A DNA stretch of 64,000 nucleotides, from NCBI RefSeq assembly GCF_964355755.1, contig NC_092677.1:11988601-12052600 (forward strand), read 5' to 3'. Below are positions 1 through 64,000 of this stretch, in pieces. Each line of letters starts with the position of its first letter. Within the stretch, counting starts at the first letter, position 1. The DNA is from Antedon mediterranea (lineage: Eukaryota > Echinodermata > Crinoidea > Comatulida > Antedonidae). The notes under the pieces were generated by a model. That model was not told where the DNA came from. It saw only the letters and a program-made list of their open reading frames with translations, and searched no databases. Both the position numbers and the translations under genes were made by a program.

Positions 1-3000
1 AGCTTCAAGAAAATCAATTTTTTTATTTTTTTTATTAAACGTCTGCCATTCAGCTGTGAATAGGCTGGTGTACTATAGTTTAATTACAATCTGGCTAATT
101 AATTAACCAGTATGTTAAGGCTAAACAGACTTAGTGTCACTTTATGAAAACAAAATATCCATTTCCTAGTGTCTGTATTCACATTTCTTGGCGCCACTGA
201 TGATTTTTTTGTACAAATAATTCACAACCATGTCAGTATTGAAAAAATGTATTATTACGTATCAACAAGATTAAAATACATATATTTCCATGGTAACTAG
301 TCACATGTATTTCATGAGTATATTGTAACACAGGAAATAATAAGACGTAAACCATCCATAAGGGAAACTACAGTATACCCCAAACATAAACCACTTTCTT
401 TTCTTTATCTATAAATTATTATAGAAAAAAAACCCAATGTATTTTCTATCAGTTTTAGAAAGAAGGGATTTTTACAATTTTGTTTTAAATGTAATCTACT
501 AAAACTAAAATATTATACTTTAATTTATAATGTTCATAAAATAATTATGAAATCTTATTAATAAAATGAAAAACTTTATTTACAATTTTAAAAATCAGTA
601 TTGTATGATAAATGGTTTGCACATTATTATTATATATAGCAATACACAGTAATACTTCTTAGAAACTTTTAATTTTTGTACTGTGGACAAATAAAATGTG
701 TTTTTCTTACCATCTCCATGGGATATTTCAATGGTGGGATCCTTCTCCAGATCAGAGTCTGATTTGTCTTGAGTACTGGAAGTAAACATGAACAAATGTT
801 ACTAACAATATTCATATGGTTACAGAAATTTATGTTAAATTTAAGTCACAATGGGCTACAATTCAATTATTAATATTTATTTCTTTCAAATAAGATAATT
901 CTTCAAATTTTTGAAAATGAAAGTTCAATGGTAATTACAATTTGTGAAACAATGAAAGCAGCTAAGACCCAACAATATAATCATTTTGGACAATACATGA
1001 AACTTGTGTTGGCAAGCCATAAACATTTGTATAATTATAACAATGATTTTAAACATACAAATTACTACTGTAGGCCTATGTATCACAAAAAACAATAATA
1101 ACACACAAAAACAATACAGTTAACAAACAGTAAAGTACTGTATCATAGGAAAAATACATTTTAATATAATGTATTTTTTTTCCACTTACCTAAAATAAAA
1201 ATGAATAGGTTTTGTCAAAATACGAACCATGATTTCAAACTACACTAAATTGGAATAATTCACTTTTTACCAAAACAATAAATTCCTGCTAAGTCGATAG
1301 GAAAACCTCCAATACAATCAATTATCTACAGTACTGTAGTAATGTGTAATTTGTGCCTGCACAACAGCTTTGGAATCCAAGGAAAAAAAGTTGTCTAAAT
1401 CTAGTTAAACAAATCTCTTTAAACTTTGAATTGATTCAAGACCAGCTTGAATCAAGTGTAACGAATTATAGGAGTCCTCCGTGTTGGCTAGCTATTCGGT
1501 GACTTACCTGTCGGCTACAAAGCGTCGCATTTTTATGGCCGAGACTGAATGCGATTGTAATGAATCTACTAATGAAGCGCACCACCCTTATAATATTCCC
1601 TCGTTTACAATCACTTCCCGAGAATTGAAACATGTACTCAAGGAACAATTACAATTGATGACAAGACTGTAATCACAACTTACATCAACTCCCAAAAACA
1701 GCAACCATGGTGACTACATTCATCCAGGTAATTTTTTCAATACAATGGCGTCCCTCGGAGACAAATCATCGAGGTGTGACTATGTTGAGATCATTCACCG
1801 ACGGAAAGAGGCAGAGATTAGTAAACAAATTTACTATTCAACTTGGAATTGATCTGACTATCTCGTTTATTTGACTAATTACTAAGAATACCATCCTGCC
1901 TGGATGATATGAATCATGTAACATACAGCAACGTGGTAGCGGCATTACTTGAACTTGGAGGCATGCCAGGAAACGACAGGAGTGTTTTGAGTTTATTGTG
2001 ACTCAACTCTACAAGTTAATCAATTTTATTTCCTAGGTATAGGCACCGATGCTGAGATGGTTTGGTGTGATATCCTGGCGGCAATTTATTTTAATTATCA
2101 ATGGTGTTTTTATCATCCAAGTACAAACTTTATTGACTTGCTAATAAAAATAAGTTTTACTACTTATTCTAATTTTAAAGATCATATTGATATATTTTAG
2201 TATTCACACTGAAATCAAGTAACTGTCTGTATTACCTCCAGTCATAACTGATCTTATCTCCAACTGTATGCAACAATTTATTTACTATGATTTAAAATGT
2301 ACCACTGTACTACAGTAGTACTATTATAGGACTGTACTTACCGTTTAACAGTAGGTATATTTTTTAAGAGGTCTTATTCTTTTGTTGTGCTTTCAATGCA
2401 TAATGTGTAAGTAAGCAGATGGGGTAAGCAGATGGGGTAAGCAATGAGGGCAAGGATTAGTCAATTATTATAGAGGGATGTTCTGATATTAATTAACATT
2501 ATACTGTAGCTCTCCATCTGGAGAGAACATGGGCTATTGTTGGTTTATCTAGGTAAGCTAGGTACCAACTTAGAGTTTAGACCGTTAGTGGTATACTCAA
2601 CTTCAAGTCCTGAGAAAATAAGTGTCAAAATTATGTACTGTAACACTAACAGTAAATATAAACAGATGGATATGCATCAGTTGTAATTATATAATCCTAT
2701 ATAAGTGTTTTGTATCATCTTCATATATTATCATTGTTTTAGGCGCTTAGTGTACAAATAAAATCTTATTCACAACCTACAGGATTTCATAAGCTCCCTA
2801 AGGAATAATGAAAGTGCCTATGATAGGAAACGGTTCAAGTTAGTGGAGTGATGTTTGCCATGCGATGCTCGTTGTCTAAATTGTCAGAAACGGCAATGTG
2901 AACAATCATCAATTAGTTAATTAATTGGCAACTATTAATTACTCATCGGGGCAATTAGTTATTGATTGGTAAACAATTGAAGGTAGATTTGTCACCACAG

Positions 3001-6000
3001 TTTACACAAGGCTACAGCAATTGCTGAATGTGTGACAACATGGGGAAACATTTTTTTTTATTTAAACTAGTCATTTTCAATAAATTACACATTAATGAAA
3101 AAGGATAGGATATATAATTTCTTTAATACAGTAGTTTAGTTCAGTAGCTCATAACACATACAAAACTACAGACAATATATACAGTACATGCCAACATCTG
3201 AAGTTAAAAAAAGCGGGAGGTGGTGTGTTTTTTTAGGTCAATAGCGCCCTCTATTTATTATCCAGACCAGGAGAGATAAGGAGTGCAGTGTGTGACTGAC
3301 AAGTAATATTGTGCGGTGGCTATGTGAGGGGAATCACCTTTCCATTTGGAAAAAATACATTTGTAATTTTAAAACTGTTCATCAAAATGGTACTGTATGC
3401 GTTTCCTTAAAAATGTATTTGTGCAGTATGGCTGCTGTGAGTTGACATAGTAATACTCTCACGAGTGTATAGTTTACCCCTTACTATACTAGTAATACTA
3501 ACCTGTCTGTAGTTACAAAGTAAAGGCTATAGAGATGGCACAATGTGTATTTTGTATAGTGCTGCTAATAAAAAATATTAAATCTTAATCTAATAAATAT
3601 TATAGAGGGAGACATTTAAAATAAAATTTGAATATTATGATCAGGCAGTAGTCTCTAGACATGCAAGAAACAATGTACAATAATTTTAAAAAATAACAAA
3701 AATACATAAATAAGATAGTAGGATACATTCAAGGATCGTTTTTTTATTTTTCCCCTTTTTTATTGGAATGTGACATAACATAAATAAGACTGCTGTAGTA
3801 TCAAAGTTGTAGTTTATTGTAGTTTTAATTATGCAAGCAAAATTAGTTTCCATTTTCAAATTAATTGGGACCAATACAATTTCTTGAAAGCTGAGGGAGT
3901 CATTCAAGATTTATTTTATTTTCTTTACTACTTTAACTAAATAAATAATAATACTGACCAGCACATATGCCCCCGCATATGCCTAGTAGTAGTAAAATTT
4001 TAACAAAACATTTGTTCAAAACAAAATTGATAAAATATAAAGCATTTTTTCATAATAATTTAATTATTATGTTTCAAATAATTAAAAGAAATGAGAAACG
4101 AATGTACACAAAGTCCTACTAAACTTATTAATAATATAGGCCCCCCATATTTCTATTATTATATATATAATAATTAATATATTGGTAGAGCTGAACTAGC
4201 CTAGGCCTAGTCTAGGAAATAATTCCCTTACCTTCTTAATCCTTATAAAATTAGTAGTAACTGACTCCCCCCGACAACTAGCTACCCACCACTAACTTAA
4301 CTAGGGCCAGGCCTACACTAACCAGCAGAGAGCAGCACTGGCTCTACTTCTTGCAAAAATGCAGGCAGACAATTGGCAGAACAAGATGGTGTCAAAGTGC
4401 ATTATCCAGCCAGGCAGGCTGTACGTGTGCAGGTTGTGTAGTGTACAAAACAAGATGTCGCTGAACAACCAACAAAATGAACAACCAGATCATGTTTCAA
4501 ATTCAATATTTATTAATATTTCACTTTATTAACAGAAATATATATATGCTCACCCTGTATCTAAAGTAGTACCTATCAAATCCATGTGGTTGAAAGCGCT
4601 AACCGACTTCAAACGAATCAGAAATCTACAAGACGATCACGGGGCCAAACAACTGGTCATGTGAGGTACAAAATGGACATGTGACACAAGAAGCTAGGCC
4701 TAGCAGCTAGCTAGCTGCTGTTCAACATACGTAAATGAGAACTGATCAAGCGTGAAAAAACACTGGGTGGGTGTAACATAAAATATCAATGCGCTGTGCC
4801 TTTTTTCAGATTATAATTTTTTTGCGTATCTTCTTATATTCCCTAAAATAAGAAATAAATTTAATATTAGGCATAATTTCTTAAAATAAGTTGGAATTTA
4901 TATTTATTTTGCCCTGCATCGATTTATAGAGTTATTTATTATAAGGCGTATTTAATTTTGGCTGAAAGTAGTAATTTGGTAAATTTCCACCAATCACCTG
5001 ATATATATATCACGTGAACAATCATTACAAGTACCGATGCGATGATATTAATTATTTTTTATATATAAAATTATTTATATATATATAATTAATACTAGTA
5101 CGTACTTTACTGGTGCTGAATTTAATATCGTACGTGTCTATTGTGTCTATAAGTTGGTTAATATTTTCAAATTGAGTCGTCCTTGTGGTTTTTTCCATGT
5201 TGGGTTTATGGGTTTATTTACACCCGCTTTTTACAATTTCTTATTTCAACGAATCGTCATATCGTGTGCTACTACTACTAGCCTTTAGCCTACTATTACA
5301 AACCCTAAATTCTAACCTTTATTTTGACAATAATAGCGAATTATTATTATAATAATTTTTGACAATTTTGCGACCTGGTAACAATATCTTGTAGTCATGG
5401 ATATATCCGTATAAATGGAGAATCCAATTAATCCAAAACACATTTGAAAAGTAATTTTTGCTTATATTTTTTCAACAAAATTCCTGTAGATTTTTTGTTT
5501 TGGTTATTTTTAGTCACAATAATTACGACTAAATGATAATAGATAATATAATGCAATATGCGCATTTCCCATATGCATAGGAAATATAATATTGCATTTT
5601 TTTTCAACAAAATCGTCCAAAGACTGTTATTTATTGCAATCCACCCGCCCTGAATACTCGTTCCCCTTGTAAACAACGTGACTTTCGATTGAACAATATT
5701 ATATACCTTGATTCTGAGATTTCTTGAATTCATTTAATAACGGATCGACGACATTAACTTATCACCTTTTTTCATACTAATGAATCGGAAAAAATTGTAT
5801 TAACCATCTTTAAGAGGATCACCCGTGCAGGTCTTCATTTTAAAAAGGGTCCTTTGTCAAATCAAATTCAATTTCAAATAAATTCAATTTTTAATTCGGG
5901 ATTACAAGGCGCGCAAGATACAACGGAAAACGCGTTTTATGATATATCCACCAGTTGCGTTTAAAGAAAACGCAAATAGACAGTAGGGCGCAAACGAATT

Positions 6001-6019
6001 AGTCTATTGTTTTTTCAAC
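1..6019. other. Mostly non-coding region left of NDUFS2
   Basis: Apart from the two candidate exons near 0.7-1.2 kb, no convincing gene is seen. The stretch is AT-rich with many homopolymer and (TA)n runs. Two patches are richer in CG and hold short ATG-starting frames: about 1480-1860, and about 4200-4700 with CAAGATGGTG and CAAGATGTCG words. They look like promoter or first-exon regions, but no continuing exon could be linked to either. A short direct repeat of GCAGATGGGGTAA lies at about 2416-2441. Confidence 0.4.
711..1230 (-). CDS. Partial unrecognised gene, two candidate 5' coding exons
   Basis: Two minus-strand exons fit together. Exon A (1230 to 1190) starts with ATG in a good context and ends at a GTAAGT donor in phase 2. 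Exon B (775 to 711) follows a TTTACTTCCAG acceptor, keeps the frame open and ends at a GTAAG donor in phase 1. Joined, they encode about 35 residues: a short hydrophobic and basic start (MVRILTKPIHFYF), then an acidic stretch (DKSDSDLEKDPTIEISHGD). The start could resemble a mitochondrial presequence, but no family is recognised. No later exon is visible on this strand down to base 1, so the gene would continue outside the window. The evidence is splice-site quality and phase agreement only, so this may be a chance pair. Confidence 0.38.
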
Positions 6020-10411
<4,392 letters not shown>

Positions 10412-10452
10412 AGGAACAACAGGAATTTTATAAAATTATAATGAAATTAAGG

Positions 10453-10669
10453 AATAAAACAAGTGTTTCAAAATGAACCTAAATCCTTAGTTATATACAA
10501 GTAATTTATATAGTAGTCATATCACATTGTGAAAATAGATACTATAACAACATTGAATTGTGTTGGTTAGACTTAATGAGTTAAACTAATGACGCATTGT
10601 GCTGTGATTGAGAATAGATACATTGTTTTCTTTGTACATAAACAAACATCCGTTTAGAGATTGAATAAA
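10453..10669 (+). terminator. NDUFS2 polyadenylation signals
   Basis: Two AATAAA hexamers, at 10453-10458 and 10664-10669, lie 42 and 253 bp after the NDUFS2 stop. Either could be used; the second is followed by a T-rich stretch (TTTATTTGTTTTC). Confidence 0.55.
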
Positions 10670-10793
10670 TATCAACAGATATATACAATTTATTTGTTTT
10701 CTATTTTGATTCCAATAAATTATAGTCAATAGCCAAACATGCAAGGACTCCTCAAGATGGCAGAATTTAAAAAGGTCCTCTAGAATGCCACAT

Positions 10794-10799
10794 TTTATT
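10794..10799 (-). terminator. ZNHIT2 polyadenylation signal
   Basis: AATAAA on the minus strand, 165 bp beyond the ZNHIT2 stop. It lies about 125 bp from the distal NDUFS2 signal, so the two converging transcripts end very near one another. Confidence 0.5.
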
Positions 10800-10963
10800 C
10801 ACACAGTTGTTTAATTATAGAGATATATAAACTTCATTATAATACTAGAGACTTAGACCTACTTGGCAATCTGTCATTGCAGTCACAAAAATAGAATTGT
10901 ATATCTGGACCAATCAAAATTATCCTAGGCTAGCCACGTTGTTCATCTAGCCTAAATTCTGTT

Positions 10964-13900
10964 TCATATTTCTTCTATAAGTTTCTGGGTAGTTGCTGGC
11001 TTTCTGATTTTCTCAATATTATCTTCTATTTTATTCTTCACATCATTTTGTTTCTTTTCTTCGCTCTGGATGTTACCTGTACAAATCACAAAAAATAAAT
11101 GCTTCACTGAGATTCAAATATACAAGTACAGTAAATAAATGTGATAATAGCGTAAATTATAATAGCACAATACAGCAGAAGAATTTTTAAGGTACTAATA
11201 GGTATATATTTACAGAACATGCCTTTTGATTTTCAGGAAAATTGATGTTACAAAGCTTATTATATTTAAATCTGACTTACCTGTATTTTCCATATGAGTT
11301 ATTAAATAACACACACCGAAATATCAAGTAGTGAGCTCTCCGAATATAGTTTTCCCGGATACATTTTGTCAAGTACTTCATGCTTTCATTTTAATTTATT
11401 AATCAATTCAACTTTATTTATCCACTGTCACGGAGGCACAGTCCTCTAAATAATATCATTTAAATAAGTAAAATCTACTTACAATGCTCTACATGAACTA
11501 AAGTTCTTAATGCTACCAATTGCTTGTAATGTTGCATCAACCAGGATAAATAGAACTCAAGTTTCTTCTGACACTGAAAATAGTGTTTGCCAAGTTCTTG
11601 GCTCTGATGAGATGATTTACCAGAATGTTTGATAGCTAACAAAGATTAACAATTTTTATTTTAAATTGATATACTGTATTATTATTATCTTGGGATATTT
11701 ATATTCTGTTCTTTGGTGGAATCTTGGTCAGAGATCTCCAGATCAAGTCTGGTATTGTAAAAGCTTTTTGATATATTCATGAATTTCCCAAATTTGGGCT
11801 GTTATTGTATTGTTTAAAACAATACCATCTTATTTTTGTATGTGTTATATCAATTACTAAAAATGCTGTAAGTTTTCAAAATGTAGCAATATTACTGAAC
11901 CTTTTTTGCAGCATTTTCTTGCTTTGTAAAATAACTGATGTAGGTCAGAAAAGGCAGCTTGGATGTAAGTTGTATCATGCTCTTTGTCAGGTCCGGTTAG
12001 GAGGTGTAGCAGGTCCTCCACTAGGCTAGATGGAGGCAGGTTACTTCTCAATGCAGTAATCTAGTTGGCATGGAAAAACACTGTCATTTACATTTGCTAG
12101 ATATAGATTAATTTGTTTATATAAATAAGCCTACGAATTATTATTACTTTCTAACCGTCCTCATTATAACATCACACTGTCATTGACTAGTTCTAGTTGA
12201 CACATGCATTGTCTTTGAGTAATAGACCTGAAATGATAGAAAACTGAAAGTTACCTTGATATTTGCTGCAATGGCACTGTGTATTGCATCACCAACTGTC
12301 TGGTATGATTTGTTTACCCTAAAAACGTCACATACTTGAAAAACACCCTTAATGGGGAAATCATATACATACAAAATTAATTAATTTTATTTTTGTTTAT
12401 TTATTCAATCGAAACCAATAGCGATAATTACCGCCACTAACAAGTTTTGATACAAACAAAGCCAGGACTGTTTAAAGCACTTTGATTGGTCCTAACATTG
12501 ATCAAGTGCTTCTCTCGTCCAGTGCCCACCTTGACCAGAAGTCTGAGGCAGATACTAGATGCAGATATCACCAAATATATTGGGTACACTTTTTTTCAAA
12601 ATATTCTGAAACATGTATATACACATGGTAATCATAAATATTGTTAAATAAAACACCAGTAAATACCTGAGCAGACTGCAGTGGTAAGTCATAATGTTGC
12701 CCGTTGTAAAACCTTACAATATGAACATAACAATATCTGATGGTTTTATTAATGAAAAAAAGAACATGTACATACACTGGTGGCAAATATGCACAAGAAT
12801 ATACAGTACCTACTGACTGGTTTTACCACCAAAAATTGGCCAGCACCAGATGTCTAGAAATGGTAGATTTATATTGTACTGTACTTTAAAAAGTGCTTAA
12901 TTTTCTAATTATTTTTTTACTATACAAAATGCAGTTCACAAAAAATAACAATTATAGATGTTATTTTAAACATTTCACTTCAGAGGAGTTCTATGATTTT
13001 TTTTTTGTGTGTGTTGGCGATATCTGTGTATTTTTACTGTTTTATTTATGATGTGCCAGTTTTCAAAACAAATTCCTATTAATTTTTAAATGGACAAATA
13101 AAGACTATGATGTTTGTATGGAATGGTATGCATGTCAAAATTATTCGCCTTACATTACATTTGTGATATGATAGTAAAAGGATACAGAATGTTTAAACAG
13201 TTAAAACTAATAGATGGTGAGGGGGTGCCTGATTTTAACAATTGGTTAAATGGTGTGATGTTTGGTAAGATCTTTGGAACATCATCAGGTGCTGAAGTAA
13301 TTTGGTGGTTCTTATCTGAACTTCCCTTCACCTCTTTCACAAGTGACTTGTCCTAACATGCAACAAAAAATAACATTCAGAAATAAAAATTGAAAAAGTT
13401 ATTTTGCAAATGTTGAGAAGAAAACTACTCACATGATGTGACCACCAAGGAATCCAAATTTCCAGAAGGCCGCCAAATTTTTCATTTTTCAACAACTTTT
13501 CAAATCCTTCCCTTTCTTCATGTGTCAATTTTTCCCAAACAAGATCGGAATCTTTCTCTGCAAATTAAACAAAAACAAATTTCAGGAAATAGTAAAAGCT
13601 CCATTTTTGTACTAAGGGGTATCATTATGAATTTTTGGTAAGATTACAGTCTTCAAACTAGTTTGACAAATATGATATGCCCAAATATGGTAGTGATATG
13701 CCCAAATATGGTAGTGATATGACATCATCATGTCCATATATGGGTACCGGTATATCACATATTTTTGTCAAATAAAGTTTGATAGACAGAGTTTAAACAT
13801 ACTGTATACTAGATAGGTTTCTGGTTAAATGTAGCAGTTTGAAAATTTTAATTTATTTTTTAAGTGAAATAATTCTTTCTGTTCATTTTCCAGGAAAGTG

Positions 13901-15222
13901 AATAATTTTATTAATAGTACAAAATGACCTATTTATGGTTTTCTGATATTAATCTTTATTTTTCATGTTTTTAAGGATGATACATCTTTAAGATAGCAAT
14001 ATTAGACTTATCTACTGCAACACTGCCACTTAAGTGTCTATTTTACCTAAATTTAACCCTTCTAGTCTTGTTTCCAGACTTTCTTCATCACTGTTCATGT
14101 CATATTGCTGATCATCTTCTTCTAAACGCTTCAGCATGTCTAATACTTGCTGCCTTTCTTCAGAGCTGCGAGAAAAAAGAACATAAATATGATATTTACA
14201 AAGCCTGATATACAGTAGTTGATGAACGAAAATTAAACTTTTAAAAAATAAGTAGTTAGGCCAACCTTTTCTTTGTATTTTTCATTTCATCTATCACATG
14301 TTCCCTGTAAAAAGACTCTGAGCAATCAGCATGACGCTGAAAACACAGATATATAAGAAATAAAAAATGAATATTCGTGAGAGTTGGCAGTTGTTTTTAT
14401 TGTTATTTTCATTTCTGTGAATTCCCTGAATTTGCTTTCCGTCTTGGTGATAAATGTTATTTTAATTAATATTATTATTAGCGATTTGCAACACATTTCA
14501 TGAGGCATTTTCTTACCAAACTTTTGTAACAGGCTAAAGAACAGTAACTGACATTGCACCGAGGACAAACATATTTTGCTGTTTTTTGTAAGCATCTATA
14601 AAGAAGAAATTAAGAAATAACTATTTTAGTCCAAGTCCAGACAGTAGGCCTAGTACTAGTAGTAGTAGTACTCTATGTGTATGCTTTACCTCTACTCTAG
14701 TCTAGCTAGGCCCGCATTTATATCTTTTCATTCATTCATTCATCTTTTATTTCAGAAAAAAAAAAAATTCTCCATAGTTCAGTAACAAATAAGTGTACAT
14801 CATTGACTGATTAATATTAAATAATAATAGCATTTATTATCAACAATGATTACAATACAGTACTTATTATTGTTAAATTAAGTTAATCAATTAGTTTCTA
14901 CTTGTTCAACAGTAGCTTACTGATTATTACGCTTTACTATTGGCCGAATTGACTCGCATAGCAAGAGGACACACACAGACAGGTCTCGTGCTGATCCTGT
15001 GAAGGTAGCACACAAGAACTGGCCTAGCTAATAAAGTATGTTTAAATGCCTATTAAGTATTATAATACACTAAAGTATAAGTAGATGTTATCGTAAATAC
15101 AAATATGATTAAATAACATTAAACTGGAATACCTACAAGTTGCACAGTTGATGCTTTTCAACTTTAAATGCTGGATTTTTATCCTCACAAAATTTCACGT
15201 TTGCGTTCGCGGAGGCCGCCAT
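10964..15222 (-). CDS. ZNHIT2: HIT zinc finger domain-containing protein 2
   Basis: Eleven exons in matching phase, in transcript order: 15222-15137, 14595-14517, 14336-14266, 14165-14047, 13557-13433, 13352-13186, 12736-12667, 12347-12255, 12060-11901, 11635-11483, 11076-10964. They encode 411 aa (human about 403). The N-terminal HIT zinc finger shows Cys27, 30, 39, 42, 47, 51, His57 and Cys60 (KYVCPRCNVSYCSLACYK), followed by FYREHV as in vertebrate ZNHIT2. Later parts match the family in order: the tryptophan-rich LEIWIPWWSHH, NILYCYVHIVRFYNG, and the C-terminal KKLEFYLSWLMQHYKQ. In vertebrates ZNHIT2 binds RUVBL1/2 (R2TP) and the U5 snRNP protein EFTUD2 and helps U5 assembly; that role is inferred. 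The donors of exons 3 and 6 are weak (GTTGGC, GTATCC), and the exon 8 acceptor was chosen by phase. Confidence 0.93.
13655..13795. mobile_element. MITE family A copy (ZNHIT2 intron 4)
   Basis: Contains CAAACTAGTTTGACAAATAT at the left and AAAGTTTGATAGACAGAGTT at the right around the family core GACATCATCATGTCCATATA. An internal 20-bp unit (ATGCCCAAATATGGTAGTGAT) occurs twice in tandem, a local duplication not seen in other copies. Confidence 0.7.
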
Positions 15223-15229
15223 TTTAAGT
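15212..15229 (-). promoter_or_regulatory. YY1-like motif over the ZNHIT2 start codon
   Basis: On the minus strand the start codon lies in AAAATGGCGGCC, an almost ideal YY1 consensus. The surrounding 60 bp are richer in CG than the rest of the region. This marks the likely promoter/initiation region; binding is inferred. Confidence 0.45.
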
Positions 15230-16495
15230 TATATTCGTTGCCAGGTTATATTTGGGATTTTCCCTAAATTGTGTGTGGGATATTTATTTTCCACTTTCCA
15301 CAATTATTTTCTATAATTATATCAAATATACTTGGGAGATTGTATGTTGTTATTTTAGTGAAAATGCCATATATTAGATGTGGTAAAGTACAAATAAAAA
15401 AAATTATTCTGTAGATAATATAATACTTTTTAATTTATTAAAAGCATCATAAGTCATTAATTATATATAGTAGGATTGAAACCTACTGTACCGCAAGAAC
15501 CAAATAATAGCACACAGATATCTTAAAATACGTCATAAAGTAGTGTTTAATCATTTATACATAGTAGGCATAATAGTTTGCTGTTTCTTCATGATTATAA
15601 AAATATAATTTAGGTTTATGAAACATTCCTGCAATTGTAGAAATGTCTAGATTTCAATATTTGCAAAAAGGAAAGTACACATTAAAATAATTAGGCTTAT
15701 CATTATGAATATCTTTCAATTATAAATTACATTCACTGTGTTATTGTAAATAACTTATGGAAATATGAAATAAATTAATAAAATATATATTATTACTCTT
15801 TCATTTATTAAAATTATAGGTGGTTTAAAATGTCACTTTTACAATAGATACATTAGAAATATAATTCATAATATTGCTTTAAAAAAATTACTTTTGAATA
15901 TTATATTGTTACTATTATACAATAATTAACTATTGTTTAAAGTAAACTTTAAATTTTACTCTACTGTTTATAAAACAAAATTTGTATTCTTCACACATAC
16001 AATGCCTCCTTAATTATTATACACAATATACATCATGGCAGGCCCGTTGGAACCGTTTTTGGACCCCCCCCCCCCTTTTGTGCGAACCACCCCCCCCCCC
16101 CCCCCTTTTATAATTAATTATATCAATTATAGAATATTGTAGTGTACTGTATAATTTCTCTGCATAACTCGGATTTTAGTAGATAAAAAATGTCTCTGTA
16201 AGCCGATTAAAACAACCGAAATTGCTCCGAGAGCCAAAGCTTCCAGGGGCCTTCGGTGTCAAGAAGATGCATTCTGGCTACGGGCCTACATGGTATATTG
16301 TTTGATAAAATATAATGTTGTTCATTCCTTTTGAAAGTATTTTTTATATTATACAATTTGATTTTCTAAGTTGATTGTACGATTCGTTCATTTCTATATT
16401 ATGTTAGTTATGATTATTGACACCTGTTAGTGGCGGTTTTCATTTCTGTTGGTTTTGATTGAATAAATAACAAAAAATTGTTCTTTTATCAATTG
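15223..16495. other. Intergenic stretch between ZNHIT2 and the zinc-finger gene
   Basis: No coding region is seen. It begins with the ZNHIT2 promoter side (CG-containing for about 60 bp), continues as AT-rich DNA, and includes the short transposon-like element at 16041-16286. It should also contain the 3' end of the C2H2 gene, for which no clear AATAAA close to the stop was found. Confidence 0.5.
16041..16286. mobile_element. Small inverted-repeat element with poly-C tracts
   Basis: About 245 bp flanked by short inverted ends: GGCCCGTTGG at the left and CTACGGGCC at the right. Inside are two C homopolymers of 12 and 16 bases (16064-16075 and 16090-16105) separated by TTTTGTGCGAACCA. It looks like a non-autonomous DNA element; no target-site duplication was confirmed. 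Confidence 0.45.
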
Positions 16496-17797
16496 TTATT
16501 TCTCTTTTGTCGTGTGTTTTGAAAGATGAATCTTCAATGTACCTTTCTCTTTGAATTTCTGTCCGCAATATTTGCATATATACAGCATCTCATCCGTATG
16601 AATCCTCAAATGCACCTTTAAATTACTGTTAACGTTAAACTTCCTTCCACAAAAGGCGCATTCATATGGTGTTTCTCCGGTGTGTATTCGCAAATGTCGT
16701 CGTAGATCACTATTGTTACTGAACTCCTTCCCACAATACTCGCATTGAAATGGAACCTTGTTCGTTTTTCCATGACGTTCATTTGGTTTCTCCCCGGTGT
16801 GTGACCTCAAATGAACTTTTAAACCACTATTATGGATAAATTTTTTTCCGCAGTATTCACATTGGAAAGGAGTTTCTCCCGTGTGAATTCGTAAGTGCGT
16901 CTTCAAATGGCAGCTATGATTGAATTTCTTTTCGCAATATTCGCATTTGAATGGTTTCTCAGCAGAATGCATTTTTATATGCGCTTTTAAACTTCCGCTA
17001 CGATTAAATTTCTTCCCGCAATCTTCACACTCGTACGGCGTGTCTCCTGTGTGAAGTCTCAAATGTGCTTCTAAACTAGCACTCTTATTAAATTTCTTTC
17101 CGCAATATTGACATCCGAAAGGTGTCTCTCTCGTATGAGTTCTCAAATGCACCTTTAAATTACTTTTCTGGTTAAATTTTTTCCCACAGTGTTCACACTC
17201 ACATGCAACTTCTCCTGTATGTATCCTCATGTGCACTTTTAAATTACTGTTAACGTTGAATTTTTTCCCGCATAGTTTACACTCATACGGCATCTCTCCC
17301 GTATGTATTCGCATATGTCTTTTCAAATCACTACGTTGATTTAACACCTTTCCGCAACTTTCACACTGAAATTTTATTTTCCCAATCTTTCCTGGCTGGC
17401 ATTCTATCGGCGGTATTCCTTTTGGTAATATCTTCCTATATATTGTTAACTCTTGAGTTTGAATATCAGGTGTTATTTTCCTAGATTCAAATGTTGTATC
17501 ACCACCTGCGTGAATTCTCAAATGAGCTTCTAACTGGAATATATTGTTAAATTTCTGGCTACACTCTTCGCATTCATAACCATGAGTCTCTCGTTTATGC
17601 ATTACCACATGAGTTTCTAAATCATCTTTATTATTGAATATCATTCCGCATTGTTGACACTGAAACTGATTGACTTCAGCATGTAATCCCATATGTGTTT
17701 TAAGCTCATTTAACTCAAGTTTTATCCCGCAGTGTTCACATTTGTATTTCATTCTCTTTGTGTATACTTCAGAATTGTCCTTTTGGTTAATATTCAT
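16496..17797 (-). CDS. C2H2 zinc-finger protein with 13 fingers, intronless
   Basis: Single-exon gene of 433 aa. Thirteen C2H2 fingers are visible (C-x2-C-x12-H-x3-H): three at the N-terminus (about residues 19-92), a linker of about 50 residues without fingers, then ten more with one longer gap (EKPNERHGKTNKVPFQ) between the tenth and eleventh. Many linkers are of the TGE(K/T)P type, the canonical DNA-binding linker. No KRAB, BTB or SCAN domain is present, as expected outside vertebrates. It is probably a sequence-specific nuclear DNA-binding protein; target and function are unknown. Fingers 5 and 12 share the helix sequence NVNSNLKVH, indicating internal duplication. The start chosen is the first ATG of the open frame; a second ATG lies 16 codons in, just before finger 1. 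All cysteine/histidine ligands appear intact. Confidence 0.9.
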   Translation of the reverse strand: MNINQKDNSEVYTKRMKYKCEHCGIKLELNELKTHMGLHAEVNQFQCQQCGMIFNNKDDLETHVVMHKRETHGYECEECSQKFNNIFQLEAHLRIHAGGDTTFESRKITPDIQTQELTIYRKILPKGIPPIECQPGKIGKIKFQCESCGKVLNQRSDLKRHMRIHTGEMPYECKLCGKKFNVNSNLKVHMRIHTGEVACECEHCGKKFNQKSNLKVHLRTHTRETPFGCQYCGKKFNKSASLEAHLRLHTGDTPYECEDCGKKFNRSGSLKAHIKMHSAEKPFKCEYCEKKFNHSCHLKTHLRIHTGETPFQCEYCGKKFIHNSGLKVHLRSHTGEKPNERHGKTNKVPFQCEYCGKEFSNNSDLRRHLRIHTGETPYECAFCGRKFNVNSNLKVHLRIHTDEMLYICKYCGQKFKEKGTLKIHLSKHTTKEK

Positions 17798-18764
17798 GTT
17801 TATTACATTGATTTATTTTCGCATAACATTCATTTATTTTATTATTATGTCAATAGAGTCGTCACATTCTCCTAAAAAACAAAACATTTTATATATATTT
17901 TATTTATTATTTTTACTAAAGCAAAGAAATTACACTGTAAAGAAAGGTTTTATTTTATTATTGCAAATCTAGATTTTGATTGGATATATTTTTGGAAAAA
18001 AAACCCAGATTGTTAATTATTTAAAAACCAGATCGTCAATATTGATGATAGCAAATCTCTCAACCAGGCTCTCAAGACGCGAGCACCAGAGAGAGTTAAT
18101 ATAGTAATACTGTACCTTGTTGTTAGAGAAATATTTCTTTTTCTGGCACCACTGTAACATCTTTGTTTAGCAAGATGGGAAAGGTATTGATTCATCATAT
18201 CTTTTTTTTTTCATTACTTACAGTACAGTATATCTACTCAAACAAACATACAGAAATGTTAAACAAAATCATGAGGCATGACCAAAATTATTGTCTCACT
18301 TCTACATTTCTTTTTATTATATTAATAATTAGACTAGCCTAGTACTAGGCCTAGTAGTAGTAGGTAGGCCAGCTACCTAGCCTAGCTAGGCTAGGCCTAG
18401 CCTATAGCCTAACTAGGCTAGATTAGTATACTCTAGCTACTAGGCTAGGGTGTACACCTCTATGCCCTAGCCTTCTGCAAGTAGACAGCAAACTGGTAAG
18501 ATACGAATACAAACAACTTACAAAACCCACCACCCCACCACTTAGCACATTTATAACACAACAAAAGGCCCGAATTATACAACGGGGATTTCCCCTTTAG
18601 TTAGGCTCCTAGGTGCAGTCGTTAGTTTGATAGGTTCTTTGTTATTTAATAGGACACCGCCAACGATGAGAGAGAGTTTGTATTGGAAAAAAAAGAAAAA
18701 CATGTTGTGGGAAAAAATGTTTCAAAAAGATTCCCCAACAGTTTTAGTACTCTAAAATCTTATA
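17798..18764. other. Intergenic stretch upstream of CDK10, head-to-head with the C2H2 gene
   Basis: The only spacer between the divergent C2H2 (-) and CDK10 (+) genes, so it must hold both promoters. Most is AT-rich with no reading frame of interest. From about 18330 to 18460 it is crowded with CTAGGCCTAG-like palindromes. Confidence 0.45.
18330..18462. repeat. Cluster of CTAG / TAGGCCTA palindromes
   Basis: A 130-bp patch made almost only of the words CTAG, TAGGC and AGGCCTAG in varying order, without a strict period. Similar patches occur at about 6350-6570 and 18855-18990, and single copies are scattered through the window. Confidence 0.6.
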
Positions 18765-21700
18765 ATGAGTGAAGCTCGATCAGGTCAGATTATTATATTG
18801 AAACGTAGAATCGGAGGGATAAATTATTATCAAATTATAGTGATTTAAAACTAGTATAATAGTAGCTAGGCCTAGATAGCTAGCTAGGCCTGGCTAAATA
18901 TAAAAAAGCTAGCCGGCCCTAGTAGGGCGCTAGACTGGCCAAACTTACAGGGTTGGCCCTGTCCTGGCCCTAGGCCTAGGCCCCTTTTTATAAAAAACTT
19001 AAGGTCCAGATTAATGATGCATCCTTTCATCACTCTGTGGGCTATGGTTACTATTTAACTATTGTAACATATTTATTATTTTTAATATAATAATACTAAT
19101 TTATTTTTTATTTTGCTTTCTCTAGACAGCAGTGTGGCATTAATAGGCCGGTCCAAAGTAACCAAACTTACTGGCTTCAATGGTTCTAAATTTGAAATAC
19201 CAGAGGAAGATCGAGTAAGTTCAAGTTACTGTAGACATGACTATACTTTTTAGCTGAATAAAGTTTTATTTAACAACATGGTTAAAATATTTTCCTTATT
19301 TTGTAGGATATGTATACTATACTATGTATATACTGTACAACTGAAACTAAGCTCGTTTTATCTAATAATATTTAAATCCTTTAGATTGGACTCTGTCGAA
19401 GTGTTGCCGAATTTGAGAAGTTAAATCGAGTGGGAGAAGGGACTTATGGAATTGTTTGTAAGATAATTAATGTCTAATTCATTGCATCAACTGTTCGTAT
19501 TTTACAGCACTAGCAAAATAGTACATAATAACAATAGAAGATATTCCTGAATTTGTTCAATTACATAATTATGACGACGAGATGTTGACATAAAATATGT
19601 GATTCGGTCTTTGGAAACTTTAAAACAACTTTTTTTTTGTCATTATAAAATACAAAAACTAATAAATTCCAAAAACTAATTGGAATTACTTTCATCAATT
19701 AAATCAACTGGAAAAAAGGTTTATATGGCTAATGCTATTTATGATTTGATAAAGATATGTATTAACGTCGAAATATATTATTTTCAGACAGAGCTAAAGA
19801 CACAGTGAAGAATACCATTGTTGCTTTGAAGAAAATGCGTATGGAAAATGAAAAAGATGGTACAGAATTTGTTTTGCCTTTATTAACCAGCCTGTTGCAA
19901 TGTTGTAAAATCTTTATAAAGTATTTAACTACTTTAAAGAGGACATCTTTGGGACCCTTGGGTTGGTTGTAGTTATTGTAGTTGTAGTATTTATATACTC
20001 ACGGGTTCAAAATTAACCACAAATTGAATTAAAGGTTAAAGGTCACACACTTTTATTGCTTACATCTTATCATTGGAAAATATGAAGATATATGAGCATA
20101 ACATGTTACTGTTTGTTATTTATGTTATTGTTTAGGAATGCCGGTAAGCGGTATGAGGGAGATTAATGTTTTAATTAACATTAAACATGAGAATGTTGTT
20201 GAACTAATGGAGGTAGTAGTTGGCCAACATCTGGACAGGTATATACATTTTATTACAGTAGAACCCCTATTAAGGGACACATTTGAGACCCAGTATCCAG
20301 GGGCGTCCCGTGAATAGAGGTTAGGCATAAATAACGCATATACGTATTTCTCGTTTGTTTCATGAGAAAGTGCCTTCTTATGGGAGACGTCCCCAGAATA
20401 GAGGTGTCCCAACAGAGGGGTTCTGCTGCAGTTTTCTTGCAGCATATTCAGAGACTAAACCCATGCTCTATGATAGGATATTTTTTGGAGGGTAGGGTTA
20501 ATGATTTGAGATTGTGGCATATTCCAGGTGGGGTTTGGAAAAAATACAAATGGAGCTATAACTTGACTCCATTGAAAGAAAATTATATTGATTTTCACTG
20601 GTTTTCTAAACTTTTTTTGTAGCATTTTTTTAGTGATGGAGTACTGTGAACAGGACCTTGCTTCGCTCCTAGACAATATGCCAACCCCCTTCACTGAAGC
20701 ACAGGTGAAATGTCTGTCTCTTCAGATGTTTAATGGCATTCACTTCCTTCATAAGAACTTTATTATTCACCGTGACCTCAAAGTATCTAACCTCCTGCTC
20801 ACGGATAAAGGATGCCTGAAAATTGGTAAGACTTGGTAGTTACGTTTTAAATAACCACATACCCTATTTTGATTGTGTTCTATGTAATTACCAGTGATTT
20901 GAAAGGATCATAAAAATGCAGTGTGTTGGACGCTGGATTACTGATTGTGAGATCTAGAGTTGGAATCCAAATATCATCGCATTGCTTGTATCCTTAGGCA
21001 AGATACTTTACTTACATTCGCCTCTCTCTATCCAGGTGTGTAAATGTGTACCCAGTTAGGTCAAGAAACAACTTTGCGCTTATTACTAGTTGCATTATGG
21101 GAGTATGTTTCAATACGTGTTTGATCTAAAAAATGACTGGCTAATAATGTGAAGCATTGTGCAATAAGCTCTATATAAAAATGAATATTATTATTATATT
21201 CCCAATTGCAATTTATCATTTAGCAGTCCCATTAATATCAATGCAATTTAAAAGCCCCTAATAATATCAATATTTGTAAATTTTGTAGCCGATTTTGGTC
21301 TGGCAAGAATGTATGGTTTACCAGTCAAACCAATGACTCCACGTGTAGTTACATTATGGTACAGAGCTCCCGAACTTCTCTTTGGTTCCAAGGAACAGAC
21401 AATAGCTATTGATATGTGGTAATATAACACTAGAAAGTATTATAGTTTTACCTGTAATAGGGAGCTTTCGATTTTGCGACAACCAATGACCTATGACATC
21501 ATAATAATGTATTTACTATTAGCATATGTTAAGTTTGGTTTGGAAATTTGATTCAAGTGGACAGACCCAATTAGGACCCAAAGTCCATTCCATAAAATAA
21601 GAGATTTGATGAAAAAAAGTTTTCGCTTAAGCGCTGCCTAATTATCTTGACACACTTGACACACCATTTGGTCAGTTCTAGGTCCAGTTTAAATTTTAGC

Positions 21701-24700
21701 TGACAATGCTCATTTCTATAGATAAGAGAGAGATTTGATAATAAAGACTCGGTTTTTCACTTAAGAACTGCTTATTAAACACAGTAATCCCATGGGGTGA
21801 TTGCTTGCAAGTGTAACATTGTGGTCATTTTATTGTTCCACTTCAGGGCTGCTGGCTGCATTGTCGGGGAACTACTATCCCATAAACCATTACTACCTGG
21901 AAAGGCAGAGTTGCAACAGATTGAGATGATAGTCAATCTACTTGGTACGCCGAATGAAGGTATTTGGCCGGTTAGTGTAATTCTTATTCTATTATTACTA
22001 AACCAGGGGCTGATTTCAAACAGAATATACCAGGTCAACAGTTGTATAAACTACTGTAGACATATTACACATATATTTACAGATACAAACACAAGCATAC
22101 TCCTGTTAAACATGCCATATACCTTGTTGTAATCCGATTGGAAGGTATTTCTATCGCTTGACTAACGTTTCAAAGTTAAAATTATATGTAGGGCAAAACA
22201 TCTAATCACTCCCTGACGCAAAGCGGCAAAACTACAATTACAATCCGGTTGGTGCAGTACCCGCTGCTTACTTGGGCTCGAATCTAACCACTAGCCATCA
22301 GCGCAAGCTCGGTGGTCTAGAGGTATGAACGCCAGGCTAGTGATCTGGAGGTCGTGGGTTTGAGTCCCACCCGAGAAATCAGGTAAAATGTACTTATGAA
22401 AACTACCGAGTTATATCAGTGGTACATCACAGTTAGGTATATGAGGGTTAAATGATCATATGACCACTAAGAATACAGTATGCCTATTAACTTTATCTTC
22501 ATTCTAATATAAATGATGTATAATGTACCTCTCGGCACTATACATTCATTTATAGATTTGTGTATACTTTTTGATTCCTGAACCTTAAACTCATTATAAG
22601 ACGGTGCCTGTCTATTGGTACCTGCTAGTATATATAGACGGTGCCTGTCTATTGGTACCTGCTTGTATATATAGACGGTGCCTGTCTATTGGTACCTGCT
22701 AGTATATATAGACGGTGCCTGTCTATTGGTACCTGCTAGTATATATAGACGGTGCCTGTCTATTGGTACCTGCTAGTATATATAGACGGTGCCTGTCTAT
22801 TGGTACCTGCTAGTATATATAGACGGTGCCTGTCTATTGGTACCTGCTAGTATATATAGACGGTGCCTGTCTATTGGTACCTGCTAGTATATATAGACGG
22901 TGCCTGTCTATTGGTACCTGCTAGTATATATAGACGGTGCCTGTCTATTGGTACCTGCTAGTATATATAGACGGTGCCTGTCTATTGGTACCTGCTAGTA
23001 TATATAGACGGTGCCTGTCTATTGGTACCTGCTAGTATATATAGACGGTGCCTGTCTATTGGTACCTGCTAGTATATATAGACGGTGCCTGTCTATTGGT
23101 ACCTGCTAGTATATATAGACGGTTCCTGTCTATTGGTACCATATATACTAGCAGGTACCAATAGACAGGAACCGTCTATATATACTAGCAGGTACCAATA
23201 GTCTATTGGTACCTGCTAGTATATATAGACGGTGACTGTCTATTGGTACCTGCTAGTATATATAGACGGTGCCTGTCTATTGGTACCTGCTAGTATATAT
23301 AGACGGTGCCTGTCTATTGGTACCTGCTAGTATATATAGACGGTGACTGTCTATTGGTACCTGCTAGTATATATAGACGGTGACTGTCTATTGGTACCTG
23401 CTAGTATATATAGACGGTGACTGTCTATTGGTACCTGCTAGTATATATATAAAAGGCAAACTATAATAGGAGTTTTACTGCAAATGTGTTACCTGGTTAG
23501 ATTGTGAGAATTATCTGAACTCAGTGGGTGAGTGGCCGAGCGGTTAAGACAGTGGAACCGTAATCACGTAGCCATAACATCGGCATGTGTTCGAGGCTCA
23601 CTCACTCCATGGTTCTGGTGGTAGAACGAGTCTTCTCGGATAAGGACTATAAACCGTAGGTCCAGTGTACACAACTTGCTCGTGTGCACTTTAAAGAACC
23701 TAGTACATCTTTCGAGACGAGTAGGGGGTTACCCCGGTGTATTAGTACATCACAGCCACTGATCACCAACTGGACCCTCTGGGAGATCAGTCTTTGACTG
23801 AAGAGGTCACCCAGTATAAAGATAAAACAAACAAACAAACAAACAATAAAAACCAGACTCTCAGAAACTTTCCCCAAAATTAGAATTTTGAACAATGTTC
23901 AACACTAATATTCTAAAACACAACATTTGGACTAGGCCAAGATCCGATGTCTCCGATCCGACGAGAGTCAATTAGAACCAAATTGGAGATGTTTGGCTAT
24001 CCAAATCTTAATTGGTTAAACTCACTATTAGGTGACAAACTAATTAATTGTGCTCGTCAGTTTCTCTAATGAGCAGATTTTAATTATTTCAGGTGTTAAT
24101 TAGATGACATGACAATTAGTGTCTAACTCTAAATATTCCTTTGTTAATAATTAAAACAGATGGGAAAACAGTTAAAGAACTTTCACTAATGAGTCGATTT
24201 TAATGGTTTAAACCGTTAATTAGATGACATGCCAAATTAGTGTTTAAATATTAGTATTCCTTTGATCATAACTGATTAAAATAAAGATCAAATCAGTAAA
24301 CGTTTTCATTATGCGAGGTGTTGGCAATAGCCAGAAAGTATACAGATTTATTTTACCAAATAACATTCATGGGCATTTAAGTAACTGGAATTATCATAAA
24401 AAATCAGACATTAATAGCATCTGCAGTGAGTTCTATAAAAACTTCCAAGATGTTTAACGAAACCGAAGAATTTCGCTTCATATGTTACCTGCCTGTGGGA
24501 ATTGCTACACTCGTGTTTCTAATAACCTTAATTGTCCTTTTTGGAAATTGTACTGCTATTATTTCAGTTATGTTAACAAAAGACTTGCAAAAACCGTGTT
24601 ATATCATTCTAGCAAGTGTCAGTGTTGTCGATCTATTCACAGCGTTTTGGACAATCGTGGGACTAATCCACTGGCTGTCCACGGGACAATATTATTTCAC

Positions 24701-27700
24701 CGAAGCTGCTTTGGGTAACCTCGTATTTGAAATGCTGTGTCAACTAGTCGCATTTTCATACTTTCACCACATTATTCTGACATGCGAACGGTACCTTGCT
24801 ATTCTCTATCCATACAAATATGTTGCGCACGTAGACAATTGTGTTGTTGGAAAAGTTTTAATTGGATCCTGGGTATTGTGGATTTTCATGGGCTTCATTT
24901 GTGTTATTGTAACAGATTCTGCGCTAGATTACTTAGTCGCTGTGCAAGTATTTTTTTTTGCTGTATGTATCCCAGTCTATGGTTGTCACACTTGTGTATA
25001 CCTTGAAGCCTGCAGGCAGTTTCGTCAGATAGAATCTGCGAAGAACAACTTCAAGGCAGTGCGCACAACAGCGTCTATTCTTGGTGCGTTTACTATATCT
25101 CTACTGCCTTACTTTGGTAATTTTATCTATGAACTTTACTACGACCTCTTGGACAAACCGGTTTGTTCATATAACTTTTACATGACAGTGGTGTTCTTAT
25201 ACTTGAATTGCGCAATGAATCCGGTCATATATGGAATTGTGAATCAATCATTCCGTAACTCTTACATTAAATTGTTCAAAAGAATTGTTTGCAAGCGATT
25301 TAACCGAATTGAAAACAATGTGATAATATAAATAATAAAATATGTACAGGAGATATTTGGAGTGCATACTCCTATGTGTATGTATGCCTATTCTTAAAGG
25401 TACTTAATCTGTGTAAATTATATAAAGTAGTTTGTAATATCTTCTGATATACGTTTAACGGTTGTTTAAAAAAAAGTAATACAATACAAGCTTTGTGCTA
25501 GTACAGTTAAAGGATTTTTCATGGCGGATAAGCAACCATATATGGATTGGAACTCCGCAAACATAGGTGATTCATTTTGGGTGTTTTTGCCCTACCTTTC
25601 ACTGAGGTGAAGGTGATGTGACATAGATCTCAAACTTATGTTCTTTTTTATTATATAATTAATAACAATATTCGTGAAATTAATGATCTTTGGCATCATC
25701 ATTGATTCTCATTTATTTTGGAAGGCTCATTATAATTATATTATTTCAAAAGCAAATCGTATGTTAGGCCTGGTTAAATGTGTTTAGTTTCCATTGCAAT
25801 TTGTATGTAAAACGGCCTCTTTATTTAAGTATTGTTTGTAGTTACCTAGAATACTGCTCTACTGGCTGGTCACCCAATTATAAAACAAACAAGTTGAGCG
25901 AGTTCAGCATAGGGCAACTCAATTTATTTTAAATAATTTTGAAGCTGATTACAAAATAATGCAGACTTCAAACATGCAATTTATTAGACTTATGTTATAG
26001 GTTATAAATCTTATTTCTTTTTAAGTTATTCAAATCTAATATAATTAGGCTAATACTGACAATTTATTTAATATTCATAATCCACAACGTGTTACTCGTA
26101 GCTCTTCTTCTGTTGGTACTCTTTTTGATATTTGTCACTTCAGAACAGAATCTTCTTTTCAATCATATATCTCACGTGTTACCAGAATTTGGAGTAAATT
26201 ACCAGGTTAAATTCGTAACTTAGATATATATGTTAGTTCTTTTAAAACCAAATTATTAAATTATCTCAATACTTATTTTCTAAATAATTTTGATGTTGAA
26301 AATGTTTGTAGTTGGTAGTTGGTCGCTTTTAATTGTACTGAATGTAATTATTTTTTTGGTTTATTTATGTGCACTGTTCTGGGTTGACCAACTAGCATAG
26401 ATATTTAGCACTTGTTTGGTCTTTCCTTGCCTTTTATATTTCGTATTGTCATTTTCTTTGTAAATCCCGTTTGGTCGTACAGAAAGATTTAGATCTTCAC
26501 CAGTCCCTTTTTTAGTCCGACTCATTAATGATGAATATTGAATAGGCTGGCACTATTTTAACTTACAGGTGGACCAATTTTAATGTGGTAAATTATTATT
26601 ATTTTTTTTTTTTTTTAAACTAGTTTTACCTTTTATACATAATGTATTTATATATTTTTATCAAATTTTGTAAAATACTACTTTTCAGCCTTTTGGCTGC
26701 CGTTGTATTTTGATGTCTTTTTATGAATAAATATACCTAAATGAATTGTATATGGCAGAAATTTAATAAAATAAATAAATTATATTTCAGTGTCTATTTT
26801 GTTTTAATTTTAAAAGCAAGCAAATTTTAAATACAAATTTGCAAATAATATTAGTGCTCACTGTAAAATGAATGTTTGAAACTACATGCAGTCACAAAAA
26901 AAAGCAGAATCTCGTTAATATATTAATTTTTAATATACATCTGTATCTAGGTTCTTGTTTTGTTTGTGTAAACATGAGCAAGTATTGTACTTACCGCAAG
27001 TAACACGGCATGTAGCACTGCCGCTATAACTGCAGCTGCTGTCTTGATATTGCTAATGACCTGAGTGGCCTAATTGTAACGTAGGAAAATGGCCGAGAAT
27101 TACCGAACGCAGCGTTCGGCAGTTGCAAAGAAATTGGTCTAAAAAACCCATTTTAATTAAAAGATCCCCCAGCTCCAACGGCGCTAATATCGGACTTGCG
27201 GTTTAGGATAAGGTAGAGGAACAAATCTTGGCTTAGTGCTACATATAGATGTTTGCTTCTTTGAAGATATTTTTAATTTTAAATTAAATACACATTTTCA
27301 TTAATTACAGGGGTTTTCTGAACTTCTGTCTATAAGCATTTATGCTTGGCCTCTACCCAGGTGAACCAAATTTAAATGCTTTCCTGGGATACAAGTAAAC
27401 AAGTAATTACACGTTTTTGTCCCACATTTATTTCTTTAATGGAATATATATGTACTATAATACACAACATGACATGAAACACAAAGATGAGATAATGTCT
27501 AGACTGAAAAATATCTACCATGACATTGCTTTCGGAACATGTTCCAGTCTTAATGCTACACACTCTTCTCTCATAATTAAATACAGTTTCGGAAAATTAC
27601 ATTGGGTAGTACTAATGAAAACTACCGAGTTATATCACAGTTAGGTATATGATAGGTAAATGGTCACATGACCACTAAAGCCTGATTTCCAGTCGACGTT

Positions 27701-30700
27701 GAGTTGCTTTGAATTAACCGGATTCAACGATTTTACAGGAAAAGTGGGTAAAAATAACGCTTTAAAATAGTTAAAATCTGCAATCGTTGAAGTTAAATCA
27801 TCAGTTGTAACTCTAGTATGCATGATTCAGCCAAACTCCATTATATATGCATGCTATATTCTAGTAGTGTAAACATAACTACTGTATACAATTTACACAG
27901 ATTTTTAAATACCTTTAAGAATATTGTCCAAAACTATGTTTAAACAATATTTTTCCATTACATTAACTACAATTGATGCTTTTCCATAACATAAACAACT
28001 AATAATCAATGTGTTACATATTTCTTAAATAAATTCATAAATAAGTCATTTGATTGGACGATTGTAGGTCACATGGCGTGCACTATTAAATGGTCATTTA
28101 ATAGTACTTTTAAGCGTTTGGAAAATATTTTTTATGCTATTGCTTTTGAAATACAACGCACCACCTACAGGTATTTTGTAATTTTGCCGCAAAGATTGAA
28201 TGTTATGACTGAGATGTGTACTAATTGAGATCAAAAAGGCATTTAAATTAGCTTTAGATCATTTGTATGATTTTGATTAATTAATGGGAACATCTCTACA
28301 AGACATGGAATCGTTCAAAAAAACATAATTAGCCTAGATGAGTTCCAGCCTGTTGAAGTTTCGTATTTGGTATTGCTGCCTTTCAGCTTAGCTAGTAGGC
28401 CTAGAGTGTTAGCCCTAGGCTCCTGTACATATTCTATTATTTATATTATCACATTGTTTTCAATTCGGTTAAATCGCATGCAAACAATTCTTTTGAACAA
28501 TTTAATGTAAGAGTTACGGAATGATTGATTCACAATTCCATATATGACAGGATTCATTGCGCAATTCAAGTATAAGAACACCACTGTCATGTAAAAGTTA
28601 TACGAACATGCCGGTTTGTCCAAGAGGTCGTAGTAAGCTTCATAGATAAAATTACCAAAGTAAGGAAGTAGAGATATAGTAAACGCACCAAGAATAGACG
28701 CTGTTGTGCGCACTGCCTTGAAGTTGTACCTGGCAGATTCTATCTGACGAAACTGCCTGCGGGCTTCAAGATATACACAAGTGTGACAACCATAGACTGG
28801 GATAAACTAGTTTGACAAAAAAGTTTGATGTGTCCAAATATGGTAGTGATCTGACATCATCATGTCCATATATGTGCACATCATATTTTTGGGCACATAA
28901 AGTTTGATAGTGTAGACAGAGTTTAACAAGGTTACACATTTGCAGTAAAACTTGATTTTTACCTTTTATATTTAAATTAAATGCACATTTTCATTAATTA
29001 CAGGGTTTTTCGGAACTTCCGCTTCTCGAAAACTATAACCTAAAACAGCAGCCCTACAACAACTTAAAAGACAAGTTTCCATGGTTACCAGCATCTGGCC
29101 TGAGGCTTTTAAACATGCTGTTTATGTATGACCCAAAGAAAAGGTAAATCTAAGTGGTAACTTTGTACTTGTGATTTTAAGTTTGTCCACCAGAAAAAAA
29201 CTTTTTTTTAACAACAATTTTTATTGCGCATCTCAATACGGTACAAATGAATAACCGAAATGAAAGTGTTTTTATTTATGTATGCAATTAATACTTTATA
29301 TGTTTTGTTTGATGTTACAGGGCCACAAGTTTAGAATGTCTCCAAAACTCATATTTCAAGGAACCTCCACTTCGTAAGTATTATTATAATAACATTATAA
29401 TAAATCTATAAATAGATTTTAATTATTGCTTTGATCTTCTCAGCCTTGTACCTATTTTATTGTATTTTAAATATGTTTGCCTGGAAATTTTGTTTTATAC
29501 AGTATTTGAATAAACTTTTAAATGGAATTATATATTTTGTTATACTTTTTATATTATAATGTAAATTTGGCGCAGTTCAGATTTTTCTGCAATGCCACTA
29601 TTTTTAATAAACCAGAAAAAAAAAGTTGAGAGAGGAGTTTTATTTATAAAAATCTGTGTCTTGCCATAGTTGTGATACACTTATTTTGTATTATATCTAT
29701 AATATCACCTACATTCCTGTGGGTCAAATGGCGTTCAATAGAAGGTATTATATAACACCTAAATAAATTCCTGTCATTTGACTGAATGATTGTGGGTCAC
29801 ATGGCGTGCAATGGTACGCACTATTAAACGATAGTTTAATAGTATATGATCTTGTCCATATATTATATGGGCACATCACATTTTTTGTCACATAAATTTT
29901 GATAGTGTAGACAAAGCTTTACTCTATGCTCATCTTTTTCTATTCCAGCTTGTGATCCCAAACTAATGCCAACCTTTCCACACCATAGAAATAAACGAAA
30001 ATCATCACATAGACCAGAGAATAGGTAAATATTTTGAATTGCAGTAATTTACCCAACCAACCATAAAGCTTGGTTCCCACTAGAACGCAACGTAACGCGG
30101 CGACGTATCGACGCTAAGTGCTGTATTGTGTAATCACAAGTGGGAACCGACGACATAACAGTGCTGCAAACATTGCTATGGGAAATCAAATCAGTTTGAT
30201 TTCACGCTAACAACGCTAAGCAAAAGAATACCGAAAAACATAGTACAGCGCATACTCAATAATACGCGGGGTGAACCAGGTCAACGGCATACTAACATTG
30301 ACGCGTAACAAGCAGCTTTGATTACACGCAGGCAGAGGCATACATAATTAAGGGTATTTTGTTACGTTGCATGGGTTGCGTTACGTTTCGTCACTAGCGG
30401 GAACCACGCTTAAGCAATGCACTGATATACTTGCCCTCTGGGTTGCTCCACTTTACATTATGAGTTATGAATTTGTCATCCAGAATTACAGCTCAAATAA
30501 ACATACTTATAATAGTATTTATTTGACAAGTTATTTTAAAATATACATTATTTTTCAGGAGCAAGTAATAAGCACGAGCCCAAAGCAGAAACACCAATAA
30601 AATATACATAAATACATACATTGTAAAAACTGTTTTTCGGCACACTAAAATAATATATATATTTATTTACATGTTAGCAGTTCATAATACAAATTTCTGC

Positions 30701-30874
30701 ACATTTCGTCAACTTACACTGTACTAATAAACTACAAAAAAATTGTGGCTTTATATATATCGTCAGGTAACTTCTTATTTTATGATTTTTCTTGTCTTCT
30801 TGTATAGGCCTAATAGGTATGAAGAGTTTGGAAAATCTTTTGGGATGAATCCAATAAAGAAGAACAAAAGGTGA
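18765..30874 (+). CDS. CDK10: Cyclin-dependent kinase 10
   Basis: Ser/Thr kinase of the CDK family that pairs with cyclin M in vertebrates. Twelve exons in phase: 18765-18783, 19126-19214, 19385-19457, 19788-19859, 20136-20238, 20623-20825, 21289-21418, 21847-21970, 29004-29143, 29321-29373, 29949-30024, 30808-30874. They give 382 aa (human 360). Visible motifs: GEGTYG glycine loop (53-58), ALKK catalytic Lys75, alpha-C Glu93, HRD (168-170), DFG (188-190), T-loop Thr203 in [16 protein letters not shown], and the CDK10-like stretches [25 protein letters not shown] and FMYDPKKR. The cyclin-contact helix, PISSLRE in human CDK10, reads PVSGMRE here (87-93). The C-terminus ends with a basic KKNKR. 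Intron 8 (21971-29003) holds a nested GPCR gene. The exon 1 donor (GTCAGA) is weak, so the first seven codons are less certain. Confidence 0.95.
20256..20428. mobile_element. MITE family B (CDK10 intron 5)
   Basis: About 173 bp with terminal inverted repeats: CAGTAGAACCCCTATTAAGG at the left and CAGAGGGGTTCTGCTG at the right, with an inner GGGACAC / GTGTCCC pair. Fragments of the same type (CCCAACGGAGGTGCTG and CCAAAGGAGGCGTTTTGCTG) recur near 50.2 kb and 59.85 kb. Confidence 0.6.
20905..21200 (+). mobile_element. tRNA-derived SINE with conserved body (CDK10 intron 6)
   Basis: The head resembles a decayed tRNA (GTGTTGGACGCTGGATTACT, then GAGTTGGAATCC as a B-box-like word). The body CCTTAGGCAAGATACTTTAC, CCTCTCTCTATCCAGGTGTG and AAATGTGTACCC, and the end CTCTATATAAAAATGAATATTATTATTA, are typical of SINEs dispersed in many marine invertebrates. 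It ends in a short A/T simple repeat, as expected for LINE-mobilised SINEs. Confidence 0.65.
22312..22480 (+). mobile_element. tRNA-derived SINE, family 2 (CDK10 intron 8)
   Basis: The head carries a good A box (TGGTCTAGAGG) and B box (GGTTTGAGTCC), and folds as a tRNA with a 5-bp T stem and an AGT anticodon position. The acceptor stem pairs at only five of seven positions. The tail (GAAAACTACCGAGTTATATC through ATGACCACTAA) recurs without the head at about 27617-27680, so this is a dispersed element rather than a working tRNA gene. Confidence 0.6.
22600..23450. repeat. 37-bp minisatellite with an internal inversion (CDK10 intron 8)
   Basis: About 23 tandem copies of a 37-bp unit containing GACGGTGCCTGTCTATTGG followed by TACCTGCTAGTATATATA. 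Units are nearly identical. The last units carry GTGACTG in place of GTGCCTG. At about 23137-23200 nearly two units lie in inverted orientation, giving a local palindrome. The unit is itself partly self-complementary (GGTACC, CTATATATAG). Confidence 0.92.
23521..23830 (+). mobile_element. tRNA-derived SINE, family 3, copy 1
   Basis: The head has the A box TGGCCGAGCGG and the B-box-like GTGTTCGAGGCTC, the layout of a long-variable-arm (Leu/Ser type) tRNA, with terminal pairing around GTGAG / CTCAC. The body includes GGACTATAAACCGTAGGTCC, GTGCACTTTAAAGAACC and CTTTCGAGACGAGTAGGGGG. A second copy lies at 37281-37650 with the same order of blocks. Confidence 0.75.
24065..24300 (+). repeat. Diverged direct duplication upstream of the nested GPCR
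   Basis: Two adjacent segments of about 95-100 bp (from about 24068 and 24188) share CTAATGAG, GATTTTAAT, GTTAATTAGATGACATG, AATTAGTGT and TATTCCTTTG in the same order. They lie 150-380 bp before the GPCR start codon, where promoter elements could be. Confidence 0.6.
24450..25331 (+). CDS. Class A (rhodopsin-like) GPCR nested in CDK10 intron 8
   Basis: Intronless gene of 293 aa, on the same strand as its host gene. Seven hydrophobic segments are evident. Class A landmarks: GN in TM1, the Asp of SVVDLF in TM2, ERY at the end of TM3, and NPVIYG in TM7. Oddities: the TM3 position 3.25, normally cysteine, is glycine, and the TM6 CWxP motif reads SLLP, so the tryptophan is absent. An N-glycosylation site (NET) lies at the extreme N-terminus, and there is no signal peptide. 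It is a diverged relative of the array at 32-40 kb: both share [13 protein letters not shown].xERY.AI.YP and FRxSxxxLFxRI-type ends. A GTG eight codons earlier is in frame, but ATG 24450 aligns with the starts of the relatives. The ligand is unknown. Confidence 0.88.
   Translation: MFNETEEFRFICYLPVGIATLVFLITLIVLFGNCTAIISVMLTKDLQKPCYIILASVSVVDLFTAFWTIVGLIHWLSTGQYYFTEAALGNLVFEMLCQLVAFSYFHHIILTCERYLAILYPYKYVAHVDNCVVGKVLIGSWVLWIFMGFICVIVTDSALDYLVAVQVFFFAVCIPVYGCHTCVYLEACRQFRQIESAKNNFKAVRTTASILGAFTISLLPYFGNFIYELYYDLLDKPVCSYNFYMTVVFLYLNCAMNPVIYGIVNQSFRNSYIKLFKRIVCKRFNRIENNVII
25685..26760 (+). mobile_element. Non-LTR retrotransposon (LINE) remnant, C-terminal RT region and 3' end
   Basis: Frame-broken peptide pieces typical of the C-terminal half of a non-LTR reverse transcriptase: [20 protein letters not shown] with RMLGLVKCV, then [13 protein letters not shown], then [11 protein letters not shown]. 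Several stops and frame changes separate them, so it is dead. It is 5'-truncated, as usual for LINEs, and is followed by AT-rich 3' sequence with ATGAATAAATATACC near 26725. Confidence 0.7.
27268..27360 (+). pseudogene. Decayed duplicate of the CDK10 exon 9 acceptor region
   Basis: The sequence through TTCATTAATTACAG and GGGTTTTCTGAACTTC matches the end of CDK10 intron 8 and the start of exon 9 (about 28966-29026, reading GGTTTTTCGGAACTTCC). After about 20 exonic bases the similarity is lost. The copy keeps a strong acceptor, and a CAG/GTGAAC donor lies exactly 50 bp on, at 27360. If spliced in after exon 8 it would add 16-17 codons of unrelated sequence and shift the frame. Whether it is ever included is unknown. 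Confidence 0.6.
27605..27680 (+). repeat. SINE family 2 tail fragment
   Basis: Repeats the tail of the element at 22312-22480 (GAAAACTACCGAGTTATATC, CACAGTTAGGTATATGA, ATGACCACTAA) with no tRNA head. It is a truncated copy in the same intron. Confidence 0.6.
28422..28805 (-). pseudogene. 5'-truncated inverted copy of the nested GPCR
   Basis: The minus strand matches the last about 120 codons and the first 3' flanking bases of the GPCR at 24450-25331, nearly identically (for example [15 protein letters not shown] against [15 protein letters not shown]). It runs from the end of TM5 through TM6, TM7 and the stop. The homology ends at about 28805, right beside a MITE family A copy starting at 28806. 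TM1-TM4 are missing, so no functional receptor can be made. Confidence 0.85.
28806..28936. mobile_element. MITE family A copy (CDK10 intron 8)
   Basis: Shares the family core (TGACATCATCATGTCCATATA) and the right end GTTTGATAGTGTAGACAGAG. Its left edge coincides with the truncation point of the inverted GPCR copy, so the insertion or a later rearrangement at it probably made the break. Confidence 0.75.
29845..29925. mobile_element. MITE family A fragment (CDK10 intron 10)
   Basis: Right half only: GTCCATATATTATATGGGCA, CATCACATTTTTTGTCACAT and TTTGATAGTGTAGACAAAGC. Confidence 0.65.
30067..30412. mobile_element. PIF/Harbinger-like MITE (CDK10 intron 11)
   Basis: About 345 bp with terminal inverted repeats: AGCTTGGTTCCCACTAG at the left and CTAGCGGGAACCACGCT at the right, flanked on both sides by TAA. 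A 3-bp TAA duplication is typical of the PIF/Harbinger superfamily (TWA). The interior is CG-rich compared with its surroundings and non-coding. Superfamily assignment rests on the duplication and is inferred. Confidence 0.7.
30559..30569 (+). other. Possible alternative terminal exon of CDK10
   Basis: A strong acceptor (TATTTTTCAG) precedes GAGCAAGTAA. Joined to exon 11 it would end the protein as ...RPENRSK, removing the last basic stretch encoded by exon 12. It lies 239 bp before the regular exon 12. This is sequence-based only, with no transcript evidence. Confidence 0.35.
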
Positions 30875-31951
30875 CATGATAGATGAAGAAACACTCACAC
30901 TAAAAAGAGTGAAAGGTGAGACGTCAAAAAGAACATGTTGAAGTTACTTTAAATATTTTAACAAAATAGAAACACATACTATATCAACTAATACCCCTTT
31001 CACACTATAAATATTTGTGAAAACTTAATAATTTTGTTTTAAAGCTCTGTTTACACTATCAAACTTTATGTGACAAAAAAATGTGATGTGACTACCATAT
31101 TTTGTCATTTACTACTAAATTTGGGTACATCACACTTTTTTTTCTACCGAGTTGTAACCTTCATAGATTCAAGTTTTCAATTGACCAATCATAGATGACT
31201 TGTTTAATTTAAACTGCACTTACAACTAATACTGTCATGTTGTAGTTTCAGTTTATTTGATAATAAAAAGGAATAAATACAAAAATCAACTTAGTGGTTT
31301 ATTAGGATTTTTTTGTTGTCATTTATTGAATTAGATTATCATAAATATACATATATTAAAGAGGGCACTCCGTGAGTGTATACATCCGCCTACAGTGTAA
31401 TTCCTCTGCATAAAACTTCCCCCTAAAATTTATTTTGCTGTGGTAAGCTTGATATTTGATCTAGGCATATGAAAATTGAATTACATACAGCTATGAAACC
31501 AACCCTTTAAAAACTTTTTTTGTAATCCAGCTAACAAATATAGAAAGAAACGCACACACCCGATTGACCTAATAACCTGTACAATCTGTACAAAAGAAGA
31601 TAGAGATTGATTCAGATTGGTCCCAAATGGCGACCAGTCGACACGGATTATCCAATTTACGACTTTTGACGTCATATTTGATAGAAATGGCAATTCTTCA
31701 AATTCTCTTCTACTTGAAATCACCATGCATAGTAGACTTTCCCAATTAGTTAGTTATTGTCTTGGTAGTAGTAGTTTTAGTTGTGTGCGTTTTGATGCGA
31801 TTCCAGCTCAAATATTATACGTGTGAAATGCCAAGTGCGCCAAAATGTTTATCATTTTACCAATATTAAGTCCTAGACTTAAAGTGTAAGCGCACATATA
31901 TATGACAGTGCGCTATATAAATCGTTGTAGCCTTCAGACAAAAAGTAGAAT
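30875..31951. other. Spacer between CDK10 and the GPCR array
   Basis: It contains the CDK10 3' UTR with AATAAA at 31262 and 31272, a MITE family A copy at 31043-31143, and otherwise no recognisable coding sequence. CDK10 (+) and the first array gene (-) converge here. Confidence 0.5.
31043..31143. mobile_element. MITE family A copy (3' of CDK10)
   Basis: Begins AAAGCTCTGTTTACACTATC and AAACTTTATGTGACAAAAAA, has a shortened centre, and ends GGGTACATCACAC followed by a T run. The right terminal repeat is missing. Confidence 0.7.
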
Positions 31952-32806
31952 TTACTTTTGTATAATCCTGAAAATAAGTTGTTTAAATGATTTACGAAAA
32001 TGCGACTGCATTACTCCGTAAATGAATGGATTCACCACTGCATTTGCGTTGAATAAGTTAGAAGTGAAATAAAACATAGTTTTGCAACGAATAATGTTGT
32101 AATCAGTTCCTAAGTTAACTGCGTAGAAGATTCCTATTGGTAGAACACAGATACTAAACGCTATCAATATGATGGATGTTATTTTTGCTGCTTTGAAATC
32201 TTTTGTTATCTTATTATGAACAGTTAGTGACGAAATCCTACGCGCAGACTTCCTTGCTTCAAGGTATATCCGAATATGAAAAAATATTACTGTGACATAT
32301 CCTAATACCAACAGTGTTACATTTACTACTAGATTACTATCCGAAGAATAAATGTGAAAATACACAAGTAAACTAAAAAATGGCAGTAAAATACTCCATA
32401 CACAGATAAGAAATAATATAACCGATTTATTGTTGATTTTTATTGTATAGTAGAATGGATAGAATATAGCAAAATACCGTTCTCCTGCTAAGATAATGTG
32501 GTGGACCATTGTCATCACATGTAGAATAGCACCAAAACTGTAAGTTAGCCATCCGTTGGAGGCTCTAAAATTGTATAGTTGTCCCGTAGATCCCCAATCA
32601 AGAGCAACCCATATTCCACGAAATCCAGTCAATGTATCCAAAACCGATAAACTTGCCAGAATGATATAGCACGGTTGTTGAAGTGCGCGAGTGGAATATA
32701 TAGCATACAACACTGCAAGATTTCCAAATATTGTACATGTAGTTATAGCAACCGATAAAACAAAGAAATGTATTGGAAAATCACAATTTGTTTCGTTGGA
32801 GATCAT
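31952..32806 (-). CDS. Class A GPCR, array member 1
   Basis: Intronless, 284 aa, seven transmembrane segments. Landmarks: GN (28-29) in TM1, Asp57 in TM2, ERY (109-111), CVLP (220-223) in TM6, NPFIY (259-263). Position 3.25 is Gly85 and the extracellular loops hold no obvious partner cysteine, so the usual TM3-ECL2 disulfide is absent; the TM6 tryptophan is replaced by valine. N-glycosylation site NET at 4-6. The loss of the disulfide recalls melanocortin, S1P and cannabinoid receptors, but family membership is not established. The start is set at the ATG shared by all paralogues; an in-frame ATG 59 codons upstream has no counterpart in the others. TM4 to TM5 differs most from its neighbours (LLVYFHIYSSDSNLVVN). 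Confidence 0.9.
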   Translation of the reverse strand: MISNETNCDFPIHFFVLSVAITTCTIFGNLAVLYAIYSTRALQQPCYIILASLSVLDTLTGFRGIWVALDWGSTGQLYNFRASNGWLTYSFGAILHVMTMVHHIILAGERYFAIFYPFYYTIKINNKSVILFLICVWSILLPFFSLLVYFHIYSSDSNLVVNVTLLVLGYVTVIFFHIRIYLEARKSARRISSLTVHNKITKDFKAAKITSIILIAFSICVLPIGIFYAVNLGTDYNIIRCKTMFYFTSNLFNANAVVNPFIYGVMQSHFRKSFKQLIFRIIQK

Positions 32807-33885
32807 TGTGTTTTTAGCAGAATAATTTATGTAATTCTTTTTACAACTTCTTAAGATGTTTAGCGTAAACAAATTGAAAGAGGCCGTACTGGAACTGACG
32901 CGTACTGGATACCTGCCAATCACGTGATAACGTTTGATGACTCGGTACCAAATATGTCCACAATCCTCGGGCCTTCTGATCAATCAACTTGGTAGTTTCC
33001 CGTGTCTGAATATTAAAAGCTGTTATTTAGACGGTTATTGGGCCGCCCATTTTTTAAAGATGTTCGTCGTTATCTGCGTAGGCCTAGTAGTGGCAGCAAC
33101 AGTTGTTACAGGAGACTAAACCTTGTTGATTCTTTGAAAATGCTGTTATATAATTGTGTCGACTTCTTCTCTTTAAAAGCTCTTGGCATTTATATAACGT
33201 CACTGTTACTTGGGTCATCATGGCGCTCTTGCCAATCGATTGACGCGCAAACTAAAAATAATTTTAGAATATAATTGACAGATGATATGCAATACTTCAC
33301 AGTAATAACTACATATTATTTGATATTTGAAAATACATAATAACAGTGGAATATGATCACTAATGGCTAATTAAATCACATCACTTATATTGTGTAACGA
33401 AACACCATTTGTACAGGAGTGCAATATAACCACAAAATGTGAAAGAAAGACATTTTCAAAATGATTGACAGAAAATAAATTGACGTGTTTGTATTATATG
33501 CAATATCTATAATCAATCATGTTAAAATTATCGTCCATCATACATTGGCGACCCAACATTTGGATCGGTTTAAGACGGACACAGACATTGTGTCTATTTT
33601 TCCCCAACTTGTTGATTGACCCAAACATTGTGACCACACACTTTATGTTATTTTACCAGACTATTAATAAATATCCCAGACTTATAAAGCGCCTAATGTT
33701 GTGAAACCTATATAGCTCTGTACATACAAACTGGTAGAGGAAAAAACAGCTAAACCCAAACCCTCGTCGCTCATGGTTCAGTCTAAATTGAAACCTGGTT
33801 ACCACCAGTTGTGTCTCGTTCATGCGGGACGCGGGCGCCTCCTTCTTAGTAAAGGAATCTCTGTATGTATTAGTGAACATGTTAT

Positions 33886-34740
33886 TTACTTTTGTATGAG
33901 CTTGAAAACGAGTTGTTTAAATGATTTACGAAAATGCGACTGCATTATTCCGTAGATAAATGGATTCACAACTGCATTTGCGTTTAGTAAATTAGACGTG
34001 AAGTAAAACATAGTTTTGCAACGGATAATGTTGTAATCAGTTCCTAAGTTAACTGCGTAGAAGATTCCAACAGGTAGAACACAGATACTAAACGCTATCA
34101 ATATGATGGATGTTATTTTTGCTGCTTTGAAGTCGTTTTTTATCTTATTATGAACAGTTAGTGACGAAATCCTACGGGCAGACTTCCTCGCTTCAAGATA
34201 AATCCGAATATGACAAAATATTACCGTAACATAAGCTATTGCCAACATTATTAAATTTACCATGAGACCATTATCCGGTGAATAAATTCTTAAATACATA
34301 AGTAAACAGAAGGGTGGGAAAAATGTAATCCATACACAGATAAGAAATATTACAACCGATTTATTGTTGACTTTTATTGTATAGTAAAATGGATAGAATA
34401 TAGCAAAGTACCTTTCTCCTGCTAAGATAGCGTGATGAATCAGTGTCGCCATATGTAATATAGATCCAAAGCTGTAAGTTAACCATCCGTTGGAGGTTCT
34501 AAAATTGAACAATTGTCCAGTAGATCCCCAATCGATAGCAACCCATATTCCACGAAATCCAGTCAATGTATCTAAGACTGATAAACTTGCCAGAATGATA
34601 TAGCACGGTTGTTGAAGTGCGCGAGTGGAATATATGGCATACAACACTGCAAGATTTCCAAATATTGTACATATTGTTATAGCAACCGATAAAACAAAGA
34701 AATGTATTGGAAAATCACAATTTGTTTCGTTGGAGATCAT
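33886..34740 (-). CDS. Class A GPCR, array member 2
   Basis: Intronless, 284 aa, same architecture and landmarks as member 1 (ERY, CVLP, NPFIYG, N-terminal NET). It differs chiefly in TM3 and TM4-ECL2-TM5 (LLMYLRIYSPDNGLMVN), while ICL3, TM6 and TM7 are almost unchanged. The open frame is intact. The upstream block at about 35160-35340 is shared with the other units, consistent with unit duplication including the promoter. Confidence 0.9.
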   Translation of the reverse strand: MISNETNCDFPIHFFVLSVAITICTIFGNLAVLYAIYSTRALQQPCYIILASLSVLDTLTGFRGIWVAIDWGSTGQLFNFRTSNGWLTYSFGSILHMATLIHHAILAGERYFAIFYPFYYTIKVNNKSVVIFLICVWITFFPPFCLLMYLRIYSPDNGLMVNLIMLAIAYVTVIFCHIRIYLEARKSARRISSLTVHNKIKNDFKAAKITSIILIAFSICVLPVGIFYAVNLGTDYNIIRCKTMFYFTSNLLNANAVVNPFIYGIMQSHFRKSFKQLVFKLIQK

Positions 34741-35650
34741 TGTGTTTTAGTAGAGTAAGACAGTTATCTTCTTAAGGTGTTTAGCGTTAATGTGGAGAAA
34801 GAGCCGGTGCATCAGGCCAATACTGAATCTTCTCGCACGTGATATATTTGTAGTCGCTACAACAACTAAGTAAGTCTCTACGCGTAGTACAGATTAAGAT
34901 TTTTTTTAGTCTCGTGCAAACGTGATTCAACAGCTCACTATGTCGATCGGTTGTTCGGTCGGTAAACACTAACTCAAATTTGCGCACGCGACTGTAGCTA
35001 TGTATATGGTCTTGTTGAAGATGCTTGTTGAACTACAGTGAGCAACAGTAGGCCTACAGAGTGACAGTCTTATTTGAATCTTGTTGACCACTTCTGTTAT
35101 TTTTAATATGGTTGTGTTTGGTTAGCTTTCTCTTTATGACATACAATACTTCACTAATAATAAATACTTATCTAATATTAAAGAAACTTTACGACAGTGA
35201 ACTTGTCGTGCACGATCGATAAAATATAATTTTATAAGCTAATACATCTCTTGCGAAATACGGTACCAACAGAAACACAATATTACAATCAAAAATAATT
35301 GTATGATTGACAGAACAAACAAAATTGGCATTTTTACGATATTGTATCAATTGTTTGCACTTTGTATGATCAAGCACATTGGTAAATGCGATTTTAATAC
35401 AAACTGTGGCCATTCAATGTCCAAGTGCAATAGTTGGTATAACGCACAGGCGGATTCACAATTCAATTGTTTAGGTCCTCGACCCGACACCACCCCTCCT
35501 CGATCCTCTATTTCAAATTATGGATCCATTACTATAAAGTTCCACAGAAATTACTCAGGTAAAGTAGTTATAGCCATAACATTTAAATAATGACTATTAT
35601 GATAAACGGGGTGACCAACACCATTTTGTGTACAAGTTTGTGTAGATTAT

Positions 35651-36505
35651 TTACTTTAGTATGAGCTTGAAAATAAGTTGTTTAAATGATTTACGAAAAT
35701 GCGACTGCATTATTCCGTAGATAAATGGATTCACAACTGCATTTGCGTTTATTAAATTAGACGTGAAGTAAAACATAGTTTTGCAACGGATAATGTTGTA
35801 AGCAGTTCCTAAGTTAACTGCGTAAAATATTCCTATTGGTACCAGACTGACACTAAACGCTACTAATATTATGGATGTTATTTTTGCTGCTTTGAAATCG
35901 TTTTTTATTTTATTATGAACAGTTAGTGACGAAATCCTACGGGCAGACTTCCTCGCTTCAACATAAATCCGAACATGAAAAAATATTACTACTACATAAG
36001 CAATTGTAAACATTGTGAAATTTACCATGAGACCATTATCCGGTGAATAAATTCTTAAATACATAAGTAAACAGAAGGGTAGGAAAAATGTAATCCATAC
36101 ACAGATAAGAAATATTAGAACCGATTTATTGTTGACTTGTATTGTATAGTAAAATGGATAGAATATAGCAAAGTACCTTTCTGCTGCTAAGATAACGTGA
36201 TGAATCAGTGTCGCCATATATAATATGGCACCAAAGCTGTAGTTTAGCCACCCGTTAGAGGTTCTAAAATTGTATAGTTGTCCCGTAGATCCCCAATCGA
36301 TAGCAACCCATATTCCACGAAATCCAGTCAATGTATCCAAAACCGATAAACTTGCCAGAATGATATAGCACGGTTGTTGAAGTACGCGAGTGGAATATAT
36401 AGCATAAAACACTGCAAGATTTCCAAATATTGTACATATTGTTATAGCAACCGATAAAACAAAGAAATGTATTGGAAAATCACAATTTGTTTCGTTGGAG
36501 ATCAT
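35651..36505 (-). CDS. Class A GPCR, array member 3
   Basis: Intronless, 284 aa, most similar to member 2, with which it shares LLMYLRIYSPDNGLMVN in ECL2 but not the TM5 residues after it (FTMFTIAYVVVIFFHVRIYV). TM6 reads VAFSVSLVPIG, so even the TM6 cysteine (6.47) is replaced by serine or leucine, unlike the other members. ERY and NPFIYG are intact. Shared upstream sequence lies at about 36715-36970. Confidence 0.9.
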   Translation of the reverse strand: MISNETNCDFPIHFFVLSVAITICTIFGNLAVFYAIYSTRVLQQPCYIILASLSVLDTLTGFRGIWVAIDWGSTGQLYNFRTSNGWLNYSFGAILYMATLIHHVILAAERYFAIFYPFYYTIQVNNKSVLIFLICVWITFFLPFCLLMYLRIYSPDNGLMVNFTMFTIAYVVVIFFHVRIYVEARKSARRISSLTVHNKIKNDFKAAKITSIILVAFSVSLVPIGIFYAVNLGTAYNIIRCKTMFYFTSNLINANAVVNPFIYGIMQSHFRKSFKQLIFKLILK

Positions 36506-37280
36506 TGTATTTTAGTAGAGCAAGTCAGTTATGTGGAGAAAGAGCCTCTACACTAGGCCAATCATACTGAATGTTCTTCTTGGACGTGATATGTTTGTCG
36601 TCTCTGCAACTGAGTATCCGTAAAATGCAGGTTAACATTTTCCTTTTCAAGTTGTTTCTGTACAGCTCTACAGTGTGCAACAGTTCAGAGAGTGACAATC
36701 TTATTTGAATCTTGTTGCTGTTATTTTAAATACGGTTGTGTTTGGTTAGCTTTCTCTTTATTACATACAGTACTTCACTGTAACACGCCTACTTACAAAT
36801 AATAATCTAATATTAACGAAACTTTAGGACAGTGAACTTGTGTCGCTCACGATCGATAAAATGTAATTTTCTAAGCTAATAAATCTCGAAATACTATATC
36901 AACAGAAACACAATATTAAAATCACAAACAATTGTACGATTGACAGAAGAAAGTAAATTGTCATTTTTACGATATTGTATCAATTTCGTGCCTTTTGTAA
37001 TAACTGTGTGCTGCACTTTATATGCCCAAGCACATTGGTAACTGCGATTATTACAAGGTGTGGCCATCCAATGGTCTACAAGTGCAATAGTTGGTAATAA
37101 AGGCACAGGCAGATCCGGAGAGAGGAGAAGGTCCTCTCCTCCACCTAATCCAAACGAAGGTCATGAGCACTTCACTTTACAGTACGATTGTTTAGGTCCT
37201 CGACCCAACACCACCCCTCTTCTATTTCAAAATTCTGGATTCATCCTTGTAAAGTACCACAGAAATGACCAGATAATGAA

Positions 37281-37655
37281 TGAGTGTGGCCGAGCGGTTA
37301 AGACAGTGGAACCGTAATCCATAGCCATAACATCGGCAAGGGTTCGAGGCAATGGTTCTGGTGGTAGAAAAAGTTTTCTTGGACAAGGACTATAAACCGT
37401 AGGTCCAGTGTACATCTGGCTCATGTGCACTTTAAAGAACCTAGTACATCTTTCGAGACGAGTAGGGGGGTTACTACGGTATACTAGTTCATACACACAC
37501 ACTGTCGTAGACAGACGTAATGGCGCCGTAGTTGGCTGCCGATGACACGATGGGACCCTTGGGGGAGAAGAATGTTGTTAATAAGGTGTAACATCTTAGT
37601 CCACGGCGCCTTTGATCACTTGTTGCTGGAATTGGCGCTTTAAAAATTCGTATAT
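37281..37655 (+). mobile_element. tRNA-derived SINE, family 3, copy 2 (GPCR spacer)
   Basis: Same head (GTGTGGCCGAGCGGTTAAGA, GGTTCGAGGC) and body (GGACTATAAACCGTAGGTCC, GTGCACTTTAAAGAACC, CTTTCGAGACGAGTAGGGGG) as the copy at 23521. It extends further, to a 3' part with TGGCTGCCGATGACACGATG and TTGGCGCTTTAAAAATTCG. It lies between array members 3 and 4 and is not seen in the other spacers, so it inserted after the duplication. Confidence 0.75.
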
Positions 37656-37815
37656 ACTATATCTCGAGAGTTAACAAGACCACTGGTTATATTAATAAAT
37701 ACACCACCACTAGAGTCGAATACATACATACATAAAATAGTCACAAACATAACATTTATGTGAATAAATAAACGGGGTGACCAAGATCAGTTTGTGTAAA
37801 GATTTTGCAGATTAT

Positions 37816-38669
37816 TTACTTTAGTATGAGCTTCAAAATAAGTTGTTTAAATGATTTACGAAAATGCGACTGCATTATTCCGTAGATAAATGGATTCACG
37901 ACTGCATTTGCAATAAATAAATTTGCAGTAAGATAGAACATAGTTTTGCAACGGATAATGTTGTAATCAGTTCCTAAGTTAACTGCGTAGAAGATTCCAA
38001 CAGGTAAAACACAGATACTAAACGCTATCAATATGATGGATGTTATTTTTGCTGCTTTGAAATCGTTTTTTCTCTTATTATGAACAGTTAGTGACGAAAT
38101 CCTACGCGCAGACTTCCTCGCTTCAACATAAATCCGAATATGACAAAATATTACTGTGACATATGGTATTCCCAACATTATTACATTTATAATTAGACTA
38201 TTATCTGGTGAATAGATTTGAAAATACATAAGTAAACTGGAGGTGGGCACTAAAGTACTCCACACACAAATAAGAAATATTACAACCGATTTATTGTTGA
38301 CTTTTATTGTATAGTAGAATGGATAGAATATAGCAAAGTACCTTTCTGCTGCTAAGATAACGTGATGTACCATTGTCATCATATGTAGGACAATTCCAGA
38401 GCTGTAAGTTAACCATCCATTACAGGTTTTAAAATCGTATAGTTCTCCAGTAGATCCCCAATCGAATGCAACCCATATTCCACGAAATCCAGTCAATGTA
38501 TCCAAAACCGATAAACTTGCGAGAATGATAATCACGGTTGTTGAAGTGCGCGAGTGGAATATATAGCATACAAAACTGCAAGATTACCGAATATTGTACA
38601 TGTAGTTATAGCAACCGATAAAACAAAGAAATGTATTGGAAAATCACAATTTGTTTTGTTGAAATCCAT
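37816..38669 (-). pseudogene. Class A GPCR, array member 4, frameshifted
   Basis: It aligns end to end with the 855-bp paralogues but is 854 bp long. A single base is missing at the PCYII segment between TM1 and TM2 (about 38528-38533), putting a TGA directly after the proline of LQQP. The first about 45 codons (from ATG 38669, MDFNKTNCDF) and the remaining 239 codons are each otherwise clean, with ERY, CVLP and NPFIYG kept. It is the only member with a cysteine just before TM3 (TCNGW). The break is recent, or could be a sequencing error or a polymorphic allele. Confidence 0.85.
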
Positions 38670-38884
38670 TTTGTTTCAGTAGAGTAAGATCTTGATAAGA
38701 TGTTTAGCGGTAATGTGGAGAAAGAGCCGGTGCATGAAGCCAGTCATACGGAATCTTCTTCTTGCACGTGATGTTTGTCGTCTCTACAACCATGGAGAAA
38801 TAAGTTAGTTCTCCATGCTACAACTAAGTCTCTGTAGTGCAGATTAACATTTTTTTTTTGAAGATGTACAGTTCTACAGTGTGC

Positions 38885-39160
38885 TACAGTTTACAGAGCG
38901 ATAATTTTATTTGAATCTTGTTGAACACTTCTGTTATTTTTAATATGGTTGTTCGGTTAGCTTTCTCTTTATGAATACAATACTTCACTGTAACACCCCT
39001 ACTTACAAATAATTATCTAATATTAATATTTAATTAAAATTTTGTTGAACACTTCTGTTATTTTATGGTTGTGTTTGGTTAGCTTTCTCTTTATGGCATA
39101 CAGTACTTCACTGTAACACGCCTACTTACAAATAATAATTATCTAATATTAACGAAACTT
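38885..39160. repeat. Direct repeat in the GPCR array spacer
   Basis: Two tandem segments (about 38905-39020 and 39040-39150) share TTGTTGAACACTTCTGTTATTTT, GGTTAGCTTTCTCTTTATG, CACTGTAACAC and CTACTTACAAATAAT. Related single copies lie upstream of the other members near 35085 and 36710. It is a duplicated piece of the conserved upstream block. Confidence 0.7.
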
Positions 39161-39396
39161 TACGACAGTGTGGTGAACGATCGATAAAATATAATTTTCT
39201 AAACCTAATACATCTCTGGTGAAACACTACCGTATATCAACAGAAACACAATATTAGAATCACAAATATTGGTTAGGTTTACCAGAAAAAAATGCCACAG
39301 AAATTACCAGATAAAGTAGTTACAAGCATAACATATTATGATAAACGGTGTGAACTCAACATCATTTATTTTCGGTAAAGTTTTTTTGCAGATTAC

Positions 39397-40251
39397 TTAC
39401 TTTAGTATAAATCTCAAACTAAGTTGTTTAAATGATTTACGAAAATGCGATTGCATTATTCCGTAGATAAATGGATTCACGACTGCATTTGCGTTGAATA
39501 AAACTGAAGTTAAATAAAACATAGTCTTGCAACGGATAATGTTGTAATCAGTTCCTAAGTTAACTGCGTAGAAGATTCCAACAGGTAAAACACAAATACT
39601 AAAGCCAACCAATATGATAGATGTTATTTTTGCTGCTTTGAAATCGTTTTTTATCTTATTATGAACAGTTAGTGACGAAATCCTACGCGCAGACTTCCTC
39701 GCTTCAAGATATATTCGAATATGAAAAAATGTTACTGTGACATACGATAATATTAACGTGATTGCATTTATCATTGGAGCATTATCCGCTGAATAAATTT
39801 GAAGATACAAAAGTAACCCGGCTGGTGGTAGTAATATGCTCCATACACAGATAAGAAATATTACAACCGATTTATTGTTGACTTTTATTGTATAGTAGAA
39901 TGGATAAAATATAGCAAAGTACCTTTCTCCTGCTAAGATAATGTGGTGGACCATTGTCGCCATATTTAGAAGAATCCCAGAGCTGTAAGTTAGCCATCCA
40001 TTTGAGGTTCTAAAATCGTATAATTGTCCAGTAGATCCCCAATCGATTGCAACCCATATTCCACGAAATCCAGTCAATGTATCCAAAACCGATAAACTTG
40101 CCAGAATGATATAGCACGGTTGTTGAAGTGCGCGAGTGGAATATATAGCATACAAAACTGCAAGATTACCGAATATTGTACATATAGTTATAGCAACCGA
40201 TACAACAAAGTAAGGTATATGAAAAGTACAATTTGTTTCGTTGAAGATCAT
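39397..40251 (-). CDS. Class A GPCR, array member 5
   Basis: Intronless, 284 aa, the most distal copy and the most different at the N-terminus (FNETNCTFHIPYFVVSVAI) and in TM4-ECL2-TM5 (LLLYLQIYSADNAPMIN, then AITLILSYVTVTFF). ERY, CVLP and NPFIYG are intact; Gly is again at 3.25. An N-glycosylation site (NET) is kept, and NCT adds a second possible site. The open frame is complete. Confidence 0.9.
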   Translation of the reverse strand: MIFNETNCTFHIPYFVVSVAITICTIFGNLAVLYAIYSTRALQQPCYIILASLSVLDTLTGFRGIWVAIDWGSTGQLYDFRTSNGWLTYSSGILLNMATMVHHIILAGERYFAIFYPFYYTIKVNNKSVVIFLICVWSILLPPAGLLLYLQIYSADNAPMINAITLILSYVTVTFFHIRIYLEARKSARRISSLTVHNKIKNDFKAAKITSIILVGFSICVLPVGIFYAVNLGTDYNIIRCKTMFYLTSVLFNANAVVNPFIYGIMQSHFRKSFKQLSLRFILK

Positions 40252-43200
40252 TGTGTTTTTTATGCTAACTTAAGATATTTAGCGTAAGCAAATGGGAAAG
40301 AGACCAAGAAGCCTTACCAATCAGTCTGGTTGGTGTGTCTCTACAGCCAACTATTTTCACAAGACCTCTGATCTATCAAGTTTGTGTTTCTAAAACTTTA
40401 GCCAATTCTTTTACAAGAGTTTTAGCACAAACAAATAACCCCGAAGTCCATGCGATAACGCTTGTTGATCGTTCTCCCTATGTACACTTTTAGTAGAAAA
40501 AATTCACAGGCAATATAGGCCTATTTATGTATTTAGTGTGTTCCCTGTTGGTGCTGATGGATCAATGTAGGCCTACAGGCCTTCGTCGATGTTAATAAAG
40601 TATTGATGAAGTTAACTTGTTGTTCTTTCCACTTGTAGGCTACTTGCGGATACGGATTTAATGGAACACGTACTGTTATTTTGGTGTTTGGTTGCCTTTC
40701 TATATGAAATAGACCTATACAATCAATTGACACACACAAACTAGTGACCATCATTACACGGACCAGGCTACTTTAGCGTTACGTTTGGCATCCACTGAAT
40801 CAGTGGATGACCTATCCCCTCAACATGTCAATTGTGGTATAAGTTGACAGGAATAATACTCTGTGGTGTAATAAAAATGCCAGCGTGTTTATTTAAGACT
40901 GCAAGTGTTAAGAATAACTTGCTGTCCATTTTCAACTTCCTCTTACCAATGACCAATAGCAAACAGGCACTGCTTGTCAATCAGGTCCTCACTGACTGGG
41001 TATTAACCAATCAATTTACTATTAGATAGGTCACTGATTTTATAAAATAGTTTGCGGGAAATTGGATTTCTGACCTTGTACAGGAATAAATACTTTAGTG
41101 GTTGTTTATAATAATAATCTAAATATTTCTCAATGCTGCTTTATGCAAAGCAATTTAACTAGAACTACAGACACATTAAATAAATACTTTTAAACATGAA
41201 CAATAGTTTTGTTAGGGAATTGGGATGACCGTGTGATATTCAATTTATTAAATTTAATGGGAAAGTATATCTTTCACATTTTTGGGAACAAAATGGATTG
41301 ATAGTCAATCATGAGTACTTCCGAACAGTGCTATAAATGTATCACGAAAGCATATTAGTGTTTCATGTTTTATTCACCTGTTGTGTTGGCTGGTGGACAT
41401 CTTGTAGACAATGTACAGCAGCAACAAACATACATAATTGATACAAATAAACACAATTTAAATTTGATAACTCTACGCGATTTTATACGAGATAAATGCG
41501 TAGACTCGGTCATCAATGACCGTCTACTTGATAATATAAACGACGAGCCCGTGGAAGAAAATGTAGCCTACAACAGAACTATTAGAAAGAATTAATCGCA
41601 AAAGGGTTAGGCCTAAGCCAGATATACCACGGAGTTCAAATATCCCCCGCCATTCCTCTTGATGGATTGAGGCGGCAGGCATCAAAGCGATTTTAAAATT
41701 GAATGGAAGCGCATCGAAAATAAATAAAAGATCTTTCTCGGAAGATTCATTGTGGAGGAAAATCTGACTTGCTGCATGCGTTTGCATGGTAGGTAGAAAT
41801 CAACGTGCCGATAAAAATAAAATAATTAACAAATTCTTATCAGATAGATCTACGTAAACGTGTGAAGTAGGACTAAAGAGGTCTTATTTATTTACAGTAT
41901 ATCAGTAGGCCTAATATATATTCGTATAAAATATCCTAATTTCCACAACTCAGGATTATGTCCATAATGATATCAATAATAAGAATCTGTTATAGGCCTA
42001 TGCGTAATTTTTTTTAATTAAGCCACTAATTTTTCATTATCATACATTAAATTCAATTATACCATACACAATTCAGTGATTATTTTACAATTATTTTCTC
42101 ATTTTCCCAATTGTCTTTTCTCTTACAGGTAATAACGTGGTACGTGCTTCATGATTGATGGTAAAATTAATTTATACCTGTAACAATAGATTATGGCAAG
42201 GCGTTTCGGACCGGACGGAGTAGGCCTACTCCTTTAAAGTTGTCATCGGAGGAGAAGATTAGGTGGAAGAAATGCTTTCCATGGACTGCACCAGAAGTAA
42301 TTTCTTATGTAATAACGTTAGATCATGAATAATTAAAAATTGAATGAACCCACATAAGAAAAAAAAAGTAAAATGAAACTTTGATGGGTTATACTGTAGA
42401 TGCAAAAAAGGATAATCTGTTGGAAATAAATTTTGTACACATTTAAAGATAAAAAAAATCAATGTTAAAGGATGAGGAAAATATAATGTTAACAGTAAAA
42501 AGTTAGTAAGTAATTAGTATAACAGAGAATATGCATTGTTTAAATGAAAATATGTTTGCATAGATAAATCCAAAGAAAATTAAAATTGGACAAACCCATG
42601 GGATGGATTTAATAAACATAAACGTATTATAATTGTATGAAATAAGTATGCATGTAGATGAAAAAAACAACTATGTAAGAAAAAATAAGCTTTGTTAATG
42701 AAAATGTGTAATAGATAATATGTATAAAAGAGGAAACTATGTAATCAATGTGGTTAAATGATAATGTATGTATAAACAAAATGATATATGGAAATAGTTT
42801 TTTTAAAGAAAATAAGTAAAAAAAAAGTGGAATGAATCCACATAAGAGAAGAAAGTAAAAAAGTTAAATGAAAATTTAAGAAGTTATAGTGCAAAAAAAG
42901 GATAATCTGCTGGAAATAAAAGTTTTGTAAACATTAAAGAACAAATATATTAATATTAATGTTAAAGGATGAGAACAATATCATGTTAACAGTAAACATT
43001 TAGTAAGTAATGAGTATAACAGAGAATATGCATAAATTGTAGCTTTGTTTTCTTTTATTTATTATTAGTTTATGTATATATATATTTTTTTTTTACGTAT
43101 TCATATTTAATGTTATATTTCGTGGTGGGTCAAACTTACTGACTGACTTATTATGACTCTCTCCCCACATGATTACTTCATTGCATTTATTATCCTGTAT

Positions 43201-43346
43201 GTATGTTATTATATTGAGGAAATAAAATTAAATTGAAAATGAAATTATATTTATTTGCAATTATCACGTATTTTGTTCTATTTTACATTGTATAAAATTG
43301 TTATAAAACGTTTCTGGGTACAACACTTGTAAAAAAAAATTGTTTT
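40252..43346. other. Region distal to the GPCR array
   Basis: No convincing gene. It begins with the presumed promoter of GPCR member 5. At 41039-41284 is a single-copy version of sequences that flank the 19-bp minisatellite further right. A 76-codon open frame at 41365-41595 (+) has a protein-like composition (LRDFIRDKCVDSVINDRLL) but no recognised family or continuing exon. At 42340-43040 is an approximately 500-bp-spaced direct repeat. The rest is AT-rich. Confidence 0.4.
42340..43040 (+). repeat. Diverged direct repeat spaced by about 495 bp
   Basis: Segments at about 42343-42540 and 42833-43035 share, in order, CACATAAGA, AAAAAAGGATAATCTG.TGG, AATGTTAAAGGATGAG, AT.ATGTTAACAGTAAA and GTATAACAGAGAATATGCAT. 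They are two copies of one approximately 500-bp unit, the second incomplete. Confidence 0.75.
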
Positions 43347-44080
43347 GTACAAAAACATTGACTGGGTACAAAAACGGTGGCAGGGTATAAAAACAGTGGC
43401 AGGGTACACAACAGCGACAGGGTACAAAAACGGTGGCAGGGTACAAAATCGATGGCAGCTGGGTACAAAAACAGTAGCAGGGTACAAAAACAGTAGCAGG
43501 GTACAAAAACAGTAGCAGGGTACAAAAACAGTAGCAGGGTACAAAAACAGTAGCAGGGTACAAAAACAGTGGCAGGGTACAAAAATGGTGACAGGGTACA
43601 AAATAGATGGCAGCTGGGTACAAAAACAGTAACAGGGTACAAAAACAGTGGCAGCGTACAAAAACGGTGGCAGGGTACAAAAACGATGGCAGCTGGGTAC
43701 AAAAACAGTGGCAGGGTACAAAAACAGTGGCAGGGTACAAAAACAGTGGCAGGGTACAACATCGATGGCAGTTGGGTACAAAAAAATGAGCAGGGTACAA
43801 AAACAGTGGAGGGTACAAAAACGGTGACAGGGTACAAAAACGGTGGCAGGGTACAAAAACGATAGCAGCTCGGTACAAAAACAGTGGCAGGGTACAAAAA
43901 CGGTGGCAGGATACAAAAACGGTGGCAGGGTACAAAAACAGTGGCAGGGTACAAAAACGGTGGCAGGGTACAAAAACGATGGCAGGGTACAAAAACGATG
44001 GCAGCTGGGTACAAAAACAGTGGCAGGGTACAAAAACGGTGGCAGGGTACAAAAACGGTGGCAGTGTACAAAAACAGCGT
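43347..44080. repeat. 19-bp minisatellite, block 1
   Basis: About 38 copies of a 19-bp unit, GGCAGGGTACAAAAACRGT, with interspersed 22-bp variants that add CTG (GATGGCAGCTGGGTACAAAA). Because 19 is not a multiple of three and the unit has no stop on the minus strand, all three minus frames stay open for over 260 codons. None is a gene. Confidence 0.95.
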
Positions 44081-45799
44081 CACTAATTTTATACAATAGT
44101 TCGCGGGAAAGCTGATTGCTGACCTTATACAGGAATAAATACTTAGTGGTTGTGATATTCCATTTATTTAATTTAATGGGAAAGTATATCTTTCACAAAA
44201 TGACTTAAAATATCTTTGTATGTCAGGCAGTGTTTAAAAGGCTGGAAGGCCCTGGTGGAAGGGTACAAACAGTGGCAGGGTACAAAAACGATGGCAGCTG
44301 GGTACAAAAAAAGTGGCAGGGTACAAAAACAGTGGCAGGGTACAACATTGATGGCAGTTGGGTACAAAAAATGAGCAGGGTACAAAAACGGTGGCAGGCT
44401 ATAAAAACGATAGCAGCTCGGTACAAAAACAGTGGCAGGGTACAAAAACGGTGGCAGGATACAAAAACGGTGGCAGGGTACAAAAACGGTGGCAGGGTAC
44501 AAAAACGGTGGCAGGGTACAAAAACGATGGCAGGGTACAAAACCGATGGCAGCTGGGTACAAAAACAGTCGCAGGGTACATAAACAGTGGCAAAGTACAC
44601 AAACAGTGGCAGGGTACAAAAACGGTGGCAGGGTACAAAAAAAGTGGCAGGGTACAAAAACGGTGGCAGTACAAAATCGATGGCAGCTGGGTACAAAAAC
44701 GGTGGCAGGGTACAAAAACGATGGCAGATGGGTACAAAAACAGTGGCAAGGTACAAAAATAGTGGCAGGGTACAAAAACGGTGACATGGTACAAAAACGG
44801 TATCAGGGTACAAAAACAGAGACAGGGTATGACAAGCAGTGATCTATGGTACAAAAACTTGTGTTGTATACAAAGTGTCTGGGAAAAAAGACGATGACAG
44901 TGGTACAAAAACAGTGGCAGGGTACAAAAACGGTGGCAGGGTACAAAAACGGTGGCAGTGTACAAAAACAGCGTCACTAATTTTATACAATAGTTCGCGG
45001 GAAAGCTGATTGCTGACCTTATACAGGAATAAATACTTAGTGGTTGTGATATTCCATTTATTTAATTTAATGGGAAAGTATATCTTTCACAAAATGACTT
45101 AAAATATCTTTGTATGTCAGGCAGTGTTTAAAAGGCTGGAAGGCCCTGGTGGAAGGGTACAAACAGTGGCAGGGTACAAAAACGATGGCAGCTGGGTACA
45201 AAAAAAGTGGCAGGGTACAAAAACAGTGGCAGGGTACAACATTGATGGCAGTTGGGTACAAAAAATGAGCAGGGTACAAAAACGGTGGCAGGCTATAAAA
45301 ACGATAGCAGCTCGGTACAAAAACAGTGGCAGGGTACAAAAACGGTGGCAGGATACAAAAACGGTGGCAGGGTACAAAAACGGTGGCAGGGTACAAAAAC
45401 GGTGGCAGGGTACAAAAACGATGGCAGGGTACAAAAACGATGGCAGCTGGGTACAAAAACAGTCGCAGGGTACATAAACAGTGGCAAAGTACACAAACAG
45501 TGGCAGGGTACAAAAACGGTGGCAGGGTACAAAAAAAGTGGCAGGGTACAAAAACGGTGGCAGTACAAAATCGATGGCAGCTGGGTACAAAAACGGTGGC
45601 AGGGTACAAAAACGATGGCAGATGGGTACAAAAACAGTGGCAAGGTACAAAAATAGTGGCAGGGTACAAAAACGGTGACATGGTACAAAAACGGTATCAG
45701 GGTACAAAAACAGAGACAGGCTATGACAAGCAGTGGTCTATGGTTAAAAAACTTGTGTTGTATACAAAGTGTCTGGGAAAAAAGACGATGACAGTGGTA
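44081..45799. repeat. 894-bp tandem duplication, including minisatellite blocks 2 and 3
   Basis: The segment from about 44081 to 44905 recurs at about 44975 to 45799 with an exact offset of 894 bp and only a handful of differences, for example GACAGGGTATGACAAG against GACAGGCTATGACAAG. Each copy has a unique approximately 175-bp lead (ATAGTTCGCGGGAAAGCTGA to TGTTTAAAAGGCTGGAAGGC) followed by about 640 bp of the 19-bp array. The near-identity shows a recent event. Confidence 0.93.
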
Positions 45800-46195
45800 C
45801 AAAAACGGTGGCAGGGATACAAAAACGGTGGCAGGATACAAAAACAGTGGCAGGGTACAAAAACAGTCGCAGGGTACAAAAACGGTGGCAGGGTATAAAA
45901 ACAGTGGCAGGGTACAAAAACAGTGGCAGGGTACAAACACGATGGCAGCTGGGTACAAAAACTGGGGCATGGTACAAAAACAGTAGCAGGGTACAAAAAC
46001 GGTGGCAGGGTACAAAAACAGTAGCAGGGAACAAAAACGGTGTCAGGGTACAAAACAGTGGTCTAGGATACAAAAACTTGTGTTGTATACAAAGTTTCTG
46101 GGAAAAAATAAGATTGCAGGGATACAAAAACGGTGGCAGGGATACAAAACAGTGGCAGGGTACACAAAATTGTGTTGTACTAAAACAGTGGCAGA
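45800..46195. repeat. 19-bp minisatellite, terminal block
   Basis: Continues the same unit with increasing degeneracy (one-base insertions such as GGGATACAAAAACGG). It includes a third, diverged copy of the array-interrupting sequence (ACTTGTGTTGTATACAAAGT) at about 46075-46100. Confidence 0.9.
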
Positions 46196-48248
46196 GTAAA
46201 AAACATACACACTTATTTGTAGCATTTTACGAAAAAAAGTATCAGAGTATTCATCAACAGAGCTAAACAAATGAAGGAAAGGGTCAGAACATGTGACTCT
46301 GGCAGATAACATAACTTTACTTTTCAAGAGTGATAAGAAAAAAGGAAACATATTATATTCAATTTGTTAACCTAAATATATCTTTCATTTTTAATTTAAG
46401 ATAATTATTTACATGATGATAAAACTTTTGAATGTGTATTAATTTAAATTGGTTATCATCACTTGGCGTTTATTTTTGTTTATATGTTTATTTTAGGGTT
46501 CTTTCATAGGTCAATCATTTTTTTCCATTAAAACTTAAAAATTGGCTATTTGTAGTTTATTGTATTAATCTTTATGGTTTATTTTACATCATTTATATCT
46601 CAATGTATATTGCATTATTGTTCTTATCTTTGATTAAATATTAATATTATGTACTGTAGTAGGCCTATACACATTTTAAAAAATGCTCAACAAAGTCTCA
46701 AACCACATAAAATCTAAAAGTTGAAACTGAATATTTAATGGCCCATGAGAATTCTAGGTAGCCTGCGCAAAGGTCATCGAGGCCAAACTTAAGAGAATGA
46801 CTCAAGCTCTTCCATGCGAATCATCTCAGGTTAGACCAACCTCCAGTGGGCAGGACTTGTAGTTAGAACTTGTGGCTCAAATGACACTCCAGGGCAATAA
46901 AATCACAATAACTTACAAAGCACTGACAGTAATTGCTTGTCAAAACCAAATTGCCTAACCGTAACGCTAACGTAGCCTGGTCCGCGTAATGATTTACAGA
47001 ACATAATTGGCATTGACCTCGAAAATATGATACGAAACAATACTTTTACCAATTTTATTTAATATTGCGAACTATAATAAGTAAACTTGTTCGATAAAAC
47101 CTAATTATCTAATGTACAATCACGACACTTAATTGCGTAACGAAACACCATAATAAACAGAAGAACAATGTATTACCACAAATTGGTATAACCATAATTT
47201 CCGATGATTGACAGACAGAAATTGACATGTTTAGGTCGACTTCATCTCCTGCGTAAAACAATGTTCTCGGTATGCAGAGCTTTGAGGCTTGCCTACAAAT
47301 GCTATGTTACAACAATACTTTTGTGAAAAGGAGAGTTTGGAGAAACGGATGGATTTTTAAAATATATTTTGTGGGTGTGTCTCACATTCATATAACGTTA
47401 AGATATACGATTATTAAACTGTGCCTACACTATAGTTTCTCTCACGAAGCTATTAAATAAATTCAATTATTTTCATTCAAGTTTATAAGGCCCTACCACG
47501 TTTCCAATTTTTGAATTATGCACACATAACAAATAATTGCACAGCGCCATCACTGTACTAAAACTATATATTTTAACTGTAATTCAACTAAATTCAACTG
47601 AATTATGTTTTATAATATTTAAACACATTTCAAAATGTGTGTATCTATTTATTCTTTTGTGCATTTGTAAACCTAGTAATTTGTCAATTCAACTCTAGCA
47701 CCCTCTATTTTGTTCTGCAACTCATGATTTTTACCCAAACTCATTAATGCAATCTTCTAATAATGTAGGCCTATGTTGTTTACTGTATCATATGTTTTTG
47801 TGTATTTTGTTCTTCCTTTTGGATGCACCTTTCACTGTTTTACTGTTTACTTTAGCATATTATTGACTTTACCTTGCATTTGGTTACTTATGCATAAAAA
47901 ATGTTCAAAGAGACTACCTAATTTTCTTCACTTAAAAATCGATCAATGATCAAGCAATTTTTCATTGGAATGGAAGGACGGCACATTTTTATAACTTAAA
48001 TAATTAACGCTTATTGCTTCACAATTGTACTTGTTGAAGAAGGTGATAACGCCGCTATCGGTCGTGGAATTTCAATTGTTTCATTTTATACGAGTAAGGA
48101 GGAAAAGTAATTTCAATCAAACGCTATGATCAACGCTTTTTACTACTACGGAACGCGGTTTTGGTTGAAGTGTTTCTTTCTTCAACGCGTGTTGTGTTTA
48201 GTCACTGAGTCGTGCTAAAGGCATGTAGTGAGTAGGTAGTTCGCTAAG
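46196..48248. other. Region between the minisatellite and the LIM gene
   Basis: No coding region supported. 46953-46995 is an inverted relative of 40750-40794. 47100-47230 is a diverged copy of the sequence upstream of GPCR member 1 (GTAACGAAACACCAT, GATTGACAGA, AAATTGAC.TGTTT; compare 33395-33490), which suggests the GPCR unit once extended here. The last few hundred bases are the presumed LIM-gene promoter and 5' UTR. Confidence 0.45.
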
Positions 48249-51200
48249 ATGGAAGCTAAACATCACGGTGTTGAGAGAAGACAGTCAGTAGAACATCATT
48301 ACGAAAGCATTCACGATCATTCTGGACGATATTTAGATGGAAAAGAATCACCAAATAGTGATATTTCATACGATTATCGTCAAGTTCATTCGGACACTTA
48401 TGGAAGCGATGGTGGTAGGTCCTACGAGTACGCTTATATGTACTCGCCTGGAGCCTTGTCTACCGGAAGTGGTATAGGGGAATCATTCGACTTTGGGCCC
48501 GCGTCTGTATACAACAACAAACCTTCACCGGGACAGGTACATGCGCCTGGAAGAGACGATCATTCAGCTATGTATCAACATCCGCAACATCCTTCTCATC
48601 ATCCAATAAAACGTGGGAGTGTTGACAATACATATCCAAATCACTATGATAACAATCGCGGCGTGCATGTGTCTCAAAGTCCTCGGTCAAGTTTCTCAAG
48701 TAGAGGTGAGCCAGCCAAATATGGCAGCCCAAGATCTGCTGCAACCAATCAACATAATCCTGGTATGATGCAGCCTAATTTTGGTGATAGAATGTCTCAG
48801 CAATTAGTCAGGGACAGTGTTAATCATTCTCCTCATCATCAACATCATAGTCCTAGGTCTAGCATAGATTACGGGCATCAAAGAAGGGGAAGTGGTGATC
48901 TCAATTCACAGTACAGGAATAGAGGACCACATCCACAGTACCCACCACCACCAAGAGGTGCTCCTCATCCTCATCATATGCAAGGTTACCATTCACCAAC
49001 AAGAGTACCATTACATAGGGGACCACCACCGAGTAGAGGCCCACCTCAACCAGCTAGTTATCAAAAGGTTAACTCAAACTCAAGAAACCATTATACACAC
49101 CCCCAAGATCCGCATGGTAAACCACCTGGGCAAGGGGTTGTTGACCTTGATAATATTTCATTGATGCTAAAGCAGTCAACACTGCAAGGAAATCAAGGAG
49201 GTCGTCCCTCATTGACCCCAAGCCCAAATAGTGCATTCACAGGACCCCACGAGCAACAGCGTACAGACAGAGGAGGCAGAGGTCATCCAGAAGAAAGTAA
49301 AGGGTCAAACCCATCTTTTAGAGAAACCAATTCAGGAAAATCGAGCAACTCTTCAAACCCAAACAGTGGTCTGTGGTTAGACTCAAATCAAAACCACCAT
49401 GGAAAAAATGGAATACATGTAAATGGAGATGACTATACAACCCCAGTGGGGGTGAAGATAGAAAGAGAACATAAAACAGAGGATCCAAGAACAGATTCAA
49501 TCGAAAAAAATCGGCCACCATTGACAACTCAAAAGTCAATGCCAACTGGAGATCAAAACAAATCTACCATTCCCCCAAAACACATACGTCAGAACAGCTA
49601 CCCAAGAACGCAAACATTTGGCGGTAGTCGACAACCAGAAGAACAAGTGCCTGTTTCAAAACAGAACTTGGGAGCAGTTGAACATTTGAAAGAACTTGCA
49701 CAAGAGAAATCAAATCTCCGACGAGAACCTTTACAGGATTCAGATCACCAGGTAACATAGGCTCTGATAATTAGTTGTTTTTATTTTGTCTATTTACAAC
49801 TTTGTTTTATTATATTTTTGCTTTTTCAATTTGTTACAGAATTTTGTTTATAGGACAGTATAATACAATATATATGAGTATGTTGTATGTGATATACTGT
49901 ACAGTTATAATATGTATTACCGTAATGCCTTTTTGTATGTTTATCATACTGTACTGTACATGCATTGACATACAGTACTGTATACAGTAACAACTGTCCA
50001 ATTTCACCATCAAAGCTTGCTTTCAGTACGTATGTAAACAATTATTGTATTGTAGATGTATATCCAGTTTTCAGGTTTAAATGTGAATTGCATCTTACTT
50101 CAATCAGGCCCTAATCCCATTGGCTTCTATTAGGGATGGAAGAAAGTAAAGTAAAGGGGCTTTTCCCCCGCAGGGGAGTGTCCCAACGGAGGTGCTGAAC
50201 AATTATGGCGACCCATATTCGTTTTTATTTATTTAGTTTTTTTATTATGTACATATTTTATTTCAATTTGTTTTTGTTCATGAATTTTGTCTTGTATGTG
50301 TGTACTATATGTGTGTACTGTACATGTAAATGGTATCCAAACTGACAAGCACTTGCTTTTTTGGCACTATTGAACATTGTAATTGTGAAAAAATATTGTG
50401 AATGAACAATACACGCTACATAGAATAGTATAAACAATAGCCTAAATTGGCTTTACAATTTAGTAATCAATAAATGACTGTACTGTACCTCAGTACATCA
50501 TTATGTTGGTCATTGATTGTTAAGTTCATTTTTCGAACAATGACTTGTAATCGGTTAATCTGTACTTAACTGGGCAGTTAAAGTTTAAGTAGTTGGTGAT
50601 AGAAACTGTTTTTTTTATGGAAAGTTTAATTATAGATTCTTATTTTTAATCAACACTCCGACTGAACTGAAAAATTGAGAAATTAAATTTCTTTAAATAA
50701 TAAGAATTTGAGTTTGGAAAACATTTTTTATTTAAAATTAAATCTAAATAAAATGTTTCTCTGGTTTCTACTACTTAGTCATTTTTGTACATTAATTGAA
50801 AGAGTTTTAAAATGGAATTTTAAAAATCTGCAAAATTATTTATTATTTAATTACAATAAAGCTTTGAGATTAATATTTAATTAAGACTTTTAACTGTCTA
50901 AACATTCAATAGTATTAAAAGGATTGAACCCTGTTGTGTTAATTAAATCAATTGCATTTTTTTAAACAGATAATTAATGAGAGAGTGATGTGACCTAGAA
51001 AATAAATTGTGAAGCTGTCTTTTTCAGAGAGGTCACAACAATGTCGTAAATCATACTACATTTCTTAGCTCACTAATTAAAATTGTTGGTTAACAGAATA
51101 AGGTTAAATATTAATTTTTTTAAACAGTTTTGTTGGGTTACAGTAATATTTATTGAAATACTGTTCAGTATACCAATAATATACGTCAGTGGCACTCAAT

Positions 51201-54200
51201 TATGTAACTTGGAGAGATTGGTTATTTGTCCGATGTGCGTCATACCTTATTAATGCCATGACACACCACTGACTCAAAAAAGTGACTTAAATGCAGGTGA
51301 CAATGATATGATGGAGAAGTGACAGACATTGACACGCCATTGTTTATTGATGTGATGTACCATCTAGATTCTTGGTACACACATATTCAATAATTATTTG
51401 TAAATGGCGCATCCACCTCTCCCAAGGGTCGTATAGTGGGTCATAAAATTGACTACATTACTATGGCCCTGTTTCTGCTGCCAATCCCAAATATACCGTA
51501 TAAATATACCGTATAAATATACCGTATATGAAATTTGTGCATCGTTTCCGCTGCACATACTTCGTGAGTGGGCTGTAAAAAAGTTGGCTTTCATTACCCA
51601 AAATGCATTTCGTGAGACGGAAGTATGGATTGACCTAGAGTCTCGTGTAGTGAGGTTACATGACAAAAACAAAACAATGATGGTTTCTCAAAACGTCGTG
51701 ACATTGTTTTCTATTTTAAATCTAATGAGCAGAAGTGGCAACGAATTTACACCGCACAAACAATCTAGAAATGTAGAATGGGCATTGACTAGATTTATGC
51801 AAAGAAGACGACGGCGTTTGCCGATAACTTTGGTTGGCGTTATTAAGTCTACCACAAATTCTGCTTTTATTTTGTTTGAGATACTTTTGTAAATCTCGGT
51901 ATCTCTTCTGTTAGTGTTACCATGCAGTCTTCCCCCAACCTTTGCTTCTACCCACAATTGAATTGCAAAAATAGTTATTTCTTTAGTCCACAGTGATATT
52001 TTGATCTGTTGCTTGCTTATACACGTGTGTGTCAATGCAGCAGAAAAACCAAACAAACGCGTCACGCTCTGTTAGTTTTTGACCTCGTGTCATGGGCCGG
52101 GTCACATATACGGTATATTTTGAGTGCAGCAGAAACGGGGTACGAAATATACGGTATATTTTGGAATATACCGTATAATATCCACAAACGATGGGGATAT
52201 TTATGCGGTATATATACCGCATATATATACGGTATATTTTTTATGAGACCCATTTCTGCTGCCAAAAAATATACCGTATATAAAATATACCGTATATATA
52301 CGGTATATTTTTGGCAGCAGAAACGGGGCCTATGAAAGGTGCTTCAAAAACATGATAGAAATAACTACCGTATATTTCGGTGTATAAGTCGCACTTTTGA
52401 CACGCAAATTTGACCTCTAAATTAAGGGTGCGTCTTATACACCGAACATAAATGCCACATCACACAGAGTGTACATATCGTCACCTCGTTGGCTAGGCTA
52501 GGCCTAGCTACAGTGTACTAACGTAACGGCAACCTGCTTCTGCCTAGTTTTCAAGGCATTTTAGCGTGATGTTATACTAAATATGATGAAAAGATTTGTT
52601 TATTATGGAGCTGTTTTAGGCGCTCCGATAAAATTTCATTTGTAAACGTTTACGATTGGAATAGTATTTATTTATAGTTATACGCACGATCGCCGACCCC
52701 CCAGCGCAAGCCCTTCTTGGCGGCCACATGTTGTACGGTATTCGACTAGTATATTCTCCAGGTGATTATAGCATGGACCTAGCGTACACACTTCTCGGAT
52801 ACATAGATACTAATCGAATACGATTGTCCGTGAAAACGTGCGCCCTCTCGAAATGATCGAGCGAGGCTAGCCCACACACGTGCGTGTTACACACACGGTC
52901 ATGCACTCAATGTTGCGGGTGCGAAACTCATGAATAACAAGTTAGAAACAACTTGTTGAGGCTGGGCGCGGCCGAGCCTAGGTAAGAAAAAACCTAAGTA
53001 AAGGACGCCGTTGTAGATATAACAAAATATATTATTACAATAAGATTGATTACAATTTAAAAAAAACATTGTTTTGATGAAATATAAGGTGCGTCTTATA
53101 CATCGACGATATAAAAAATACCGATGTTTTACTCTCAGTTAGGGGGTGCGTCTTATACACAGGTGCGACTTATACACCGAAATATACGGTATACGTATTG
53201 AAATCGTCCCAACTTATGATAAATTTCTGGTTTAACCCACCAGTACAGTACATAATTATTAATTAACTAATCAAACTTGTATACAATTCTTATATTATTT
53301 AAAGCACAATGTGTAACTGTAAGTAATTAAATGTTTGATCTTAAAGTACAGTATATATAGATATAATGAACATAGATCCATACACATTGTCAATGGAAAT
53401 TGTATTATGATGATGAGATGCCCCATGAGCTTTTACAGCAAATTACTACTGTATCATTCTTGCTTGTAGTGATACTATACTTCAATATATTGAACAAATA
53501 CATCGCCAAAATCAAACAAAGCGCACAGAAATGAAAGCTTATGACCAGAAGAGAAGAGACACTCAAGGCGTTAGCTTAAATTAGTTTTTGTCCAAGACCT
53601 GAAATTCACTTGCATGACTCGAGCTCTCAATGTTCAGTCAAAGTGTTAAATTATTGCTTTTTTATTTGTTATAATATTAACTTCAATTCTCATGGAATTA
53701 GATAGATTTTTTATGTTCAGTCAGTAGATTTGCCCTGTATATTCAGTCTGTATTTATTGTCTTTTTTAAAAAAATGTATTTGTTTTTATTTCGACCGTGA
53801 TTTTTGCCTGAAAATACAGACTTGTGAAACACATATAGAAATCGATTTGCAGACCACAAATGTTTGATTTGCGGAGAAGCTAGCCTATCATATCAAGACG
53901 AGTTTTCATGTTCTAGGGAAAAATCCCATCAAATGTTTACCAGACTACTAGGCATATAAAATTATTTCTAGCCTTCAAAAACTTTCATCAATGTACCCAA
54001 GTACATTGTCTAAACGTAACATAGCTCATGTGCATCATGTTGAGTCTTTGAAATTCGGAAATATGAATATTAAAACTGCGTATGAGCGAGTAGCCAATGG
54101 CATGCGGCTGAAACTAGTCAACTGGATAATCGTATGCACCAAGAATTCTTGGTGTCAAACCATGTGACTTTTACGTGTGTGCCCAGACGGAGTATCCAAA

Positions 54201-57200
54201 ATCAAGTAGTATATGTATGAAACGCGACATGTGGATATGTGGCAAAATATTTATCTTTTTACTAATATTAAGACAAAACTCCGTCTGGAACCCAGACTAT
54301 TTCAGTCAGGTACAAATACAATGTTTTAAATGCTCAGTCTAAAATTAATTTGAATGTTCCCTTTTCCTATGTATAGCAAGCCTCTTTATGCAAAATTATA
54401 TTGTATAACATTATACATTCTAACATAATTCGCTGCAAGGAGATTGTGGCACTGATAGAATTATTACATGTGGAGCATGACCTTTAAGATTGATTAAGAA
54501 ATAAAGTTGGTCTACAAAATCATGCATGTATAAATAGGTCAAGAATATAGGGCCAGTATCCACTACTGTATCAAAATTTTGCAGCATTATTTATTTATCA
54601 AATACAGTTTCTTACTCCATGATATACAGTATACTTATCGGTTTATTTATCAAAAATTCACATAAAAAAAAGTGCATACATCATTCAGCAAGTGACTGAT
54701 GAAGAATGTTTTTTTTTTGTTAACATGCAATCCAAAATTTTGTGAGAAAAAATATAACTTTTCCACTTAACGCACTACTGGACTTGGACAACAATGCATT
54801 TGTCTTCTATTTTAAACCTCAATTATGGGAAATTATCATTTATTGTTAAACTTCAATTATTCAATAGTGGAGGTTCCAAGTGTTGTGAATTGCTGTTTAA
54901 GTAGACTTACCCTTTGTTGTCATACAATTTATAATTTAAATCTTTTTTTTTCTGTAAGATCACTTATTTTTGTAAATAACAATTAGTTTGGTGTACTTTT
55001 TTGTCATTTTATTGTATTTAACCTACAGTACTGATAACTGTTAAATATAATTTTGAATTTAAATCTTCTCTGTGTACAGCTGTGGGTCACGTATTTCTTA
55101 TGTAACAAACTGTTTTCTTATGCACGGTATACTGTACTGTACTTTTTATTGTACTGTATACTGAAGTAATAGAAACTGTAGTTAAGATCAATCAAAAACT
55201 ATAGTTCAATTGGTCCAATCACAACATCTTTCTTGACTGCTTGTTAACCTTTACCCTCTGACCTGTAATACTATCCTTGATGATGGATGAGATTAGTTTC
55301 ATCTAAGGTCACATTGTGAAACTGTGTGAGTGGGCTTGTTTTAAGTACTGTACACCGTGACTGTTAAAGTGATGAAAAGATTCTTAGCTAACTAATAAAC
55401 TCTACCGAAGTTGTCTGATCAAATATACAGTTTCTACAGTTTTTCGGAAATAATGGCACAAAGTTTGTTACAAATATCGGAAAGTTTCCCCTGAAGCAAT
55501 AACTTTGCGATTATTTGCGTGGCTGAGTGCTTTCATTGTGTAGATAAAGATGATGGAATTTAGGGTGAGTTTGCTCTGTATTGCGGAGGCTCTAGTCTAT
55601 AATAAGTTAGTTTTCAGATCTGTATTTCTAATTTGTAGTTATAATGTTTATGTTGCTTATTAAAGGTAAAATAGGTTTGATGATATTACTGTCTGTACCC
55701 ATCTACTGTAAAGTGTTAGAGAGCCAAACTACTGCTGTTAGTTGTTGCATTGTAATTTTATGTTTTTAAGTCTATTGACTTTTTCGCTTGGAAACACATT
55801 GTTAAGACATTGTTAATAATATGTAAATATTGTATTTTTAAATGGCAGATTTAAAAAGACCTTTTTTCAGTTTTCGTTTTCAGTGCATTTTTTTCCCCTT
55901 TTTTTCTGATTATATCTTTGTACGACCTAGATCTGTTAGATCTGTATCTAGAAAATAATTTTTAAGGAAGAATGTTAAGAATAAAATGACTTCTTTTCTT
56001 TCAGTTTAAACCTGTAAAAGAAGGCAACTCTTTTCAAGAGAACAGTAAAATCCCTCCTCCTTGCGAGTATCAAGACTTGTCTGCACAAAAAGAGAACACC
56101 CATCCTTGCCCACCAATTGCCGTCCAACAAGAGAATTCACACCCTATCAGTGGTGGACCATCATTTGCCACCGGCCCACCCGTCTTGGCACGTCAGTTGT
56201 CCAGAGGTTCCAACCCGTTGCTGCGTTATGAGGTTATGGGACCGAAGCAGAAGGGAATGTCAGAAGCCGAAAGAAAATTGGAAGAGTTAACAAAACAGTT
56301 GGAAAAAGATATGGAAACGACAACGGTAGAAGAAGAATTTGGTAAGAGTTATATTATACAAAATAATCTTGTGATAAATAATTGAATTATTAATGCCCCA
56401 GTACCCAGAATCCTAACTGTTTTATCAACTGTAATATCGATCAAGTGAAAAATATCAATATAATTATGGTTTTTCACAGTTCATCTTCAGTCATGTAATA
56501 CTACAGTACTGTAGGGAAATCACTACTTATTTGAGTATATTTCATCAGTAAAGTAACGTTTAATTCTAACCATTCAGTACCCTGGTCTCGGAAATGTGAA
56601 CTTTCTTTTCTTCTTTTGGATCAAGCAGACTCGTATAATAAAGTCAAGTCTGCTATTTAAGGCTGTAACAAATGAGATAAAATCTCAAAAAATCTGACTC
56701 CCTGAAAAAACAGTAACCTCCTTAACTAAGTGGTTCTTTCCTACTCATAACATGCAAAACTACACTTTCAGCAAACACACATTTGGTCCTACCCAAAGGT
56801 TTTATTAAAGATTGTACAGCACTGTCAAAACCCTCTCTTCTCTGAAAGATTTTCTATAAGACATATTCTACAGTAACACAAAATAAGGTATAGTTATTTC
56901 AAATGATATGTACAGTATTGTTCCTTAGTTCCAAGTCTAACTGCTAAAATCAGAATTGATGTAATGCATTGGGCCAATGCACTTGTTGGTATCTTGGTCA
57001 CGCAAACAAAATACCATCTAAATGAAACATTGTGAATCATAGTACGGTTTGGGCGCATGTAATTCAACCTTGAAGATATTAGATATTTTCTAATACGAAT
57101 ATAAAGAGCCCTGTGTAACACCCAAAGATGAAAGAACAAATGTACAAAGACTGAACCTGTGATAAATAGAAGAGATTGTATAAAGACATTGTGTATATAA

Positions 57201-58333
57201 AGCATAGAAACGAAAGTACAAATTGTATTTTACATGGGGTTACAGTATTGTCAATAAGGAAGGGTATTATTAAAGCACTGAACAGCTGGGGTTCTGTTTG
57301 GTTTATGGGTTATACCAATATACCAATGTTATGCTTATAACAGAATAACAAGTTTAGAGGTATATATAGCATCAACAATCGGGCTGTTTTTATTTTTATG
57401 TACCTTGTCCACGTAAATAACCCCATGGGGCCTACTGGGAGGGTGCCTAGTATCTTTCTATGTAATATAATTGCACGATTAAACTTAAAATGCCTACAAA
57501 ACCTTATTCCTTTCTTTCTAGTTTTTAAACATTTAATGTTTTCTTCATTTACTAGGAGTTTGTGTCAAATGTGGCAAAAAGGTCAAGGGAGCTGGTCAAG
57601 CATGTCAAGCAATGGGCAGTCTTTACCACACCCGATGCTTCACATGCGTGTCATGTGGTAAGTAGTTGTCACATATTTTGACCATTTGCTCTCAACCGAA
57701 ATATAGTATGGTTTCCCAGAATCTTCATTCAACCGTCATCTCACTAAATACCAGTACTTTTAAATCTTCTTTAAATAAGAGTTTAGACAAATAGTAAAAA
57801 CTACACAAGTACACTGTACATGTCTTTTTCTTAAAACAAATTTTGCGACCCCTAAGTTTAAGGTCATAGTGAGCATGCTCCTAAGCTACATACAGTCACT
57901 GGTAGTCAATGATTTTATGGTGACCTTTGTCCCAAACATGTATAATAAGAAATAAAAATTATCCATGATATTGTGATTTTATTTGCCTCTAGTTATAAAA
58001 GAACATGACCTATATATATTCAAGACATTTGATACCACGACCCACTATACATTCTTGTTATTATAACCAATTGAAATGCTCTACAATCGTGGTATATCTT
58101 TAAGTCTACTTTATTAGCATGATGATGCATGAGATTACAAAAAAATGAATGTTCTTTACATAGATGATTATCTTGATTTCAGATGATGACCTTTAACTTG
58201 AAAATTTGATATGTTGATATGATAACATACTACATTTATGATTTTATTGTTTTAGTAAAGGTACAAAAATACATAAGGAGGAATGCAGCTGTTAAAATTG
58301 CTTGCAATTTGTGAAATTACTTGTCTGACTTAG

Positions 58334-58371
<38 letters not shown>

Positions 58372-61300
58372 TTGATCTAAATACTGTAAGCAATGATTCT
58401 GTAGGCATTTTTATATAATAATCAAATAATATTAAAAATGAAGAAAATGAAAAGCTAGAGATTATTTACAAAAAACATAGTCCTTGTTGAAGGCTATTTA
58501 TTAAATACATTGTATATATACTAAATTGTAATTGATTGTATTTTTTAATCTTAATGTGAACATTGTAATTCAATTTACCATATAAGGAAATGTTTAATAA
58601 AATCAGGATGTAAATAATATAATTAGAAGTGTAAAATAAACATTGTTCAAGTACTGTACACGCTATGGTATAATTATTTTAAATAATATTTTAAATAGGT
58701 CACAGAGAACTTGCATTTAATAGCGATTTAGCAGCCAACCAGTGGTATTGTTCATGTCCACCAAACTGTATGATTGGTCACTTTTTTGTTTTTCTATATT
58801 CAGGTCGAGCGTTAAGAGGTAAAGCTTTCTACAACGTTCATGGAAAAGTATATTGTGAAGAAGATTATCTAGTAAGTTGTAATTTAGATATTTATTACCG
58901 AAATTTTTTTGTTATTTAATTTCTGCCAAATAAAGATATAAAAGATAAGAAAAGATCAAACACCTACTGTATGCTAGTTGGCCATATTGGTTACTATACT
59001 AAAACACCAATTAACATACAGTTCATAATAATCAATGTATTATGGAATATTTATGTCACACATTTACACATATTACACATTTACATATACATTGACAAAT
59101 ACTTATGGCAAATAAGCAAATACCTTTGTCTGTAATTATGAAAAATTTAAGATATTTGCTTATTCATTACATAACAATATTTCATGGCAGAGGAAAATAA
59201 TAAATATTTCATGGAAAATATACTAATTATGATTTATTTGTAATTTGCATATTTAATATTTGCATATTCATTTTATATAATGAAAGAATAGAGGGAAAAA
59301 ACCCAAAAAATTGCATGAACTATATTACTGTTTTTGAATTGAAAAATAATGGTTGAATTCTGTATCTGTCATGAATACACACTTTATATTTATAACGTAA
59401 TAATTGCATGTGATATTCAAGCTCTGTTGCAACCTCATGAATATTCATATGTACAGTGTGTTGGGATATTCACATGGTAATAGCAATAATTAATTCTCAA
59501 CAACCTATTGGCTTGATTGCATATTTGATTGTTATTCTTGTCTTGATAGTATTATTAAATGTGTAGGCCGTGCTTAGGTGTTACAAGATTGGGGACCCAG
59601 TGGCTGGGTCAGTGTGAGGTGATTTTAAAAAATGTTATGATTCTTTGGAATTCATTGTACATAGGTGACCCCATAACCATGGTTATACCTCCATGCCCCA
59701 TCCAAACACATTCATGCCCCTTTGCGTTCACTGCACTGCATATATATACAGACAGAATATCCTCAACAAGGATGTCCCTGAATAGAGATTGGTTGTATTG
59801 TTTAAACATTTCTCCACATTCATTTCACAAGAAAAGTGTCCCCTTAATGGGGTGCCAAAGGAGGCGTTTTGCTGTAGTACCTAATTATAAACGACTTGAT
59901 CAGTAACAACAGAACCAGGTCACCTGGGTCACCTTTATTATTGTAAAATTGGATAACATTAATTGTTTCTTGATGAAGATATGCTCAGCTATTATTTATG
60001 TATATAAAAAAATAAACAATATATTAATTGATTGATTGATTGATTGTTTCCTTTTTGTTAGGATGATACATCTGTGCAGAATATTATTATAATATCCTCA
60101 TGTGTTATTCAGTATGATTCACTCTCTATTGATTTTGTCTGTGTGGTAATTTTAATAATGCAGTTTTTACATCTTGAGTTGAATGTTATTAAGACTTCTC
60201 TAGGTAAAGTTCATCTAAGACTGAATATAAAAAACGTAGGCTTGAATATAAAGGTGCACCTGAATGGAACAACCTTGGTGTTGTTGACATTCACTTGTCT
60301 AGGACGACGTTCAGCAAACTATGGGCCATGGTTCAAATTTGGGCTGCGAAAATTTTTGAAGGGCTGGTGGAACCGGATTTCAGGCCGTGAAATAGTTTAC
60401 AGAATGCTGCTCTAGAACCCTACTGTACAATCGTCTAAACATTAAACTTCATTAAAACTGTTAAACATAAATATATATATAAATATATATTTATGTACTG
60501 TAAATTATTGTTGTTTTTTTGTATATGCACAACCCCAGGGATGAACAACCATGTGTTGATCTAGGCTGGGCCTCAAGATCCACCAATCTAAATCGCATGC
60601 ATACAGATATATATCCACCAAAATACACCCCCCCCCCCCCCCAAAAAAAAGAAAAACAAAAAACCAACCAACAAGTGTCTTAACACCATCTTGTTCGCAG
60701 AGGTTCATTCGTTTTTTTATATTTTTTTTTATTTTGCAGTATTCTGGATTTCAACAAACTGCAGAAAAATGCGGAATCTGTGGACATCTCATTATGGAAA
60801 CGGTTAGCTTTATTAAAAATCAATTTCTCTTTATTATTTATATTGATCTTCCTTCATTTAAAAATTCTTTAGAATTATTTTAATGAAAGTAGAATCAAAA
60901 CATTTTTTATATTTGAGGCATTTTTAAACAGTTTCTTAAATGCTGTATTCAGAGTTTTTATTTTAAATCTATTTATTTCAACCATGTTTAAAGAGTTCAG
61001 CCCAGTGGGTTAAATATTATAAGAATACAAGGACAAACACATCTTCAGAACCTAAGTACAGTACATAGAATATAGACTTACTATACATTGAATTTTTTTG
61101 TCTGTATTTCTCAATTGTTTTGTTATTAAATTTGCTGTTATTGCTTTTACAATAATATAATTATATCAAATAATCATAATTTCTGCTGTAAGTATGGCAT
61201 TACTTAAAACCTAGACTACATTACGCATCATTATTTCTGTATGTGTCTACAGTGAATGCCAAGATGATGTGAACGCTCCTAATGAATTATTACAAATGTC

Positions 61301-62018
61301 ATAAGTACACTCTGCGGACCAATATGTTAATCAAAGTGGATTTCTTGAAGCTAATATGAATATGAGATGGCAATTATCAGACAAAGAACATTTATTATTT
61401 TATGATATTAATAATTCACATTATCGAATGTCTAAAGCGAATGTTTATTTATCATAATTTTGATTATTATTATTATAGAAATTTTTATAATCATTTATTA
61501 TTTTCATTATCACTATTCTCTTAAAATATACTTCCAAACTGTTGATATAAAATATATTAGTGATTGAATATGAGAGCTTTTGATATGCAATTACTTAGAA
61601 ATTTGTTAATTTATTGTGTGCATTTGAGGATATTGGGGGCGTGCTTCCTCACTTGGTTGCGTTACAGTTTTGACCGATTTTTTGTCCAACCAACGACACA
61701 ATATGCATAGGTTTTACTTTGTTTAAAATCAAAAGCTCTTAATAGCATGCAGAGGTCATAGGTCGCAAATAAAAATCTTCCATAGTGATAAAAGAAACAT
61801 AAGGGTCATATGTCCTCACTAGGCAAACCTTCAAACAATATAATATTCTTTAATTTGCAAATTTCTAGTGTAATGTTCTCTATGTAGATTCTGCAAGCAA
61901 TGGGCAAGTCATATCATCCAGGCTGTTTCCGCTGTGTTGTATGCAACCAGTGTCTTGATGGTGTACCATTTACGATAGACTCGGACCACAAGATATATTG
62001 TGTCAAAGATTATCACAA
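48249..62018 (+). CDS. LIM domain protein of the Ajuba/LIMD1/WTIP group (3' end outside the window)
   Basis: Zyxin-superfamily adaptor. In animals the Ajuba group restrains the Hippo kinase LATS/Warts and works at cell junctions and in P-bodies. Exons: 48249-49751, 56005-56341, 57556-57657, 58804-58871, 60740-60802, 61888-62018, all in phase, about 734 aa so far. Residues 1-600 are disordered, rich in His, Pro, Ser, Asn and Gln, with proline runs ([20 protein letters not shown]) that could bind SH3/WW domains. A short helix ([19 protein letters not shown]) precedes LIM1, as in vertebrate relatives. LIM1 spans about 616-668 (C-x2-C, H638, C641, C644, C647, C665, D668) and LIM2 about 681-732, with [11 protein letters not shown] and the group-typical DGVPFTIDS. 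The third LIM domain is not in the window. Large intron 1 holds two DNA transposons. Confidence 0.93.
51464..52330 (-). mobile_element. PIF/Harbinger-like element with decayed Myb/SANT frame (LIM gene intron 1)
   Basis: About 867 bp, with ends GGCCCTGTTTCTGCTGCC and GGCAGCAGAAACGGGGCC as near-perfect terminal inverted repeats, flanked by TAT on both sides. Both ends carry several copies of AAATATACCGTAT, a palindromic word that could be the protein-binding site. On the minus strand an open frame (52065 to 51688) encodes a Myb/SANT-like segment: [19 protein letters not shown], then [15 protein letters not shown], the pattern W...LW.E...IY..IS..L found in the DNA-binding partner protein of Harbinger elements. 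The second half is not recognisable, so it is likely a deletion derivative that has lost its nuclease. Confidence 0.62.
52368..53191. mobile_element. Second inverted-repeat DNA element (LIM gene intron 1)
   Basis: About 824 bp bounded by inverted repeats of about 27 bp: CCGTATATTTCGGTGTATAA at the left and TTATACACCGAAATATACGG at the right, each flanked by TA. Subterminal copies of GTGCGTCTTATACA(C/T)CGA occur near both ends. The interior has no transposase frame. A TA duplication suggests a TA-targeting superfamily; it is not assigned further. It begins only 37 bp after the end of the preceding element. Confidence 0.75.
58335..58369. repeat. (TA)n microsatellite
   Basis: About 17 perfect TA repeats in LIM gene intron 3. 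Confidence 0.95.
59690..59882. mobile_element. MITE family B-like fragment (LIM gene intron 4)
   Basis: Contains ATGTCCCTGAATAGAGATTG, GTGTCCCCTTAATGGGGTGC and AAAGGAGGCGTTTTGCTGTA, the same order of words as the family B element at 20256-20428. The left end is unclear. A 115-codon open frame overlapping it is a by-product of the repeat. Confidence 0.5.
60280..60415. mobile_element. Possible hAT-like DNA element remnant (LIM gene intron 4)
   Basis: The sequence GTTCAGCAAACTATGGGCCA through CAGAATGCTGCTCTAGAAC resembles dispersed non-autonomous DNA elements in animals with CAGCA..AAACT ends. No clear target-site duplication. Low-confidence call from sequence style only. Confidence 0.3.
60628..60642. 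repeat. Poly-C run followed by poly-A
   Basis: Fifteen C then eight A residues in LIM gene intron 4, about 100 bp before exon 5. The minus strand would be a G15 tract. Confidence 0.95.
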
Positions 62019-64000
62019 GTGAGTATATTAATTGTTAGTTATAGTACTCTACTAATACTTCCACAACAATAAACTATTCAAATTATACAACATCACTTGT
62101 ATAGTCTCCTCCAATTAAAGACCACTTAAATTAAAAGGAAAAGGTGATGAAAGGTTGCTATTAATACGGTTTTTTGCACAGGCAACGGATCGAATTGGGC
62201 ATTTCATTGTGTGTTGATTTAACCATAATTATCATTATCAAAATTTTCACATTATTTTTTAGTTATTTTAATTGCTGTAAAAGCAACATTAAAAAGAGCC
62301 AATTTGATTATGGACGTATAGTTCCATAGAACTTTTGTGTATTCTGTTTTTGAGATCTGGTAACATACATCGGCTGTTTGTTGAAAGTATCAAGTTTTAT
62401 AAAGTGAAATTCAAGAGGTAGAAACTTATTTTTAGTACCCAAAGGAAACCATTTTATCCCTACAACATTGGTCTATATTATCGGCTTGGGATGCAAACAG
62501 GTGCATGTCAAAGGTCATTGTTATGCTCAGCATTACTACATTATGTATTTATATATGGATTGTACAGGAAGCAATGAGCCTCAAAGTATCAGACAGTTAT
62601 CTCATTGTTTTTGAGCATCCTCCCTGCCCTGGAATTGTTCAATTGTCTGGTAGGCTGTTGATTAAAAAATTATATTACCCATTATATTAATAGTTCATTT
62701 GTTTAATTATTTTTGAAAAAGTGGAAAAGTTTAGTAACCTGTTGAACTGATATTTTTCATGTTTTTCTATTGTTTGTCCAGTACAGTCATTAATAATGCA
62801 TTTCTAACTTTGGTATCTAATCCTAAAATGAAAAATGTTCACTACTGTAATAGAAAGTTATTTAGATGAATAAAATAATTTCTTCTGATTAATGAATTAA
62901 TAAATAACTAGTCATTTTTGCCATAAGTATAAAGGCTGTGTAACTTCATACAATTATTGCTTTTCTAAATAGATTGTATGTGTGTGTGTTTAAGCATGTT
63001 AGTAGTGTATTTCACATGGTAATCATATGTCCAATATTTCATAAACTAAATCCCAATACGATATCGCTTCACAGAGGCTTGTTTCATCATGATTATCATT
63101 TTATATTTGTAGGCTACGATTTAAGGCTAGGTGTATTGCTCTGAAATAATGATTATTTTTTAATATAAAATCAGTAGTATGTTTGGGGCTGAACTTGATT
63201 AGTTTTACTATTTCTTAGCCCTTTCCATGATGTATGTTATATTTTGTTTATATTTATCATGTTTATGATTTATTTTGGGTAAATAAAAAAAAAGAAAGAC
63301 CACATACAACAGCTAAATATCCAACATCAAATTATACTATACAGTTCACATTGCATATTCATAACTAATATCTATGAAATATTAATTTATTTGAAATATG
63401 ATTTGATTTTTTTTATTTATGCTACTTAGCAGAAGGTATTTTTTAATCTTATGTTATTTTTGCATGGTATATAATTGATTGACATCTTAAAAAAAAATGT
63501 TTTCTTCATCATCATCATAACTGTACAATAATTAATTAAAGTACAATTACATTTTGAATTGTTTTCATTTATTATCAAATCATTCAACACTTATTAATAT
63601 CTTTAGTGGTTACAATTCAGATGGATATAATTATTGCAAAGAACTAAAATTTGCATGTCATTTGCATATTTATTGCTTGTAGAGACACTTCCGGATGAAG
63701 CATCCACTGACTGCCACGGTAGACAATTTATCGCCATGCTTGGGTTTCTACTTGGTGATTTTACTTTTGGAGCTTCTAGAAAATAAATGTAGACGTCTTT
63801 AGATTATTCAATGCAGTAATATAATGCAATAAAATTACTAGGCAATAGTTAAGTTCGTTCCGTGAATGAATAATTACTAATGCATCATGCCTTGAGGTAA
63901 TTGTGTATTCATGAGTAATTGTACTCATTAATATTCATTATTCATACTCATAAATATTCATGATTAGTCATGAATATAAAATTTACTATTGATAGGCTTA
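62019..64000 (+). other. LIM gene intron after exon 6, to window end
   Basis: Starts with a GTGAGT donor. No exon encoding the third LIM domain (expected to begin near ..APKCAACG in this group) was found. Sequence is AT-rich, with ATTCATGA-type palindromic words crowded at 63865-63975. Confidence 0.6.

Follow-up and report, generated by a model that had tools for sequence, protein, structure and literature searches.

A tandem array of class A receptor genes in Antedon mediterranea with a fast-evolving block predicted to lie in TM4 and TM5

The window analysed here is a stretch of 64,000 nucleotides from the crinoid Antedon mediterranea (G000:C8:11988601-12052600, in a genome of 354 Mb on 18 contigs, in which mitochondrial COX1 gave no match). 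It contains five copies of a receptor gene, arranged head-to-tail and separated by spacers as follows.

31952..32806, minus strand: receptor copy 1 (c1), intact ORF of 284 codons
32807..33885: spacer upstream of copy 1, unalignable to the other spacers except for a short stretch near the ATG that is common with copy 5
33886..34740, minus strand: receptor copy 2 (c2), intact, 284 codons, 74 bits against Pfam 7tm_1
34741..35650: upstream spacer of copy 2, which aligns with the copy 3 and copy 4 spacers at about 73-81% identity, with indels
35651..36505, minus strand: receptor copy 3 (c3), intact ORF of 284 codons, sister to copy 2
36506..37815: upstream spacer of copy 3, a homologue of the copy 2 and copy 4 spacers
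37816..38669, minus strand: receptor copy 4 (c4), broken by a 1-nt deletion at codons 46-47
38670..39396: upstream spacer of copy 4, a homologue of the copy 2 and copy 3 spacers
39397..40251, minus strand: receptor copy 5 (c5), intact ORF of 284 codons

The coordinates confirm the head-to-tail order given in the first-pass annotation, with all five copies on the minus strand, while the spacing of about 1.6-1.9 kb given there has to be widened, as neighbouring starts are 1934, 1765, 2165 and 1581 nt apart (1.58-2.17 kb). The same annotation described five intronless receptors of 284 codons. This holds for the absence of introns from the coding part, which aligns as a single continuous block from ATG to stop in all five copies (an intron in the 5' UTR is possible), but only four of the genes are intact. 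Copy 4 has CCGTGATTATC where the other copies have CCGTGCTATATC and is one base short, which brings a TGA in frame; its mechanical ORF comprises 239 codons from a GTG start. Since the frame beyond the deletion remains open, copy 4 is a gene that was broken recently, or a broken allele, and a sequencing slip is less likely because the stretch is not a homopolymer.

The window holds a number of other features. A further single-exon class A receptor at 24426-25331 (plus strand, ATG at 24462) is 37% identical to the array; its nearest gene lies at C5:1439885 (L015), and both have G at 3.25. An inverted copy of the second half of this receptor, truncated at its 5' end and likely a pseudogene, lies at about 28441-28800 (minus strand). 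A minisatellite at 43347-46205, with about 146 copies of the 19-nt unit GTACAAAAACAGTGGCAGG, gives rise on both strands to several spurious ORFs, 165-272 aa long. The palindrome TAGGCCTA, which is common in echinoderm DNA, occurs 25 times in the window against 0.5 expected by chance. A C2H2 zinc-finger protein of 433 aa with about ten fingers is encoded by one exon at 16496-17797 (minus strand), and a Pro/His/Ser-rich open frame of 503 aa at 48249-49760 (plus strand), which has no Pfam match, may be a single exon from a larger gene.

Against the Pfam profile 7tm_1 an array protein scores 74.4 bits (cut-off 30.5) with the whole profile covered, and the class A anchors N29 (N1.50), D57 (D2.50), E109-R110-Y111, W137 (W4.50), P223 (P6.50) and NPFIY 259-263 (NPxxY) were all found. 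The predicted structure of an array receptor matches GPCR chains and class A receptors with Z about 22; this AlphaFold model is of low confidence (pLDDT 59) and was relied on for the fold and the helix ends only. Judged by profile, anchors and fold, the array genes are class A (rhodopsin-type) GPCRs. Cys is missing from position 3.25 (G85) and throughout ECL2 of the array proteins, so that the TM3-ECL2 disulfide is lacking, and the CWxP toggle reads CVLP, without the W. The C3.25-ECL2 disulfide and CWxP are common in class A but not universal, and class membership is possible without them. The proline at the tentative position 5.50 is also missing, from all copies except the broken copy 4. In the low-confidence model, helices span residues 126-153 and 155-193, leaving an ECL2 of only a few residues. 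The variable block at residues 138-172, previously placed across TM4, ECL2 and TM5, is therefore predicted to correspond to the outer halves of TM4 and TM5, with almost no ECL2 between them.

The matches of an array protein to solved structures (octopamine beta2 receptor, E 7e-14; MC2R, E 4e-13; D2, E 2e-12) are about equal, so no subfamily name can be assigned. The genes might be melanocortin-like or other MECA-type hormone receptors and not chemoreceptors, a reading that we consider very improbable. It would account for the lack of Cys at 3.25, the near absence of ECL2 and the mostly missing P5.50, and MC2R provides a full-length match in a single stretch; MC2R, MC4R and MC5R resemble the array in their short ECL2, in lacking the TM3-ECL2 disulfide and in a significant sequence match. 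However, the match is no better than that to aminergic receptors, as octopamine and dopamine receptors score about the same, and the array is tandem and multicopy. Many tandem copies or broken copies are unusual for hormone receptors, and their occurrence here in several arrays, together with a broken copy, would be odd for genes of that kind.

The intact copies carry LxxPxYxxxxxLxxxD, that is, five of the six residues of LxxPxYxxxxxLxxxDxxxxxxxxP, the motif used for echinoderm odorant-receptor-like (OR-like) receptors, of which echinoderm clades retain only part (PMC7042368). The OR-like, surreal-GPCR and ApOR receptors of sea urchin, starfish and sea cucumber are like the array in being class A, mostly single-exon genes in tandem arrays and expanded lineages, in most of the OR-like motif of ICL1-TM2 and in overall omega values below 1, and they are expressed in sensory organs (PMC7042368, PMC5442662). 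The array differs from them in that its motif ends in W66 in place of P and that the C3.25-ECL2 disulfide is lacking. Vertebrate odorant receptors likewise form tandem clusters with birth-and-death evolution, conversion mosaics and hypervariable pocket residues in TM3-TM7 (PMC1995454), but KAxxTxxxH, the ICL3-TM6 motif of vertebrate-type odorant receptors, is absent from the array proteins, and ECL2 of the array is very short and without Cys. Tandem GPCR arrays with birth-and-death evolution are already well known in echinoderms and vertebrates, and the chemosensory-type gene arrangement suggested earlier for this locus is supported.

Divergence is distributed unevenly along the gene. With ten pairs pooled (NG86), divergence peaks in the block of residues 138-172 (dN 0.315, dS 0.465, omega 0.68), compared with dN 0.060 and dS 0.230 outside residues 128-172, so the block singled out by the first-pass annotation does vary most. 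A second variable block, at about residues 81-105 (ECL1/TM3; dN 0.171, dS 0.600), had been left out. The motif quoted as differing between the copies exists in four distinct versions among the five, with copies 2 and 3 both carrying LLMYLRIYSPDNG. ICL3, TM6 and TM7 had been called almost identical, which is correct for the protein but not for the DNA: silent divergence is 0.23 in ICL3-TM6 and 0.28 in ECL3-TM7-tail, so that the conservation of the 3' half is a matter of protein-level constraint and not of DNA identity. Silent divergence is lowest in codons 1-40, 106-137 and 173-210. In codons 211-284 it reaches 0.30-0.35 and exceeds the mean of 0.25 for the gene, which contradicts the proposal that gene conversion has homogenised the 3' half, and this was rejected.

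For the likelihood tests the best tree, ((c2,c3),(c4,c5),c1), was used. Whole-protein omega is 0.37 in this array, showing purifying selection overall. In the partition analysis, omega is 0.585 in residues 138-172 and 0.287-0.299 elsewhere (0.585 vs 0.299, p = 0.036; 0.03-0.04 over tests), in support of a locally fast-evolving TM4-TM5 block; omega within the block does not exceed 1 by either likelihood or NG86, and the test against omega = 1 gave p = 0.067. A comparison of M1a with M2a found no positively selected class in this array (p = 0.87), at the low power that five sequences provide. Codon models also raise the silent rate in 138-172 by 2.3x (p = 0.003). In codons whose amino acid is invariant there is no such rise, however, with silent changes in 3/10 codons of the block and in 48/181 elsewhere, so the silent signal rests on codons that also change the amino acid, and we do not rely on it. 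For the same reason, a raised mutation rate or greater age of 138-172 was rejected. In residues 81-105, the amino-acid-invariant codons show silent changes in 7/11 cases vs 44/180 elsewhere (p = 0.009), for a region picked post hoc.

Relatives of these genes occur in further arrays of the genome.

C9:3.100-3.107 Mb: related receptor array, five copies, close relatives
C2:38.585-38.590 Mb: related receptor array, three copies, close relatives
C7:20.966-20.983 Mb: related receptor array, more distant relatives

In trees, the copies of the C8 array described above, and likewise those of C2 and C7, form one clade each with strong support, while four of the five C9 copies group in a single clade and the position of the fifth (L013) is uncertain. 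Apparent internal stops in three of the C9 copies proved to be the regular stops at the ends of these genes. This grouping by array indicates that each array expanded in place, and the earlier view of the C8 copies as young paralogues is supported. One receptor of the C7 array (L019, G000:C7:20972249-20973148) has NLVVY for NPxxY; its neighbours retain NPxxY, several of them with EKY for ERY.

In the three related arrays, omega in 138-172 compared with elsewhere was 0.698 vs 0.321, 0.586 vs 0.253 and 1.471 vs 0.411. It is thus higher in the block in all four arrays (combined p = 0.0007) and significantly above 1 in none, the value of 1.47 belonging to the most distant of the four and being indistinguishable from 1. 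A still more distant array with short ECL2 (C9:0.55 Mb) gave 0.40 in the block vs 0.23 (p about 0.04), with divergence saturated, and a control array with normal ECL2 (C3:4.81-4.89 Mb, 19 copies) gave 0.60 vs 0.49, which is not significant. The control (G000:C3:4.81-4.89 Mb, L035-L043) is a tandem array of its own, made up of about 19 class A receptors whose normal ECL2 bears Cys. As the rise in omega recurs in three other arrays, the faster TM4-TM5 block is characteristic of the receptor family and not of the C8 locus.

Several results point to short-tract gene conversion between array copies, for which support is moderate, so that the earlier suggestion of some conversion stands. PHI gave p = 0.007 with a window of 50 nt and 0.032 with 100 nt, and was not significant with 200 nt (p = 0.47). 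Copies 2 and 3 share 29 consecutive identical polymorphic sites in codons 142-163 (p = 0.0002), a silent run in codons 27-84 is common to copies 1 and 3 (p = 0.002; global silent-run p = 0.009), and codons 173-230 favour a tree different from the best one. The spacers upstream of c2, c3 and c4 are about 72-82% identical to each other, with indels. Those upstream of c1 and c5 cannot be aligned outside the short stretch near the ATG, despite a coding silent divergence of about 0.25, a combination that would fit short tracts within coding DNA, with replacement of a flank as the alternative.

It is conceivable that conversion alone produced the whole pattern, by homogenising the conserved parts and skipping the variable block. 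Silent divergence, which in this array rises 2.3-3x in the variable blocks, and the contrast between c1/c5 spacers and coding sequence are in its favour. Yet the amino-acid-invariant codons of 138-172 show no silent rise, the other three arrays have the same rise in omega without a significant silent rise, and the longest silent-invariant run stays within the length expected by chance (p = 0.74). Moreover, the strongest tract, that of copies 2 and 3, sits inside the variable block, where conversion therefore spreads variants and does not spare them. We regard conversion as the sole cause as improbable.

A somewhat better candidate, which we nevertheless hold to be rather unlikely, is diversifying selection for ligand recognition on TM3-TM4-TM5, acting on a few pocket positions and masked by many neutral ones. 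Pocket facing was examined with class A numbering, a tentative assignment of 5.50 and a list of generally known pocket positions, the model being too poor for a direct check. Non-conservative changes occur at the usual pocket positions 3.33 (S/A/I), 3.36 (H/Y/N), 4.56, 4.57 and 5.39 (G/N/S/A), so that a recognition role of these positions is possible, and within arrays the pocket positions of the outer helix halves are slightly more variable than others (3.13 vs 2.45, p = 0.085). M2a is nominally significant in the C9 array (p = 0.036), sites 84, 89 and 158 are flagged in single arrays, and a review reports zebrafish odorant receptors with adaptive sites in TM3 and TM4 (PMC1995454). Against this, block omega is below 1 in three of the four arrays, M2a combined over the four gives p = 0.089, no inward bias is seen in TM5 (4.83 at pocket positions, 4.78 at others), and no significant helical moment, hence no pocket-facing periodicity, was found in the three helices tested. 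A study of sea cucumber OR-like receptors reported that no clade contained a class with omega above 1 (PMC7042368). The diversifying selection suggested by the first-pass annotation is therefore not supported by our tests, whose power with five sequences is low. It had named two results that would speak against it, omega uniformly below 1 in 138-172 and equal divergence there and in TM6-TM7; the former was observed, but divergence between the two regions does differ.

Variation on every face of the helices fits loose constraint, and we favour the explanation that this is probably an ordinary cluster of odorant-receptor-like class A GPCRs evolving by birth and death, in which the outer parts of TM4 and TM5 are loosely held and conversion acts in short tracts. 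A single-exon class A gene with odorant-receptor-like features would have expanded in place via unequal crossing-over. TM1-TM2, ERY, ICL3, TM6 and NPxxY, which make up the intracellular and core signalling parts, are kept fixed, while TM4 and TM5 in their outer halves, and TM3 to a lesser degree, are less tightly held and drift faster, as the divergence data show. Short conversion tracts may shuffle pieces among the copies, and copies also die, as copy 4 did by frameshift. Some results weigh against this explanation: the 2.3x silent rise (p = 0.003) is not predicted by simple protein constraint, though it is missing from invariant codons, omega reaches 1.47 in the most distant of the four arrays, and PHI lacks significance with the 200-nt window. 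Overall, the pattern looks like weaker constraint together with gene swapping and is no proof of an arms race.

The array copies probably encode external chemoreceptors, and the block would influence which chemicals are detected; if small ligands are bound, the outer TM4-TM5 region would be where copies come to detect different things. A bolder proposal, to which we give little credence, is a receptor subfamily without the TM3-ECL2 disulfide and nearly without ECL2 that tunes ligand choice via outer TM3, TM4 and TM5, with conversion moving ready-made specificity blocks, as perhaps between copies 2 and 3. A literature search with strict terms found no papers on TM3-TM5 hypervariability. Tandem receptor arrays being well known, the useful addition made here is the comparison of several independent arrays within one genome, in which the same TM4-TM5 block is faster each time, and positions 3.33, 3.36, 4.56, 4.57 and 5.39 are candidates for ligand tests.
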